From: Deltaproteobacteria bacterium
GTDB lineage: Bacteria; Desulfobacterota; Binatia; HRBIN30; CADEER01
Length of the DNA stretch: 64,000 nt
Assembly: GCA_029262455.1 (NCBI GenBank)
Contig: JAJCZJ010000014.1
Location: 62,001-126,000, forward strand
Direction: 5' to 3'
This document shows positions 1 through 64,000 of the stretch, piece by piece (position 1 is the stretch's first letter; each line of letters opens with the position of its first letter). A model generated the notes under the pieces. It worked only from the letters and a program-made list of their open reading frames with translations, had not been told where the DNA came from and made no database searches. A program made the translations under genes and the position numbers.

Positions 1-467
1 TCGACGAATGTGTCGCCGTCATTGTCCTCGCCGTCGCGGCACGTTTCGGGAATCGCGATCGACTCGGGAGTGCTGTTCGCCGCGTCGCAGAACGAGCCGA
101 GACACTGCTCGAGGCTCTCGAGGTAACCGTCACCGTCCGCGTCCCTGAACTCGACGCAACCCTCGAGCGCTGCCCTCACGGAGAGCACGAGCTCGTTGAC
201 CTTAACTTCGCCATCGCAATTGGGATCGCAGGATGAGCAGGTCGCCAAGTCGCTACGGTCTTGCAACACGTTCACACAGCGGACCAGCTCGGAAACCCGG
301 ACCCTCCCATCCCCATCACAATCCGCGTGACAGAGCCGCGCCGGGCCACCGAAGGACTCGACTGGCAAGAGCGCCGCCAATGCCACTACCAGGCTCGGGA
401 TCAACAATCGGTTGCGCCAGCGGGGCGCCAGGCCTGAAGAACCAACTCGTTCGCTTCGCTTCTTCAT
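1..467 (-). CDS. Secreted dockerin-like repeat protein, 3' end cut by window edge
   Basis: An open frame starts at ATG 467 on the minus strand and is still open at base 1, so about 155 residues of the N-terminus are visible. A Lys/Arg-rich start is followed by a hydrophobic stretch (LLIPSLVVALAALLP), a likely signal peptide. Next come two dockerin-like calcium-loop repeats: CHADCDGDGRVRVSELV and CDPNCDGEVKVNELV. A further acidic Asp/Asn-rich stretch (DADGDGYLES, EDNDGDTFVD) resembles MopE-type or thrombospondin-3-type calcium motifs. A purine-rich AAGGGGA lies upstream of the start. The rest of the protein, and so its function, is outside the window. It belongs to the same surface-protein style as the genes at 40713, 45633, 52679, 56883 and 59866. 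Confidence 0.8.
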   Translation of the reverse strand, partial: MKKRSERVGSSGLAPRWRNRLLIPSLVVALAALLPVESFGGPARLCHADCDGDGRVRVSELVRCVNVLQDRSDLATCSSCDPNCDGEVKVNELVLSVRAALEGCVEFRDADGDGYLESLEQCLGSFCDAANSTPESIAIPETCRDGEDNDGDTFV

Positions 468-924
468 AGGGTCCCATCCCCTTTCGCCTTATGCCTGGAC
501 TATCGCTATTCGGCGGCGAAGGGGGCAATTGGGGAATCCACGTAAGAGCCACTCGATTTCGCGCCCGACGGCAGTCGCGCCTTTTTGGGGTGCGGACGTA
601 AGCGTCCGGTAATACACCCCCGTTCGGACCGACATATGCTCTCGAACCCGCCGCCCGCTACAATGAGTTTTTCGCGCACGAGATCGAGTGCCTTAGCTCG
701 AAAACCGCCTGACTATCGCCTCCGAAGTTCACAATTTCAGCACCTTCCGGTGGCCCCCGGCCAAGGGCGCCAAGCAACCTCATGAAGCGGCATTCCGAGA
801 GTCGGACGACTCGTTAGATACGTTCCCCCCTTGCGACGACCGGCGGGCAAAAAACCGGCTTCCACGCCCTGAGAGATCGTTATGAAGGTGATCGCGCGCC
901 GCGGTTGGTGTACAAGCTTGCGGC
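468..924. other. Intergenic region between divergent genes
   Basis: No credible gene is seen; short open frames here lack a ribosome binding site and have no recognisable protein pattern. A perfect 6-bp hairpin (CGGACG-TAAG-CGTCCG) lies at 593-608. Promoters for the divergent genes at 467 (minus) and 925 (plus) should lie here, but I cannot pick convincing -35/-10 boxes. Confidence 0.5.
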
Positions 925-1650
925 ATGGAGACTACGACGCATGAAATCGCCGACGGGATTTTTCGTTTATCGACGTTTGTTCCGGCGGTGACGCCCGACG
1001 GATTTACCTTCAACCAGTTCTTGGTTCGGGCCGAGCAGCCGCTCTTGTTTCACACCGGGCTGCGAAACATGTTTCCGATGATCGCCGAAGCCGTGGCGCG
1101 GATCATCCCGATCGAGCAGCTGCGTTGGGTTGCGTTCGGACACGTCGAGGCCGACGAGTGTGGTTCGATGAACCAGTGGCTGGCGGCGGCGCCGGATGCT
1201 CAGGTTGCGCACGGCGCCCTCGGGGTCGACGTCTCGCTCAACGATCTGGCCGATCGGCCGCCGCGTGCGTTGCGCGACGGTGAGGTGATCGATCTCGGCG
1301 GCAAGCGGGTTCGCCACGTCGACACCCCGCACGTGCCGCACGCCTGGGAAGCGCGCGTGCTGTTCGAAGAGACGACGCAGACTCTGTTTTGTGGCGACCT
1401 CTTCACTCACACCGGTAATTGCGTCGCGCTGACTTCGAGCGATATCGTAGGCCCGGCGGAAGCTGCCGAAGAAATTTTTGGCGCCACCTGCCTGACTCCG
1501 CGGACGGCGCCGACGATCCGCAAGCTGGCCGACCTCGAGCCAAACACCCTGGCCGTGATGCATGGCTCGTCCTTCAACGGCGACTGCCGGAGTGCGCTGA
1601 TTCAATTGGCGGATTTTTACGCCGAGCGGCTGCGATCGGTCTCTGCTTAG
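925..1650 (+). CDS. MBL-fold metallo-hydrolase, flavodiiron ODP-like
   Basis: A 241-residue cytoplasmic protein with the metallo-beta-lactamase fold of the oxygen-binding di-iron (ODP) branch. The metal motif reads H73-V-E75-A-D77-E, close to the HxExDH of flavodiiron proteins. Further ligand candidates follow: H136/H139 in TPHVPHAW, D158 in FCGDLF and a late His in VMHGSSFNGD. Length fits a lone ODP-like domain without the flavodoxin part, and no signal peptide is present. Metal binding is strongly suggested by the motifs; the substrate cannot be read from sequence. It stands alone, between a divergent gene on the left and a convergent gene on the right. Confidence 0.85.
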   Translation: METTTHEIADGIFRLSTFVPAVTPDGFTFNQFLVRAEQPLLFHTGLRNMFPMIAEAVARIIPIEQLRWVAFGHVEADECGSMNQWLAAAPDAQVAHGALGVDVSLNDLADRPPRALRDGEVIDLGGKRVRHVDTPHVPHAWEARVLFEETTQTLFCGDLFTHTGNCVALTSSDIVGPAEAAEEIFGATCLTPRTAPTIRKLADLEPNTLAVMHGSSFNGDCRSALIQLADFYAERLRSVSA

Positions 1651-1741
1651 CGGCCACGCCCCAGCGCATGGGCTGTCGACTACTGAGACGAATGAGTGGC
1701 TCAGGACCCTAGGTTCGGTCGCGTCTCCGTTGGCCGTCTCC

Positions 1742-4700
1742 TTAGTCGCAGGCCGTAGCGTTGGTCGGCCTCTTGATCTTGAAAGAGCGGCTTCCCTTAT
1801 TGCTGACTAGTCCACCGGCGGTACCGCCGAAGTTTGCGCAATAGTTGCTGCCGCTCGGAATCAGAACGCGTACATGGCCCTCGGTGCCTGGGTCTGGCGG
1901 CACGATGTCGAGGCCGTTGCCGCGGATGCTGGCGCGAATCCTCGTCTTGCCGCTGCTCGACTGGGTGATCGAAATTCGGCGGACCGGACCGCTTGTGCCG
2001 TTGCGATCTTTGTATTGATAGCCGCGGGATCCGAGTTGCTTCCAACCCGCACCGCCAGCGACTGCCAGCCCGCCGGGGATCGCGAAGGTCTGGGTGGTCG
2101 GGTTGGCTCCGTCGGTTTCGACTTCAAGGGTAGCGCCGTTGGCGACCGGGTCGCCACTCAGCGTGGACGCTCCGGATGCGCTGACGGCCGAAACTTCGAC
2201 GCGTCTCTTTCCAATGCCGGTCGCGCGGTCGGTCGCGCTAAAGCTGCGGCCGAGGATCGCATCGCAGAGAGATGCGGTTGCTTCGCAGACGCCTGCATTG
2301 CACGTACCGCTCGAGCAGCCGTTGTCGCTGCAAGCCCCGGTCTGGAATGTGCAAATGGGAGAACAACAATCGCCAGACTGGTTATTGCCGTCGTCGCATT
2401 CCTCACCGCTATCGAGAGTTCCGTTGCCGCACGAGACTCGCAATACCTCCCAGCCAAACTCGCCAGTCGAGGCGGTGAAGAACAACGAGCCGTTGAGCTC
2501 GTTGAGAAGGCGCGGAAAGGAGCTCACGGCTCCGGGTTGGATGTCTTCGACGAGCACCGTTCCGGCCGCGGTGCCGTCCGAAACCCACAGCTCGAATCCG
2601 TGCACTCCATCGTCGGCGGTGAAGTAGAGAGCGTCACCCACAGCGGTCAGATTGTCGATTTCCGGAATGCCGGGAAACGGTCGGATATCTACGACTTTGT
2701 AGGTGCCGGCTTCGGTGCCGTCGCTGCGCCAGAGCTCTCTTTCCGCCAAGAAGTCGCTGGCGGCGAAGTACATGATTCCGTTGACGATAACGATTGATGT
2801 CGAGCCGACCGCTCCGACCGGCCCGATCGCGATGTCTTTTACCAGTGTTGTACCGGCGGCGGTTCCATCGCTGCGCCAGAACCGACTGAGGGCGTAAAAG
2901 TATAGCGCGCCGTCGTAGACGACCATGTTGACCTGGTTGGCGGACGACGGTGCCGACCCAGGAAAGCCTGGGTTGATGTCTTTCACGAGCGTGGTGCCGG
3001 CTTCCGTGCCATCGGTACGCCACAACTCGGCTCCTGCGGTGTCATCGCCGAAGGCATCGTCGCCGAAGAAGTATCCGAATTGATCGAACACGACGATTCT
3101 CGACACCGGCTTAATAAATGGGTGGACCTTTACGGTCTGCGCCTCGGTACCGTCGCTGCTCCACAGCTGGCCGCTCGCGGCAAAGATGGCCTTGTCGCCG
3201 AGAGCCGCGAAGAAAGTAGGGGTCGAGCTCAAGATGCCAGGACTTATGTCTTTGACGACAAACGTCCCGGCTTCGGTGCCGTCGGTGACGCCGAGCTCTT
3301 GCCCGATATTGGTGCCGGTGACGCGAAAAAACACTTTGTCGCCGACGACGATCGGCTCGGCGGGGATATCAACCAGCGGGCCCGGACTGGTACCGGTGAG
3401 TAGTACGGTTCCCGCAACTGTACCGTCGGTCTTCCACAACTCAGCGCCGAGGTCCGCATGGAATACGGAAAACAACAGGGATCCGTCAAATTCGATTGCC
3501 GTAGTGAAGCCGATACTGGGAGCGAAGGACTCGAGAGCCAGCGTCCCTGCCTCCGAGCCGTCGCTTACCCAGAGCATTCGGTTCGATGTCGTTCCATCCT
3601 CTGCCGCTGCAAACATCAGTAAATTCGCGTCGCTTGTGAAGAAATCGGGAAACGACGAACTAGTCGCGGTGTTGATGTCGAGCACCAGGTTGGTCCCGCC
3701 CGCCGTACCGTCACTCGACCACGGTTCGACGCCGTGAACGCCGTCGTCGGCAGCGATGAAGGCGTTGCCGGCCAATTCGCCGAGCGTCACTGGATTCGAG
3801 TCTGGCGTTCCGTTGTTGATGTCCTTGACCAGGACAGTACCGGCAACCGTGCCGTTGGTTTTCCATAGTTCCGCGCCCAGCGATGGATCCTGCGCACCGA
3901 AGAAGATGTCGCTGCCGGCGATGCCGAGACCCGAAGGAAATGACCCGGCGGCGCCCGGGTTTAGGTCGGCGAACACCAGCGTCCCACCGATGCTGCCGTC
4001 GCTCGTCCACAGTTCGTCCCCCACTGTTGGATCATTGGCGGCAAAATAAATCGTGCCGCCGAAAGCAGTGAGCTCGAATACTTGCTGGGTGAGCAGCTCG
4101 ACAATACTTCCGGTGCTGCCGTCGGTGCTGACGAGCATGGGAGGAATGGGTGGGTTGAGGACTCCGGGGATCCCGTCGTTGGCGATGAAGGCGAGGCCGC
4201 CCGCTTCTCGCAGCGCGGTGGGCTCGACACAGCAGAGCTCGAAGGTTCCGGGGACTGTTCCGTCCGTGCGCCAAACCGAATCAAACCCCGGGGCAAGCGA
4301 GAACGGGTCGACGAACAGGGTCGTGCCGTTAGGAAGATCGAGCGTGGTGTCGTCGGGGGGTGGCGGTGGAAGCGGCGGAACGGCCGGAATCGTCCCGGCC
4401 CCTGTACCGTCGCTCTGGTAGAACTGTCGCGTCGTGCCGTCGAGCACCGAAAAGTACACGAGGCCATTTCCGACGATGAAAGTGTGGGGGTTGGCGTCCG
4501 CCGTCCCAGGGTTAATGTCCTTGAGCAGCATCGTGCCGGCCGCTGTGCCGTCGCTGATCCACACTTCGCGGCCGCTCTGGACCGCAGTAGCGGTGAAGAA
4601 CGCCGTGTTGCCCAGCACCGTGATCTCGCCGGGATCCGAACTGGCGGGCTGCGTGTTGATGTCCTTTAAGACAACTGGCGACGCGTGACTCGCGCTCACG

Positions 4701-4768
4701 ATCGAAAACGCGATTGTCAGGACAAATCCGACCTGAGTACCAATCGATTTGACCGATGCAGGACTCAT
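1742..4768 (-). CDS. Secreted ELWxTDGTxAGT-repeat protein, copy 1
   Basis: About 1,008 residues starting at ATG 4768. A longer frame opens at 4837, but the signal peptide (QVGFVLTIAFSIVSASHA) and the leader shared with copy 2 (GTATCCACGGGGGTT just before the ATG) support 4768. The body holds about 14 repeats of the ELWxTDGTxAGTxLVKDINPG type, known from large bacterial surface proteins and probably forming beta-propeller-like blades. Near the C-terminus is a Myxococcus-type Cys repeat (CGNGTLDSGEECDDGNN), then a Cys-rich stretch and a Gly/Ser-rich tail domain ending in KRPTNATACD. No catalytic motif is seen. Its paralogue at 8928 is roughly 70 percent identical by eye and lies in the opposite orientation. 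Role: probably an extracellular or surface structural protein. Confidence 0.85.
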   Translation of the reverse strand: MSPASVKSIGTQVGFVLTIAFSIVSASHASPVVLKDINTQPASSDPGEITVLGNTAFFTATAVQSGREVWISDGTAAGTMLLKDINPGTADANPHTFIVGNGLVYFSVLDGTTRQFYQSDGTGAGTIPAVPPLPPPPPDDTTLDLPNGTTLFVDPFSLAPGFDSVWRTDGTVPGTFELCCVEPTALREAGGLAFIANDGIPGVLNPPIPPMLVSTDGSTGSIVELLTQQVFELTAFGGTIYFAANDPTVGDELWTSDGSIGGTLVFADLNPGAAGSFPSGLGIAGSDIFFGAQDPSLGAELWKTNGTVAGTVLVKDINNGTPDSNPVTLGELAGNAFIAADDGVHGVEPWSSDGTAGGTNLVLDINTATSSSFPDFFTSDANLLMFAAAEDGTTSNRMLWVSDGSEAGTLALESFAPSIGFTTAIEFDGSLLFSVFHADLGAELWKTDGTVAGTVLLTGTSPGPLVDIPAEPIVVGDKVFFRVTGTNIGQELGVTDGTEAGTFVVKDISPGILSSTPTFFAALGDKAIFAASGQLWSSDGTEAQTVKVHPFIKPVSRIVVFDQFGYFFGDDAFGDDTAGAELWRTDGTEAGTTLVKDINPGFPGSAPSSANQVNMVVYDGALYFYALSRFWRSDGTAAGTTLVKDIAIGPVGAVGSTSIVIVNGIMYFAASDFLAERELWRSDGTEAGTYKVVDIRPFPGIPEIDNLTAVGDALYFTADDGVHGFELWVSDGTAAGTVLVEDIQPGAVSSFPRLLNELNGSLFFTASTGEFGWEVLRVSCGNGTLDSGEECDDGNNQSGDCCSPICTFQTGACSDNGCSSGTCNAGVCEATASLCDAILGRSFSATDRATGIGKRRVEVSAVSASGASTLSGDPVANGATLEVETDGANPTTQTFAIPGGLAVAGGAGWKQLGSRGYQYKDRNGTSGPVRRISITQSSSGKTRIRASIRGNGLDIVPPDPGTEGHVRVLIPSGSNYCANFGGTAGGLVSNKGSRSFKIKRPTNATACD

Positions 4769-4876
4769 TGAAACCCCCGTGGATACTGCACTGAATACAT
4801 TCCCCTTGGGCGGGGAAGCACCGCAGTATTGCCACACCGAGCGTCACACAGCGGTCGCAGCTAAAGCAAGCTGCGA
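4769..4876 (-). promoter_or_regulatory. Conserved structured 5' leader, copy 1
   Basis: Reading toward the gene (4876 to 4769), the leader begins with TCGCAGCTTGC and ends with GTATCCACGGGGGTT, blocks also found at the same places before the paralogue at 8928. Between them lies a hairpin, TTCCCC/GGGGAA (4800-4805 with 4812-4817), nested in ATACTGC/GCAGTAT (4783-4789 with 4823-4829). In copy 2 the inner stem has different bases but still pairs. This is seen directly in sequence; a regulatory role is inferred. Confidence 0.5.
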
Positions 4877-5212
4877 AACGGGTCGGAAGTGGGTCACTTT
4901 GATTCTGAGCTCGGTGGAATGGGAACGGTGCTGGGAGCCCGATCGCCCGCCCCACCGCCGTGTCGGCGTGCAGATCGAAGCCGCGCCAATGATCGTACAA
5001 ACGCATTCCCCAGGCACAGAAATTATCCAGAGTCTGGTTCGTGAGCTGACTGAAAAAGAAGACACCCGAACCCTCATTCAGAAGCGGCCGAGACCGAGCC
5101 GCGGTCCGAAGCCTCGCCCCAAAAACCGGACAGGATCCATTCATCCTTGCCGTATCCGCTTGTCCGCGCTAAGTCTCCTCCGTAAGTTAGTGGCCACTAC
5201 GGAGGAGGTTCG
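4877..5212. other. Intergenic region between divergent genes
   Basis: No gene is supported here. The stretch should carry the promoter of the minus-strand repeat protein and of the plus-strand carotenoid oxygenase. The oxygenase has a strong ribosome binding site, GGAGGAGG, at its right end. I see no clear -35/-10 pair. Confidence 0.4.
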
Positions 5213-6544
5213 ATGTCGACTGCGAAGAAGCAAGAGGAGCTACCCTGGCATCTGCGGGGCAACTGGGCGCCGGTCCAAGACGAGCTGACGGTCGATGACC
5301 TCGAGGTCGAAGGCGAGATTCCGCGCGAGCTGAACGGAATCTACATGCGCAACGGGATGAATCCGCGCAGTGGCTGGTCTGATCACTGGTTCTTCGGCCA
5401 AGGAATGCTGCACGGCGTCGAGCTGTCCAACGGCAAAGCCAGTTACCGGAACCGCTACGTCAAGACGCCGTACTACGAAAAAGAGATGGACATCTTCTCA
5501 GCGATGGCCGATCCCTTGGCCTCACCGGCGAACACCCACGTGCTGCGTCACGCCGGCCGCATCATGGCTTTCGAAGAGGCGCACTCGCCGTGGGAGGTCG
5601 ACCGCCAGCTGGAAACGGTTGGCCCAGTCGACTTCGGCGGCAAGCTGAAGGGACAATTCACCGCACACTCGCGCGTCTGTCCGGAGACCAACGAGCTGCT
5701 CGGCTTCGGTTACTCACCGATGGCAGCGCCCTACCTGACGTACTACCGCATCGACCCCAAGGGCGATCTGGTGCAAGCCGAGCCGATCGAGATTCCGCGG
5801 CCGGTGATGATGCACGATTGGAACGTCACCCGAAACCACGTGATCTTTATGGACCTGCCGATTGTCTTCTCGCTCGAAGAAGGTGGTTTCAACTTCAAGG
5901 AAGAAGCCGGAGCGCGCCTCGGCGTAATGCCGCGCAACGGCACCAACGCCGACGTGCGGTGGTTCGAGATCGAGCCATGCTACGTCTTCCACCCACTCAA
6001 CTCACACGAAGAAGGCGACAAGATCGTGCTCCACGTTTGCCGCCTACCGCACGCGATGAAGGCCGGTCTCGACGACATCGGCTCGATCGAGGACACCACA
6101 GCGAGACTGTGGAAGTGGACCATCGACCTCACAGCCGGCACCGTCAAAGAAGAGCAGATCGACGACGCTCCGGCGGACTTTCCACGCATCGACGATCGCA
6201 AGGTCGGACTGAAAGCGCGCTACGGATACTCCCTCGGCATGGTGCCAAAGACAGCCGCGCCGCACTACGACCGCTGGATTCACAAGTACGACCTCGAAGC
6301 CGGCACGCGTAAAACGCACGACCTCGGCGAGAACGTACACGGCGGCGAGCCACAGTTCGCGCCGCGCTCACCCGACGCAGGCGAAGACGACGGCTGGATT
6401 CTTTCGATCGTACATGACGAAACCAAAGACCAGTCCTCGCTTGCAATTCTCGACGCCAGCGACATCGGGTCGCCCGCAATCGCCAAGGTGAAGTTACCGC
6501 GCCGCGTCCCCTACGGAGCACACGGCAACTGGATGGCAGATTAG
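5213..6544 (+). CDS. Carotenoid oxygenase / lignostilbene dioxygenase family protein
   Basis: A 443-residue member of the carotenoid cleavage dioxygenase (RPE65/CCD) family: non-heme Fe(II) enzymes that split a conjugated C=C bond in carotenoids, apocarotenoids or stilbenes. All four iron-binding histidines are in place: H152 (FTAHSR), H201 (MMHDWN), H260 (YVFHPL) and H437 (PYGAHGNW). The N-terminal NGIYMRNGMNPR segment and the GQGMLHG segment are also family hallmarks. It is somewhat shorter than the usual 470-500 residues. A strong GGAGGAGG site precedes the ATG. An SDR gene follows about 250 bp downstream on the same strand and could oxidise or reduce a resulting aldehyde. Substrate is undetermined. 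No signal peptide, so cytoplasmic. Confidence 0.9.
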   Translation: MSTAKKQEELPWHLRGNWAPVQDELTVDDLEVEGEIPRELNGIYMRNGMNPRSGWSDHWFFGQGMLHGVELSNGKASYRNRYVKTPYYEKEMDIFSAMADPLASPANTHVLRHAGRIMAFEEAHSPWEVDRQLETVGPVDFGGKLKGQFTAHSRVCPETNELLGFGYSPMAAPYLTYYRIDPKGDLVQAEPIEIPRPVMMHDWNVTRNHVIFMDLPIVFSLEEGGFNFKEEAGARLGVMPRNGTNADVRWFEIEPCYVFHPLNSHEEGDKIVLHVCRLPHAMKAGLDDIGSIEDTTARLWKWTIDLTAGTVKEEQIDDAPADFPRIDDRKVGLKARYGYSLGMVPKTAAPHYDRWIHKYDLEAGTRKTHDLGENVHGGEPQFAPRSPDAGEDDGWILSIVHDETKDQSSLAILDASDIGSPAIAKVKLPRRVPYGAHGNWMAD

Positions 6545-6797
6545 TGCGGGGTACGGGGTACAGGGTACGGGGTACGGGAAAAGACTTAGTAGCAGGGTAC
6601 AGGGTACGGGGAAAGACTGAGCTGCCCCCACATCCGCGGCGCGTAACCCGACACCCTAAGCCATACCCCGCAACTGCACCCTGTACCCTGTACCCCGCTT
6701 CTGTACCCCGTACCCTGTACCCCGTACCCCGTACCCCGCTTCTGTACCCCGTACCCTGTACCCCGCATTTTGTCCCCGCAACTCAGAAAGGACCCAC
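6545..6797. repeat. GGTAC-rich direct and inverted repeats
   Basis: Left arm (6545-6611) consists of GGTACGGGGTACAGG-type units. Right arm (6676-6768) consists of their reverse complement (GTACCCTGTACCCC units), so the arms could fold into a long imperfect hairpin. Within the right arm a unit of 41 bp is tandemly duplicated, starting at 6691 and 6732. The element sits between the oxygenase stop and the SDR start, where it could act as a terminator or recombination-prone repeat. The SDR ribosome binding site (AGAAAGGA) lies at its right end. Confidence 0.75.
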
Positions 6798-7628
6798 ATG
6801 CCAGACCTCAAAGGCCAAATTGCAGTCGTCACCGGAGCTAGTCGCGGTGTCGGAAAAGGAATCGCTCTCGGGCTCGGGGAAGCCGGTGCCACCGTGATCA
6901 TCACCGGCCGAAGCATGACCGACGCAGGCGGCGACCGCCCCGGAACGATCCAAGCGTCGGCCGAAGAAGTCACCGCAATCGGCGGCAAGGGCATTGCGAT
7001 GCGATGCGACCACAGTGTCGACGAAGAGGTCGTCGAGCTCTTCAAGAAAGTTGAGAGCGATCACGGCCGCATTGACATCTTGGTGAACAATGCGTTCTCC
7101 GCTCCAGATCGCCCGATCTTCGAAGGCGCATTCTGGGACTACCCAGTCGAGCTCTGGGACCAACTGATGCACGTCGGCTGTCGCGGCCACTACGTCTGTA
7201 GCCACACCGTCGCACCGATCATGGTCAAGCAAGGCCGAGGACTCATCGTCAACGTCTCATCGTTTGCCGGCATGAGTTACGTCTTTAACGTCGCCTACGG
7301 CGTCGGCAAGGCGGCGGTCGATCGCATGGCCAAAGACATGGCCGTCGAGTTGCAGCCGCACGGCGTAACTGCTGTCTCTTTGTGGCCCGGCGTCGTGCAG
7401 ACAGAGTACCTCAAAGCAGTATCCGAACGCGGCGAGGTTCCCTTCGCTCTAACCAACGGTGAGTCACCACAGTTGTCCGGACGTGCAGTCGCCCACTACG
7501 CAGCAGACCCGGAACGAGAGAAGAAGAGCGGAGAAGTCCTGATCGTCGCCGACGTCGCCAAACAATACGGCTTCACCGACATCGATGGCCGTCAGCCGGG
7601 GACTATACTGGAACAGATGGCGCCATAG
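6798..7628 (+). CDS. Short-chain dehydrogenase/reductase (SDR), DHRS1-like
   Basis: A 276-residue classical SDR. The cofactor motif TGASRGVG is at 12-19, the NNA motif at 97-99, the catalytic Ser at about 154-155 and the Y167-x-x-x-K171 pair in YGVGK. The pattern around the active site (SSFAGMSYVFNVAYGVGK) and the long segment after the cofactor motif resemble the DHRS1-like subgroup rather than fatty-acid FabG. It should catalyse NAD(P)H-dependent oxidoreduction of a carbonyl or alcohol in the cytoplasm. AGAAAGGA precedes the ATG. Its co-orientation with the carotenoid oxygenase suggests, but does not prove, action on an apocarotenoid or aromatic aldehyde. Confidence 0.9.
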   Translation: MPDLKGQIAVVTGASRGVGKGIALGLGEAGATVIITGRSMTDAGGDRPGTIQASAEEVTAIGGKGIAMRCDHSVDEEVVELFKKVESDHGRIDILVNNAFSAPDRPIFEGAFWDYPVELWDQLMHVGCRGHYVCSHTVAPIMVKQGRGLIVNVSSFAGMSYVFNVAYGVGKAAVDRMAKDMAVELQPHGVTAVSLWPGVVQTEYLKAVSERGEVPFALTNGESPQLSGRAVAHYAADPEREKKSGEVLIVADVAKQYGFTDIDGRQPGTILEQMAP

Positions 7629-7822
7629 GCGGCGGCGCCTATGGCGAGTCGAACCAATCGACATGGGGCGCTGCGCGACCGTCAGAACGCGGCGGCGTCG
7701 CTTGTCGAAGGTCGAAGAGTCGAAAGTTCTTAAGGGAGCGACGCACTGCGCTCAGGCTACCTCTCGCGCGGCGGCGCCTGCGTTGGCGAGACGGAAAGTC
7801 GCGAGGTCCGCCACTTTCGACG

Positions 7823-8341
7823 TCATTCAATCGACCGCAGCCGCTCGAGGCGATCCTCGATCTGCCACTCCGCAGCCCAGCGCTCGACATACGTCCAATC
7901 GAGATCGGGCAGTTTGGCCAAACCCAGGAGATCGACCTGGTCTTTCGGTCGGTCCGCGATGAGTTTCAGAACGATCAGATCCTCAGGCGTAGCGGTATTG
8001 ACGCCCGCAGGATCAGTTGCGCGTCGAATTACTTCACGCTGGAACTCCGTTTTGGCAGCCTGCACTTCAAGCGTGATGTCACTTGAGGAAGATACGTACC
8101 GAACAAAATCAGGACCGGAGGGCAATCCATCTCCGTGCTTTCGATCGACGGCATACCCCTGCTCGCGAAGCTGCTCGTCCAACCGTTGGATTTCCAGCGC
8201 CCCGGCCACCACGACTACGTCTACGTCGGCGGTGAATCGCGGTTCGAGCCACGTATTGACGGCATGGCCGCCGATCAAAACGTACTCGATCGACGCTCGT
8301 TCGAACAAGCCCGCAACACTGGCAAGTACATTGCCCTTCAT
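7823..8341 (-). CDS. Nucleotidyltransferase-fold protein (AbiEii/MNT-like)
   Basis: 172 residues from ATG 8341; a longer frame exists upstream but would overlap the partner gene. The N-terminus has the polymerase-beta-type nucleotidyltransferase signature: GG at 24-25 followed by D39-V-D41 in FTADVDVVV. The C-terminal half carries TPEDLIVLKL, typical of AbiEii/MNT-like proteins that belong to nucleotidyltransferase toxin or antitoxin pairs. It lies 10 nt after a 76-residue gene on the same strand, so the two are probably co-transcribed as a small two-gene module. Whether the enzyme acts as toxin (NMPylation) or as something else cannot be decided from sequence. Confidence 0.75.
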   Translation of the reverse strand: MKGNVLASVAGLFERASIEYVLIGGHAVNTWLEPRFTADVDVVVVAGALEIQRLDEQLREQGYAVDRKHGDGLPSGPDFVRYVSSSSDITLEVQAAKTEFQREVIRRATDPAGVNTATPEDLIVLKLIADRPKDQVDLLGLAKLPDLDWTYVERWAAEWQIEDRLERLRSIE

Positions 8342-8351
8342 TCGACCGCCC

Positions 8352-8579
8352 CTATGGCCGGTACAGGCCCAGGGCGCGAGCCCGCGTATAGAAAGGAGTA
8401 GGATCATCGTGCACGACGTTCCGGGCATGAAGCTTTGTATCGAGGTAAAACTGCCAGCTTCGGCGCTGGCGTTCATCCATCGACAAAGCCAGGTGGCGCT
8501 GAAGAGCCTCGGTACGCGTCGCCGATTTGATCGCCCCGATTCGGCTCATGTACTCGCGATCTTTCTTCGAAACCGCCAT
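8352..8579 (-). CDS. Small protein, likely partner of the nucleotidyltransferase
   Basis: 76 residues from ATG 8579 (an in-frame TTG two codons upstream is less likely). The sequence is charged and helical, beginning MAVSKKDREYMSRIG and ending with ARALGLYRP. It has no signal peptide and no motif I can name. Small genes directly before AbiEii-type nucleotidyltransferases are common and often act as the partner of a toxin-antitoxin-like pair. That function is inferred from position only. Confidence 0.6.
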   Translation of the reverse strand: MAVSKKDREYMSRIGAIKSATRTEALQRHLALSMDERQRRSWQFYLDTKLHARNVVHDDPTPFYTRARALGLYRP

Positions 8580-8823
8580 GCACAAGAGGCTATCATTGAT
8601 TGCAGCAAGGCTTAAACGTTTGTTCTCGAAGGTTTTCGGCGGACAGCCTGCAATTCAAGCTCGGCCAATGCAGTTGGCCCGCATTTCTCACCAGATTCCG
8701 GCGCGAGATCGTGGAGGGGCGCGCAGATCAAGGCCGCACGGAGTGAGGCGCCCGGAGGCATCCTTCAACAGGCGGTCGAGGACGGCGGGGGAGTACGGCC
8801 ATGAGACGCTTGCCCTTATGCGC

Positions 8824-8927
8824 TCGCAGCTTGCCTCCGTGAATGCCGCCGTGCGACACTTGGCGCAGGTGCCGTCGGCACTGCTCCCCGTTGGGGAGCG
8901 CCGGCGCGGTATCCACGGGGGTTCAAA
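8824..8927 (+). promoter_or_regulatory. Conserved structured 5' leader, copy 2
   Basis: This leader shares TCGCAGCTTGC at its left end, a middle block (CCGCCGTGCGACACTTGGCG; 15 of 20 bases match copy 1 and all five differences are transitions) and GTATCCACGGGGGTT at its right end with the leader at 4769-4876. The central hairpin is CTCCCC/GGGGAG (8884-8889 with 8893-8898), where copy 1 has TTCCCC/GGGGAA. Outer bases GTGCCG and CGGCGC can also pair with one G-U. The rest of the stretch 8586-8823 shows no supported gene. Confidence 0.5.
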
Positions 8928-11900
8928 ATGAAGCGTGCTCCGCTCGACTCGATCCGTGCCTTCATCGGCACAATGTTCGTCGTCGCATGGTCGGCTGTCG
9001 CATCAGGTCAGGCAATCCCGACGCTTTTGAAGGATATCAATACTTTGAGCGCAAGCTCTGAGCCGGGGGAGGTGACCGTCATGGGAGGACTCGCCTTCTT
9101 CGCGGCTACCGGCTCCGATGCCGGCCGTGAGGTTTGGATCAGCGACGGAACCTCCGCGGGGACGATGCTGCTCAAGGACATCAACCCCGGCACTGCAAAC
9201 GCGAATCCACATAGCTTTGTCGTCGGCAGCGGCCTGGTCTACTTCTCGGCGATCGACGATACGACTCGACAGTTCTACCAGAGCGACGGCACCGAGGCAG
9301 GGACGGTTCCGGCTGTCGGAGCTGTTCCGCCACTTCCAGACGATTCCACTCTCGACCTTCCCAACGGCACAACACTGTTCGTCGATCCGCTAGTCATAGC
9401 CCCAGGGTTTGATACTGTCTGGCGTACCGACGGCACCCCACCCGGAACGTTCGAGCTGTGCTGTGTCGAACCGACCAGGCTGCTCGAGTCAGGTGGGCTC
9501 GGCTTCGTATCCAGCGACGGCATCCCGAGCTTTCCCGATCCGATCGTCCCACCGGCCCTTACCCGCACAGACGGCACGACCGGCAATACCATCACCTTAC
9601 TCGAAGAAGCAGTCTCCGAACTCACCGATTTGGGCGGAACCCTACTCTTCGCTGCCAACGACCCCACTCTCGGCAACGAATTGTGGAGCAGCGACGGCAG
9701 CGTCGCGGGCACACAAATCCTCGCAGATCTAAACCCAGGTAGCGCGGATTCGTCCCCGTTCGGTCTCGGAGTCGCCGGCACTGACCTCTACTTCGGGGCT
9801 CGCGACCCCACACTCGGTGCGGAACTTTGGAAGACGGACGGAACGGTACCAGGTACTGTCTTCGTCAAGGACATCCATAGCGGAGCCGCCGACTCGGACC
9901 CCACGACGATCGGCGCATTAGCCGGCAAAGCACTGCTCTCAGCAAACGACGGCGTCTTCGGAGTCGAGCCATGGTCCAGTGACGGGACGAGTGCAGGGAC
10001 GAACCTCGTACTCGATATCAACGATGCAACAGACCCGTCGTCACCCGACTACTTGGGGAGCGGCGCCAACCTGCTGATGTTTGCCGCTTCCGACAGCACG
10101 CCAACCAATCGAAAGCTGTGGGTCAGCGACGGCTCAGAGACCGGAACGGTGCTGCTCGGAGCCTTCGGGCCCGGCATCAACTCAGTTATGACGGTCGAGT
10201 TTGGCGGATCATTGCTGTTCTCCGCGGCGCACGGCAGCCTCGGCCCGGAGTTATGGAAAACCGACGGAACGCTTGCAGGCACCGTGCTCATCACCGGCAA
10301 CGACCCCGGCCCGTTCGCTTCCATCCCGTCCAACCCCATCGTCGCCGGCGACAAAGCCTTCTTCCGCGTCTCGGGCACCGACATCGGTCACGAGCTCGGG
10401 GTTACCGACGGCACTGAAGCCGGAACCTTCATCGTTAAGGACATTAGTCCGGGGATCTTCAGCTCGTTTCCTCGCTTCTTCGCGGCTATCGCCGACAGGG
10501 TCCTCTTCCAGGCAAGCGGGACGTTGTGGATCAGCGACGGAACGGAAGCACAAACCGTCCAAGTGCACCCGTTCGTCCGAGTGGTATCGCAGATCGTCGT
10601 GCTCGATCAGATCGGATACTTTTTCGGCGACGATGCCCTCGGCGACAACACTACAGGGGCCGAGCTGTGGCGCACCGACGGCACCGAGGCCGGCACTTTT
10701 CTGGTGAAAGACATCAACCCAGGCTTTCCTGGATCGGCGCCACTAGGGCCCCCGGCCAGCCAAACAAACATGGTGGCGCACAACGGCACCCTGTACTTCT
10801 ACGCCAAGAGCGAATTCTGGCGTAGCGATGGAACCGCCGCCGGGACAACACTAGTCAAGGACATCGCAATCGGGCCAGTCGCGGCGGTCGGCACGACATC
10901 AATCGTGATCGTAGACGGCATCATGTACTTCGCCGCCAGCGACTTCCTGGGCGAGAGAGAACTCTGGCGAAGTGACGGCACCGAGGCCGGCACTTACAAA
11001 GTCAAAGACATCCGACCGTTCCCAGGAGCTCCGGAAATCGACCAGCTAAGTGCGGTCGGTGACCTCCTTTACTTCTCCGCCGACGACGGAGCACATGGCT
11101 TCGAACTATGGAGGTCAGACGGCACCGAAGCAGGCACCGTGCTCGTTGACGACATCCAATCCGGTAGCGTCAGCTCGTTTCCCGACAACCTCACTGAGCT
11201 CGACGGCTCATTGTTCTTCACAGCCTCAACACCAGCCTTCGGGCGCGAAGTGTTGCGAATCTCCTGCGGCAACGGCGTACTCGACGCTGGCGAACAGTGT
11301 GACGACGGCAACAATCAGTCCGGTGACTGCTGCTCGGCTACATGCGGCCTAGAGACGAGCGCTTGTAGCAACAACGGCTGCTCGGTCGGTACCTGCAACG
11401 CCGGTGTGTGCGAAGCTACAGCATCTCTGTGCGATGCGGTCCTCGGCCGCAGCTTTAGCGCGATCGACCGCGCGAACAGCCCGGCCAAGAGACGTGTCAA
11501 AGTCACGGCCGCCAGCGCAGCCGGAGCGCTCGCCCTGAGTGGCGACCCGAGCGCCACCGGCGCTACGTTGGAAGTCGCAACGGATGGAGCAAACCCGACC
11601 AGCCAAACATTCACGATACCAGCCGGACTCGCGCCCAACGGCGGCCCGGGATGGAAACAACTGGGCTCCCGCGGCTATCAGTATAAGGACAGCAAGAACG
11701 CCAACGGCCCCGTTCGCCGGATTTCCATCACGCAATCAGGAAGCGGCAGGACCAAGATCCGGGCCAACATCCGCGGTGCGGGTCTCAACATCGTTCCACC
11801 CGACCCGGGGACCGAAGGGCATCTCCGCCTCTTGATCCCAGGCGGCAGCAACTACTGCGCAAACTTCGGCGGCAGCGCCGGTGGTTTGGTCAGCAACCGG

Positions 11901-11954
11901 GGAAGCCGCTCTTTCAAGATCAAGAGACCGACCATGCCCTCGACATGCCAATGA
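8928..11954 (+). CDS. Secreted ELWxTDGTxAGT-repeat protein, copy 2
   Basis: 1,008 residues with signal peptide (AFIGTMFVVAWSAVASGQA). It has the same layout as copy 1 at 1742-4768: about 14 ELWxTDGTxAGT blades, a Myxococcus-type Cys repeat (CGNGVLDAGEQCDDGNN), a Cys-rich linker and the same tail domain. The last 75 or so residues are close to identical to copy 1, apart from the final few residues (TMPSTCQ). The conserved leader upstream fixes the ATG. No enzymatic motif is visible. It converges on the OmpA gene at 12016 with a shared hairpin terminator between them. Confidence 0.85.
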   Translation: MKRAPLDSIRAFIGTMFVVAWSAVASGQAIPTLLKDINTLSASSEPGEVTVMGGLAFFAATGSDAGREVWISDGTSAGTMLLKDINPGTANANPHSFVVGSGLVYFSAIDDTTRQFYQSDGTEAGTVPAVGAVPPLPDDSTLDLPNGTTLFVDPLVIAPGFDTVWRTDGTPPGTFELCCVEPTRLLESGGLGFVSSDGIPSFPDPIVPPALTRTDGTTGNTITLLEEAVSELTDLGGTLLFAANDPTLGNELWSSDGSVAGTQILADLNPGSADSSPFGLGVAGTDLYFGARDPTLGAELWKTDGTVPGTVFVKDIHSGAADSDPTTIGALAGKALLSANDGVFGVEPWSSDGTSAGTNLVLDINDATDPSSPDYLGSGANLLMFAASDSTPTNRKLWVSDGSETGTVLLGAFGPGINSVMTVEFGGSLLFSAAHGSLGPELWKTDGTLAGTVLITGNDPGPFASIPSNPIVAGDKAFFRVSGTDIGHELGVTDGTEAGTFIVKDISPGIFSSFPRFFAAIADRVLFQASGTLWISDGTEAQTVQVHPFVRVVSQIVVLDQIGYFFGDDALGDNTTGAELWRTDGTEAGTFLVKDINPGFPGSAPLGPPASQTNMVAHNGTLYFYAKSEFWRSDGTAAGTTLVKDIAIGPVAAVGTTSIVIVDGIMYFAASDFLGERELWRSDGTEAGTYKVKDIRPFPGAPEIDQLSAVGDLLYFSADDGAHGFELWRSDGTEAGTVLVDDIQSGSVSSFPDNLTELDGSLFFTASTPAFGREVLRISCGNGVLDAGEQCDDGNNQSGDCCSATCGLETSACSNNGCSVGTCNAGVCEATASLCDAVLGRSFSAIDRANSPAKRRVKVTAASAAGALALSGDPSATGATLEVATDGANPTSQTFTIPAGLAPNGGPGWKQLGSRGYQYKDSKNANGPVRRISITQSGSGRTKIRANIRGAGLNIVPPDPGTEGHLRLLIPGGSNYCANFGGSAGGLVSNRGSRSFKIKRPTMPSTCQ

Positions 11955-11969
11955 AAAGCTCATTCTGTA

Positions 11970-12007
11970 CCAGGTTCGAAGACCAACACTTTGGCCTTCG
12001 AACCTGG
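11970..12007. terminator. Bidirectional hairpin terminator between convergent genes
   Basis: A perfect 12-bp inverted repeat, CCAGGTTCGAAG (11970-11981) and CTTCGAACCTGG (11996-12007), with a 14-nt loop. It sits exactly between the stop codons of the convergent genes at 11954 and 12016. There is no clear U-tract, so intrinsic termination strength is uncertain. Confidence 0.65.
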
Positions 12008-12015
12008 CCAAAGAC

Positions 12016-13125
12016 TCAACGATAGTTGATCTCGACGCGGCGATTCAGCGACGGATCACGATCAATCGGCTCGCCGCTGCGGGCTCCGCGCGTCGTGATT
12101 CGCGTGATCTCGATGCCGCGATTGATGAGTTCCAGACGGATCCGGGCGGCCCGCAAAGACGACAAGGCCGCATCGCTTTCGGACGCATCCATATGCCCCA
12201 CAACCTCCACCGTCAGCGTCGGGTCCGCTTTCAACGTGGCGGCAATCTCGTTGAGCACGGGCTGCGCCAAAGCAGCGACCGAAAAGACTCCATCGTCGAA
12301 ATAAATCCGGTGATCGGCACTGCTCGCGGCCGGGACAGACTCGGCCGGCACGACTTCGGCGGGCACGACCTCCTCAAGGGCCGACGGATCGGGGTCCATG
12401 CGTTGGGTCGTCACAGCCGAGCCGGCGCGTACTTCGACGCGGCGATTCTCACGGCGACCACTGTCCGTCGAGTTTGATGCGATCGGCGCCGTCTCCCCGG
12501 CCGAGGTCACCCGGATTCGACCGACCGGGACACCGACCTTGACCAGGTAGTCGGCGACGCTCTGTGCCCGACGTCGCCCGAGTTGGTAGTTGTACGATTC
12601 GGCACCGATACTATCGGTATGCCCCTCGACGACGATATTGGTTGGCGCCGAGGTCGCAAGCCGACTCGCGACGGAATCCAGAGCGCCAATGGCACCGCGT
12701 GGCACCGCCGCACTGTCAAAGCCAAATCCAGAGACTCGGTCGGTCGCCTCGCGAACCACCGCAAGCAGCTCACCTTCTTCGATCGGCTCGAGCACTGTAG
12801 GCTCGATGACCTCCGCCACGGGCGCCGGCGGCGGCACGACGATTGGCGTCGGCAGCTCGACCGGAGGGTCGAACAAGTAATGCCCGACCAGTCCACCAAT
12901 CAATGCCCCCGACGCTGCGCCAATGGCACCACCGCGAGCCAGTTCGGAGCTCCGATCGTCGTCAGCAACCGCGGCGGCTACCCCGACACCGGCTCCACCA
13001 CCGACCAAGACTCCACTCAGAGCGCCCCAGGTCGTCCCCTTGTCCCACTTCCTTTTTGCGCCGCAACCGGACGCAGCGAAGAGCGCCAAGATCAGGAAGG
13101 CGGCAACCAACTTACGCGAAGGCAT
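12016..13125 (-). CDS. Lipoprotein with two tandem OmpA-like domains
   Basis: 369 residues. Signal with lipobox (LFAASGC) gives a lipidated Cys about residue 21, followed by Gly-zipper segments (GALSGVLVGGGAGVG, GAASGALIGGLVGHYLF). Two OmpA-type peptidoglycan-binding domains follow. The first contains VEGHTDSIGAESYNYQLGRRRA and a GRRENRRVEV end. The second is more diverged (VVGHMDASESDAALSSLRAAR, ending SLNRRVEINYR). Two OmpA domains in one chain is unusual. The protein probably ties the outer membrane to peptidoglycan. AGGGG precedes the ATG. It lies 53 nt downstream of the small secreted protein at 13179 on the same strand. Confidence 0.85.
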   Translation of the reverse strand: MPSRKLVAAFLILALFAASGCGAKRKWDKGTTWGALSGVLVGGGAGVGVAAAVADDDRSSELARGGAIGAASGALIGGLVGHYLFDPPVELPTPIVVPPPAPVAEVIEPTVLEPIEEGELLAVVREATDRVSGFGFDSAAVPRGAIGALDSVASRLATSAPTNIVVEGHTDSIGAESYNYQLGRRRAQSVADYLVKVGVPVGRIRVTSAGETAPIASNSTDSGRRENRRVEVRAGSAVTTQRMDPDPSALEEVVPAEVVPAESVPAASSADHRIYFDDGVFSVAALAQPVLNEIAATLKADPTLTVEVVGHMDASESDAALSSLRAARIRLELINRGIEITRITTRGARSGEPIDRDPSLNRRVEINYR

Positions 13126-13178
13126 AGATACCCCTAGTCATCAAAGGTCACGGGCGGAGAACAAGAATCCGTCAATTT

Positions 13179-13631
13179 TCAGAGCGCGATCTGCCAAGAA
13201 CGAGCTTCACGGACCAATTTGCGTTCGAGCTTGACCGATTTCCGAATCGGATCTCCCGTCGCACGGTCGGTAAAGCTATCGGTACGCTTAAAGGAAACCG
13301 TGGCGGAGTCATCCTCGACGCGAATATCGACGTCGTCGAGACGCACTTCCAGATCCTGGATGACGTTCTCGAAGTAGTCGCGCAGGACGCCAGCCTTGTC
13401 CGAACGCCCACCCTGGTACAGCTGAACAATATACTCGACCCGGCCACTCGCCAGGGTCGACTCATACTCCTTGAGGAAGCCCTGCACGGACTGCGAGTCC
13501 TCAGTCGAAGCCTGCACATGCGCAATACTCCCAATCACCACCGAGATCGCCCCAGCAACCACCTCGGTGGCAAACACCCCCACCAAAGCCAAGGTTCCAA
13601 CAATTGAGCCAAACACGTTGAGTCGTCTCAT
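13179..13631 (-). CDS. Small secreted or membrane-anchored protein
   Basis: 150 residues with a strong GGAGGAG site before the ATG. An N-terminal hydrophobic stretch (VGTLALVGVFATEVVAGAISVVIGSIA) is either a long signal peptide or an anchor. The remainder (FLKEYESTLASGRVEYIVQLY, later a strand-rich DVDIRVEDDSATVSFKRT) has the feel of an NTF2/SnoaL-like fold, but this is a weak impression. Similar tails occur at the C-termini of the membrane protein at 20743. It probably forms an operon with the OmpA lipoprotein. Confidence 0.65.
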   Translation of the reverse strand: MRRLNVFGSIVGTLALVGVFATEVVAGAISVVIGSIAHVQASTEDSQSVQGFLKEYESTLASGRVEYIVQLYQGGRSDKAGVLRDYFENVIQDLEVRLDDVDIRVEDDSATVSFKRTDSFTDRATGDPIRKSVKLERKLVREARSWQIAL

Positions 13632-13675
13632 AACTCCTCCATCAGGGCTGAGTAACGAAGCAATTCGATCACCAC

Positions 13676-16600
13676 CTAAGGTACCACGACCATCCCACTA
13701 GTTCCCGTCGGGGTCCCGGTAGGCGTAAACGTCAAGGTACTAGTCTCCGTAGCCGTACTCGTACTCGTCGGCGTCCCGGTCGGCGTGTCCGTAGAAGTCG
13801 AGGTAGCGGTAGAAGTCTCCGTCGCAGTCGCAGTCGGTGTACTGGTCTCGGTAGCAGTCCCTGTGCTCGTCGGCGTCTCGGTAGGAGTCTCAGTAGCCGT
13901 ATCCGTCGGCGTATCCGTCGGTGTTTGAGTCGGGGTATCCGTCGGCGTCTCGGTAGGAGTCTCAGTCGGAGTGTCCGTCGGGGTATGGGTTGGCGTCGAT
14001 GTAGGCGTCGCGGTAGCGGCAGAGCCCTCTACTTCAACCGACACCATCATGTCGACCGTATTCCTTGCGTTGATTGTCACGGAAAACTCGCGGTCGGGTT
14101 CCGTCGGTTCAAATCGACATGATTCTTGCGCGTCGAAGACAACGCTCAAACAAATGCACTCGTCGATTGCGGTACTAAGCTCGCAGGCCGACGGCGCTCC
14201 AAGAATCTCGCAACCATCCGGCGGCATGCATTCTCGGTCGCAGCCGGTGTCAACTACCCCGACCTCAACACACGTTGAATCGGACGACACGATTCCACTG
14301 ATATCCAGCAACGACCCCGGAGCGCCATTGTTAGACACCCGCAAGAACTCAGGGTCAGATCGCGTTCCCGTCGTCACGACGCCAAATTCTATAGCAGGCG
14401 AGGGGCTGACTTCGATCCTCGGAACCAGATCGGTGCCGATCAGACCAACATCTTTCGGGTTGTCCACGGAATTGTTCGCGATCCGCAACTTCGCCATTGC
14501 CGGCGACGAAGTATCTAAACTGCACGCAGATCTACCCGGAAAGGAAACCTCGGCGCACGTCGATTGGCCGGCAGCTAGATCGCATGGCGCACCCGGCGCG
14601 CATACTACGGCACCTTCATCTCCACCGCAGGACTTATCCGTAAGTGCCCCAGAGAAGCAACCTTCCGGCCCTTCCGGGACAACAGAATCGAAGATCGAAA
14701 CACCTTCGATCCGAAGAACCGCCGCGACACAATCCTCATCCTCGTCGCAATCACTATCGCTCGTACAGTCCTTCGTCGACACAGAGCACGCGCGATCTCC
14801 GCCTGCATCGATCCGGACGACCATTTCAGCCGAACCCTTCCCGGCAATCGTCAAGAAGGTGAGCGCTTCTGGGTCGACTCCAATATCAGGCAGCAGCGTG
14901 CGCGCCGTGGCGGCGACATCCGTATTGGGCATTGGCATCGGGTCCCCACCCGCAGTGAGCGCATTGCTCGTCACCCTGACGACCTCATCTCCCGCCCCAC
15001 CAGCAAAGACACATCCAGGGTTCGCTTCAAAAGCAACTCTCACACACGCAACTTCGCCCGGCTCCATCAAACAGCCAGAACCGAGAAGACGACCGGCACA
15101 AACGCGAGCGGTATCGTCACATCCGTCAGCCTCCGGCGCGGATCCTTCAACGAACTCGGAGTCAGCGAACTCAAAGCACGGTCTGCACCCTACCCCTTCG
15201 CAGAGATCGCAAGACTCCCCGACTCGACAGTCGCCATCGTCAACACAAACAACCCCGTCGCCAGAACAAACTCCAAGCACGCCGACCGAAGTGAGCTGCA
15301 GCCTTCCCCTCCCCGCGTTCTCTATTCTCAGCAGTCTTTCCGCCCCAGCCAACGGATCAGCCAATGAGTGCGCCCCAAACGAGCTTGTAAATCTGGCGTC
15401 GATTATCGGAGTCACAACCTCACCTGTTGTGGACGCATCCGTAGTCACGAGGTTGCAGGTTTCGGAGTCCGGACAATCGCGGTCTACGTCACAAGCAATC
15501 ATTCCCGATTGCGAACAGGCCCGCGGCTGCCTTGGCACCACACGTGCGACCGCATCGTGCACACCGAGACATCGGATATCCTCATCGAGACGGACCCTGG
15601 CTATCGGCGAATCCCCTCCCGGGGCGATTTCGATCGGAGTCGAGCCTTCAGACGAGCTGAACACCATCGAACAAGCGCCTTCGCAAAGGCCTTCAGCCTC
15701 GACACAATCCTCATTGTTCACGCACACCGTCGCGAAGTCGCCGGTGCAAACCCCAGCAGGAACCGCCCGCAAGCTGGCATCGTCCACAACGACACACGAA
15801 CGGTCTTCGACCGTTCCGCAAATCTGCAACTCCTCGATGAACAATTTGCCCAGACCCGCGTTCGTGACAACGACCGCAGACTCATTGTCCATCGCCTCGT
15901 CCACGTCACGAGCGGTGACCTCACCAAGACTGGCAAAACCAATAACGACTTCCGGCCGAAGAACCTGGCCAGTAACTGCTACATCTACGAAATCCTGATC
16001 TCCGAGAACGGCGCTAGGCACCTTAGGCCTAATCCGAAGTGCGGCCGTCACATCCACTGCTTGACGTTCGTTTAGCTTCACGCACGTCCCCAGGGGGTTA
16101 AGTTGAATCGACAAGTCAATCGGAGCATCGATGTCCGTGTCTGATGGTTGAGGCCAAACGGTATCACACCCGACACCGGACGCGTCCGAGAGCTCCTGCC
16201 CATTGAGCACAAAACAACGGCGCTCCTCACCGCAGATCTCAACTGAGTTGATCTTCAGAACGCCTTCGCCACCGTTAGTAATCGAGAAAGTCTGTCCCGC
16301 CTCAATCGCCTCCTGTGCCTCACCAACGGTCACCGCACCAAGGGTCACCGGCATTGCTGACACAATCGGCTGCAGCACCGTACCCGCCAACTCGAGCGAA
16401 ACTTCCGCAGCATTTCCCACCGCCGGTAGAATCTCGAGGGTAGCTTCCAATGGTTCCTCAGGCGTTCTCACACACTCGACCAGAGAGTTCAGCCTCACAA
16501 ATACCGTCTCAAGTTGATTTGGAGCCTGATCAACATCATCAAAGACCGTGACCGTAGTGGAATTGGTGTTGATACCGTTGCAGCCAGCTCGAGTTGTCGA

Positions 16601-19321
16601 GACACAAAAGCACGCCGCGTCGTCACCGGTAACAGAAGCTATTGCTGGCTGAAGTGATCCGGCTCCGACATTGGACACAGTAACCGGAAAGGCAGGTGGA
16701 GACGCCTCATCAACCGTAACCGTGCCCAGTTCGACTGTCCGCCCCTCCAAATTTGTCTCTACTTCGTCAGAGACATTCAACTCTGGAACATCGATCTCGA
16801 TCGAAAGGCCAAAATCGAAGTTATCCCTGAATGAGTCGATTCGAAATACTGACCTAACCAATGCTTCCGGACCGACGCATGCCCCAGCGAAGGTCGTATC
16901 CGTTACGCCAACCAATAGTTCACAGGGCGACACTCCATCGACAGGACAAGTCACGGTGCCGCCCGGTTCGTTTGTGCAGCCACAACTGTCGTCCTCCTGG
17001 TTGACGCTGACACTAAAGCATCCACCGGAAGGGCTGCTAACCGTTAGTTGGTCCTGCGCCCCGGGGACCATATTCTGCACCGTCAATCGGATCGGAGTCG
17101 GGATAGGTGCACCCGCGTTAATTGTACCAAAGTTTAACTGCCGGTCGGTCGGCTCCGCGTTTTCTTTGAACTCAAAGCGGGCACCGGTGGCACCGAGAAG
17201 ATCCTGCTCGAAGACGGCATCGAGCGTAACCTCGACGATAGCGCCCGGGAAGTCTTCGTCGGTCGCCGGAAGTACAGCCGTGCCAACCAATACCAGCGAC
17301 AGGTTGAGATTTTGGTCGAACCCCTGCCCGAGACCAGCAGCGCGACCGATCAGGCAGGCTTCGATCGGTCGTCCTTCATTGTCAGACAAGGTCGGCGACT
17401 GTGTCACCGCCACACCTGTCGTGAGCGTCATCGGGATCAACCTTCGTGACGGCGCGAGAGCACCCCGCTCAGCCACAGCACCGCCAAGCAAGTCCGGGTT
17501 TCCGCGTACCACACCTTCTTCGCGCAAGCACTCGTCGGGACGGCTGGGATCACACAGTGGTCGCTTGGATAGGCGAACAACCAAATCGATCGGAACCACC
17601 AAATCGCCGGGCACTACATCGGTCAAGCGGCTCAACAGTGGACTAGAATCAAGTACCGATATCGCAGGATCAGATTCTCGCAGGCAACCGTTTTCGGGAT
17701 CCCGACTGGCTCTCAGTTCCTTTCTCAAAAGTCGATCGGGCGGCACAGGAAGACCGAACAAGCCTTCAGATCGTTCGCCGCGCTCATCCACCACAACATT
17801 CTGGCGACAGAATCGATTGTCGGCAGCATTCACAGCCCGCAGTTCACAACCACAGTTATCTGCCAGTCTTGGGCAATCCGCTCCCGTCGCACAGCCCTCG
17901 CCATCATTATTTCCGCCCAAACAAACCCCAGCGTTGCACTCAGAATCGGGACAGTCGAGATCCCCTCGGCAAAGCCCCCCAGACCTCCCCCCTCCTTCGC
18001 AACGCCGGCGACATTCTGGGGCGCAATCAATGGCGCGAAGACACTCACCGCCACCCAGACAATCGCGAGTCACCAAGCAACGATCGCCACTGACGCTGCA
18101 GCGACTGAACGGACAATCGCCGGTCCAGAGACTGGTCCGAATCTCCTTCGCAAACAGGCAAACATCACCGACGGCAGATCGCTCCGCGATAAAGCAATCC
18201 CTCGAATCTGAACAACTCTCGCCGTTCCGCGCGCCGCCGATACAAAAATCAGCGTCACAACGGGGCCCCTGCACAACATCGCTCTCATCGAAGGAAGTGG
18301 CAACACCAAGTAGCGGGGACTCAGTAACCTCAGCCGCCCCATTCGCACACTTCGCGACAACCGCGAACAATCCAGAGACGAAGGTACGCCACGCACTGGA
18401 GTCAATGGCGTCGTCCGACGCGCTACTCTGTTCAACGCAGAGAAAACTGGGCGAAGTCCCGTCTTCTCCGAGGGGAATGCCAACGAATTGGCCCTTTGCG
18501 GCTTCGCCGATTCGAGGAAAGACCTGAACCGATATCGCTGTGCCCAACTCAGGCACCTCTACAAAATCGCCATCCGCCTGCGACTGCCGGTCCCCCTCGA
18601 AGCCGTCAATGCAGTTGTCGTCCTGAGCGTCGACAAATCCGTCGCCGTCATTGTCAACACCATCACCGCAATCATCGTCCTCGCTAAGATCGTCTTCACC
18701 GGAGCAGTCGCCCTGGCCCGCCGGATCGACCTCGCCATCTTGGTCATCGTCAATGCGGTTCGCACATTCAGGGAAGAGTCGCAGCGCCGGGTAAGCCACC
18801 GCGGTCAGGTCGCGATCTTCAGCCCGGAGAAAATAGTTCCGCAACACCGTCTTGTCGATGTTCCCCCTGCCACAATAGGTCTCGAGGACGGAACCCGACA
18901 AGAAGTTATCCAGGTCGTCAAGTTGGTCGATAAGTACACACCTCTGAGGGCTGGGGTCTCCCTCCTCGGCACCTTCACTAGGCGGAAACGGCAGACCGAT
19001 ACTCAAGTCGAGGTTCGACACGGATACCAGCGGAGCCTGACCCCGGATTGTCACTGAGCCCGCGGTAACCCGCAGCCCCGAGATCCTCCGAGGCGGTAGC
19101 GTCTGTTCAACCGCGCCCACCTCTTCGCAACTTCCTTCTTCTGGGCCCGAGCACTCGGACTGCGGGGACGGTCGTGGGATCGGGGCGAACTCGTCGTGGT
19201 CATTGTTGCCGCACCCGGCCATCAGCGTGGCTCCAAGCACGCCGCTGCACACAACCCAACGCCAGTGTGATTGTAGATAGACCATTCGCCTGTCCCCCCC
19301 CGCTCGCATCCGATGATTCAT
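13676..19321 (-). CDS. Giant surface lipoprotein with ASH/choice-of-anchor-D-like domains
   Basis: 1,881 residues; an in-frame ATG at 19285 is also a plausible start. The signal ends in a lipobox (LGATLMAGC). The N-terminal third has Asp/Asn-rich calcium motifs ([19 protein letters not shown]) and many Cys pairs of the CSDSRDC/CxxGxC type. The middle and C-terminal parts hold about seven Ig-like domains resembling the ASPM/SPD-2/hydin or choice-of-anchor-D type. These typically open with GxVTVG or FGVVTTG and contain a VSNxGxGxL strand. The last 110 residues are a Thr-Pro linker ([11 protein letters not shown]) ending in SGMVVVP with no recognisable wall anchor. It lies 11 nt after the barrel-like gene at 19333, so they are probably one operon. 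Large antisense open frames here are shadows. Confidence 0.85.
13680..14015. repeat. Low-complexity DNA coding the Thr-Pro linker
   Basis: Short degenerate direct repeats of the GTCGGAGTCTCGGTAG type, which on the minus strand code repeated T-P-T-x-T-P units at the C-terminus of the giant lipoprotein. Similar tracts at 35200-35430, 41005-41380 and 55020-55135 serve other genes. They are coding, not CRISPR. Confidence 0.8.
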
Positions 19322-19332
19322 CCCTCAAGTTC

Positions 19333-20568
19333 TCAGAAACTGTACTCGGCCTGCGCCGTGTAGATTACATTGGCACGCAAGCCCTCCCGATTTAGCGGGA
19401 ACTGGAAGTTGGCGGCCAGCACTAGCTGGCGCCACGGGTTGAGCTTCAGCCCCATCGAGTATTGATAGACATCGGTCTTGATCGGAGCCCTTGTGTCGGT
19501 GTCGTGCACACCTAGAAAGTCCGGGACCAAGGTAAGCCACGAAGCGACCCGCAGATCCGCCCCGGCGGCCCAGTTAAATTGGCTACCGTCGCGCCGACCG
19601 CGAATGGAGTAGCCAATATTCGCGTGTGGTGACACAAATCCAAAATTTCTCGACAATACCAGCTGCGGCGTTATCGTCGGGCCCTTGAATCCACGAAAAT
19701 CGTTCCCACCACCGGTCGGAATCGTTCCGGTCACAACTCCAGCGATATCGACATGGTTCTTGCGCGCACTGAGGAAATGATATTTGCCGCGCAGGTAGAC
19801 ATCGCCCAGTCCGACAGTTTCCTCGTCGAACGAACCTTGGAGGGTCTGGGCATCGATACGACCCGGTTGGTTACGCGCAAACTCGATGCGATTCAGCGTA
19901 CCCGGATTGCCAGAATTTCTGCCGGGGTCATCCACATGCGCGATCACGTCCCCCTGAAACCGAATGTAGACAACTGGCAACGCCACCTGAACATCGAAGT
20001 TGTCCGTCACCCCATACGAGGCAAAGAGAAAAAGATTGTGGACATCGACGTCGAAGCTCAGGTCCAGGCGAATGATATCATCTGCTATTCCCGGCAGTTG
20101 ATTACCCGCTGGTTGTTGAGCCAAGACAGCCTCCCCAACGGGAAAGATGGAAACTACTCGGTTCGTCGGCGTTTTGAAGAAAGTGTCAAAGTGCACGTAG
20201 GAATAGGACGTACTGATCGAGAACTTGCCCTGCCCCAAAGTCTGAGCGCGCTGGGAAAAAAGCGGGCCCAGGCTCTCACTCGATCGGAGCCAAAGGTCCA
20301 GGTCCGGGTCAAATTCGTAGGTGTAAGCCGCTGACGCAGAAGGCACCGGAAGCTGACTTCTAAACGAATTGATCGAGCTACTGACTTGACTGGAAAGGCC
20401 TGCGTTGACATCCACGATGCCCGACCCGACAATGTTCCCGCCGAGGCCCGTCGCCACCGAAACGTCTGGCCCAAACACCTGAGGAAGCGCGTCTTCCAGA
20501 TCCCTTGCCGCCACCTCTGTGACGACCGTTACGATCGCCAGTACGACTAGGCAGATCGATCTTCGCAT
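19333..20568 (-). CDS. Outer-membrane beta-barrel protein, MetA-degradation/transporter-like
   Basis: 411 residues from ATG 20568 with a strong GGAGGGGG site; a longer frame to 20604 is less likely. A signal peptide (SICLVVLAIVTVVTEVAA) precedes a chain rich in alternating polar/apolar beta strands (FSISTSYSYVHFDTFF, NFDVQVALPVVYIRF, LVLAANFQFPLN) and ends in a terminal aromatic (AEYSF). The pattern resembles outer-membrane proteins annotated as phenol-degradation MetA-pathway (PF13557) family members, whose function is not well known. It is the first gene of a likely two-gene operon with the giant lipoprotein and may help display it or form a pore. Confidence 0.75.
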   Translation of the reverse strand: MRRSICLVVLAIVTVVTEVAARDLEDALPQVFGPDVSVATGLGGNIVGSGIVDVNAGLSSQVSSSINSFRSQLPVPSASAAYTYEFDPDLDLWLRSSESLGPLFSQRAQTLGQGKFSISTSYSYVHFDTFFKTPTNRVVSIFPVGEAVLAQQPAGNQLPGIADDIIRLDLSFDVDVHNLFLFASYGVTDNFDVQVALPVVYIRFQGDVIAHVDDPGRNSGNPGTLNRIEFARNQPGRIDAQTLQGSFDEETVGLGDVYLRGKYHFLSARKNHVDIAGVVTGTIPTGGGNDFRGFKGPTITPQLVLSRNFGFVSPHANIGYSIRGRRDGSQFNWAAGADLRVASWLTLVPDFLGVHDTDTRAPIKTDVYQYSMGLKLNPWRQLVLAANFQFPLNREGLRANVIYTAQAEYSF

Positions 20569-20628
20569 ACCCCCTCCGATTCGACACGTGGAAACTAACG
20601 TCACACCAACCCGGCGTTGTCAGACGGT

Positions 20629-20658
20629 CGTATCTCAAATCGAGAGTGGCAATGTCAA
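20629..20658 (-). promoter_or_regulatory. Candidate sigma-70-type promoter of the barrel/lipoprotein operon
   Basis: On the minus strand TTGACA (20658-20653) is followed after 18 nt by GATACG (20634-20629), about 60 nt before ATG 20568. The -35 box is perfect; the -10 box is weak. Confidence 0.35.
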
Positions 20659-20742
20659 CTCGAAAACCGATAAGAAAGTTGACATCCGTAAAATCCCTAG
20701 TATCAGCTCAGCGGGCCGCGTCTCCTGTTCTTGGGACGGCGC

Positions 20743-22374
20743 TTACGGCAAAGCCTTCGCGATCAGTCCGCTGGCGCCGCTGGTAATCGATAGGCTTTCG
20801 ATGCGGGTGTCTTTCGCTTGGCCGGGTATCGAGACGCGGCGCTCGACCTCGGCTACCCAGCCAGAGCCTTGCCTGGCTAAGTTCTTCACCTCGTATGCAA
20901 ACTCCGCGTCGCTGGTCCGCGGATTGTTCTGCAGCTTGGCCTTGTAGCCGGCGTAATACGTCGCAATCGCCTGCTCCGGTGTCGTATCGGCTACCGGCAC
21001 CTTGGCCGGCGGCGTCGGTAGAGCCGGCGGCACAGCTCGGGTCGCTTTTGCACGCGGTGGCGCCAAGGTTGGCGGTACGCTCGGGACCACAGGCCGCTCT
21101 GACTTGCGCATCGGGGTCGGAGACTTGGCCTCGGGCTGGGCAACCGCCGCGACCGGAACAATCACTTCACCTCTTCTCCACTTGCCTCCCGCCGAACGCA
21201 CTCGCAATGCAACAACCATGGGTCCAGCCGGCTGATCGGCCGGTACTTCCCATGTCACGCTTTCACACACCCGACTGCGCGCCTGCCCGCCAATAATCCA
21301 TTCGCACTCCAAGTCGGTCGCGATCCCGGAAGATGAAAATACCACGACATCGCCACGCCCTGCGCGCTTCGGCGCCGCGGTCACGACGACTTTCGGTTGC
21401 GGCACCGCGACCGGCGCGGGCTCGAGCGTCCAAGACCCGCTGGCCAGCGATGAGCCGTCTTCGCCGAGCGCGACTCCCTCCAGAACCCCGCTTCGACCGA
21501 TGTCGAGCTTCGACACATCGACCGATGGCTCTTTGCCTACTATTGTGCCGTCCAGCCGCCACTCGAACCGAACCTTACCAGCTCCCTTTTGGCTTGCAGA
21601 CACGACGGGCCGGCCCGTCACAACAATTGTCGCTCCGGTCGGCGGGTCAAACGAAACCACCGGGCGGTCGGCATTTGATCGATCCGGGGCCGGCTTCTCG
21701 GTCGGTCGATCCTTCACTGCAGTCGCAGTCGCCGGCGGCATCGTTGCCGTTGCGGTTGCCGCAGCACCCGACGTTAGTTCGCCAATGTTGTCTTCGTTCG
21801 ACCTGTCTCCGTTCGACCTGTCTTCGTTCGACCTGTCTTGGCGACTGGCGTCTCCGACCTGACCGAGACTCCCAGAATCTGCTGAGCTCACGACAGTCGC
21901 GCGTTCCGGCGTGGACATCAGCCCCAAACCGACAGCCCCCGCGATCACCCCGCCTAGAAAAATCGCCGCTGCATAGAGCGCAGTCAGGGCAGCCGACCTA
22001 GTTTCCGGTTCTCGGGAAGCGGGCGACTCCTGACGCCGCCGCCTCGGAGTGTCGGTATCAGCCGATCCCGCAGCCGACGATTTGGGCAAGACCACAGCAA
22101 ACGCTCCGCCAAGCTCGCGCCCTGGGTCAAAATCGATGATGTCATCGCGCCCGATGCGGATGTCGCCACACCATTCACTCAACGCCTCCGGTAGCTCGCG
22201 GGAATTTTCGAAAACCTCCGCAGGATCGACGCCGACGAGTTCGAGCACCGTCACCATCCGCTCGATGTATGGATCCCAAGCGCGCCAACGCCGCACGCGC
22301 TCACTCGAGTCGAGTTTCTCGATCGCCTCGTAGCGCCCGAACCGCGCCACAATCTCACCCGGGTGACTAACCAT
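20743..22374 (-). CDS. Single-pass membrane protein with a degenerate kinase N-lobe
   Basis: 543 residues. The first 45 or so (FGRYEAIEKL, then RRWRAWDPYIERMVTVLEL) line up with the N-lobe start of a Hanks-type kinase. The Gly-rich loop is gone, the VALKVL lysine position reads VTVLEL, and no catalytic loop or DFG follows. A transmembrane helix (ALYAAAIFLGGVIAGAVGLGL) is near residues 130-150. Outside the membrane come a triple 5-residue repeat (DRSNE), a Thr/Pro linker, two Ig-like stretches and a C-terminal domain (YYAGYKAKLQNNPRTSD, then strands). GGGGGAGC precedes the ATG. It lies 32 nt after the PP2C gene. Probably a non-catalytic partner of the kinase/phosphatase pair. Confidence 0.75.
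   Translation of the reverse strand: MVSHPGEIVARFGRYEAIEKLDSSERVRRWRAWDPYIERMVTVLELVGVDPAEVFENSRELPEALSEWCGDIRIGRDDIIDFDPGRELGGAFAVVLPKSSAAGSADTDTPRRRRQESPASREPETRSAALTALYAAAIFLGGVIAGAVGLGLMSTPERATVVSSADSGSLGQVGDASRQDRSNEDRSNGDRSNEDNIGELTSGAAATATATMPPATATAVKDRPTEKPAPDRSNADRPVVSFDPPTGATIVVTGRPVVSASQKGAGKVRFEWRLDGTIVGKEPSVDVSKLDIGRSGVLEGVALGEDGSSLASGSWTLEPAPVAVPQPKVVVTAAPKRAGRGDVVVFSSSGIATDLECEWIIGGQARSRVCESVTWEVPADQPAGPMVVALRVRSAGGKWRRGEVIVPVAAVAQPEAKSPTPMRKSERPVVPSVPPTLAPPRAKATRAVPPALPTPPAKVPVADTTPEQAIATYYAGYKAKLQNNPRTSDAEFAYEVKNLARQGSGWVAEVERRVSIPGQAKDTRIESLSITSGASGLIAKALP
21793..21837. repeat. Three tandem 15-bp coding repeats
   Basis: The unit TTCGTTCGACCTGTC is repeated three times (21793-21807, 21808-21822, 21823-21837) with a single base change in the middle unit. 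It codes the DRSNE/DRSNG repeats of the membrane protein at 20743. Confidence 0.85.
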
Positions 22375-22406
22375 GCTCCCCCCGCTCCGCCAGCGTTGCT
22401 AATCGC

Positions 22407-23126
22407 TCACTCATCCAGCACCTCCGCAGCGGCCACCGTGATGTTATCCGCCCCGCCTCGGGCATTGGCCAAATCGATCAATCGGCGACAAACAACCTCG
22501 AGATCGGTGTCTTCCGACGTCGCTAGAATCTCCGGATCCGTCACATAGCCCCAGAGTCCATCAGAACACAGGAAAAATCGGTCACCGGGGCGAAACTCCA
22601 CCGGTCCAAACCGACCGACCGCGACCTCCTCCTCCAAACCGAGCGCACTGGTGAGATGGTTGCGCCCGTACTCGGCCGACGGCGAGCCGCCGTCGCGGAC
22701 CGCGTCGGACCACACCGACTGATCATCCGTCAGCCGATCGATCTCAAATCCACGGATCCGGTAGGCGCGCGAATCTCCGACTTGCGCCAACAACGCACCG
22801 CTCGGCGCCAACAACAGGGCCGTACACGTGGTCCCCATCCCCTCCATTTCGGGATCCTCTGCGCTCTTGGCAATGATATCCCGGTTGGCGCGTAGAACCC
22901 ATTCGGCAACTTGCTGCGCCTCGCCGGTACTAGACTCCAAGAAGGCCTGCTTGATCGCCGTCACCGCAGTCGAGCTCGCAACTTCACCAGCAGCCGCCCC
23001 GCCCATGCCGTCGGCAACGACAACGATAGCCGAGTTCCCGCTCGAAGCTTCAGCGAAGCAAAAACTGTCCTCGTTTCCCGTGCGAACACGACCGACGTCT
23101 GTCGCTGCGGTCAAGCGAAATCTCAT
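22407..23126 (-). CDS. PP2C-family protein Ser/Thr phosphatase
   Basis: 239 residues from ATG 23126 (AGGGA site 7 nt upstream); an in-frame start six codons earlier is less likely. It has the PP2C metal-binding motifs: ATDVGRVRTGNEDSF near the N-terminus, VVADGMGGAAAGE, then CSDGLWGYV and a final ARGGADNITV. All key Asp and Gly residues are present, so it should be an active Mn/Mg-dependent phosphatase that removes phosphate from Ser/Thr. No signal peptide, cytoplasmic. It follows the kinase at 23271 (144 nt gap) and precedes the degenerate-kinase protein, so it most likely reverses that kinase. Confidence 0.92.
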   Translation of the reverse strand: MRFRLTAATDVGRVRTGNEDSFCFAEASSGNSAIVVVADGMGGAAAGEVASSTAVTAIKQAFLESSTGEAQQVAEWVLRANRDIIAKSAEDPEMEGMGTTCTALLLAPSGALLAQVGDSRAYRIRGFEIDRLTDDQSVWSDAVRDGGSPSAEYGRNHLTSALGLEEEVAVGRFGPVEFRPGDRFFLCSDGLWGYVTDPEILATSEDTDLEVVCRRLIDLANARGGADNITVAAAEVLDE

Positions 23127-23270
23127 CCCGTTTCCCTGCGGCAATCGAGGACGGATCCTCGCCCGTTCACCCGTAAGCCGTCAACCATTCCCAACGACCG
23201 CTCGCTGCGAGCCGCGGGGAGCGTGCGGCACTCCACCAATCGCCCTGTGCACAAGCTCTTCATTTCTGCT

Positions 23271-25634
23271 TCACCGTGAGCGACATTTCTTGACAACGGA
23301 ACAACCCGACGCGTCACACCTCATCCGACACTGCACTCCCATCGGTTTGACAACGCCACCTGCAAACGTCTCGACCCGCGTAAAATCGACCGTAACGTCT
23401 TCCGCCCCAGTCGAGGACACCCCCTCGGCAACACAAGTCATGGTTTGTCCACGACCCGCATACGTGACCTCGCGCGAGGCGCAGTACTGACGCGCCAACT
23501 GCGCCGCGGCAGACTGGGGCGGCGGCGACAACTTCCGGCCGGCCGGTCTTGGAACCGCCGTCGGCCGCGCTACAGGCTCAGCTGCGGCCGCGCGCACTGG
23601 CAGCATCCAGATCTTCTCGGTCGATCCGCCTTGCGAATCACTCGCCACTAGCTTCAAAGAATGCCGCCCCTCGATCGCCTGATCCCATCGGCCACCGCAT
23701 GCACCGGTCGAGGACAACGGCCGCCCCGCAACATACCAACGGCACGTCACTCGGTCGCCGTCTGGGTCGAGCGGTGTCGCGATACTCACCGTCATCGAGC
23801 CGCCCGCTCTAACACTCGCCGGATTGAGCGCCGGCCCCCCAGTGATTTCCGGAGAGCGATTCACCTTTTTGGGCGTTGGTCGAAGACGCCGGGTTGGCGT
23901 GTGGCGCGGCGTCGGGCGTTGGGTCCGGGTGTTCGTCCGCCTCGCGGTCGGCACAATTGCTGCCGCATCGACCGTCGGCAATGCGCGCCGCGTCGGTGTC
24001 CGAGTCCGCACAGCTTCGCGCGTTGCCGTACGGGTCGACGTCCGGCCGCGCGTTGGAGTCAGCGAACGCGTCGGCGTCTTGCTGGCCGTTGCCGTCGCAA
24101 CCGTCGGGGTCTGCGACGGAGCAGACTTCGTAGCCTCGATTTCTCTCTCGGCCGCCAGCGCTCGACGGTACGACGCTTTCGCTTCGCGCAGAGAACGGCT
24201 CGCGTCGCGAGCCCAAAAGACGCTGCGCAAAGATTTCGCCTTTTCTAGAAACTCGATCCCATTTTTCAAATCCGTATCAGCCGAGCGTACGTGCGAACGA
24301 TCGCGATCCTGAATCTCAACCGACAAGGCCTGCCCTTCTGTCAGCAGGGTCTCGGCTTCCGCTAATGCTTGCCGCAAACGCGCCGACATCTCCGCGGGAG
24401 TCGGCGCCTCCCCGCCTGAAGGCGACGGAGTCGGAGTCGGCGACTCGATCGCAGCCACGATCGCCACCCCGGTCGGCGCCGCCGTCGAAGAATGAGTTCG
24501 CGATCCCATCCCGCCGCCGGCGATCGCCCAAAACGCAACGGCCCCGAGCACCACTACGCCGAAAGCCGCGGCCGCAACCATCCAAATCCGACTGGAGGTC
24601 TCGTCTTCGACGAGCGAGTCCCGCAGAGCTTCGGAGAGTTCCTGGCAAGATCCAAAACGCTTGGAAGGGTCCGGGTCAATGCCACGCTCGATGACCGCCG
24701 CAAGCTTCTTCGGCACATCCGGCGCAAGCGTGCGTATCGGGGTGAACTCGCCAAAGTTGCGCTCGACAGCCCGTCGCGCGCGGTCCGACGACCGTTTACT
24801 TTCCTCAGGGTCGAAGTCCAGCGACAGTGGTAGATACGGACGCTCTCCAGTCAGAGCCTCGTACAACACGACACAGAGCGAGAACAGGTCGGAGCGCTGA
24901 TCGACGTTCGCCGGTGCGCCGATCTGTTCCGGTGACATGTAGGCCGGGGTTCCGGCGCCACGGAAGGTCGATTTCGTCGCCCGCTTCGACGTCCCGTGCT
25001 GCGCGATCCCGAAATCGCCTACCTTATATACGCCGCCCGTCGCGCAAAAAATGTTTTCAGGTTTGATGTCGCGATGAAGAATATGCTGGCCATGCACGTA
25101 GTCGAGCGCTTCCGCCACCGCCAAACCAACGGCAACCGCGTCCTCACTGCTCAAACGTTCGTCGCGTTTGAGGCGGTCGCGCAGCGTACCTCCCTCAATC
25201 AGCGGCATCACAAAGAACGGCTGGTCGCCATCCTCACCGTAGTCGTACACCCGGACGATGCCCTGATGTTCTAATGGATGAATCTGTCGCGCCTCGTCGC
25301 GGAACTTGCGCAAGAATGTGTCGAGCTCGTCGTCCTCGAGATCGTGCACGTTGAGCGTTTTAACCGCGACCCGCGTACCGAAATTGTGGTCGAAGGCCTC
25401 GTAGACGCGCCCGAATCCGCCCTTCCCGATCTGCGTGATGATCTCGTAACGATCGTTCGCACCGAGAAAGCGCTTCCCTCCCTTTGCCCGTCGACCCGAA
25501 TCGACTTGGGTCGGCAACACAGTGCGGCGCTCCCCACTCGGGGCCACCGTCGGCGCTGCCTTGCCCTTGCCCCCGCGGCCGCGGCTGGTCACCGGGACCG
25601 TTTGCCCTGGCGGTTTTTTCTCGTCGTCCACCAT
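23271..25634 (-). CDS. Transmembrane Ser/Thr protein kinase with extracytoplasmic Ig-like tail
   Basis: 787 residues. The cytoplasmic Hanks-type kinase domain spans about 62-340, with Gly loop GKGGFG at 70-75, Lys92 in VAVKTL, HRD at 187-189 with Lys191, DFG at 207-209 and SPE at 234-236. It therefore looks catalytically complete. A transmembrane helix lies at about 350-373. Beyond it come a helical segment rich in Glu/Ala, an Arg-rich Thr-Pro linker, an Ig-like domain (ITGGPALNPASVRAGGS, later DPDGDRVTCRWYVAG) and a C-terminal Cys-containing domain (MGVQCRMRCD). The tail presumably senses or binds something in the periplasm. It is placed between the unknown protein at 25715 and the PP2C gene. 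Confidence 0.92.
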   Translation of the reverse strand: MVDDEKKPPGQTVPVTSRGRGGKGKAAPTVAPSGERRTVLPTQVDSGRRAKGGKRFLGANDRYEIITQIGKGGFGRVYEAFDHNFGTRVAVKTLNVHDLEDDELDTFLRKFRDEARQIHPLEHQGIVRVYDYGEDGDQPFFVMPLIEGGTLRDRLKRDERLSSEDAVAVGLAVAEALDYVHGQHILHRDIKPENIFCATGGVYKVGDFGIAQHGTSKRATKSTFRGAGTPAYMSPEQIGAPANVDQRSDLFSLCVVLYEALTGERPYLPLSLDFDPEESKRSSDRARRAVERNFGEFTPIRTLAPDVPKKLAAVIERGIDPDPSKRFGSCQELSEALRDSLVEDETSSRIWMVAAAAFGVVVLGAVAFWAIAGGGMGSRTHSSTAAPTGVAIVAAIESPTPTPSPSGGEAPTPAEMSARLRQALAEAETLLTEGQALSVEIQDRDRSHVRSADTDLKNGIEFLEKAKSLRSVFWARDASRSLREAKASYRRALAAEREIEATKSAPSQTPTVATATASKTPTRSLTPTRGRTSTRTATREAVRTRTPTRRALPTVDAAAIVPTARRTNTRTQRPTPRHTPTRRLRPTPKKVNRSPEITGGPALNPASVRAGGSMTVSIATPLDPDGDRVTCRWYVAGRPLSSTGACGGRWDQAIEGRHSLKLVASDSQGGSTEKIWMLPVRAAAAEPVARPTAVPRPAGRKLSPPPQSAAAQLARQYCASREVTYAGRGQTMTCVAEGVSSTGAEDVTVDFTRVETFAGGVVKPMGVQCRMRCDASGCSVVKKCRSR

Positions 25635-25714
25635 CCGCTGTGGCTACAGGCCGCGTTGGTCTCGAAGCGGGCAAGACACTCGAGAAAAGACAGCCGGTTT
25701 TCCTGGGCGCTCGG

Positions 25715-26470
25715 TCAAGCCAATGCCTCGTCCAATGCCAGCTGCACAGCACCCTTCGTCGTGTCGGCACTTTCGAGATCGAGCAACTCCGTGAACTCCT
25801 CGACCCCCGCCATCTTGGCAGCCTTCACCATGACATCGTCAGCCGGCCGGAAAGACTGCACTCTGGCGTCGAGGGTAACCAGCGACAACCCACCGAGATC
25901 GGGATGCGTCGAGCGACCGACAGAGTACCCGAGATCGGATAGGAGAGCCCCGAGATCCGGGTACTTGTCCATGAGCATTGCGAGCGTGATCGCGCCAACG
26001 AGAAACGCCGAAATGTCACCGGCGTTGCCGCTCGTCGACGGTAGCGATCGGCGTAGGTCCTCAAGCGACAGTCGCGCATCGTGAGTGACGATCCACCGAA
26101 ACGGCGAAGCCACCGTCAGAGTCCGGCCGTCGCCCTCCGCCGACACCGAGTGGGAGTACTCCCATCGGCTGAAGGCCAAGCCGCTGCCAATACTGCGCAA
26201 CGGATCTTCGCCGAGATCTTCTGTCACTTTAAAGGGCGCGCCACAGGCCGCTCGGTAGGTCTCGCGCAGTTCTGCCAAGGAGCGCTCGGCCCCTCGGACC
26301 TCTGGCGCAGAACGCGATGCAAATCGGCCAAAAATTCTCGCCGGGACAAAGAGTGGCTGCAAGCTGCGCACATGCCGCTCGATCCGCTCCTCGAAAAACT
26401 GTGCCACGCGGTCGGTCTTTTCACGAAGCTCGACAAGCTCATCTAGGTTGATCGTAGCCCCGTGATCCAT
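25715..26470 (-). CDS. Unknown cytoplasmic protein heading the kinase/phosphatase operon
   Basis: 251 residues from the second of two adjacent ATGs (26473, 26470), just after GGGGAGA. I do not recognise the family. The N-terminus is helical (LDELVELREKTDRVAQFFEERIERHVRSLQPLF in two parts), followed by a mixed segment with RSAPEVRGAE. The second half contains HDARLSLEDLRRSLP and ends in a region with FTELLDLESADTT. There is no signal peptide or transmembrane segment. It lies 80 nt upstream of the kinase gene on the same strand and diverges from the rightward operon at 26662, so it is probably a component of the same system. Confidence 0.7.
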   Translation of the reverse strand: MDHGATINLDELVELREKTDRVAQFFEERIERHVRSLQPLFVPARIFGRFASRSAPEVRGAERSLAELRETYRAACGAPFKVTEDLGEDPLRSIGSGLAFSRWEYSHSVSAEGDGRTLTVASPFRWIVTHDARLSLEDLRRSLPSTSGNAGDISAFLVGAITLAMLMDKYPDLGALLSDLGYSVGRSTHPDLGGLSLVTLDARVQSFRPADDVMVKAAKMAGVEEFTELLDLESADTTKGAVQLALDEALA

Positions 26471-26661
26471 CATTCTCCCCGATTCCAGCGCAATTGTTGG
26501 CGAAGTTGGTGGCGAAGGCGCATCCTGCCCCGATGTCGGTCGCAAATTCAAGAATGAGAGGGCGATCCACCCCCGTTCGGATTCAAAGTGACACCTCAGC
26601 TACAGGGGCTTGCACCCGCGAAGAGCTTTTCGTACGCATTTCGCCTAACGGTTAGAACTCA
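26471..26661. promoter_or_regulatory. Divergent promoter region of the kinase/CHAT locus
   Basis: A 191-nt gap separates the leftward unknown/kinase/PP2C set from the rightward eight-gene set. Both promoters should be here. I see no TTGACA-like box that is convincing on either strand, and the rightward ATG at 26662 has only a weak ribosome binding site. Confidence 0.4.
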
Positions 26662-27465
26662 ATGGCGAGACAGTGGACAGACCAAATCGTGCAGCGTCAT
26701 CAACTGCGCGTCTACGCCGATGCCTCGATGAACGGGCCGAATTGGCGCGGCCTCTTCTCGCAAGCAATCTCAGAGTTCAACCAGCTCTCCAGCCAAAAGA
26801 GCCTGGGCGTGACACTGCTGGCTACCAGCCAAGCACCAGCACCGAGCGGCAGGGGCGGCGCCGATGTCAGCGTCAGCGCGGCCAACGGTGAGATCACGCT
26901 TCCCTACGAAGGATCGCGGCCAGTCCAATTCGATGGTGAGCGCCTGCACGGACTGACACGACAAGTCCACGACCCAGACATCAACCGGATCATCAAATGC
27001 CACGTCTTCGTGCCAACCAATCCACAAGTTCAAATGCCCCGAGGAAAGCGCCTCGTCGGCCCAGGCGTTCGTATGACCATCCTGGTCCATGAACTCGTCC
27101 ACTGCTGCGGCCTGTCAAACAGCGAACACACCAACAGCGGCGACCTATTCATCGCCAACCCGTCCGTGCTTCTCGGCTCGAATGGCGCCGCAGGCGACCG
27201 GGTCGATCTCGGAACCTATGGAGATGACAACTTGCCACAAGGGATGCCGCCTCTGGTCATGCTCGAGAGGACCGCGCAACACATCCGTAGACTCTGGCCG
27301 ACCAGTTCGCGACGACCGAACACCGGCGCCCGCAAGGCCACGCTCGCGGGACCGCCGCGCGGTACACAGTTCGCAAGCGTCGACCACACCGCGCGATCCA
27401 CACGCGAGCGCCGCGCTTTCGACCGGGCGCGTTCGCCCCAACAGCCCGGCCGGAGAGTATCTTGA
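26662..27465 (+). CDS. Zincin-like (HExxH) putative metalloprotease
   Basis: 267 residues without a signal peptide. The motif H143-E-L-V-H147-C-C-G150-L-S-N-S-E-H156 matches the zinc site of matrixin-like peptidases (HExxHxxGxxH). In strict spacing the third ligand would be N153, with a His three residues later, so the site is either shifted or impaired. Preceding strands (QVHDPDINRIIKCHVFVPTN) fit a short zincin fold. The C-terminal 60 residues are Arg/Pro-rich and probably disordered. It is the first gene of the rightward operon, and its stop overlaps the TTG start of the next gene. Role: possible protease, perhaps an effector or processing factor. Confidence 0.65.
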   Translation: MARQWTDQIVQRHQLRVYADASMNGPNWRGLFSQAISEFNQLSSQKSLGVTLLATSQAPAPSGRGGADVSVSAANGEITLPYEGSRPVQFDGERLHGLTRQVHDPDINRIIKCHVFVPTNPQVQMPRGKRLVGPGVRMTILVHELVHCCGLSNSEHTNSGDLFIANPSVLLGSNGAAGDRVDLGTYGDDNLPQGMPPLVMLERTAQHIRRLWPTSSRRPNTGARKATLAGPPRGTQFASVDHTARSTRERRAFDRARSPQQPGRRVS

Positions 27466-28310
27466 CGAAGCCGAGCCTAGCACAGACCGGAGTCACGAGG
27501 CCCGACCATCTGCCCGCACGCGTCGCACCGCCGCTCTCAAACAAGAGCTGCCAAGTGTGCCGAAAACCTCTCGATGTACACCAAGCTGTTCGCGGCGTCT
27601 GCGCAGCACCACACTGCAATCGCCAGCATCTACAGCGCAACCTCCAGCAATCCGCACACCGCGCCATGCAAGCGCTGGCCAACTCCGCCGCGGCTCTTCG
27701 GCCCAGACTCAAAGGCGAAGAGAAGTGCAATCTACGCAATCTGGTCGTGCCTGCGAACACCCGCAGATTGACACGGCTGTCGAAACGCCGCCGCAACGCC
27801 TTCGAGGCGAAGATGTGGTCCGACCTGGAGGAGATCGACTTTTCAGCAACAGCGGCTGCGACAACCACACCAGCCGACGTGTCCGATGTTTCTCGCGACG
27901 CCTGTGGAACTTGTCGAGGATTCTGCTGCGCCTGGGGCGGCACTCACGCTTTCCTCGGCAAGACGACCCTCGCCCGCATTGCCACCGAGCGATCGATCAC
28001 AAACCACACAGAGCTCGCAACACTGTACTTCGACTTGTTGCCGGAACGTAGCTACTCCGGTTCCTGCGTCTTCCACACGCAGCGCGGTTGCGCCCTCCCC
28101 AGGGATCTGCGCGCGGACATTTGTAATTCATTTGTATGCGGCGGACTGCAAGCGTATCTCACGGACGAGTCGGGCGGACGGCCGCAACCGCAATCCGCTG
28201 GGCCAGTCATCATGGCGACGACCGGAGACAAAATCATCCGCGCCGCGAGATCGACCCAGGACGGACCCGCAGCCCTTCGCCTACCAGTTTCCGGCCGGCG
28301 CCAGCCGTGA
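27462..28310 (+). CDS. CxxCxxCC-domain protein (YkgJ-type metal cluster)
   Basis: 282 residues beginning at TTG 27462, 4 nt overlapping the previous stop, with GGAG seven bases upstream. The N-terminal part has a zinc-ribbon-like set (SCQVCRKPLD, then CAAPHCNRQH). The C-terminal half carries DACGTCRGFCCAWGG and, about 60 residues on, CVFHTQRGCALPRDLRADICNSF in pieces, which matches the CxxCxxCC zinc/iron-chelating family (PF03692). Such proteins bind a metal or Fe-S cluster; their biological role is mostly unknown. Its stop overlaps the GTG start of the kinase, so translation is likely coupled. Confidence 0.75.
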   Translation: MTKPSLAQTGVTRPDHLPARVAPPLSNKSCQVCRKPLDVHQAVRGVCAAPHCNRQHLQRNLQQSAHRAMQALANSAAALRPRLKGEEKCNLRNLVVPANTRRLTRLSKRRRNAFEAKMWSDLEEIDFSATAAATTTPADVSDVSRDACGTCRGFCCAWGGTHAFLGKTTLARIATERSITNHTELATLYFDLLPERSYSGSCVFHTQRGCALPRDLRADICNSFVCGGLQAYLTDESGGRPQPQSAGPVIMATTGDKIIRAARSTQDGPAALRLPVSGRRQP

Positions 28311-30136
28311 GTCCGCGGAGGCGAAAGCCCGCGCCACCGACCGAACGCGGAGACTCCGCGAAGCCGGCCGCGAAAACACAAGTCGCCGACCGAGGCGCTC
28401 CGCCGACCATCGCAGCTGGAAAACCACCGACCGGAGGCGACCCCCCGCCCCGAGGCGAACCATCGAGCCGCGAGCCGTGGGATGATTTCGACATCATCGA
28501 GGAAGTCGGTCGCGGCGGCATGGGGTTCGTTTATAAGGCGCACCAGAAAAGTCTCGATCGCATCGTCGCCCTCAAGGTCCTCGCGCCAGACCTCGCGAGC
28601 GACAAGGAAGCGATCGAAAGATTTTTTCAGGGAGCGCGCGCTTCGGCCCGGCTCAACCATCAGAACGTCGTCACCGGCTACGCCGTCGGCGAAGACCACG
28701 GCCGGCACTTCTTCGCCATGGAGTTCGTCGACGGCGAAACCCTGGAAGATATCCTCGAGCGGGAACGAAGCCTCCGCCCAAGCGACGTCGTACGCGTAGC
28801 GCGGGCGCTCGCACGTGCTCTCGACCACGCAGAAGCCCGACACCTGGTTCACCGCGACGTGAAGCCCGCAAACATCATGGTGACCACCGACGGAATCGTT
28901 AAGCTCACCGACCTCGGGATCGCGAAGACCCTCGATAGACCAGGGATGACCGTCGACAACTCGGTCTTCGGGACGCCGTGGTACATCTCTCCTGAACAAT
29001 CGCGAAACGCAAAAAGCGTTGATATTCGAGCCGACATCTACTCACTCGGAGCCACTCTGTATCATCTCATCAGCGGCCATCCTCCGTTCGAGGCTGACAA
29101 CATGGTCGACGTACTTCTGGCGATGGAACGCGGCGACTTGCAGCCCCTTCCCGCGAGTGCAAATTGCCCGCCACAGCTGGTGTCGATCATCGAACGGATG
29201 ATGGAGCGAGACCCAGAGCAAAGATTTCAGTCTCCCCGCGATCTACTCGAAGCCCTCAACGCGATCGATCTGCCAGCAACCCGGTTCTCGTGGATGGACG
29301 AAGCCGCGCCGAGTCGAGCTGCACGCAGCGAACGCCCACGCAAGACGTCTCCCTCGCGAACCCCTGACTGGCGCTTGATCGCTGTCGGCGTCGTCCTCGC
29401 GACATTGGCCGCCTACGCGGCGGTCCGCTTCCTCGGAAAGGAGCCCGCCGAGCCTATCCCTGCGGCGATCACCCCCACCGCGGTTCCAGCAGCCACAGCA
29501 ACTCCGCCCACAAAACCCAAATCAGAAGCCAGCTATCTCGAAGAAGTGATCGCGGCCCTTGCCGCGCCGACACCGCGCTTGCGCGACGCAAAATTCCTCC
29601 TCGCAGACCTGCAAGCCTACTACCCGAAAAGCGAAACGTTTCGTCGCATGAACGACGAACTCGAGCGCGGCACGCTGGTCCTCTTTGAAGCCAAGGCTGG
29701 AGGCAGCCTCACCTCGGTTCCGGCTTGGGGCAAACTGGACCAGTCGATGACCGCCGGGGACGAATACCGCTTCGCTATCATCCCCACCCGCGCCTGCTAC
29801 ACCTACATCTTTCAGATCGACGGCGCCGCCATGAGCTACACGATCTTCCCCAGCGGGCAATATATGCCCGGGGTTCAGAACCCCCTCCCCGCCGGTCGCC
29901 TGCACTGGCTCCCGCCCAACTCCCGTCTTCCGCTCGACGATGCCACCGGGCTCGAACGGATCTACCTAGTCAGTCTCACGCATCCTCTCGACAGCCCGCC
30001 TTCACTGCTATCCGAGATTGCCAAAGACCCGGAAGCGGCGCGACAGAAACTCCGCGATCGCGGCCCAAACGGCGATTCCAACGAATCGTGCTTCGCCGAC
30101 GAGTGGCTCCATGAGTTTCGTTTCGCACACCGATGA
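28307..30136 (+). CDS. Transmembrane Ser/Thr kinase with C-terminal DUF4384 domain
   Basis: 609 residues if started at GTG 28307, which overlaps the previous stop as GTGA; the open frame itself reaches back to 28136 inside the upstream gene. A Pro/Arg-rich leader is followed by a kinase domain: GRGGMG at 68-73, Lys90 in VALKVL, HRDVKPAN near 176 and SPEQ. The metal-binding motif reads DLG instead of DFG, a tolerated change. A transmembrane helix (LIAVGVVLATLAAYAAVRFL) is near 365-385. The outer part ends in a domain like DUF4384 (AGDEYRFAIIPTRACYTYIF, later YTIFPSGQ), which also occurs in the next gene. DUF4384 is known mainly beside caspase-like and OmpA proteins. Confidence 0.88.
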   Translation: MSPRRRKPAPPTERGDSAKPAAKTQVADRGAPPTIAAGKPPTGGDPPPRGEPSSREPWDDFDIIEEVGRGGMGFVYKAHQKSLDRIVALKVLAPDLASDKEAIERFFQGARASARLNHQNVVTGYAVGEDHGRHFFAMEFVDGETLEDILERERSLRPSDVVRVARALARALDHAEARHLVHRDVKPANIMVTTDGIVKLTDLGIAKTLDRPGMTVDNSVFGTPWYISPEQSRNAKSVDIRADIYSLGATLYHLISGHPPFEADNMVDVLLAMERGDLQPLPASANCPPQLVSIIERMMERDPEQRFQSPRDLLEALNAIDLPATRFSWMDEAAPSRAARSERPRKTSPSRTPDWRLIAVGVVLATLAAYAAVRFLGKEPAEPIPAAITPTAVPAATATPPTKPKSEASYLEEVIAALAAPTPRLRDAKFLLADLQAYYPKSETFRRMNDELERGTLVLFEAKAGGSLTSVPAWGKLDQSMTAGDEYRFAIIPTRACYTYIFQIDGAAMSYTIFPSGQYMPGVQNPLPAGRLHWLPPNSRLPLDDATGLERIYLVSLTHPLDSPPSLLSEIAKDPEAARQKLRDRGPNGDSNESCFADEWLHEFRFAHR

Positions 30137-30240
30137 GCAAGCATGGTATCGTCTTCAATTGAGGGATTCGTTTTTCGAACGTGCCCCAGCAGTCCGTTGA
30201 AAACCAGGCGCGCAGGCGCTGGGAGAGTAGGGAGTACTCA

Positions 30241-31308
30241 ATGACTGACAAACACACCATCGTCAGCAAGATCGCTATTCTCGTCTGTTCGATCGCGGCA
30301 GTCGCCTTCGCTGCGACGGCCCAAGCCAAAGACTTGGATACAATCCTCCGTGAGCTCGGAGGCGAACAGAGAGGACCGGCTTCAAGCGGGGTCGCAACAA
30401 AAGAGAAGAGCGACGCGCCACCGAGTTCCACCGTGCCAATTCTATTCGATCACGACTCGGCCAGCGTTTCTTCTGCTTCGCTCAGCCAGGTCGCGATCGT
30501 CGCTCAAGCCCTCCGCGACGGCTCACTGGCAGACTATCGCTTTCGTATCGAGGGGCACACCGATCAAACGGGCACGTCTTCGTACAACCAAGACCTCTCG
30601 GAAAGACGCGCCGCCGCAGTGCGACGCTTGCTCGTCGATACGCACGGGATTGCCGCCTCGCGTCTGGTCTCGCGCGGATACGGCGAAAGCCAACCATTGC
30701 GCGGAGTCTCGCAGGTCAGCGAGACCGGCCGCGCCAAGAACAGACGGGTTGTCGTCGTCCGGCTAGGCGGTACGACGGCCGGCGAAACCGCAGCCACCCG
30801 ACCCGGCCACGTCCCATCAGGCCAGCCTGATGGCCCACGAGCAGACGCGGCAGTCCAGGCACAAACGCCAGCAGAGTCCGTGACCATTCGTTTGCAGCAA
30901 CGCGGAGAAGCTGCGGCTCAGCTGATTCGACCCGGCGGCGTGTTGCGCACCGACGACGAGTACCGCGTGTCGTTCGAGGCCGCGAAAGACTCGTACATCT
31001 ATTTGTTTCAATTCGACTCGAGCGGCAACTCGCAAGCCCTGTTCCCGAATTCCGACCTGGCCCAGGGTTCCAATCCAGTGCGCGCCGGTCGGACGTACGA
31101 TGTCCCAGAAGGCTCCGGCTGGCTGACTCTAGACGGTGCCGCCGGAGAAGAGACGATCGTCGCACTAGCGTCACAGAAGGAGATTCCCAACCCGACAGCC
31201 GCCGCTCTTCAGGCCCTGTCGCGCGGCCCGCGCGCCCCGGTGCCGCTCGGCGGTAACCCGGCAACACCGGACCTCTCGGTGTCGACGTTCACCTTCCAGC
31301 ACCAGTAG
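30241..31308 (+). CDS. OmpA-DUF4384 envelope protein
   Basis: 355 residues from ATG 30241, with GGAG six bases upstream and a clear signal peptide (ILVCSIAAVAFAATAQA); an upstream in-frame start at 30181 would bury the signal. An OmpA-type peptidoglycan-binding domain follows (ILFDHDSASVSSASLSQ, EGHTDQTGTSSYNQDLSERR, GRAKNRRVVV). The C-terminal 130 residues form a DUF4384-like domain (RTDDEYRVSFEAAKDSYIYL, ALFPNSD). The shared DUF4384 module with the upstream kinase suggests that the kinase tail and this protein contact the same partner, or each other, in the periplasm. It sits between the kinase and the CHAT protease, 10 nt before the latter. Confidence 0.88.
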   Translation: MTDKHTIVSKIAILVCSIAAVAFAATAQAKDLDTILRELGGEQRGPASSGVATKEKSDAPPSSTVPILFDHDSASVSSASLSQVAIVAQALRDGSLADYRFRIEGHTDQTGTSSYNQDLSERRAAAVRRLLVDTHGIAASRLVSRGYGESQPLRGVSQVSETGRAKNRRVVVVRLGGTTAGETAATRPGHVPSGQPDGPRADAAVQAQTPAESVTIRLQQRGEAAAQLIRPGGVLRTDDEYRVSFEAAKDSYIYLFQFDSSGNSQALFPNSDLAQGSNPVRAGRTYDVPEGSGWLTLDGAAGEETIVALASQKEIPNPTAAALQALSRGPRAPVPLGGNPATPDLSVSTFTFQHQ

Positions 31309-31318
31309 CGCCCACCAC

Positions 31319-34147
31319 ATGCTTCGCAAGGCCATCGTCACCGCAATTCTCACGTGGTCGAGCCTGGCCTCAGCAGACCTCGAGCGCGCCAGTGAACTGA
31401 ACACTGCCGGGCGTTACGCAGAAGCGGCAACCGCAGCACGAGCCGAAGTCGCACGCAGCCGCGGTGAGGACGATAGCAAAGGACTGATCGCAGCCCTCGA
31501 GCTGCTAGCCGACAGCTTGGTGCGCGACGGCCACAACGACGCCGCCGCCGAGGCGGCCGATGAGGCCGTCGCCCTGGCCAAAGCCCACCCACCAGAACTC
31601 GCTTCCGCTCTAATCATCAGCGCCCGTATCGCAACAGCTCGAGGTCGCCATGCAGCCGCGATCAAAGCGGCACAAGCGGCCCAAGAGGCCCAAGAGGCAT
31701 TGCGAATAGCGCCCGGTGGCCACAGCGATTCCGTCCGCGCTTCGGCGCTAGACACACTCGGCATCGCTCAGCGCCAGGCAGGCGACACCGCAGCAGCCCG
31801 CGCCTCGCTCACCCAAGCATTCGACCTCCGCAAGCGCCTGATGGGAGAGCAACACCCCGACACTGCCACGTCGATCGATCACCTATGCCTGATCGATCTC
31901 GACATGCGGGACGGACGTGCGGCGCAGCGCCGTTGCAACCAAGCGCTAGAGATACGCCGCGTCCACTACGGAGCGAACCATCCGCTCGTCGCCGAGTCCC
32001 TCAACAACCTGGCGTCTGCGCACTGGCTGTCAGGCAACCATCGAGATGCCGCCAAGCTCTACGAGCAGTCGCTCAGCATCAAGCAAACAACTCTCGGAGA
32101 AAGTCACCCAAGCACGGCGACTGCCATGAACAACCTCGCCGAAGTGTATCGCGCCCTCAAACAACCGGAGCGTGCAATCGCCTTGCTGCGCAGCGCATCC
32201 CTGGCATGGGAGAGTCGACTGGGGAGCGGCCACCCCAAGACATGGGTCGCATGGAACAATCTCGCCAAACACTACTGGCGCAGCGGCGCGCTCGCCGCGG
32301 CGCGGCCGCTGCTGCAGAAAGTCGCCGATTCTAGTTCGCAGACGTTTGGAGATGAGCACCCGACAACCGCACGCGCCAAGGCCCGGCTGGCAGCCTTGCT
32401 TCAGAGCAGCGGCGAAACCAAGCAAGCATTGGCACTGTACCGCGACGCTCTCGCCGTCGAAGACCGGACCCTGGCGACGATCCTCAACATTTCTTCGGCA
32501 GAACATCGACTCGAGTTCCTCCGCCGAACCGAAGGCCACTACTACGCCGCCCTTTCTCTCGTCGACCGCCACTTCCGCCGCGATGCGAACGCAGCCCGCT
32601 TTGCGCTCGGTCTCGTGTTGCGTCGCAAGGGCATTGTTCTCGACGCCGAATCGCGCGCTCGTGATTCCGTTGCAGCGCGCCTGAAACCGCGCGAACGGGA
32701 CGCATGGCGTCGGCTAACCGCTCGTCGCGACGAGCTGGCCGAACTAGTCCTCTCCGATTCGACTAGCGCTTCCACCCGCGACCTACAAAGCAAGATCGCG
32801 GAGCTGGAACAGCAGATCGCCACTGCGGTCAAAGCCATCGGTTCGAACAGCGCAATCGTCGCCAGCGAGCAAGCCTTGCGACAAGCAACTGTCGAACGCC
32901 TCGCAAAGCAACTTCCCGAAGACTCCCTACTTTTGGAATACGTCCTTGCGCCACATTGGGATGAAAGCAAAGCCGGATGGTCGGGCACATCCAACTACCT
33001 CGCCTTTGTCCTCGATCGTAGCGGCGACGTTACGCTCATCAATCTCGGCACCCGGAAAGTCATCGACAAGGTCATCGACGAAGCTACAACGGCGATCCAA
33101 CAAAGCACGGGCGACCTAGCGACCTACAACACCACGGTTCACGCCAAGATGGCGCGACTCTACGATCTACTGCTGCGGCCGGCGGCTTCACGAATCCGTC
33201 CCGAGACAACCCTGATCTTTGGACCAGACGGCAAGATCGGCGTCGTACCGTTCGCAGCGCTACGGACACCGAGCAAGACCTATCTCATCGAGCAGCACCC
33301 GATCACACACGTGTCCAGCGGGCGCGACCTGCTCCGCTTGCGTCGGGGAACCGCCCACGTCGACCTGGCCGTCGTCGCCAATCCGGCTTTTGGCGCTCCC
33401 GGAACGAAACAGCCGAGCTCGAACAACAACGCCCGCGGCTTCCTCTACCCCGACTCCTTCCAGCCCCTCGCCGGCGCCGCTCAAGAAGGGCGAATCGTCC
33501 GCGACCTAGTCCCCGGCCGGCACCAAATTCTCGAGGGAACCGAGGCCACCGAAGTGGCAGTGACGAGCATGTCGTCACCACAAATCTTACATATGGCAAC
33601 CCACGGCTTTTTTTTGAGCGACCGGGACGAAGAGGCGCCGGCGTCGACGTTTCAGTCTGCATCGACACGCGGCTACAGAGATCAAGTGCTGGCGCCGATG
33701 ACCCGGTCCGGGCTGGCTCTGGCAGGCGCCAATCTCGCCAATCGGTCGACCGGAAGCAGTGACGGGATCCTCACCGCACTCGAAGTGACGGCCATGGATC
33801 TTTCCGGCACCGAACTCGTCGTACTGTCCGCTTGCCAGACCGCATTGGGCACCATTCAAATCGGCCAGGGAGTTTACGGCCTGCGACGCGCGTTCGTCCT
33901 AGCCGGCGCGCAGAACCTCGTCATGAGCCTGTGGCCTGTCAGTGACAAGATTACGCGCGATCTGATGGAACGCTTCTACTCGGCTCGCCGCTCCGGACAA
34001 TCCCTCCCTGTCGCGCTACGAGAAGCACAGGTTCAAACACTGCGCTCTCTCAACGAAGCTCTCGCCGAAAGTGCCGGGGACGACGCCGCACCCGTTGTCC
34101 TATGGGCACCATTCGTGTTGCAGCAGGCGCACTCCTCGCAACACTGA
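31319..34147 (+). CDS. TPR-CHAT caspase-like protease
   Basis: 942 residues. A hydrophobic N-terminus (KAIVTAILTWSSLASA) looks like a signal peptide, so it may act in the periplasm. Residues about 20-400 are tetratricopeptide repeats of the kinesin-light-chain type (repeated AAxLYEQSLxIKxxxLGExHPxTA). A helical linker with coiled-coil character follows at about 410-530. The C-terminal CHAT domain holds the clan CD catalytic dyad: His762 in HMATHGFF and Cys839 in LSACQTALG. Supporting motifs are FGPDGKIGVVPFAAL and NLVMSLWPVSD. All catalytic elements are intact. TPR-CHAT proteases cleave specific proteins after activation through the TPR part. The neighbouring envelope genes suggest activation by an envelope signal. 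Confidence 0.93.
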   Translation: MLRKAIVTAILTWSSLASADLERASELNTAGRYAEAATAARAEVARSRGEDDSKGLIAALELLADSLVRDGHNDAAAEAADEAVALAKAHPPELASALIISARIATARGRHAAAIKAAQAAQEAQEALRIAPGGHSDSVRASALDTLGIAQRQAGDTAAARASLTQAFDLRKRLMGEQHPDTATSIDHLCLIDLDMRDGRAAQRRCNQALEIRRVHYGANHPLVAESLNNLASAHWLSGNHRDAAKLYEQSLSIKQTTLGESHPSTATAMNNLAEVYRALKQPERAIALLRSASLAWESRLGSGHPKTWVAWNNLAKHYWRSGALAAARPLLQKVADSSSQTFGDEHPTTARAKARLAALLQSSGETKQALALYRDALAVEDRTLATILNISSAEHRLEFLRRTEGHYYAALSLVDRHFRRDANAARFALGLVLRRKGIVLDAESRARDSVAARLKPRERDAWRRLTARRDELAELVLSDSTSASTRDLQSKIAELEQQIATAVKAIGSNSAIVASEQALRQATVERLAKQLPEDSLLLEYVLAPHWDESKAGWSGTSNYLAFVLDRSGDVTLINLGTRKVIDKVIDEATTAIQQSTGDLATYNTTVHAKMARLYDLLLRPAASRIRPETTLIFGPDGKIGVVPFAALRTPSKTYLIEQHPITHVSSGRDLLRLRRGTAHVDLAVVANPAFGAPGTKQPSSNNNARGFLYPDSFQPLAGAAQEGRIVRDLVPGRHQILEGTEATEVAVTSMSSPQILHMATHGFFLSDRDEEAPASTFQSASTRGYRDQVLAPMTRSGLALAGANLANRSTGSSDGILTALEVTAMDLSGTELVVLSACQTALGTIQIGQGVYGLRRAFVLAGAQNLVMSLWPVSDKITRDLMERFYSARRSGQSLPVALREAQVQTLRSLNEALAESAGDDAAPVVLWAPFVLQQAHSSQH

Positions 34148-34254
34148 GAACGCATCGCATCGAGCAGAACTTCCGAAGTGTCTACCTAGGGAGATCCACG
34201 TATTTGGCGTCTCCGTAATTGACAGTCACAACGAGTTGTTGCTAAGGGCCTAGC

Positions 34255-36657
34255 GTGTTCACGCGCTGCCCATCACGACTGACTTCTACACTTTCTCGCG
34301 GGCTTCGCATCATTCCCGTTGCAGCGCTCGCCGTGAGCTGTGGTGGCGGCGGTTCCCCGGCCGAGCCTGCGGGCTCGATGTCGCTGCGCCTGCGTTGGGG
34401 ACAATCGGCCACAACCGACAACCAAGTGGCGTTGCGCGGTCTCGCCGCTCCGGAACCCGGCGCCGGCTTCGGACGCGATATTCCCGCTGCGGTCAACACG
34501 ATTCAGATCACATTCGAGTCCGCGAGCAGCGAAGGAGATGGCACAGGGTTGTGCTGCCTGGCGGTCGCGGCCGAACCGATCCGCAGCGACCTCGACCGTC
34601 GCATCGCGATTCGAGACTTGCGGCCAGGCACTGCCGAAGTTCGCGTCCTCGGCTACCCGACTTCCTTTGCACCGCCTCCGCCCGGCTTTGATGGCGCCCC
34701 AATATGCCCGACGTCCGGAACGGTCGAGACACTGCCCTGCACGCAGGCAGACGCCACTGTTTCCACGCCGAGTTTCGACAGTCTCGCGGCTCGACCCGTG
34801 GATGTCGAAGTCGCCGCCGGGGAGACTTCCCGCGTCACCGACATCTCGATTCCAGCGGTGCCATTCCTCGTACCAGACAGCCTCGTTCCAGCTGCAAACG
34901 GCTCCGGAACAAACCCGATCGACCTCAGCTTCACGGTCGCGAAAGCAGCATCCGGCCTCAGCGCAGCCGATATTTCCATCGAGCTAGGTGACGGCACCCA
35001 AGTGCCGTTCACGACCACCGACTGCAACGACTCCGGCGCAACACCGTGCAGCGCAGGCCTGGAAGTCGAGGGCCTCATCGTCACCGCAGCAGGGCAAGTC
35101 TTTCCAGTCGGCCCGGTCGCCGTGGTGATTGGCGCCGAAGGCCGATTGCTCACCGGGCTTGCGGTGGACGCGCCGGCGTACGCGTTCGACGTGTCGCCGG
35201 AGCCGACCGCAACACCGACGGCGACGCCGACCGACACCTCGACCGCAACCGCAACCGAAACTGCAACCCCGACGGCAACTCCCACCGACACACCAACGGA
35301 AACCGCTACAAACACAGCGACGAACACTCCGACAGCGACGCCAACCAGCACACCGACCAACACCCCGACAGCGACCGCCACTGATACACCAACAGCGACA
35401 CCAACCAGCACATCCACTCCGACCTTCGGTTTCTTGGGGGATGAGTTCCAAGTGAGCCGAGGAGATCAGAGCACCTACATCGATCCCGACGTAGACCAGA
35501 TCAGAGACGGTCGATTCGTCGTCGTCTGGCACGAAGACGACGGCGAGAGCAGCTCCATCCGCGGCAGGTTGTACGAAACCAACGATGGAGCCGGACCATC
35601 GGTGGACTTCCCTGTCTCTTCGTCGGGTGCGAGCCAGGACCGCCCACGCCAGCCCGCGGTAGCGATGGATCCAGGCGGAAGCTTTGCCGTCGTCTGGACG
35701 ACACCTCCCTTCGTTTTCGGGCAAGGCTTCGACAGCCTCGGCGGCGCGATCGGCAGCGAATTTATCGTCGGAGACGGCACCTCGTTCAGTCGACCGATCG
35801 TCGATATCGTGCCCCGCGGCGGGGAGCAATTCCTCGTCGTCTGGTCCTCCGTCAATTGCACCGAGTGCAATGAAGCCACCGACATCACGGCCCGTGTCAT
35901 CGCAAGTGACGGAAGCGCCGTCGGCGACGATTTCGTCCTTGCCGAAAGGGTCGTACAGGTCTACACGCTCGCGGCGGACGCCCAATCTGACAATGACTTC
36001 CTAGTCGCCTGGCACAACCAGGAGCAAATCTTCAGCAATCCTCTGACCAACGGTTCGAGCTTCCGCAACCAAATCGTCAGTCGCCGCTTCGCTAGCGACG
36101 GGACACCGGCCGGAACGACAGCGCTCCAGGTCAGCCAGACGGACCCAGGATACCTAGGGGGCAACGAGATTGGCGTCGCAGCCGGAGCCGCGGACGACTT
36201 CATTGTGGTTTGGTCGGACGAATATTTGAATGCTCATCCGAGCGTAGCCGGGCGGCGCCTCGGCCGCGACGGGTTGCCGATCGGCAACCAATTCCAGATC
36301 AACACCACAACCGTCGGATACTACAGCTACGGCGCGCAGGTGGCCTTCGACAACGCGTCGCAAGAGTTCCTGGTGACGTGGGCGTCCGGGTACGATCTCG
36401 ACGGGAGCGAGGTTGGAGTCTTCGCACAAAGGTTGAGTTCCGAAAGCAGTCCGATCGGCTCCGCGTTCCAGGTAAACACCTTCACCCCGTATTCACAGGG
36501 CGCCGCGCAAGACAGTTCCTATGGTGGCGGTTTGAGCGTCGCATCGGGAGGAAGTGGAGAATTCGTCGTGACCTGGCAGAGCCAGACCGAGGACTACGAA
36601 ATCCGCAACATCCGCGCGCAGCGGCTCGGGGTCGAGGAGCAGCCAAGTGGCCCGTAG
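34255..36657 (+). CDS. Surface lipoprotein with Thr-Pro linker and seven propeller-like repeats
   Basis: 800 residues starting with GTG 34255. Signal with lipobox (VAALAVSC) is followed by an N-terminal beta-rich domain of about 290 residues ([31 protein letters not shown]). A Thr-Pro linker spans about 318-390 (TPTATPTDT units). The C-terminal 400 residues contain seven copies of an F-x-V-x-W strand (GRFVVVW, SFAVVW, QFLVVW, DFLVAW, DFIVVW, EFLVTW, EFVVTW), the spacing expected for a seven-bladed beta-propeller. No enzyme motif is seen. Its stop lies inside the start of the TPR-barrel gene, so it belongs to the same operon and may be the exported or sensed surface component. Confidence 0.85.
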
Positions 36658-38158
36658 AACGACCCGCCAGAGCCTGATCGTCAGCCTGCTCGCCTCGAGC
36701 CTCCTGGCGTGCGCTTCGCAAGCGCTAGGCTTGGACGACGCGGCAAGCTCGTATTCTCGCGCCCTCGTGCACTTCAATGGTGGGCGCTACCAAGAGGCCC
36801 TGCCGCTGCTCGACGAAGCGTCGCGCTCCGAAGACCACCGGGCCAAGGCACTCTATTGGAAGGGCAAGGCGCACCATCATCTCGGCGACCAAGCAAGTGC
36901 CGAACGCGAGCTGCGCGCCGCCCTGCAAGCGGATCCAGCGCTAACCGAAGCGGCTCTCGAGCTTGGAACACTTCTCGTCCAGAGCAAACGCTACGGCGAT
37001 GCCGTCGGTTTTCTCGACAGGGCCGCCAGCGACCCGACTCTTGCGACCGACGCCGCATACTTCCGCGGTATCGCTCGCTTGAAGCTGCGCAGCTACGGCG
37101 GCGCGAGAGCCGACCTCGAACGGGCCGCCTCCTCTGAGATTCTCGGCCTTCCTTCGCGCTACTATCTCGGACTGGTCGCCTACGAGCAACGCGACTGGAG
37201 CACCGCGAAACAACACCTGCAGGCGGTTGCCACGGCGTCCCCCGACTCGGATTTGGGACGTGAGGCGGCGCGAGTTCTAGAGAAACTGAAAGGCGCCAGA
37301 ACCGCCAGCTATCAAGCCCGCGCTGAGTTTGGGCTACAGTACGACGACAATCTGAACCTCGCTCCCGACAACGACCCACTCGGAATCACCGGGATTCGAG
37401 ATGCTCGTGCCACGATCGGCGCTGGCGCAGACCTGATGCTGCTGGAGAAAGATGGCCTGCGTCTTCTAGCTGGCTACGACTTTTTTCAATCCGTCCATTT
37501 CTCTGACGATGACTTCAACCTGCAAAACCACCGGCCAGCCGTTCAGGTGCAGTACGACGCGGGCAAAGCCCAGCTGGGGATCGCCACGCGTTACGACTAC
37601 TACTCGCTCGATGGCCGCAGCTTTCACCAAGGCGTGCAGGCTCTACCTTGGGTCAGCATTCCGGAGGGTGACTTCGGAAGAACCGAGCTGTTTTACCGCT
37701 ACCGTTGGCGCAAGTTCTTTCTGTCGCGCCCAGGTTTTGAGTTTCGCGACATTCGAGACGCCCGCAATCACGCCGCCGGGATTGACCAGTTCATCTACCT
37801 TGGATCGTCGCGCCAGTACGTCAAAGTCGGGGCGCAGTATGCCCGCGAAGACCCGTCAAACACCGCCGGCGAGCGTTTCGGCTACGACGGATTTGAAGTC
37901 GGGACAAAGCTGGGCTGGCACTTCCCGGAGTACTCGCTCGACACCGCAATCGGATACAGCTTCCGTTTCGAGGATTACTTCAGCCAAAGCGCCGGTCGCG
38001 ATGATCGCGAACATCAGTTCTTGATCTCGATCGAGAAGCCGATGAGCGAACGCGTCACCCTGGTCCTAGGTTACCTCGGGGTCGTGAACGTCTCGAACAA
38101 GGCGGCCTTCGAATACGAACGCAACATCGGCTCGATCAGCCTGAGAGTGAGTCTGTGA
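36647..38158 (+). CDS. TPR-beta-barrel outer-membrane protein
   Basis: 503 residues starting at GTG 36647 with GGAG nine bases upstream; it overlaps the preceding gene by 11 nt. A signal peptide ([17 protein letters not shown]; the Cys could even be lipidated) is followed by TPR-type helices at about 25-205 ([39 protein letters not shown]). The second half is a run of amphipathic beta strands ([46 protein letters not shown]) ending in ISLRVSL, typical of an outer-membrane barrel. The architecture recalls Slam-like and curli-unrelated surface assembly factors. It may export or anchor the lipoprotein coded just upstream. Confidence 0.82.
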
Positions 38159-38973
38159 GCATGACGAGAGCAAAACGACTCTTCGTGATCGTGGTTCTAC
38201 TCGCGACGCCAGTCTCGGCTAGCTACGCCGCCCCAGCCGGGCAAGTCACCGAGGTCCGTGGTGACGGCGCAATCGAAAGTGACGGCGGATCGCGGCAGCC
38301 AATCCAACCAGGGGCCACCCTCGCGGTCGGCGACAAGGTGAGTACTGCAGACACCGGCCGCACCCGTCTCTTGCTGAGCGACGGTAGTCTCCTCAGCCTA
38401 GCCGGGAACACCGAGCTACAAATCATCGAACAAACCGGCACCGGCACGACGTCGCCCCGCACGGCATTGTCGCTGTCGCGCGGGCGTGTACTGATCGCTG
38501 TCGGCGAGGGCTTTCGCTCTGCGGGATCCGAATACCGTGTCGAAACCAAGACCGCGATCACCAAGGTCACCGGGACGGAGTTCGTCATCACTTACGACGC
38601 GGTGGAAGACGTGACCGACCTGATCGGCCTCAGCGGAAGCGTCCAGGTGAACAGCGTGATTGATTTGTTGAGTCGCGGTGTGGTCGTCAAGGCACGTGAG
38701 CAAACGATCGTAAAGCGCGGCGAGTTGCCGACACGCCCCGATCCCATCGAAGAAACCGTCTTTCGCCAGTACATGGAAGATCTGCAATTCGTTGGTTTGA
38801 CACGACCGGCAGCAAGCGCTCTGGCCAAACCCTTGGTCACAGCGGACGACATCGATGAGCCAGACGACTCGACGATCAGCAACCCGTGGCGAGACCGAGT
38901 CCAGCAGGTGGATGGTATCGAGCAACCGGTCGACAGCCTCGGCACCACCGGCAACGTCGACATCGAACTGTAA
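38155..38973 (+). CDS. FecR-domain periplasmic protein
   Basis: 272 residues; GTG 38155 overlaps the previous stop as GTGA, with an ATG two codons on as alternative. The signal peptide (LFVIVVLLATPVSASYAA) is followed by a FecR domain (GQVTEVRGDG, GDKVSTADTGRTRLLLSDGS, SLSRGRVLIAV, TKTAITKVTGTEFVI). In siderophore systems FecR relays a signal across the inner membrane, but many secreted FecR-domain proteins like this one lack the anti-sigma part and have no known role. Here no transmembrane helix or sigma factor gene is present. As last gene of the operon it probably supplies a periplasmic sensing or scaffolding domain. Confidence 0.9.
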   Translation: MSMTRAKRLFVIVVLLATPVSASYAAPAGQVTEVRGDGAIESDGGSRQPIQPGATLAVGDKVSTADTGRTRLLLSDGSLLSLAGNTELQIIEQTGTGTTSPRTALSLSRGRVLIAVGEGFRSAGSEYRVETKTAITKVTGTEFVITYDAVEDVTDLIGLSGSVQVNSVIDLLSRGVVVKAREQTIVKRGELPTRPDPIEETVFRQYMEDLQFVGLTRPAASALAKPLVTADDIDEPDDSTISNPWRDRVQQVDGIEQPVDSLGTTGNVDIEL

Positions 38974-38985
38974 CACCCCTGGACG

Positions 38986-39003
38986 GCGCCGCGGATGCGG
39001 CGC
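38986..39003. terminator. Hairpin between convergent FecR and FHA genes
   Basis: GCGCCGC (38986-38992), loop GGAT, GCGGCGC (38997-39003). It lies just past the FecR stop and directly abuts the end of the convergent FHA-transglycosylase gene at 39004, so it can serve both transcripts. Confidence 0.6.
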
Positions 39004-40503
39004 TCAATCGAGTTGGCTGAGGTGGTTTCTCAGCGGGTTCGCCAGATCGAAGCCAAACAGCGCCGGGTCTTCCCCGATCACTGCAGCCGCAAAGATCTTC
39101 AGCACATAGTCCTTGGTCTCGTCCGGCATGCGGTTGCGGTACTCGCCGAGAAAGCGCCAATAGCTGCGGGCGGCAGGATTCTCGGGGATATCCTCGAGTT
39201 GATCCAACTTCGGGGCGACCCGGTGTTCTCCCCAGTTGTACGAAGCAATCACCAATAGGCCGGAAGCTTGGGCCAGGGTTCCATAAATGCTCCGCAGATA
39301 ACGCGCCGCCGCGTCCGTCGACTTCTCGAAGTCCAAGCGCTCATCCCTGGGATCGAGCATTTTCTCATTGGCGTAAGCGCCTGGATTCAACTGAAACATG
39401 ATCGCGGTCTTCGGGATAAACTGCCACATTCCCTTCGCCCGCCCCCAACGTGTCAGCGGGCCGATCGCGCTGGTGCTGAGATTGCTTTCCTGCAGAGCCA
39501 GATAAAAGAAGTGCGGTGGCAATCCGTGGCGGTGAAGGGAGCGGGCGATGTAGCGGGTATAGCCACGATCCTCCGCCTGGCGAACGGCCCCAATGAACCG
39601 CTGTCGGCCCGCCGCGGTCTGCCAATACCCCGCGATCGAGCGTTTCACACTCTCGACAAACCCCGCGGGCATGCTGAACTCACTCTCATTGAAGACCCGC
39701 GCCATCTTGTAGATCAGCCGCTCCTGAGGTCCGAGCTCGCGGTAAATCCCAAGCTCTTCGATGTAGCCGTCGTAGCGACGGGCCATCCTACGGCGAGTCT
39801 CTTGCAAAGCGCGCACCTGATCCGCCAGCGGCCCGCCTTCAGTCTTTTCGAGCAAAGTCTCGAGACGGACGATCTGCAGCTCGAGCGCGCGCATCTCGTC
39901 AAAGAGCCCACCGGCCGTGCTCTTCAAGCCCGCAAGCTCCGTGGCGATACGCTGCTGCGTTACCATTCCCGCGTCGAGTCGCCGCTGCTGGATAGCGCTG
40001 TATCCAACAACCCCGAGCAGGATGATCAGAACCGCCGCTGCAAACCCACCGTAAACCAGCCGCTGGCGAGCCAGGTGGTACTGAAGCTCCGGGTGCCCGG
40101 CGCCAGGGCTCGTCTCACCGCCGGCACGATCACCGTCCCAACTCGCGGTAGCGTCGTCTTCGACCTTCTCCTCCGCAACAGCGAGCCGGAGAACCGGTCC
40201 ATCGGGAGCAAGTTGGAGCTCGACAAAACGCTCCTCGATTGCCACCTCGTCGACGCGCTCGCCGTCGACGAAAGTGCCGTTGGTACTCTCGAGGTCGCGC
40301 ACCCACCAGCAACCATCTTCAAAGAAGACTTCAGCGTGCTCGCGGCTAACCAGCCCAATATCGATCTGGACCTCGCATTCTTCCCCACGGCCGATCACAA
40401 ACGAGCGAGAAAAAACCCGATCAATGCTGCCGCCCGAGAGATCCTCGACTCGAATCCTCGTCGCGCGGTCCAAAGAACGCCGCTCGCTCACACCAATTCC
40501 CAA
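39004..40503 (-). CDS. FHA domain fused through a membrane helix to a lytic transglycosylase
   Basis: 499 residues if TTG 40503 is the start; GTG 40491 is an alternative. Residues about 15-105 are a forkhead-associated domain (VIGRGEECEVQI, LVSREHAEV, DLESTNGTFVDG), which binds phosphothreonine. A transmembrane helix (YGGFAAAVLIILLGVVGYSAI) lies near 150-172, then a coiled coil, then a family-1 lytic transglycosylase SLT domain with the catalytic Glu339 in LALQESNLS and supporting AKGMWQFIPKTA and SYNWGEHRV. The enzyme would cut peptidoglycan glycan strands in the periplasm while the FHA domain reads phosphorylation inside. Such a fusion is unusual and ties peptidoglycan opening to the nearby kinases. 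Confidence 0.9.
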   Translation of the reverse strand: MGIGVSERRSLDRATRIRVEDLSGGSIDRVFSRSFVIGRGEECEVQIDIGLVSREHAEVFFEDGCWWVRDLESTNGTFVDGERVDEVAIEERFVELQLAPDGPVLRLAVAEEKVEDDATASWDGDRAGGETSPGAGHPELQYHLARQRLVYGGFAAAVLIILLGVVGYSAIQQRRLDAGMVTQQRIATELAGLKSTAGGLFDEMRALELQIVRLETLLEKTEGGPLADQVRALQETRRRMARRYDGYIEELGIYRELGPQERLIYKMARVFNESEFSMPAGFVESVKRSIAGYWQTAAGRQRFIGAVRQAEDRGYTRYIARSLHRHGLPPHFFYLALQESNLSTSAIGPLTRWGRAKGMWQFIPKTAIMFQLNPGAYANEKMLDPRDERLDFEKSTDAAARYLRSIYGTLAQASGLLVIASYNWGEHRVAPKLDQLEDIPENPAARSYWRFLGEYRNRMPDETKDYVLKIFAAAVIGEDPALFGFDLANPLRNHLSQLD

Positions 40504-40712
40504 CGCATACCGTCACCAAGAAAACGGATCCCTCAAACATCAATCCCTTGGCGAGTTGAAGCACGGCCAACAACTCACAGCAAGACGCCGAATTGGTGCC
40601 CTAGCAACTTTTGGAGACCTCGCGTCTACTGATCGCGTGAACAGTTTTTCGTTCCACGACCGTACAAAAGTCCATCGATCTTGCCCCCCCAACTGCCAGG
40701 TGCTACGACCCG
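40504..40712. other. Divergent intergenic region
   Basis: 209 nt between the FHA-transglycosylase gene and a secreted protein gene, both reading away from it. It should contain both promoters. No gene or clear box is seen. Confidence 0.4.
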
Positions 40713-42650
40713 GTGGTGTCAGTTCGTCGCAATAGTTGTAGAGCAACCAAGGCCCCGTCTACCCGAACAGCGGCTCGGTTGGCTGTGACCGCTGCCATCA
40801 TCACACTCTGCTCCTCCTCGATAGCGACGGCCCAGTCGTGCACCGGCGACTGCAACGGTGACAGCGTAGTAAGGGTCGCCGAGTTGGTAACCGGAGTGAA
40901 CATTAGCTTGGGCCGGGCAAACATCGCCGCGTGCCCTGCATACGGCGGCGTCATTAGGATCGCGGGTCTCGTCCGAGCGGTAATTGCGCTACTCAACGGC
41001 TGCCCCATTACCCCAACCCCAATAGACACCCCGGACATCCCTCTGCCAACGCCACCCCCCACGCACACGCCCAACAACAGTCCAACCTTGTCTGCCCCGA
41101 CCGACACACCAACTTCTCCGAACACGCCGACCTTCACTCCGACCAACACTCCTACACGGACCCACACGAATACGCCGACCCACACACTTTCGGTCACACC
41201 GACAAGGTCCAACACGAACACGCCGACCAGCACTCAAACTCCTCCCGACACGCGCACCAGTACCAATGCACCGACTCTCACGCCGACATCGACCAGGAGC
41301 AACACTCCAACCCAGACCCCAACCCAAACACTCACCCCCACGCCGACCCGTTCGAATACACCCTTAAGATCTCCGCCCACGCCGCCAATCTTCCGAGGAG
41401 CACTGGGACAAACCGGTGGCCGCTTTACCTATCAGGCAACCGTGGGCGTGACTGGGGCAAATGCCGAGTGCGAGGCACAGTTCGCCGGCAGCCACGCGTG
41501 CCACATTACGGAGCTTCAGTCCGCAGCAGAGGCAAGCGAGCTTGCCGGCATCGAAGACATTGATGGGGCCACCGTCACCTCTTTCTGGGCGATCGACCCC
41601 GCGCGCTCGAATGTCGACCAATGCGGGGTCACGGTCCCGTGGGACTATCAAACCGCTCATACAGGTCAGTTCGCAGACGTTGTGACGCTCAACAACGATA
41701 CAGGCGAACTGGGCGCCGTAACAGAGAACAACGGCTGCTTCCAACAACGCTGGGTCGGGTGCTGCTCGGGGAGTCCGACACAGCAGGTCTTCACTGCCAC
41801 CTGCAACTTGGCGGACGATAGCGAGTTGAATTTGGTTACATCGATAATCACTCTTCCCCTGGTTCCGACCGGGCAATTCTCGGTGTCCTGCGCTGGGCGC
41901 GCGGGTGCGACGAGCGGACTCGACGCAGACCTTTCGTGCACCTGTGACGTCGATCATTTCGACTCGGCCGCGATCCCCGGTATCGGCGATGTTTGTATCG
42001 AGCCGTCTTCACCCTGCGAAGCAAGGTCGGCGTCTTGCGACGGTTCTACCGGGGCCGACGTTGTCGTGGAGGCTGACCACAACATCGGAGAGTGTACGAG
42101 CACCGCTGATTGCGCTTCGCGATGCGACACGCACTGCGGCGACCTCGGAGCCGGATTCTTCAACAAGGCCTCAACTTGTGAGGATCTTTGTCTCGGTGGC
42201 CCAAACGACGGCGAGATGTGCATTTTCGACTCAGAGTGCCCGGACGGATCGTGTGGTGGGCGCGATGGTGGTCAGGATGGCCAAATCTGTGAGTGCGTCT
42301 GTGCGCAAACCGGGGCGGGCGGAGGCACGACCGGCTCCCTGGCCTGTGGGCTCGGGGTCGCAATCACTATTGAGCTGGACGCGGACCAAATCTGCGGGAA
42401 TACACCGCCAGGCATCGTGCTGATGCCCCTCTGTGCCGAGCTTACGACTGGCATGGCCAACGGTGTCATCTTGAATTCCGGCAACGAGCCAGGACGGAAC
42501 ATCGGACCGTCGACTCTAACCGGTGACAAAGGAAGTTGTTCCGATCTCGCGAGCGGGTCGGTCAGTGGCACAACATTCGTCGGGCACCTTCCGTTCTTCG
42601 GATCGGCGATAGGAGACTTACTCGTCGAAACCGTCTTCGCCTGTGAATAG
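40713..42650 (+). CDS. Secreted dockerin-like protein with Thr-Pro linker and Cys-rich domain
   Basis: 645 residues from GTG 40713 (a second GTG follows directly). After the signal peptide (LAVTAAIITLCSSSIATAQ) comes a dockerin-like pair: CTGDCNGDSVVRVAELV and a degenerate second half (YGGVIRIAGLV). A Thr-Pro linker of about 130 residues follows. The next domain starts FTYQATVGVTGANAECE and carries ACHITELQSAAEASE, resembling a lectin-like or DUF1554-like surface fold, but I cannot name it firmly. The C-terminal part is Cys-rich (CEDLCLGGPNDGEMC, ECVCAQTG). Presumably displayed on the cell surface. Confidence 0.8.
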   Translation: MVSVRRNSCRATKAPSTRTAARLAVTAAIITLCSSSIATAQSCTGDCNGDSVVRVAELVTGVNISLGRANIAACPAYGGVIRIAGLVRAVIALLNGCPITPTPIDTPDIPLPTPPPTHTPNNSPTLSAPTDTPTSPNTPTFTPTNTPTRTHTNTPTHTLSVTPTRSNTNTPTSTQTPPDTRTSTNAPTLTPTSTRSNTPTQTPTQTLTPTPTRSNTPLRSPPTPPIFRGALGQTGGRFTYQATVGVTGANAECEAQFAGSHACHITELQSAAEASELAGIEDIDGATVTSFWAIDPARSNVDQCGVTVPWDYQTAHTGQFADVVTLNNDTGELGAVTENNGCFQQRWVGCCSGSPTQQVFTATCNLADDSELNLVTSIITLPLVPTGQFSVSCAGRAGATSGLDADLSCTCDVDHFDSAAIPGIGDVCIEPSSPCEARSASCDGSTGADVVVEADHNIGECTSTADCASRCDTHCGDLGAGFFNKASTCEDLCLGGPNDGEMCIFDSECPDGSCGGRDGGQDGQICECVCAQTGAGGGTTGSLACGLGVAITIELDADQICGNTPPGIVLMPLCAELTTGMANGVILNSGNEPGRNIGPSTLTGDKGSCSDLASGSVSGTTFVGHLPFFGSAIGDLLVETVFACE

Positions 42651-42815
42651 CCACACCGTTGCGGTCGGCTAAGCCGATAGGGTGACCAGTATCGACCCGC
42701 AGGGACTGAGCTTCATCCCGAACAAACTCGGCGTTGGTGGCTCTCAAATTGCCAAAGGTTGGCAAGTTTTCTGCCCTCACCCGGTCTGGGTCGCTGGCCA
42801 CTGCGCTCGGCGCAC

Positions 42816-44327
42816 TTAGTCAGACGCGGACAGGTCGAAGGTCACGACCTTTTGCTCTCCCTCGGCAAGACTCACAGAACGAGTACGCGTCACCTCGCCG
42901 ACCTTTACCGTGACGTCATACGTACCGGCGTTGATCGTCACGACCGGCTGCGCCTCGTGGTGCACCGCCACATCAATCTGTCGCCCCTCGAAGTCGGGCG
43001 GCTTGCGAATGCGCCACATACCGCTTGCGCGCTTCTGGAGCATCTTGCCTTCGTCCCCATGGTGCGCTTGCAGCTTCAACTGGCCTGCTCCGATGACGAC
43101 TTCGCGAAGTGCCTGTTCTCCAGCAGCAATCGTCAACTCGGTCGTCTTCGACGCATCGCCGTAGTTAACCTGGAGAACATAGGTCCCCGAGTTCAGCGTT
43201 GCCACCGAAGTCGCTTCGTGGTGCGTCGCTACTTTTCGCGAAACGCCCTCAAAGTCGGGAGGCTCGCGCACCCGCCACATGCCCGACTGCCTTTTTTCCA
43301 AGACCGGCGAGTCAGCACCCAACCGTGCCGAAAGCTTTACCTGCCCTGCATCGAGCACCACCGTGCCCTCAGATGGCCCGCCGTCGACAACCACCAGATC
43401 GACTTCTCGCGAGGCATCCCCGTAGGCGACCCGAAGAAGATAGCGCCCCGCCGCTAAAGACACCTTCGATTTCGCTGCGTGAAGCACTGCAACTTTCTTG
43501 ACATTTCCCTCGAAGTCGGGCGGCTCGAAGATCTGCCACATTCCCGATTCACGTTTGGTCAGAACCGGGCTCGTCGGACCGAGCCGTGCGGTCAGAGTCG
43601 CACTGCCCACACCTAGAGTGACGGTGTTTTCATCGTCGCCGCTTTCCTCGACGACCGGAGCGGCTTCAGGCGCGGAATCCGCCCGGATCAATTCTGCTCG
43701 AACGTCCTTGAACGCAGAGGCCAGCTCGCCAGCGTCCGCGGCGGCGAAGTACTTTCCTCCGCCCTCCTTGGCGATACACTCGAGCTTTTCGCTTCCCTCT
43801 TTGATGTCAAAGCCGACGACGTGAACCGCGACTTTGATCCCGTACTGCTCGCGCATCTCGCGCGCAATGCGGCACGGATCCTTGCCGCAGCTCTCGACAC
43901 CGTCGCTGACGAGGACGATCGTCGTCGCATCTTCGTGACCCCTCAGCGCAGCGGCCAGAAGACTCAAAGTTCCACCGATCGGCGTCTTCCCTTTTGGGCT
44001 TACGCCATCGACGACCTCAATCAACTGCTCGCGATCTGCGTAAGCTACCGCCGGGAACCGCTCGATATCGTCGCAGTCCGCCTTACGTCGATGACCGTAA
44101 ACCGTCAGCCCGATGCTCGATTCTTCCGAAAGTTGCGCCTCATTGAGGAGATCCTTCAGGACCCGTTTCGCAACTTCGATTTTCGTTTCATTGCCGACCG
44201 AGGCCCACATCGAGCCCGACCCATCGAGTATCACCTCGACTCTCAAGGCGGCAGACGGCGCCGCAAGAAACAGCACAACGGCAACGATCGACCAAACTCG
44301 ACTGGGGTTTCGACCACTTCTGACCAT
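42816..44327 (-). CDS. Secreted VWA-domain protein with three novel C-terminal repeats
   Basis: 503 residues from ATG 44327; the open frame continues to 44570 but would overlap the next gene. A signal peptide (IVAVVLFLAAPSAA) is followed by a von Willebrand A domain with a complete MIDAS start (D35-G-S37-G-S39) and further LTVYGHRRKADC and VSDGVESCGKDPC motifs. After an acidic linker come three tandem repeats of about 80 residues, each with the core SGMW[QR]-[IV]-x-[EK]-PPDFEG, then VAxHxA and a YGDAS segment. I do not recognise the repeat family. MIDAS-type VWA domains bind partner proteins through Mg ions. Probably a periplasmic or surface adhesion/sensing protein. Confidence 0.85.
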   Translation of the reverse strand: MVRSGRNPSRVWSIVAVVLFLAAPSAALRVEVILDGSGSMWASVGNETKIEVAKRVLKDLLNEAQLSEESSIGLTVYGHRRKADCDDIERFPAVAYADREQLIEVVDGVSPKGKTPIGGTLSLLAAALRGHEDATTIVLVSDGVESCGKDPCRIAREMREQYGIKVAVHVVGFDIKEGSEKLECIAKEGGGKYFAAADAGELASAFKDVRAELIRADSAPEAAPVVEESGDDENTVTLGVGSATLTARLGPTSPVLTKRESGMWQIFEPPDFEGNVKKVAVLHAAKSKVSLAAGRYLLRVAYGDASREVDLVVVDGGPSEGTVVLDAGQVKLSARLGADSPVLEKRQSGMWRVREPPDFEGVSRKVATHHEATSVATLNSGTYVLQVNYGDASKTTELTIAAGEQALREVVIGAGQLKLQAHHGDEGKMLQKRASGMWRIRKPPDFEGRQIDVAVHHEAQPVVTINAGTYDVTVKVGEVTRTRSVSLAEGEQKVVTFDLSASD

Positions 44328-44407
44328 GTGCGGCCTCGCACGCCAACAGGCGTTGAAATCGTCGGGGCCCCTCGGGTTCGAGGGACCCCGACACAATACC
44401 AGCGGAG

Positions 44408-45367
44408 CTAACTTCCCACCGTGAAGGTCGTGATCGTACGCCCTGATCCTGGACCACCGCCATCGGCGTCCTGCGGCGCAAACGCACCCGAGAATGTGCC
44501 CACCAGCTGACCACCGACTTGAACAGTAACCGTATAGTTCGTGGTGGCGGTCAAACCGCAATTGGACCAATAGTCAACGCGGACGATGTACTCACCCGCG
44601 CCAGGGGTGGAGCCCATGCCCCAAGTAATGTTCTCGTTATTGAGGCCATCAATATTGCACGCGGCGTTTGAATCTAGATCCAGCTCCCCGCCGGTCGCTG
44701 AGACTGCGTTCGCGAAAAAGATCTCTTCACCGTTCGGCTCGACGACATGAAGGTCGACATCCGACAGAGTGTCCCACGAGACGCTCACTTGCACTTCACC
44801 CGTACCGACCTCGATGGGTTCAACCATGACCCCGATCGGCTCCCCGACCGAGCCGTCCGCCGCCTCGATCCGGTAAACACACTCGAAAAGAGCGGGAGCA
44901 GTTTGGCCCAGCGTGATCTGAAGATCAGCAAGTTGGCTCGCCGCAGGCAGATCGATCGCGAAGAAACCGTCCAAGCCGACGACAGAAATATACGCTCGCA
45001 CAAAGTCGCTGGCAGAATTCAATCGGACCTGCGCCGTGCCGCCGAGAATTGCGGCCGAAAGAGACTCAGCTGTCACCGCCGGCCCACCACTGGCAATCGG
45101 CGGCGCTCCACTCATCCGAAGCGCAGCCACACCAGCCGATTGCACCGAAGTCAGGGCCTGTTCGATTGCATTGGCCGGATCGGGAGTCGGAGTCGTGGTC
45201 GCAACTTCCGTCGCAGTCGCCGTCTCAGTCGCCGTCGGTGGCAACGTGTTCGTCTGTGTATTCGTCGGAACCGGTGCCGCCGCACCTCCATCGTCCCCGC
45301 TGCACGCCGTAAGCAGCGAGACCAGCCCCGCCGCGACCCACACACTGCTTCCAAATCTTCTTTGCAT
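44408..45367 (-). CDS. Lipoprotein with DUF2135-like domain
   Basis: 319 residues from ATG 45367, preceded by a strong AGGAGGCGAC. Lipobox LLTACSGDDGG gives a lipidated Cys; a short Thr-Pro linker follows. The C-terminal 120 residues match the DUF2135 pattern seen in YfaP-like proteins and often beside VWA proteins: SWDTLSDVDLHVVEPNGEE, GGELDLDSNAAC and a final GEYIVRVDYWSNCG. Function of DUF2135 is not established. The gene lies 80 nt upstream of the VWA gene on the same strand; VWA and DUF2135 genes often travel together, so they probably form one operon. Confidence 0.85.
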   Translation of the reverse strand: MQRRFGSSVWVAAGLVSLLTACSGDDGGAAAPVPTNTQTNTLPPTATETATATEVATTTPTPDPANAIEQALTSVQSAGVAALRMSGAPPIASGGPAVTAESLSAAILGGTAQVRLNSASDFVRAYISVVGLDGFFAIDLPAASQLADLQITLGQTAPALFECVYRIEAADGSVGEPIGVMVEPIEVGTGEVQVSVSWDTLSDVDLHVVEPNGEEIFFANAVSATGGELDLDSNAACNIDGLNNENITWGMGSTPGAGEYIVRVDYWSNCGLTATTNYTVTVQVGGQLVGTFSGAFAPQDADGGGPGSGRTITTFTVGS

Positions 45368-45559
45368 GTCGCCTCCTGCCCCCAGATATGGGACTGCAAT
45401 TTCCAAAAAAGTGGACGTCAAAACGTCCTATCAACTACAAATCGGCAAACCTTGTCAACGAGCGTTGTAGCCAACTACGCCAACTTGGACTTACAGTAGG
45501 AAAATGGCGCTCCCCTAACCAAGCATCCACGAACACCGAATCAAAACAGTGCTAACAAC

Positions 45560-45598
45560 ACCCGTGCGCCGCAGGCACAACAAAAGGCGCACACGGGT
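45560..45598 (-). terminator. Hairpin terminator after the triple-SRCR gene
   Basis: ACCCGTGCGCC (45560-45570) pairs with GGCG-CA-CACGGGT (45586-45598), an 11-bp stem with a 2-nt bulge. On the minus strand a T-rich run (TGTTGTTAGCACTGTTTTG) follows. It lies just downstream of the stop at 45633. Confidence 0.6.
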
Positions 45599-45632
45599 CT
45601 ACGCAGACCCATCAACAACGCTGATCCTAGCA

Positions 45633-47471
45633 TCAGTCGCCGCAACCCAAGAGAGCTGAATTGACCGCCCGAACCAAATCACTAATCGAAACCGTCCCGT
45701 CATTCCCTGAGTCTGCCGCCGTACATTGGTCAAGTTGAGCCCTGCCAAGAGCGATGTTTACCGCCCTGACCAGCTCGGAGACTGTCACCTCCCCACTCCC
45801 ATCGCAGTCGCCGGGGCATGCTCCTGTGCGCAGCACGAATCCGACCTCGTCCAGCAGGAACGCCGCAGGACCACTAAAGTCTTCCGGGACGTACCATTCA
45901 AATGTAATCCCGACCTCTTGGCCGACAAAGTCGGTCAGGTCGACAAGCCCGACGCGTTCGCCAGTATCGTCGACGTCTCCCGGTAACAGCCTCAGGAGCA
46001 CCTCGGAGTGAAGGGCGATGCCTCCGCCGGCCGGACGCACGTGCACGGCGAACACTCTCTCTTCAGTGGCACCAAACGTGAGATCCCATGCAGCGCGGTA
46101 GCTGAAACTCAGCACCGGGCGACCGGGCGGAATGACGACATCCTGACTGAGAGAAATCTCACCCGGCCCGTTCCCGTCGAATCCGGTCACAGCAGCCCAC
46201 GCCCCCTCGGTCGGCAGCACGGGGAAAAATCCAAACCCGAATTCCGATCCAACGCGCGCAGAGGATAGCGGATGTAGCGGGTCGCTGAGATCGACAACGT
46301 TCCAACCCGAAAGGTCGCCACGTTCAAATCCGCAGTTCTCAAACGGGCTGCCCCCTGATGCACAGTCCGATCCCAGGGTGACACGTTCGCAGGCGACACC
46401 GGCGTCCTCGAAATGCCCACAGTTGTTGGAGCCAAAGCCGGGAAACGAACACTCCGTCAAACTCGCTTCAGTCCCCGAACACGTAACGTCATCCATCCAG
46501 ATCGGACCGCTCCCTGCGCCAAAAAACGCTTCGCGAAACACCTCTGTGGCAGCGTCAAAACCCAACTGTCTGCACACAACATCGCCGTCGGAAATGTCCC
46601 AGAAATCATCACATACCGTTCCCCACTCGCCGGCGTGAAAGACCTCAACACGCCCTTCCGCCGCACTCGCGCCGTCGACCAGCCGGACCTCGCCCTCGAT
46701 TCCCGTCCCAATTCCACAGAAGACACCAGCATCCTCACCGTGGACGCAATCGTTGAAACCGAAGCCCGGGAAGGGGCACTGTGACAGCATCGCTTCACTC
46801 CCCACGCAGTTGACATCATCCATCCAAATCGGCCCGCTCCCCTCTCCGAAGAAGGCTAAAGAGGTGAAGTCGATGGCCCCGCCGAAACCCAACTGCCGGC
46901 AGACCACGTCGGCATCTTCGAGACCCCAAAAGTCGTCACAGACGGTCCCCCATTGACCATCGTGAAAGATCTCGACGCGGCCTTCGGAAGATGAAAATCC
47001 TCCCGCCAGACGCAACGCACCCTCGCCAGTGGCGCCGCTATTACAGATCACACTGGCATCTTCGGGATGCGTGCAATCGTGCACTCCAAACCCAGGAAAA
47101 GAACACTGGGTCAGCTCCGACTCAAAGGATGAGCAATTGACGTCGTCCATCCAGATCGGGCCAGTCCCCTGTCCGAAGAAGGAGAACGGCAGGGCCTCAG
47201 CTGCACCGGAGAATCCCAACTGCCGGCAAACGACATCTGCGTCCGCTATATCCCAGAAATCGTCACACACCGTGCCCCACTCACCGGCGTGAAATACCTC
47301 GACCCGGCCTTCCGCCGAGGTCAGACCACCTGCGAGTCGAACCGCGCCTTCAATCAACGGACCTCCGAAAGCTGGCGTTCCAGAAAATAAAAGACAAGAG
47401 AGGGCCGAAAATACCGCGCGATCCGACACGCACCCGATCCAGGATCGTTCTCGATCTCTTGTTCGCATCAT
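45633..47471 (-). CDS. Secreted protein with three SRCR domains and a dockerin-like pair
   Basis: 612 residues from ATG 47471 (a second ATG follows), with AAGGAG upstream. After the signal peptide ([18 protein letters not shown]) come three scavenger-receptor Cys-rich domains at about DNA 47040-47345, 46720-47025 and 46390-46695. Each has the [19 protein letters not shown] opening, VVCRQLGF, [10 protein letters not shown] and ending CxHxEDAxVxC, with the full Cys set. A beta-sandwich domain of the [14 protein letters not shown] type follows. The C-terminus is a complete dockerin-like pair ([17 protein letters not shown], then [11 protein letters not shown]). SRCR domains bind proteins and polyanions and are mainly known from animals. 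Likely surface-displayed ligand binding. Confidence 0.9.
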
Positions 47472-47608
47472 GGCTCTCCTTTTGATCGGACAATCGACGC
47501 ACCCATTGAAGGGATCGCCAAAGTGCCGACGGCTGCGGTAGATTCGCGCTACGACTCTGTAATTTGAACCCAAGAAGCACCGGCTCGGAGCCGGCGCTAC
47601 GAAACTTT

Positions 47609-47655
47609 CGGCGGGCAGCGCGCACGATCGAAAAACGTGTGCGCACTGCCCGCCG
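47609..47655. terminator. Strong 17-bp hairpin after lipoprotein gene
   Basis: CGGCGGGCAG (47609-47618) pairs perfectly with CTGCCCGCCG (47646-47655), extended after one mismatch by GCGCAC/GTGCGC. It lies 24 nt past the stop of the minus-strand gene at 47680. A second GC-rich inverted repeat (GCACCGGC/GCCGGCGC) is just beyond, near 47577-47597. No U-tract is present, so it may block exonucleases or act with Rho. Confidence 0.55.
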
Positions 47656-47679
47656 TCAATGTGGCGAGCTTTCGATCGG

Positions 47680-49023
47680 CTAATTGCAGATGAGGTTCTG
47701 CGGCGTGATCGTCACATCGGCACAATCCGCACAACATTCGGTGCAGGCGCGATCACCGTTGATACCAGCACCCCAGAAGCGCGTCGGGTTCGTTGTCCGC
47801 GGTTGCGCCCCAAAGCAGATCGACGCACCCGTGTTGCAGCTCAATGTTTGCCTGACCGTCCCGCCTTCATTCTCAGTGATGTAAACTTGCGTAGTGTCAG
47901 GTGGCCAAACCAGATTGTTGGTTGTGTCAAAGAATCTGACATCGAGCGGCAGCCCGTCATTGCACTGGTCGTTGATCGTCCAGGTCATGTTCGAAGTGTT
48001 CGGGGCAGGTGTCGGCGTCGGCCCGGGGTTTCCTCCCGGACAGCTGACCGTGAAGTTCCACTGCGTGCTATCGCCATCGTCACAATTCGGTGTGACCGAA
48101 ACGGTGACCAATGAAGACGAACCGGAATACGAGATCGTCTCGACCCCGTTCGCTCCGACACAACCCGTATCAAACAGGACCCGCCCCTCGTACGTGACGA
48201 CAAGGCGATCCTGCACATTAAACGTTTCGTACTCGAACTGAAACGAGCCTGAAGTCTGACCGAGGTCGACCACGCGAGTCTCCGGCGTGTCGGCACCCTG
48301 TTCCTGGAGACCGTTGCAGGGGGGCGGGGGCGGGCCACACATCGCCAAATCCTGGCAGCTCGGTTCGCTACAGCCATTACACGCCAGAATCACGTCTTGA
48401 ATCGTCTCACGCGAGACGGTGCCCGACGCAGTGACAGCGAACTCGTAACATTTCACGTCGTGGCATACGCTCGAGAGCATGTCACAAATCTCCTGCGGGA
48501 CTGTGAACTCGGTTTCGAGCACGCCGCCGGTCTGACCGCTGACGTTGTTGGTCGTCGGGATGTTGATGATCGGCCCCGTGGCTCCAAAACGCATCCCAAT
48601 CCCAACGACGTCGCCAGACGGCGCGTTGAAGGGAACACTCACCCTGCCAATCTGGCCCGGCATCAACTCAGCCAAGACGACGCCCGAAGACGACACCGTC
48701 ACATCACTCGATTCACTCGGATTGCCCAGCACCGTCGCCCCGGGAATCTGCTGTAGCAACTGGTTCAACATACCTTCCACGGTCATCTCCGGCGTAAAAG
48801 TCGGAGTCGAGGCCGGCGGTACCGTCGGTGTCGCGGTCGGCGCCGCCACCACATTCGTCGCCGTCGGCGTAACCGATGAGTCGCCACCGCCACCACTAGA
48901 ACACGCGGCGAGTAGCAAACTCACCGAAACCACAATGAGTGTTCGAAAACCCTCAAATTTTTCGGACTTTACTCCCCCCCTACCAGTCGAATCTGAAACA
49001 ACACCGTCTTCTGCATGCATCAT
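47680..49023 (-). CDS. Secreted lipoprotein, Cys-rich, unknown
   Basis: 447 residues; ATG 49023 with AGAGGAG nine bases upstream (a second ATG follows). Lipobox [10 protein letters not shown] is about 40 residues in, giving a longer than usual leader. A Thr-Pro linker ([15 protein letters not shown]) precedes a beta-rich domain ([18 protein letters not shown]), a Cys cluster ([28 protein letters not shown]) and a jelly-roll-like segment ([20 protein letters not shown]) that resembles extracellular binding domains. The tail is again Cys-rich ([12 protein letters not shown]). No known enzyme motif. Alone on its strand between two non-overlapping neighbours. Confidence 0.75.
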
Positions 49024-49475
49024 ATTGCCGTTCTCCTCTCTGAACCCTGCGTAAGATGCAGCATTGGTAGGTCAGCACGCTGTCTCCGAACAAGATGGGA
49101 GAATTACGTACAAGACACCACCGCGGTCCAGCTTGATCGGGCAGCGATCGCCGCAAGTACCTGAGAACTAACAAAAAATGCGTATCCTCTCGTTGATCCG
49201 GAGGCGGCGCTGAAGGACGAAGTATCCATCACTCGTGGAAAATTGTCCGAATACAGAACGCTGAGCAGGCATTCCGCGGGACTTTGTCGGCGCGAATTCT
49301 GCACGAGCCCCCCATTCACCAAGCCGAAGCCGCGATAGCGGTCTCAACCACCCAGCAGACCGGCGGATCTGCACCGAGGCGCCGCCGCAACTACTCCTCA
49401 CGCGGTCGCCCGAGGGGGAAACGCCCCCCTATTCACACACCAGAGTTCCGGCTCGCGACCCTTAGCGATGACGCT

Positions 49476-50135
49476 TCACGGCGCGAGCAATAAGACGAAC
49501 CTCGTTCCCCTTGGATCATCCGCCGCGCGTACGACCTGAAACGACGAGGCTTTCTCGACAGTCCGATCGTCTTCAACCTGGAGCCGGAACAGGGCTTCGT
49601 ACGTCCCCGTCGGCCAGCCTTCTGGAACATCAAAATCGATACCGCTCTCGTACGTGCCTTGATCGACTGTTGCCGTGTCGGACGACCACACCTCGGCGCT
49701 ACTGTCGCCGCCCACTTTCTTCACGTACCACTTTTCCTGGTAGACGATCTTCTCTGACGGTTGCGGGGTCAGCGCCGTCCAGCGCGCACGAAACGCAACC
49801 TCGTCGCCTTCGCCAGACTGAGACTCAGCCACAACGCTATCGACGAAAGTCGAGCGACTCTGGCCGGTGTAACCGTGACTAGCCGCGGCATCGTCCCGGT
49901 TCGCTAGGTATTTCAGCCCGGCATACGTCCCCACGGCAGTAGCGACGCCAGCTCCCGCCGCGATGGCCGCGCAATCTCCATCCGAACCACCGCTGGCTTT
50001 ACAAATTGCGTAGGCACCGCCGCCCATGACGACTCCGCCCAGTATCGAAGTAATCCCGGCATTGTCCTTCGCCGCCTGACAAGACCACAGAGGCGCTACA
50101 ATCACTGCACACAACGCTACAAACCAGCGGTTCAT
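49476..50135 (-). CDS. Lipoprotein with glycine-zipper and Ig-like tail
   Basis: 219 residues from ATG 50135 with GGAGGG nine bases upstream. The signal ends in VAPLWSC, a lipobox-like site. A Gly/Ala-rich segment (ILGGVVMGGGAYAICKASGG, AAIAAGAGVATAVGTYAG) resembles glycine-zipper outer-membrane lipoproteins. The second half is a beta-sandwich-like domain (EVAFRARWTALTPQ, IDFDVPEGWPTGTYEALFRL). It lies 43 nt after the kinase gene at 50179 on the same strand and may be its substrate or partner. Function unknown. Confidence 0.75.
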   Translation of the reverse strand: MNRWFVALCAVIVAPLWSCQAAKDNAGITSILGGVVMGGGAYAICKASGGSDGDCAAIAAGAGVATAVGTYAGLKYLANRDDAAASHGYTGQSRSTFVDSVVAESQSGEGDEVAFRARWTALTPQPSEKIVYQEKWYVKKVGGDSSAEVWSSDTATVDQGTYESGIDFDVPEGWPTGTYEALFRLQVEDDRTVEKASSFQVVRAADDPRGTRFVLLLAP

Positions 50136-50178
50136 CGATCGAGCCCTCCACGCCGTGCCGATACGGCTTGTCAAACCT

Positions 50179-51825
50179 TCAGCGCACTCTCTTCGAAACG
50201 GTCCTTCGCACCTCTGGCAAAGCCGCCGAGCAACCTACCGCGAAGGGGTCAGCGACGCAACGATCTTCCTGTGTAGGCGTCGCGGTGAATACCCGCGGCT
50301 TCGGCTCCGGTCGTTTGGCGACAGTCGGCCTTCGTGTGTTGACGGCATGGGTCGCGCGAGCCGTCGGCCTCGGCGTATTGACGACATTCGCTGTGCCGAC
50401 AGTCGGCTCCAACGCGTCGATCGCGCTTGCCGCCGGAGCGGTCGGCAATGTCGGCACAGTCGCAATGACCGTCGCCGTAGCAGTCACCTGGGTCGGAGTC
50501 GGAGTCCCGGCCGCATCTTCCGCCATCGGAACAGATTTCATCAACGTGCTCGCCTGCCCGCCGTCCGATCCGGCTCTACCACGGTGGTCCACTGCGGTAG
50601 GCTCCGACACCGTCGGCGCAAGAACCGACCCGGCAACCGGAGTCGAAGCGCCCGGCCCGCCGCGCGACAGAGGGCCAACACGCAGAGCACCGGATGAGAT
50701 CAACGCGACGAGCGCAATCCCGACGAAGACAAATCCCAGGGCGGCGGCAATCCCCTTCGCGTTCGGCCGCCCGCTCCCACCTCGCAGTTCGCGGAGCGCG
50801 TCACAAAACTTCCCGCAGGTTTGGTAGCGCCGCCCCGGGTCCGGATCCAACGCGCGCATCACCACCCGCTCGAGCTGTCGCGAGGTATTCGGTGCGAGTT
50901 TGCGAATCGGCACCGGGGGTTCGAAGGCAGCATCCAAGATCTTGCGAGCTGATTCGGGATGCGTCTCTGGGTCGAAATCGAGCGTTACAGTTCGATAGGG
51001 CTTGTCTCCGGTCAGGGCCTCGTAAAGCACCACACCGAGAGAAAAGACATCCGCACGCCGATCGACGGTACGCGGCGTGCCGATCTGTTCGGGAGCCATA
51101 TAGTTTGCCGTGCCGGCTCCGGCCATGATCGACTTCGTGGTCTTCGAACCCGGCTCTTGCGGAACACGGACAATCCCAAAGTCGCCGACCTGGAACCTCC
51201 CGTCGCCGAGGCAGAAGATGTTTGCCGGTTTGATGTCGCGATGAGCGACGACGCCGTTGCCATGCGCGAAGTCCAGCGCGTCGGCAACATCAACACCAAG
51301 GTCTATCACCTCGGCCTCGGTCAAAACGCTTCGCCTGCGTAGCTCGTCTTGGAGTGTGCCCGCTTCGACCAGAGTCATCGCAATGAAGGGCACCTTCGGA
51401 TCGTAGTCGTTAACCCGAACGATGCCCGGGTGCTCCAATCGCCGCGCCGTCTTGGCTTCACGGTCGAAGCTCTTGCGGAACTCCACCCGATCGAGTTCGT
51501 CGAGATCGGCGTCATCGATCACCTTGATCGCCACAGCGAGATCGAAGTGCTCGTCCCAGGCTTCGTAAACGGTTCCAAAACCTCCGCCACCGATACGCTT
51601 GATCAAGCGATAGCGACTTCCCCCAAGCTCAGGAAAGTCCGCGCGTGAACCCGCGCCCGGAGACCCAACGCGTGACGCAGCCTCCGCCTGCCCACCTCCC
51701 TCCCTCGGCTGATCCTTATCCGAGGAGTCGGGTGCGCGGCGCGTCGCAGCCGCAGGCGCGCGTTTGGTCTCCGCGGGCAGCCCGCCCGAGCGCGGCTTTG
51801 AGGTCTTGTGATCGTCTTCCGACAT
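50179..51825 (-). CDS. Transmembrane Ser/Thr protein kinase with short Thr-Pro tail
   Basis: 548 residues from ATG 51825; an in-frame TTG six codons earlier is less likely. A Pro/Arg/Gly-rich leader of about 65 residues precedes a complete Hanks-type kinase: GGGGFG at 79-84, Lys101 in VAIKVI, HRD at 195-197, DFG at 215-217 and APE at 244-246. One transmembrane helix (AALGFVFVGIALVALIS) follows near 375-395. The outer part is a 150-residue Thr/Ala/Pro-rich tail ending in a small Cys pair (CVADPFAVGCS) and a basic C-terminus. Unlike the kinases at 23271 and 28307 it has no obvious sensor domain. Confidence 0.92.
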   Translation of the reverse strand: MSEDDHKTSKPRSGGLPAETKRAPAAATRRAPDSSDKDQPREGGGQAEAASRVGSPGAGSRADFPELGGSRYRLIKRIGGGGFGTVYEAWDEHFDLAVAIKVIDDADLDELDRVEFRKSFDREAKTARRLEHPGIVRVNDYDPKVPFIAMTLVEAGTLQDELRRRSVLTEAEVIDLGVDVADALDFAHGNGVVAHRDIKPANIFCLGDGRFQVGDFGIVRVPQEPGSKTTKSIMAGAGTANYMAPEQIGTPRTVDRRADVFSLGVVLYEALTGDKPYRTVTLDFDPETHPESARKILDAAFEPPVPIRKLAPNTSRQLERVVMRALDPDPGRRYQTCGKFCDALRELRGGSGRPNAKGIAAALGFVFVGIALVALISSGALRVGPLSRGGPGASTPVAGSVLAPTVSEPTAVDHRGRAGSDGGQASTLMKSVPMAEDAAGTPTPTQVTATATVIATVPTLPTAPAASAIDALEPTVGTANVVNTPRPTARATHAVNTRRPTVAKRPEPKPRVFTATPTQEDRCVADPFAVGCSAALPEVRRTVSKRVR

Positions 51826-52156
51826 CCTGTTACCCGGCCCCAAGACTGTTCCGAACGGAGCAAACTCGCATTGCGTCTCGCGCTACAGCGAACCGACACG
51901 GCCCCCGGCCGCGAACTAGAACCCAAACACTCCCCTTCATCAAGGTCAGAAAATTCGCAAGGCTCGGCGCGCACCAGAGTGTCCGCTCAAGTCGCCCAAA
52001 CGACAACCCGCCATCTCCGCATCGCCCGTCGAATCAATAGACTCGTCATCTCGCGTACGTGTTTTCGCGTACGTTGACAGCAGACTGGTGATGGGATTAC
52101 GAAGGCCTAGATGTGACAATTCGTAGAATAGACACCCCAAGAGGAGGCAGTCCAAA

Positions 52157-52663
52157 ATGGCACAATGTTCATCGTGCAACGCAGAGACCGTAGCAGGCGC
52201 ACGTTGGTGCGGTATTTGTCATGCGAATGTTCTGGACGCATCGATCGGGCGACTAGCGTCGCCGGTGCGGAGATTGGGCGCGCACTTTCTAGATATCATG
52301 GTTCCAGTCGGCGCCGTCTTTACCATGATGATGTTGGCAGGGGCCGGAGGTGCAACCGGCAATCAAGTCGCCGGAGGAATCGGTGCCATCGTCGCAGCCG
52401 GGTTCTTCATCATGTACATCGTCTGGGCACTGCGCCTCTTTGCCAACGGAACGACTCCCGGAAAGCGGGCGCTGGGCATGCGCGTCGTCGTGGAAGACGG
52501 CAACTCCGCCGGCTTTGGCACAATGTTCATTCGCGAGTGGATCGGCAAGTTTATTTCCGGAATGATCTTCTCTCTCGGGTTCATTTGGATTCTTTTCGAT
52601 TCGGACAATCAGGGTTGGCACGACAAGCTGATGAACACCTACGTAGTCAAGGGAGAAACATGA
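52157..52663 (+). CDS. RDD-family membrane protein with N-terminal zinc ribbon
   Basis: 168 residues with AGAGGAGG upstream. CSSCNAETVAGARWCGIC forms a four-Cys zinc ribbon. The rest is an RDD domain with three membrane helices and the family Arg/Asp signature (LGAHFLDIMVPVGAVFTMMM, NGTTPGKRALGMRVV, SDNQGWHDKLMNTYVV). RDD proteins are small inner-membrane proteins of mostly unknown transport-related function. TAGAAT about 30 nt upstream may be a -10 box. It converges with the cohesin-like gene 15 nt away. Confidence 0.9.
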   Translation: MAQCSSCNAETVAGARWCGICHANVLDASIGRLASPVRRLGAHFLDIMVPVGAVFTMMMLAGAGGATGNQVAGGIGAIVAAGFFIMYIVWALRLFANGTTPGKRALGMRVVVEDGNSAGFGTMFIREWIGKFISGMIFSLGFIWILFDSDNQGWHDKLMNTYVVKGET

Positions 52664-52678
52664 CGCTCATTTGCGGGT

Positions 52679-55579
52679 CTAAAAACCGTTGATCTGTACC
52701 GAGCCGTCCACACAGGTACTCGCAACCGAGTCGCCCTGGGGGGAACCGGCACCCGCGCCGCTACAAGAAAGGGTGGAGTTTCCTATCGGTGCGTCTGCCG
52801 CGATCTGCACCCGGCAGGTGTAGAGGACGGCCCCATTCGGAATGGGACTGAGATCCTGAAACGACAACACCAGCGTATCTAAGCCAGTACAATCGACCCC
52901 GGGAGTACACCCGTTCGGCAGAAATCTGAAGAGCGACGCCTCCCTGACCAAAGCCGGGTTGACCTCGCAGTCCTCGATCTTGCACTCGCCGATGCAGTCC
53001 GCGTCGGTGACGCAAGGGCTGCCATTTCGGCGACAAGTTCTACTTCCAATTGGCACCTCGGGCACGAATACCCCGGGACCGAAGGTAATGTCGTTCTCGG
53101 TCCCAGCCACCGACGTGTTACTCGCCAGTCGGACCTCGATCTCGACCGTACCTCCCGGCACGCCGGCGGCCGAGCCGATCTCAATTCTCGCTCCCCCCGA
53201 AGGTGGCAGCGTGTGCGTCGCTGTCGGAGAAGGCCCAGGCGGGCTCGTCGCCGTTGCCGTCGCTGAAGGCCCGGGCGAGCCCGTCGGTGTCGGCGTTACT
53301 GTCGGAGCCGGACTGCCGCTGATCTGCACCGAGCCACCCACACAAGCTGTCGACACAGAGTCGCCCTGGGGGGAACTGGCACCGGCGCCGCTACAAGAGA
53401 GGCTGGAGTTCCCTATCGGTGCGTCGGCCGCGATCTGCAATCGGCAGGTGTAGAGGACAGAACCATTCGGAATGGGACTGATATTATCAAACGACAACAC
53501 CAGCGTGCTCAAGCCAGTGCAATCCACACCCGGCGTGCACCCACCCGGCAGAAATCCGAAGTGCGTAGCTTCCCTGCCCAACGCCGGGTTAACGTCGCAA
53601 TCGACGATCTTGCACCCGCCGAAGCAGTCGGTGTCGGTGATGCAGGGGCTGCCGCCTTGGCGACAGGTTCTGCTTCCAATCGGCACCTCGGGCACAAACA
53701 CTCCGGGACCAAAGAAAATGTCGTTCTCGACCCCAGCCACCGACGTATTACTCGCCAATCGGACCTCGATCTCGACCGTACCTCCCGGCACGCCGGCGGC
53801 CGAGCCAATCTCAATTCTCGCTCCCCCCGAGGGCGGCAGCGTGTGCGTCGCTGTCGGGGAAGGCCCGGGCGAGCCCGTCGGTGTCGGCGTTACTGTCGGA
53901 GCCGGACTGCCGCTGATCTGCACCGAGCCACCCACACAAGCTGTCGACACACTGTTTCCGCCTGGATCGGCAGCCCCAGCCCCGGCGCACGCCAACGCAC
54001 TGTTACCGACCGGGGCGGCCGAGGCGATCTGCAATCGGCAGGTGTAGAGGACAGAACCATTCGGAATGGGACTGATATTATCAAACGACAACACCAGCGT
54101 GCTCAAGCCAGTGCACTCCACACCCGGCGTGCACCCACCCGGCAGAAATCCGAAGTCTGTAGCTTCCCTGCCCAACGCCGGGTTAACGTCGCAATCGACG
54201 ATCTTGCACCTACCGAAGCAGTCGGTGTCGGTGATGCAGGGGCTGCCGTTTCGGCGACAGGTTCTGCTTCCAATCGGCACCTCGGGCACAAACACTCCGG
54301 GACCGAAGAAAATGTCGTTCTCGACCCCAGCCACCGACGTGTTACTCGCCAGTCGGACCTCGATCTCGACCGTACCTCCCGGCACGCCGGCGGCCGAGCC
54401 AATCTCAATTCTCGCTCCCCCCGAGGGCGGCAGCGTGTGCGTCGCTGTCGGGGAAGGCGCTGGGTCGGTCCTCGTCGGTGTCGCGGTCGGCACCGGACTG
54501 CCACTGATCTCAACGGAGCCGTCGGCGCACGCGGTCGACAAACTGTCACCCTGCGGCGATGCCGCCCCGGCGTCGACACACGCCAACACTGAGGTTCCGA
54601 GCGCCGCGTCTGCGGCAATTTGCATCCTGCAAGTATAAAGGACCGAACCGGACGGAATCACATCGGTATTGTCGATCGACAACACCAACGTTCCAACTCC
54701 AAGGCAATCGATACCCGGCGAGCAACCGAACGGCAGAAACGAAAAGATCGACGAATCCTTAGCGATCCCTGGATTGACCTCGCAGTCCACCAACTTGCAT
54801 CCACCAAAGCCACAATCCGCATCGGTGACGCACGGACTGCCGTTCTCTCGACAGGTTCTGCTACCGATCGGCACCTCGGAGACAAAAACGTCCGCTCCAA
54901 ACAGTACATCATTCTCCGTACCGGCGACCGAGGTACCGCTCACTAGCCGCACCTCGACTTCGACGGTGCCACCCGGCCGGCCGACAGCCGCGCCGATCTC
55001 AATTGCAACTTCCGACGGCGGAGTCGTCGCAGTCGCGCTCGGCTCGATGGTCGGAGTCTCACTCGGCTCAGTTGTCGCAGTCGCGCTCGGCTCGATTGTC
55101 GGAGTCGCACTCGGCTCCATTGTCGGAGTCGCAGTCGCCGGACACCCATTGAGTGCGTTGCCAACAGCGAGGACCAGTTCATTGATTCGGACCGCTCCGT
55201 CGCCAGAGGCGTCGGCCGCGGGACACGCATCCAGCGGCTGAACGCCGAGGGCGATATTCACCATGCGAACCAACTCATTGATCGCGACCTGACCATTGGA
55301 GTCGCAGTCGCCCGTACAGGCATGCGATGGCGCAGGGAGACCCGCCAGGATCAGAGTCGAGACGATTGTCGCCGTTGCAAACTCAACAGCCCGACGGAAA
55401 ACAGGATGCGGACTGCAAGCGTTCTTTGACCGATATCGCGGCGTTGCGAAATCCTCAAAGAAAGCTTCGCCTCCCGCGTCCGCCAAGGCTTTGGTAGACA
55501 GTCCGTTCTCGCGCCTTGCCCTGCCGGCCAAATCCTCGTTCTCGCTGCCGCACATGTTTTTCGACGGACTGCTGAACAT
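52679..55579 (-). CDS. Secreted protein with dockerin-like pair and four cohesin-like repeats
   Basis: 966 residues from ATG 55579 (TTGAGGAG eight bases upstream); the frame extends to 55684. After a long leader with a late signal (IVSTLILAGLPAPSHA) comes a dockerin-like pair: CTGDCDSNGQVAINELV and ASGDGAVRINELV. A repeat-rich Thr/Glu/Pro linker follows, then four domains of about 170 residues. Each opens with IEIGSAAGVPGGTVEIEVRL and NTSVAGxENDIxFG and ends in GSVLYTCRxQIAADAPIGNS. The pattern resembles type-I/III cohesins or related beta-sandwiches. Each carries CRxxGSPCxTDxDC and CxxxDCxVNP Cys motifs. Domains 2 and 3 are almost identical in DNA. Probably a surface scaffold. Confidence 0.85.
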   Translation of the reverse strand: MFSSPSKNMCGSENEDLAGRARRENGLSTKALADAGGEAFFEDFATPRYRSKNACSPHPVFRRAVEFATATIVSTLILAGLPAPSHACTGDCDSNGQVAINELVRMVNIALGVQPLDACPAADASGDGAVRINELVLAVGNALNGCPATATPTMEPSATPTIEPSATATTEPSETPTIEPSATATTPPSEVAIEIGAAVGRPGGTVEVEVRLVSGTSVAGTENDVLFGADVFVSEVPIGSRTCRENGSPCVTDADCGFGGCKLVDCEVNPGIAKDSSIFSFLPFGCSPGIDCLGVGTLVLSIDNTDVIPSGSVLYTCRMQIAADAALGTSVLACVDAGAASPQGDSLSTACADGSVEISGSPVPTATPTRTDPAPSPTATHTLPPSGGARIEIGSAAGVPGGTVEIEVRLASNTSVAGVENDIFFGPGVFVPEVPIGSRTCRRNGSPCITDTDCFGRCKIVDCDVNPALGREATDFGFLPGGCTPGVECTGLSTLVLSFDNISPIPNGSVLYTCRLQIASAAPVGNSALACAGAGAADPGGNSVSTACVGGSVQISGSPAPTVTPTPTGSPGPSPTATHTLPPSGGARIEIGSAAGVPGGTVEIEVRLASNTSVAGVENDIFFGPGVFVPEVPIGSRTCRQGGSPCITDTDCFGGCKIVDCDVNPALGREATHFGFLPGGCTPGVDCTGLSTLVLSFDNISPIPNGSVLYTCRLQIAADAPIGNSSLSCSGAGASSPQGDSVSTACVGGSVQISGSPAPTVTPTPTGSPGPSATATATSPPGPSPTATHTLPPSGGARIEIGSAAGVPGGTVEIEVRLASNTSVAGTENDITFGPGVFVPEVPIGSRTCRRNGSPCVTDADCIGECKIEDCEVNPALVREASLFRFLPNGCTPGVDCTGLDTLVLSFQDLSPIPNGAVLYTCRVQIAADAPIGNSTLSCSGAGAGSPQGDSVASTCVDGSVQINGF
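53312..54420. repeat. Near-identical tandem cohesin-like repeat units
   Basis: Units covering about 53312-53820 and 53910-54420 repeat with a 594-bp period (for example the start of the shared segment at 53472 recurs at 54066). They match almost base for base over several hundred bases. Flanking units (about 52683-53200 and 54503-55017) are more diverged. Recent duplication or gene conversion is the likely cause. Confidence 0.8.
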
Positions 55580-55708
55580 TTCATATCTCCTCAAAGACTT
55601 ACTCAGACAACAATCATTTGTGGGAAGCCGTCGGCAAGTTGGGGCACTCGTAGACTTCTCGAAAGTGCGACCGCGTCCAAGCAATCCACAGACTCGGAAG
55701 GATCTCGT

Positions 55709-56398
55709 TCACAAGTCCAACCCACCAAACGGATCGGACAGATCAATTTCTTGGTGCGTCACTTGATAGGGAGGAATTCCGTTCGCGCCGGCGGTGGCGA
55801 CAGTCGCGTTCCCTTTATCCGTAATTCGGTCCGCCCACCCGGTGATGTTGCCCTGAGCATCCGTGTTGAACACGGTAAGGTAGTAGTCGCGGTAAGCGCC
55901 CACCGTCAGCTTTTTCACACCGTGCGATCGAAGCTCGCCATAGAAGCGGCCGGTGAACCGGCCCAAGCCGGTGTAACAGCTGAGGAAGGAGACCTCGACC
56001 TTCGCATCTTTATCGAGAAGAGATGCCAGCGCCTTGGCTACCTTCTTCATCCTGTCCTCAGCACTGAGGGACAGAGTCTGGTCCACCCCACCGGTAAAAT
56101 CCGCCTCTCGGTCGGGTTTTCCCGCAAAGAAGTAGCCGCCTTCGTTGTTGCCGAAGCCGTGACCAACAAAGTACACCCTCGACAGCTTGGTTCCAGCCGG
56201 TAACTTCGCAAGCTGCACCAACGCTGCGTCGGCAGTCGCAGCGCCGTACGTCTGCCCCGCCCCGACCAGAGATATCGCACGAAGGCGCCACATCTCAGAC
56301 ATCTTCAAGGATCGCTTTTTTCCGCCAATCAGGACTTTCGATCCCGACACCGCGCGGGTGTCACCCATCGTGTAGAATGCAATCGTTTTGCCTGCCAT
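55709..56398 (-). CDS. Caspase-like (clan CD) putative peptidase
   Basis: 229 residues, no signal peptide. His80 in VYFVGHGFGNN and Cys141 in VEVSFLSCYTGLG follow beta strands in the order and spacing of caspase-type (clan CD: caspase, gingipain, CHAT-like) peptidases, with a typical strand-GHG and strand-SC pattern. The N-terminus (MAGKTIAFYTMGD) contains a loose strand followed by a basic loop. The C-terminal half (KLTVGAYRDYYLTVF, WADRITDKG) completes the fold. No TPR is attached. A weak AGG lies before the ATG. The next gene downstream is the cohesin-like protein at 52679. I call it by motif; substrate unknown. Confidence 0.7.
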   Translation of the reverse strand: MAGKTIAFYTMGDTRAVSGSKVLIGGKKRSLKMSEMWRLRAISLVGAGQTYGAATADAALVQLAKLPAGTKLSRVYFVGHGFGNNEGGYFFAGKPDREADFTGGVDQTLSLSAEDRMKKVAKALASLLDKDAKVEVSFLSCYTGLGRFTGRFYGELRSHGVKKLTVGAYRDYYLTVFNTDAQGNITGWADRITDKGNATVATAGANGIPPYQVTHQEIDLSDPFGGLDL

Positions 56399-56882
56399 TG
56401 GCGAACCTGTCTCCCTTACGTTCCACTGTCCAAACAGGAAGGGCCCAGCAACCGGCCCGACGGCTTCGAATTTGCTGAGAGACGTCGAACTTTCATCTCA
56501 CAAGAGCAGCAGCGCCCCTCAGAGTCTACTCACAGGAGGACCCGAAGCGAAACCCGCATACATCCCGATCAGGTCGGCCGGCCGTTACAACCTCGGCCGG
56601 GACAAAGACTTACCGAACGGCATCGGCGGATCAACTAGGGAAATCCCCTACAACAACTACGAACAAGCTCGACTGTCCGGGACCGACGTTCACTCGAATG
56701 CGCGGCGACGGACAGGCTTGAGGGAGATCGCCCGAGTGTCCGACGACCGGCGGAACTCCCGACGAATTCCTTGACTCACTCACCTATAGAGCTAGTATCC
56801 CGAAAGTCCTGAGCCCGTGGCAGGCATTGAGCAGACACTTCGCTCGCGAGGAAGGGCTCGTAGATCTGAAACGGAGTTGTCC
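56399..56882. other. Divergent intergenic region without supported gene
   Basis: About 480 nt between the caspase-like gene and the two-SRCR gene, both reading away from it. Open frames here look like shadows with biased composition but no recognisable motif. Promoters of both genes should be here; no clear boxes are seen. Confidence 0.4.
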
Positions 56883-58448
56883 ATGAGAGCGAAGCAACCC
56901 AACCAGACCAGCTATCTTGCTACACTGGTATCCCTCATCTTTCTTCTACCTTCGGCCGCGGATGCGCTCTTTATCACCGGCGGACCTTCGTACGAACTTC
57001 CCGAAGGGGCCACTTGCACAGTCGCTGGAAACCCAGCTTTGGCGAACAACGCGTCCGTCACCTGCAGCGGCATCGATCTCGACGCTCATACCCATGTCTA
57101 CTTCGGTATCCGCAACGACGGCAGTAGGCTCGGCAATGCCACTGACCGCAGCGGGCCAAGTGGCAATGAAATTTGGCGCTTCGTATTGAACGCGAACATG
57201 ACCATCGTCTATACGAGCACCACAACAATCAACAATGCCCTACTTGGCCGCAACCAGAGCGTGGATAGCGGTCTCACGCTGAGCAGTGAAGTCGGAAACC
57301 TGACCCCCATCCTCACCGGAGGCGTCCCTGCAGACAACGGCAGCAGCGATATCAGCGCACTCTTTCGCGTCGACAGCGCTGCGTTCGCCGTTGGAGTGGC
57401 TGTCGAAGCCGCGACAGAAGGTATCGAGGGGTTCGGCACGACGAACCCCCACATCTACGATCCGATCCATACGCCGAACAACACCGGTGGGAACATCTCC
57501 AGCGTCGATCTGGCGTTTTACTTTGCCGACTGCGGTGGACGTGACGCGACTTGCCCGGAGACGGACGTCCGGCTCGTCGACGGCGACACCGCCTCTGAAG
57601 GTAGAGTCGAAGTCTTCGTCGACGGCACGTGGGGAACAGTGTGCGACGACAACTGGGACCTGATCGAAGCCGAAGTCGTTTGTCGGCAACTCGGTTTCGT
57701 CGGCGCCGAGTCGGCGAACGGCGGCGCACTATTTGGCCCAGGCAACGCAGACCAACCGATCTTCCTCGATGACCTCAGCTGTAACGGGGAAGAAGGCAGC
57801 CTCCTGCAATGCCCTTCTTCCGGTATCGGCGTGACCAATTGCGAGCACGACGAAGACGCGGGTGTGGTTTGCGCCACAACCAACGTGCGTCTAATCGGCG
57901 GATCCTCCCGAGGCGAGGGTCGGGTCGAAGTCAACTTCGAGGGGCAGTGGGGCACCGTCTGTGACGACTTCTGGGGCATCGAGGACGCCAACGTCGTGTG
58001 CCGTCAACTCGGCTTTACCGGAGCGGATGCAGCGCCAGGCGAAGCCGCCTTCGGTGCCGGAAACGGTCCCATCCTGATGGACGATGTCCAGTGCGTCGGA
58101 GACGAAGCCGAAATCACGGCTTGCCAATTCAACGGGTTCGGGAACCACAACTGCGAAAGGGATCACACAGAGGACGCGAGCGCCGTCTGCAAGGCAGCCG
58201 TGTTGCCGACAGAAACTCCTGCGCCTGACACGCCCACACCTACCTTCACACCCGGCGGGACAACCTGCTTCGGAGACTGCAACGGAGACGGGCGGGTGGC
58301 AGTCAGCGAGCTGATCACAGCCGTCAACGGAGCTCTCTCGGGTAACATTTCGGCCTGCCCGGCGGCCGACCGCGACGGCAACGGGAGGATCACCGTCCCC
58401 GAGCTCATCACCGCCGTCAACAACGCACTCAGCGGGTGTCCGAACTAG
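56883..58448 (+). CDS. Secreted protein with two SRCR domains and a dockerin-like pair
   Basis: 521 residues from ATG 56883 (GGAG seven bases upstream); the frame opens at GTG 56817. After the signal peptide (LATLVSLIFLLPSAADA) is a beta-rich domain of about 200 residues (DAHTHVYFGIRNDG, FRVDSAAFAVGVAVEAAT). Two SRCR domains follow, each with GRVEVxxxGxWGTVCDD, [20 protein letters not shown] and a closing CxxDxxEDAxxVC. A short Pro linker leads to a clean dockerin-like pair: CFGDCNGDGRVAVSELI and DRDGNGRITVPELI. Layout is close to the gene at 45633. Probably surface-bound and ligand binding. Confidence 0.9.
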   Translation: MRAKQPNQTSYLATLVSLIFLLPSAADALFITGGPSYELPEGATCTVAGNPALANNASVTCSGIDLDAHTHVYFGIRNDGSRLGNATDRSGPSGNEIWRFVLNANMTIVYTSTTTINNALLGRNQSVDSGLTLSSEVGNLTPILTGGVPADNGSSDISALFRVDSAAFAVGVAVEAATEGIEGFGTTNPHIYDPIHTPNNTGGNISSVDLAFYFADCGGRDATCPETDVRLVDGDTASEGRVEVFVDGTWGTVCDDNWDLIEAEVVCRQLGFVGAESANGGALFGPGNADQPIFLDDLSCNGEEGSLLQCPSSGIGVTNCEHDEDAGVVCATTNVRLIGGSSRGEGRVEVNFEGQWGTVCDDFWGIEDANVVCRQLGFTGADAAPGEAAFGAGNGPILMDDVQCVGDEAEITACQFNGFGNHNCERDHTEDASAVCKAAVLPTETPAPDTPTPTFTPGGTTCFGDCNGDGRVAVSELITAVNGALSGNISACPAADRDGNGRITVPELITAVNNALSGCPN

Positions 58449-58692
58449 CAGCAAGCACAGCGGAGCGAAGCAGAGAATCCATCCTCGCACCTGCGCGTCC
58501 AACTGGGCCCGGCCCCGCGCCGGTTGTCGCAAAACTTCCCTATTGTCAGTTCTGAGCCGGGCGTACGGTAACCGTGACCCACGACTTGAAGAGTAGTCCA
58601 GATATCGCAAGCGTTCACACCGGCAGCAGCTGGCAAACTGTGGTGGCGTCGCCGGTTGCCGGCATCGCGAAATCCAATCAGAAAGGGCGGCG
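58449..58692. other. Intergenic region
   Basis: 244 nt between the two-SRCR gene and the membrane-protein gene at 58693. No gene or clear hairpin is seen; AGAAAGGGCGG at the right end is the ribosome binding site of the next gene. Confidence 0.35.
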
Positions 58693-59718
58693 ATGGCTGA
58701 GTGCGACGATGTCCTAGGCACATTCAAGGAAGTTCTGATCCTCAGCCTAGAATTGGTCGGTGCAGGCGCTGAAGCCGGCGGTAGTGCGGTCGGTGATCTG
58801 CCGAGCCTCGTTTGGGAGAGTCTCCAGAACGAGAAGGTCAAGAAAGGCCTGCAAGACGAGCTCATTCGTCAGGCGCGCGCGCTGCGAGCCGAGGCTATGA
58901 ACCAAACGCGACCGCCCGGGGGGAACCAACAATTCTCCGTTGCCACGAAACATGGAGACGACGCGCTCGCGCCGTTGAAGAAAATCGGCAGCAAAGCTCA
59001 AGGCCCCGCCGGCAAGGCACTGCTCGCAGAGATCAAGAAGACGGCGGAGTACAAGGATCTCGTAGGTCGGGTCGAAAAGCTCCGTTGCTCCGCTGGAAAA
59101 ACCCCCGTCGGCATCTGGATCGACGAGCACAAGGGACTGGCGATCTTTGTCGCCGTGGGGATCGCGGTCGGGGGTTTGTCAGCAATGTATGTAACCCGCT
59201 CCGGTGACCTTCCGGCCGAGTACCTACTGAAAGTGGCGAAGGGGCCGTACAAGTACAAAGTCGGCAAGCTTGATCTCGGCACGAAGGTGCTGAAATTCGA
59301 GCCATCGACGAGAACGATCGCGATCGAGCAGTTCGCCGTAGCAAAGTGGAAACCTCTGCAAGCGAAGATCGCCCTCCAAGGGCTCGCCGTCGAAGGCGAG
59401 GTTGGAGGAACGGTTACCACCGAGCTGGTCGTTCCGGTGAACAAGCGCAACAAGTTCAAAGTGACCGGCAGTGTCGCTGGAGGAGCAGCACCGAATCTGC
59501 GATCGTTCTCGGTCATCTGGACAGCAACGCCGCAAGCGGGTCTGACGGCAACCGTCCAGGGTGGCATCCTTCATGACATGGACGGAACCAGCGGCAGCGT
59601 CGGCGGCGCAGTGAAGTACAAGAAGGACGACCTGACGATCACCAGCAGCGCCACCCACAAGCGCAGTCCGGGCCAACAGGAAACGAAAGTCGACTTCGGG
59701 CTAGAATGGCAGTTCTGA
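58693..59718 (+). CDS. Unknown protein with one membrane helix and strand-rich C-terminus
   Basis: 341 residues. The first 150 are helical and charged (VWESLQNEKVKKGLQDELI, GKALLAEIKKTAEYKDL). A transmembrane helix (AIFVAVGIAVGGLSAMYV) lies near 156-175. The rest is built from beta strands (VGKLDLGTKVLKFEPSTRT, KFKVTGSVAGGAAPNLR, LTITSSATHKR) and ends in FGLEWQF, a barrel-like terminal signature. I do not recognise the family. The closing motif recurs in a fragment at 63695-63724. It stands alone on the plus strand and converges with the propeller/cohesin gene. It could be a pore-forming or effector-type protein, but this is speculation. Confidence 0.7.
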   Translation: MAECDDVLGTFKEVLILSLELVGAGAEAGGSAVGDLPSLVWESLQNEKVKKGLQDELIRQARALRAEAMNQTRPPGGNQQFSVATKHGDDALAPLKKIGSKAQGPAGKALLAEIKKTAEYKDLVGRVEKLRCSAGKTPVGIWIDEHKGLAIFVAVGIAVGGLSAMYVTRSGDLPAEYLLKVAKGPYKYKVGKLDLGTKVLKFEPSTRTIAIEQFAVAKWKPLQAKIALQGLAVEGEVGGTVTTELVVPVNKRNKFKVTGSVAGGAAPNLRSFSVIWTATPQAGLTATVQGGILHDMDGTSGSVGGAVKYKKDDLTITSSATHKRSPGQQETKVDFGLEWQF

Positions 59719-59865
59719 ACCACGACGGCTTTGGCCAGGAGATGAGCGCGGAGGAGCGATACCTGGGAGCCCAAACACGACACCCGATACAATTTTCGAA
59801 GCGCACCGTCCCCACAATCGCATGCCCAGCTTCCCAACCGGCTGGTCTTCAAATCTTTTGGTAAA

Positions 59866-61503
59866 TCACCTCAAAGTTGCAGCTACAACGCCAATTTGCA
59901 CCGAGCCGTCCGAGCATGTCGCGGACACGCTGCTGCCGTCGTCAGACGAAGCGCCCGGACTAGAGCACATCAGTGCCGCGCTACCAGCAGCTGCATCTGC
60001 CGCGATTCGCACCCTACAGGTGTAGAGGATCGATCCGTTCGGAATCTCACCGACATTTTGAAACGACAAAACAAGGCTTCTCAGCCCAGAGCAATCGACC
60101 CCCGGGGTGCAACCAAACGGCAGAAAGGCAAAGTCGGTGGATTCTTTGGCAATCGCCGGATTGACCTCACAATCCTCGGTCTTGCACGAGTCGAACATGG
60201 GACAGTCGGCGTCGACGACGCAGCTACTGCCACTCGTTCGACAGACCCGACTTCCAACCGGCACCTCAGGCACAAACACTCCTGGCCCGAACGAAATTTC
60301 ATTCTCGGCTGCTGCGACCAATCGATCGGTAAACAACCGGACATCGACCTCAACCGTCCCCCCTGGCGAGCCACCGGCCGTGCCGATCTCAATTCTCACA
60401 CCGGAAGACACCGGGGGGGTGCGAGTCGGGGTGTTCGTCCGCGTTGGGGTCCGAGTCCGGGTAGCAGTTGCAGCCGCCGGCGACGCCCCGGGGCAACCAA
60501 AGAGCGCATTATTGACGGCCAACACGAGTTCGTTGATCGGGACCCTGTTGTCTGAGTTCGCATCGAACTCCGGACATCCGCCAAGGAGCGCCCGCCCAAG
60601 AGCGATGTTGACACCCCTGACGAGTTCGCTGATCGACACGCGCTTGTCTCGATTGCAGTCCCCAACACAGAACGGGTCAACAAGCGGCGTCGCAGTAGAA
60701 GACATCTGTGTCGGCGTGACAAACCCGGTCGGGACCAGAGTCGGGGTTGGTGTCGGCGGCTCGGTCGGCGTAGGTGACGGTGCAGCTTCCGACACGAAGC
60801 TTCCGCCCCTAGCGATGCCAAGGCCCGCCCCGCCAAAGTCGACGACGAAAGTTCCCACGCCCGTAGACAAGTCAATTGAGAAGATTTCGGTTCCAGCGTA
60901 GCCGTACATGATATTGTTCTCAGCGAACGCGAGCCCAAACACGCTTCGAAAACCGAGACCTGTTCCGATGGCAGTTCCAATACCAGTGTTGCGGTCAACC
61001 GCGATCAGTCGGTTGTCGCGACTGGTCATGTAAAGATTGCCATTCGCATCAAACGCGAGGTCACCCGATGCACCGTGACCTAAGCCCGACCCGACCCGGG
61101 TCGCGACGCCTGTGTCGATGTCGATCACGAACAATGAGCCGCTGAACGCAGTAGCGCCAAAGAGCGTACCGTCTTTGGCAAACACCAGCGCGACCATTTG
61201 ACCGGACCCGACGCCCAGCCGATTGGGAAGCGGAGTCAGCGCGCCTGACAGCGAATCAACGAGATACAGCTGGTCCTCCGTAATCCCGTAGAGAGTCCCA
61301 TTCGGGGCGAATGCGATGTCAGTCAGAGCCCGCGTCGACGCGCCAAAACTCGTCGCGCCAATCTCCACGACGTCCCCCGTCTCAATGTCGACTGTGCCCA
61401 GCCGGCGGTCATCGTGAACGTGAAGTATCGGCTCGGCAGCGGCACCCAGCGCGCAGACTGACGCCCATAGAACGAGCAAAGAAATACCAGGGACCCGTCT
61501 CAT
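59866..61503 (-). CDS. Secreted propeller-dockerin-cohesin-like protein
   Basis: 545 residues from ATG 61503 (GGAGAG nine bases upstream). After the signal peptide (ISLLVLWASVCALGAAA) are about five NHL-like blades (ALTDIAFAPNGTLYGI, GDLAFDANGNLYMTS, VFGLAFAENNIMYGY). A Pro/Thr linker leads to a complete dockerin-like pair (CVGDCNRDKRVSISELV, DANSDNRVPINELV), a second Thr linker and one cohesin-like domain (IEIGTAGGSPGGTVEVDVRL, AAAENEISFGPGVFVPEVP) with the same Cys motifs as the repeats at 52679. Having dockerin-like and cohesin-like parts in one chain would allow chains to link to one another. No enzyme motif is seen. Confidence 0.87.
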   Translation of the reverse strand: MRRVPGISLLVLWASVCALGAAAEPILHVHDDRRLGTVDIETGDVVEIGATSFGASTRALTDIAFAPNGTLYGITEDQLYLVDSLSGALTPLPNRLGVGSGQMVALVFAKDGTLFGATAFSGSLFVIDIDTGVATRVGSGLGHGASGDLAFDANGNLYMTSRDNRLIAVDRNTGIGTAIGTGLGFRSVFGLAFAENNIMYGYAGTEIFSIDLSTGVGTFVVDFGGAGLGIARGGSFVSEAAPSPTPTEPPTPTPTLVPTGFVTPTQMSSTATPLVDPFCVGDCNRDKRVSISELVRGVNIALGRALLGGCPEFDANSDNRVPINELVLAVNNALFGCPGASPAAATATRTRTPTRTNTPTRTPPVSSGVRIEIGTAGGSPGGTVEVDVRLFTDRLVAAAENEISFGPGVFVPEVPVGSRVCRTSGSSCVVDADCPMFDSCKTEDCEVNPAIAKESTDFAFLPFGCTPGVDCSGLRSLVLSFQNVGEIPNGSILYTCRVRIAADAAAGSAALMCSSPGASSDDGSSVSATCSDGSVQIGVVAATLR

Positions 61504-61594
61504 AGGTAGCAACTCTCCAGACTAAGTTGAGGGCGACTTGGCTCCCAACTTGGCTCGGGCCCCTGCCAAGAGACTCGACCGATCGCCGCTTGGA

Positions 61595-62152
61595 TCAACA
61601 CTTGCGGATAGTCGTTCCTCGAAAAATGAGGCCAACGCTTGCGATCTCGTCGTAGATATCTGGATCGAATCCCGCAGTGAAACTCATTGGGTGACCGACC
61701 ATTGAGCAGTCGAAGTCGAAACTGCTGGCGCTGATCTGTTTCAGAACGCCACCTGAAGAATTTTTGAGGACCAATTCGAGCGGCACGGGCTTCGAGGTCT
61801 TCCAACCGTAACCGTTCACTGAAATGTCCCAGGCGATCGTCCAATAACACACGATCTTCCCGTTCTTGTCAGCCCGAACGACGGTTACCGTCGCGTCTTT
61901 TATGTCCGCTGTCGGATATCCCGCACTGGTGTTGAGTTTGAAAGTCCTAAACTTCCACGTCTTGGATTCAGCTAACGCGTCGGCAAGAAAAGGCAACGCA
62001 GCCCCCAGTTCGCCGATGTTTTGCTTTGCCTCCGGGGACGTGGCCTTTCCCGGCGCTCCCTCCAGACTCAGCTCTGAAGTGCTACCAAGCTCGTGGCCGT
62101 GCGCGGCAAATGCGACGGAAAGCATGATCGCGGTAATCAGGAAGCTTCGCAT
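61595..62152 (-). CDS. Small secreted protein, unknown
   Basis: 185 residues from ATG 62152, preceded by a strong AAAGGAGG; the frame extends to 62233. Signal peptide MRSFLITAIMLSVAFAAHG. The mature part is strand-rich (ADIKDATVTVVRADKNG, VCYWTIAWDISVNGYGW, VPLELVLKNSSGGVL) and ends with one Cys pair candidate (FDFDCSMVGH, TIRKC). No known family. Possibly a small binding or immunity-type periplasmic protein. Co-directional with the gene at 59866, 91 nt upstream of it. Confidence 0.7.
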   Translation of the reverse strand: MRSFLITAIMLSVAFAAHGHELGSTSELSLEGAPGKATSPEAKQNIGELGAALPFLADALAESKTWKFRTFKLNTSAGYPTADIKDATVTVVRADKNGKIVCYWTIAWDISVNGYGWKTSKPVPLELVLKNSSGGVLKQISASSFDFDCSMVGHPMSFTAGFDPDIYDEIASVGLIFRGTTIRKC

Positions 62153-62492
62153 GATGATCCTCCTTTGGTCTGCCAACCAGTGAGTCAACACTACGTGAGG
62201 TCTTGCTTCACGTAGTTCTAGATCAAAAAACAAAACTCTCCTCTACAAGTCAACACTCGGCCCTCCAATATCAGGACCGGTACGAACGCCGACTCCGGTG
62301 CGTAAGAGAGGGCATATCCCGTCCAAAAAGCCTTCGTTCTTCACGTGGGTTTCACATTCCATAGAAGGAGGAAAAGAGGACGTGTGCCGATCATGCAGGC
62401 CAGAGTTGGTCCAGAAATGATTGTGTGTCTCATCAAAGTTGACACCAGACTCTACGGCGGACAAGATCCGCCGGACGTAAGGGGGGGCGAAT
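62153..62492. other. Divergent intergenic region with hairpin
   Basis: 340 nt between the secreted-protein gene (minus) and the gene at 62493 (plus). A perfect 7-bp stem CGGCGGA-CAAGA-TCCGCCG lies at 62455-62473, just before the GGGGGG ribosome binding site of the plus gene. No convincing gene is seen. Confidence 0.45.
62439..62467 (+). promoter_or_regulatory. Weak candidate promoter upstream of 62493
   Basis: TTGACA (62439-62444) and CAAGAT (62462-62467) are 17 nt apart. The -35 box is perfect, but the -10 box matches only three of six bases and lies in the hairpin, so this is tentative. Confidence 0.25.
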
Positions 62493-63569
62493 ATGAGCTG
62501 GGAGAGAATTGAGGCGCTCGACGGAGCCTGGTGGTTCGATCGGACCTTCATGCATCGCATCGTTCGCAACCACGCGCGCGCTCAGAGCATTTACAATCAT
62601 GCGCGCCGCGTCGTCACCGACGAGAGGAAGTGGTGGAATCCCTTCGACGACAAGATGCCAAGCCTGGTCTCGATCGATGTCGACTTCGCGCGAGTCAACG
62701 CCGACGCCGACGTACAAACTCAGCTCGACTTCGAACAACTCGTGAGCCCGCCGTTCCATCATATTCGTTGGCGACAACAACGACTCCAGCAACTCCACAG
62801 TGCGACTCGACAGCACAGACGCAGTTACCTCGACCTTGTCCGCGATGCACAGGAGACGTCGCTCAAAGCGATCCGCAAGGCCGTAGACGAATACGAGGAA
62901 TTGAAGGAGATCGCAGAGGTCGTGCGCGACACCTCGGCCGATTCGCTCATGGTCGGAGCGACCGCGCTGACGGGCGGCACCGCAGCAGCGATCGTCGCCA
63001 CCGGAGCTGCCATCAAAGGTACGGCGAAGTATCAAGACAAGGGGCACGTCGGGGCCGCTTTCATGGAAGCCACTGGCGCAATAGCGTTCCACGTCATCAA
63101 AGTGGGAAAGCTACTTACCAGCGACACCGTCCTGGTCATCATGAAAGGCAGCTACAAAGCAGCCACGGCACTCTTAGCCGGCGACGATCTGGCAAACGCC
63201 GCCAAAGAGGGGGGCCTCGAAATCGTCGGCGAAGGCGTCGGAAAATTGATCAAGTCGGACGCCGTTCAGAAAAAGCTCCAGCACATCGCACTACCCGTGG
63301 CGACAAAGGTGATCACGGCCCCAACCAAACAACTTCAAAAGACCGTCAAAGGGCTGTCCGGCGCGTTGGGAAAACGCGCGACAAAGGCGGGCCTAAAACA
63401 AGTACTCGGCCCGGAAGAACGCCGAACACCAATGAGCCGACCCGCCAACAAGGGATCGGCCATCGACCGGGCAACCTTCGAGAACAAAATGTTCCTGGAC
63501 ATGGCCCTTTTCAGCGAAGAGGAGGGACTCCCCGCGGCGTACTTCCTGCCCTTCCTGCAACCCCGGTGA
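62493..63569 (+). CDS. Unknown Ala/Gly-rich membrane-associated protein
   Basis: 358 residues from ATG 62493 with GGGGGG upstream. The N-terminal 150 residues are helical and basic (WWFDRTFMHRIVRNHARAQ, FHHIRWRQQRLQQLH). A hydrophobic Ala/Gly stretch (LMVGATALTGGTAAAIVATG) near 151-171 and a second (GAAFMEATGAIAFHVI) could insert in membranes. The C-terminal half is rich in Lys and Ala (ALPVATKVITAPTKQLQ, KGLSGALGKRATKAG). I recognise no family. The next gene is a DUF2778/Tlde1-like protein; similar helical proteins often accompany secreted effectors. Function not assignable. Confidence 0.65.
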   Translation: MSWERIEALDGAWWFDRTFMHRIVRNHARAQSIYNHARRVVTDERKWWNPFDDKMPSLVSIDVDFARVNADADVQTQLDFEQLVSPPFHHIRWRQQRLQQLHSATRQHRRSYLDLVRDAQETSLKAIRKAVDEYEELKEIAEVVRDTSADSLMVGATALTGGTAAAIVATGAAIKGTAKYQDKGHVGAAFMEATGAIAFHVIKVGKLLTSDTVLVIMKGSYKAATALLAGDDLANAAKEGGLEIVGEGVGKLIKSDAVQKKLQHIALPVATKVITAPTKQLQKTVKGLSGALGKRATKAGLKQVLGPEERRTPMSRPANKGSAIDRATFENKMFLDMALFSEEEGLPAAYFLPFLQPR

Positions 63570-63694
63570 GCACGGACCGGGTTCCCAGCCAAGGCGACCC
63601 TAGAGATACCCATCCTTGGCGGCACTAACCAGGGTCAAATTTCGTCAATTGGTTGTATTCTCGAAAGTTGACTCGATATCGCAAAGATTCTAAA

Positions 63695-63724
63695 GCCGGT
63701 TTCGGCTTGGAATGGCAGTTCTAG
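63695..63724 (+). pseudogene. Possible gene remnant ending in the FGLEWQF motif
   Basis: The reading frame ending at TAG 63722-63724 codes AGFGLEWQF, the same terminal motif as the protein at 58693-59718; 25 of the last 33 bases match. No start or body of such a gene is visible upstream, so it may be the tail left by a lost paralogue, or chance plus selection on a barrel-type C-terminus. Confidence 0.35.
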
Positions 63725-63769
63725 CGGGACTAGGGGCACCACAACTTCCTGAGTCAGGAGAATCTAAAG

Positions 63770-64000
63770 ATGACCAACCCGACCGAGTTCCTCCTCTACG
63801 ATGGCACACATGTATGGTGGAAGAATCCGGGCGATGGGCAGGGCGAAATGTCCTATCGGGCGAGCTCAGGTCTCGATGAGTCGTCGGCCGGTGGGACTGA
63901 CTATCGGAATGAACAGTATCAATGCGTGAAAGACCGCGGGCCCGTTCCGGGAGGACTCTACGTACTGAAACTCAAGATTGACCAGGACGGTACAGAACAT
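63770..64000 (+). CDS. DUF2778/Tlde1-like peptidoglycan-active protein, cut by window edge
   Basis: An ATG at 63770 (GGAG nine bases upstream) opens a frame that runs off the right edge; 77 residues are visible. They read FLLYDGTHVWW, MSYRASSGLD, then DRGPVPGGLYVLKLK. The segment order (a sugar/substrate-facing W-rich start, SSGL, and [KR]GPxPxGxY) matches the DUF2778 or Tlde1 family of L,D-transpeptidase-like enzymes, used among others as type VI secretion effectors against peptidoglycan. The catalytic Cys region is beyond the window, so activity cannot be judged. Confidence 0.65.
   Translation, partial: MTNPTEFLLYDGTHVWWKNPGDGQGEMSYRASSGLDESSAGGTDYRNEQYQCVKDRGPVPGGLYVLKLKIDQDGTEH

Follow-up and report, generated by a model that had tools for sequence, protein, structure and literature searches.

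An FHA domain joined across the membrane to an MltD-like predicted lytic transglycosylase: a probable accessory of type VI secretion

The 64,000-nucleotide stretch of DNA analyzed here (the window) encodes, at 39004..40503 on the minus strand, a 499-residue protein in which an FHA domain, a single transmembrane helix, and an SLT-type lytic transglycosylase domain are combined in one chain. We consider it probable that this FHA-SLT protein serves the type VI secretion system (T6SS) as an accessory, that is, as a membrane-anchored MltD-like lytic transglycosylase, with threonine phosphorylation controlling its recruitment or gating. The case is built on the architecture, topology bias, conservation, gene neighborhood, and co-occurrence described below, from which we infer recruitment, activation, and a need for the protein in secretion.

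The open reading frame starts with TTG, and an in-frame GTG four codons downstream is an equally possible start. Pfam identifies FHA at residues 36–87 (E 3.7e-15) and SLT at residues 325–434 (E 1.1e-12), both above the curated cut-off, and the hydropathy profile has one peak, at residues 149–167. In the AlphaFold2 model (mean pLDDT 88.2), the strands of an FHA β sandwich span residues 15–107 (40183..40461, minus; predicted cytoplasmic), with R39, S53, R54, H56, and N75 in the Pfam core. A cytoplasmic linker of residues 114–145 (40069..40164, minus), modeled at pLDDT <50 and probably disordered, leads to a long helix, 141–220, that includes the membrane span (residues 149–167; 40003..40059, minus). 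The remainder of this helix and a second helix, 224–251, would form a periplasmic stalk (39751..39990, minus) carrying the mostly helical SLT domain (residues 259–498; 39010..39729, minus), also predicted to be periplasmic. Pfam, hydropathy, and the model agree with the original prediction that FHA and SLT are joined in one chain by a membrane helix.

Fold comparison matched the FHA part to Rv1747 FHA-1 (6ccd; Z 15.9, 96 residues). The best 50 Foldseek matches were to FHA domains only, and a second comparison gave the best match of the SLT part, MltD of Pseudomonas aeruginosa (8rhi; Z 19.1, 193 residues). The catalytic residue, Glu339 (39487-39489, minus), aligns with the ES motif of MltD structure 8rhe. 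By sequence and predicted fold, the protein is thus an SLT-fold, MltD-like predicted lytic transglycosylase with its catalytic Glu present, and it carries an FHA fold with the residues that we take to contact phosphothreonine (Gly-Arg, Ser, His, and Asn-Gly). It shares the SLT domain fold and active-site motif with MltD (8rhe/8rhi) but has a membrane helix, stalk, and FHA domain in place of the LysM repeats, of which Pfam found none in the window's protein.

The FHA domain most likely lies inside the cell and the SLT domain in the periplasm (N-in/C-out). The window's own copy has two Lys/Arg residues on each helix flank, so charge alone leaves its orientation undecided and its topology rests on the family. 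There, Lys plus Arg near the helix are more numerous on the FHA side in 76/81 members, fewer in 2, and equal in 3, and each of the 81 proteins has one hydropathy peak, save two with a weak second peak. Prediction therefore favors an inner-membrane anchor with the enzyme in the periplasm, and the kinds of domain in the window's copy agree with this. A placement of both domains on the same side of the membrane, which would have spoken against the original prediction, did not emerge when topology prediction was run.

The fusion belongs to a conserved family. When one genome was scanned for each species, 173 homologous loci were confirmed, of which 80 were analyzed; these come from 79 distinct genomes (one genome is behind two loci), and the alignment has 81 rows including the window. 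All 80 loci keep the whole FHA-helix-SLT architecture, save where contig ends cut it (in L013, L058, and L069, in or before the FHA part), and Pfam finds FHA and SLT in 10/10 chosen members. Because the architecture is kept throughout, the fusion is neither chance nor decay. The catalytic Glu is kept in 81/81 rows, and the FHA residues are nearly as constant (G38 78/78, R39 76/78, S53 79/79, R54 74/78, H56 79/79, and N75 78/81, denominators below 81 reflecting rows gapped at the column, including those cut at contig ends). The key motifs read as complete in the window's protein are therefore complete in the wider family as well; their loss in broader alignments was looked for and did not occur.

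How common the arrangement is depends on the scale. A unique fusion is rejected by the number of loci, and family members occur in many phyla, including Acidobacteriota, Rhodothermota, and Ignavibacteriota. Per genome the fusion is rare: a full-length FHA-SLT is present in 1/58 genomes of the relatives set, namely the window's own (the others have separate SLT or FHA matches, or none), in 13/116 genomes of one gammaproteobacterial family, centre included, and as a match in 4/197 Acidobacteriota including the centre, one of these (G283) in the SLT part only. The description of the arrangement as uncommon thus holds genome by genome but not for the family, which is established across phyla. In a maximum-likelihood tree of the 81 rows, the window sits on a long branch (0.92) in a 14-row clade with support 100/100, whose other members are labeled Rhodothermota, Bacteroidota, Gemmatimonadota, Chrysiogenota, and Aminicenantes; its top identity is 49%, to L008. 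This placement, with the absence from relatives, suggests that the gene arrived horizontally, possibly together with a T6SS.

VipB (PF05943), our T6SS marker, occurs in only 3/58 genomes of the relatives set, and the window's genome is among them. Two VipB copies lie at positions 147,898 and 151,178 of the same 172,861-base contig that carries the FHA-SLT gene at 101,007-102,503, so the window's copy is encoded with T6SS genes only in the sense of a shared contig, 45.4 kb from the nearest VipB. The cluster holds genes for PAAR-like, VgrG, ClpV-type ATPase, TssG, gp25-type TssE, ImpA_N, ImpE, TagF, IcmF (TssM), DotU (TssL), and VasE (TssK) proteins and an FHA-kinase fusion; the labels TssB and TssF were given from position and size only. 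Parts of a threonine-phosphorylation-controlled T6SS are present in this genome, and the FHA-SLT gene is outside the cluster. The FHA-kinase is a 453-residue protein combining FHA and Ser/Thr kinase (L122:7865-9226; C14:152865-154226) whose gene adjoins TagF and then TssM. The two VipB-type genes are separate and on opposite strands, each beside a TssB-sized open reading frame (C14:147156-152770; L122:2156-4169, 5794-7770).

Within the window, the CHAT, TPR, and FecR genes lie on the other strand from FHA-SLT. The FecR-domain gene, whose end is at 38973, converges with the FHA-SLT gene, and a gene that starts at 40713 diverges from it. For these reasons the FHA-SLT gene seems to stand alone and not to share an operon with the CHAT, TPR, or FecR genes. 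The original prediction had put it at the end of a kinase/CHAT locus, which would make it part of a local signaling or conflict system. The presence within 20 kb of three genes for kinases, one for a PP2C phosphatase, and one for a CHAT protein speaks for such a system; the opposite strand, the convergence with the last of the genes, and the CHAT seed search (0/80 homologous loci, 1/20 control regions) speak against it. We rejected membership in this locus on strand, neighbors, and the lack of a CHAT match in the 80 loci, and we regard the reading as highly unlikely. The system first proposed was probably the wrong one and the T6SS the better home. Against a T6SS role, the window's gene is 45 kb from the cluster, alone, and beside genes without T6SS domains, Pfam having found no T6SS families among 14 other window proteins scanned.

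In the window, a Ser/Thr kinase gene at 23271..25634 (minus) is a candidate upstream kinase, and a PP2C phosphatase gene at 22407..23144 (minus) is a candidate partner in the same threonine-phosphorylation circuit; two further Ser/Thr kinase genes lie at 28136-30136 and 50179-51843. The FHA-kinase of the T6SS cluster, outside the window, is another candidate upstream kinase. The direct coupling of kinase activity to peptidoglycan cutting that was first proposed is plausible.

Evidence for a T6SS role comes from the neighborhoods of the homologous loci, in which T6SS, PP2C, and kinase genes recur. Neighbors were sought by phmmer in all frames, with proteins of the window, its own contig, or the loci as seeds rather than curated models, and Pfam confirmation covers chosen examples. 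The controls were 20 regions from 20 of the same genomes, taken at fixed places (the start of contig C2 or base 2,000,001) and not at random; 4/20 are shorter than 14 kb. ClpV and Rhs matches were left out of the T6SS count in loci and controls alike. On this basis, a T6SS-type gene is found in 30/80 loci versus 0/20 controls, and in pieces of at least 14 kb in 19/34 versus 0/16. The count is 27/77 without the three loci that gave seeds (L008, L018, and L045, which belong to the 80 and necessarily match their own seeds) and 23/80 for the core genes alone (VgrG, PAAR, Tss). In five of the 30 positive loci (L017, L018, L029, L056, and L068), a DcrB-type gene is the only T6SS-type gene; counting DcrB, DUF2169, DUF3540, and PAAR-like genes as part of T6SS loci is partly an assumption. 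Among the controls, there was also a single match each of the ClpV type, to a kinase, and to CHAT. Ser/Thr kinase genes occur in 22/80 loci versus 1/20 controls and PP2C genes in 16/80 versus 0/20.

The linkage is often close. A same-strand gene of the kinds searched lies within 120 bp in 21/80 loci; T6SS-type genes lie this close in 15/80 (TssC-type sheath 7, DcrB 3, PAAR-like 3, VgrG 1, TssM 1) and PP2C genes in 11/80. In L045 (Desulfopila), the order is VgrG, DUF2169/pentapeptide, pentapeptide, DUF3540, PAAR-like, and FHA-SLT, after which come two genes to which Pfam gives no match, an opposite-strand FHA gene, PP2C, a gene left unscanned, and a kinase. In L008 (Rhodothermales), PAAR, Rhs, and pentapeptide proteins and a fused TssB-TssC precede FHA-SLT, and PP2C and kinase follow. 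An Acidobacteriota contig (L071) has TssK-TssL-TssM-FHA-SLT, with a gap of 22 bp ahead of FHA-SLT.

Effectors are often encoded beside VgrG, PAAR-like, or Rhs genes, and some FHA-SLT copies adjoin such genes. The protein could on that account be a T6SS effector or an immunity-linked hydrolase secreted against other cells; lytic-transglycosylase-like effectors have been proposed in a Pantoea hcp island (PMC3942780). The membrane helix, the conserved cytoplasmic FHA domain, and the long stalk fit a resident protein instead, the gene is also found beside TssM or sheath genes, and at E 1e-40 or better 76/79 FHA-SLT genomes contain just one match, unlike variable effectors. An effector is therefore a very improbable explanation.

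The association with T6SS extends to whole genomes. VipB is present in 67/79 distinct FHA-SLT genomes (33/40 plus 35/40 locus handles, with one genome behind two loci), and in 25/79 VipB and FHA-SLT share a contig, 0.1–35.6 kb apart. Among the 12 genomes without VipB, 5 have T6SS-type genes in the FHA-SLT locus, partly confirmed by Pfam (L012, L027, L034, L066, and L074). In 7/79 (L004, L005, L006, L024, L051, L060, and L067), no VipB was found and the locus showed no T6SS-type gene, which is no proof of absence because the completeness of these genomes is not established; three of them (L004, L005, and L006) belong to the window's own 14-member clade. A less biased, evenly drawn sample of 116 genomes, all of the family to which Thiocapsa roseopersicina (L039) belongs, has FHA-SLT in 13, VipB in 40, and both in 12. 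Here VipB accompanies FHA-SLT in 12/13 genomes and occurs in 28/103 without it (one-sided Fisher p 8e-6; 11/12 and p 2e-5 without the centre), p-values that are only a guide because the genomes are related. VipB occurs in 36 of the 197 Acidobacteriota and in 3 of the 4 with an FHA-SLT match including the centre; without the centre, 2/3 matched genomes have it (p 0.08), a sample too small to weigh and in which one of the two is the SLT-only match. The Acidobacteriota FHA-SLT loci give 22/24 with VipB versus 33/193 unmatched genomes (p 3e-13), but the 24 are related and were picked by similarity to the query, so we do not rely on this comparison.

A rival explanation is a general envelope-remodeling enzyme under Ser/Thr kinase control, acting in growth, division, or stress and only secondarily linked to T6SS. 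Such logic is comparable to that of mycobacterial FHA proteins, which act with PknB. The 7/79 genomes without a T6SS sign count in its favor and against a T6SS role; the 50/80 loci without a T6SS-type gene, many of which are short pieces, also count against that role. In Acidobacteriota of the L072 type, FHA-SLT is found among metabolic genes, unlinked to T6SS, with VipB elsewhere in the L072 genome; the window's gene, too, is away from its cluster. Kinase, PP2C, or FHA neighbors recur in 31/80 loci, with or without T6SS genes. Set against this are the adjoining T6SS-type genes in loci of several phyla and the strong co-occurrence with VipB, and no cell-division family was found among the chosen neighbors scanned with Pfam. 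We judge general envelope remodeling unlikely on balance, though it is the alternative we take most seriously.

If the protein is a T6SS accessory, its action can be outlined from the PpkA/PppA type of kinase/phosphatase circuit. The inner-membrane-anchored enzyme would face the peptidoglycan while its FHA domain reads phosphothreonine generated by such a circuit. A T6SS kinase would phosphorylate a partner, for which TssL, an Fha protein, and the kinase itself are candidates; in most members, a conserved juxtamembrane Thr of the enzyme could serve instead. Binding of that phosphothreonine by the FHA domain would gather or align the enzyme at the membrane complex, where the periplasmic domain would cut glycan strands and allow the membrane complex and tail to cross the wall. 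A PP2C phosphatase, encoded by an adjacent gene in some members, would switch the enzyme off.

The components of this scheme have precedents in separate proteins. A review names TagX and MltE, both from proteobacteria, as T6SS wall openers and PpkA, PppA, Fha, and TagF as control (PMC10433429). MltE, which serves the T6SS of enteroaggregative Escherichia coli, is a housekeeping enzyme anchored in the outer membrane that is brought to the membrane complex and whose activity the C-terminal domain of TssM stimulates (PMC10433429); in the available text of PMC10781749, it is named only as the E. coli example. FHA-SLT differs from it in a predicted inner-membrane anchor, a cytoplasmic phosphothreonine reader of its own, and, in part of the family, a gene within a T6SS locus. 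TagX of Acinetobacter, a peptidoglycan hydrolase of the inner membrane, has its gene in T6SS clusters and is needed for Hcp secretion (PMC5061870). FHA-SLT is likewise a predicted inner-membrane peptidoglycan hydrolase with T6SS surroundings in part of the family, but TagX, an L,D-endopeptidase, is predicted to have more than one membrane segment, and the accessible part of PMC5061870 mentions no FHA domain in it, whereas FHA-SLT is an SLT-fold predicted lytic transglycosylase with one.

With Fha1/TagH and the PpkA-PppA-Fha pathway, the family shares an FHA domain and, in part, T6SS surroundings and kinase/PP2C neighbors, and the window's genome has TagF and an FHA-kinase. In that pathway, Fha binds phospho-Thr14 of TssL, and its R30 and S46 are the cited analogues of the FHA contact residues (PMC3953482); Fha is described as cytoplasmic (PMC5995506), and a TssW-PpkA-Fha axis has been described (PMC12607579). 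Unlike Fha1/TagH, which is described without an enzyme domain, FHA-SLT spans the membrane and ends in a predicted wall-cutting enzyme. Assignment of the window's protein to the TagH kind of T6SS FHA protein was tried and rejected, the TagH model TIGR03354 giving 29.2 bits against a cut-off of 120.25 and T6SS_FHA_C giving no Pfam match at E 0.01. In the available text of two Pantoea papers, one of them PMC3942780, the FHA proteins are distinct from the lytic-transglycosylase-like effectors. A report of an FHA-SLT fusion was not found in the literature searched, which leaves out most subscription papers.

The family also offers a candidate site for the FHA domain. The linker between FHA and membrane is variable except for a GEHTMMIR-AF motif in most members, whose Thr is present in 77/81 rows; no other column ahead of the membrane has Thr in at least half of the rows. 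The +3 position is Ile in 45, Val in 24, and Leu in 4 (73/80), and some FHA domains prefer Ile, Leu, or Val there. A search for the motif pattern in the reading frames of 112 loci matched family proteins only (73/73). This conserved Thr is a possible FHA docking site, and the family would then have an intramolecular or between-subunit switch resembling that of OdhI, GarA, and Bdellovibrio DgcB, each an FHA protein that binds its own tail once this is phosphorylated; to our knowledge, none of these has a membrane-spanning wall enzyme. More tentatively still, the family may be a T6SS wall opener of many phyla in which a kinase phosphorylates the juxtamembrane Thr, the phosphorylated Thr engages the FHA domain of its own chain or of an adjacent one, and the stalks are drawn together so that cutting occurs only at T6SS assembly; we hold this version to be possible but doubtful. 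Alternatively, the motif may simply be an amphipathic segment.

The window's copy departs from this pattern. Its motif is degenerate, with Glu139 in place of the family Thr, which sets it apart from OdhI, GarA, and DgcB and counts against the T6SS role. By analogy with the phospho-mimic result for TssL (PMC3953482), FHA binding is unlikely to be restored by a Glu at this position, and in the window's protein the FHA domain would therefore have to bind another phosphoprotein. The other rows without the Thr are L058, which shares its genome with L026, and L060 and L067, in whose genomes no VipB was found.

The triggering of T6SS assembly by PpkA/PppA is only partly known, and the FHA-SLT family, which occurs beyond proteobacteria too, would join kinase control and wall opening in one chain. 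If the version with a docking Thr is correct, most members would be phospho-switches spanning the membrane, through which a kinase signal reaches a peptidoglycan hydrolase. The family permits a direct test of whether such a signal switches wall cutting at the assembly site.

Several observations lie to the side of this argument. VipB is less than 5 kb from FHA-SLT in 14 genomes, in 13 of which the copy is divergent (84–226 bits; G122, G082, G133, G114, G069, G062, G074, G063, G115, G078, G067, G072, and G113). In the copies scanned with Pfam (L008:6034-7866, L062:5940-7937, and L070:6409-7938), VipA and VipB domains share one chain, a fused second sheath-like protein beside the predicted wall cutter. 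Within the window, DUF4384 is found in an OmpA-domain protein (30238-31308), whose gene is followed by the CHAT/TPR gene, and, below the cut-off, at the end of the Ser/Thr kinase before it (28136-30136). Two ELW-SDGT repeat proteins of about 1000 residues, at 1742-4837 (minus) and 8928-11954 (plus), look alike by eye. The proteins at 45633-47573 and 56817-58448 have repeated Cys-rich segments (EGRVEVF...GTVCDD) that by eye are SRCR-like, and their ends are, again by eye, dockerin-like.
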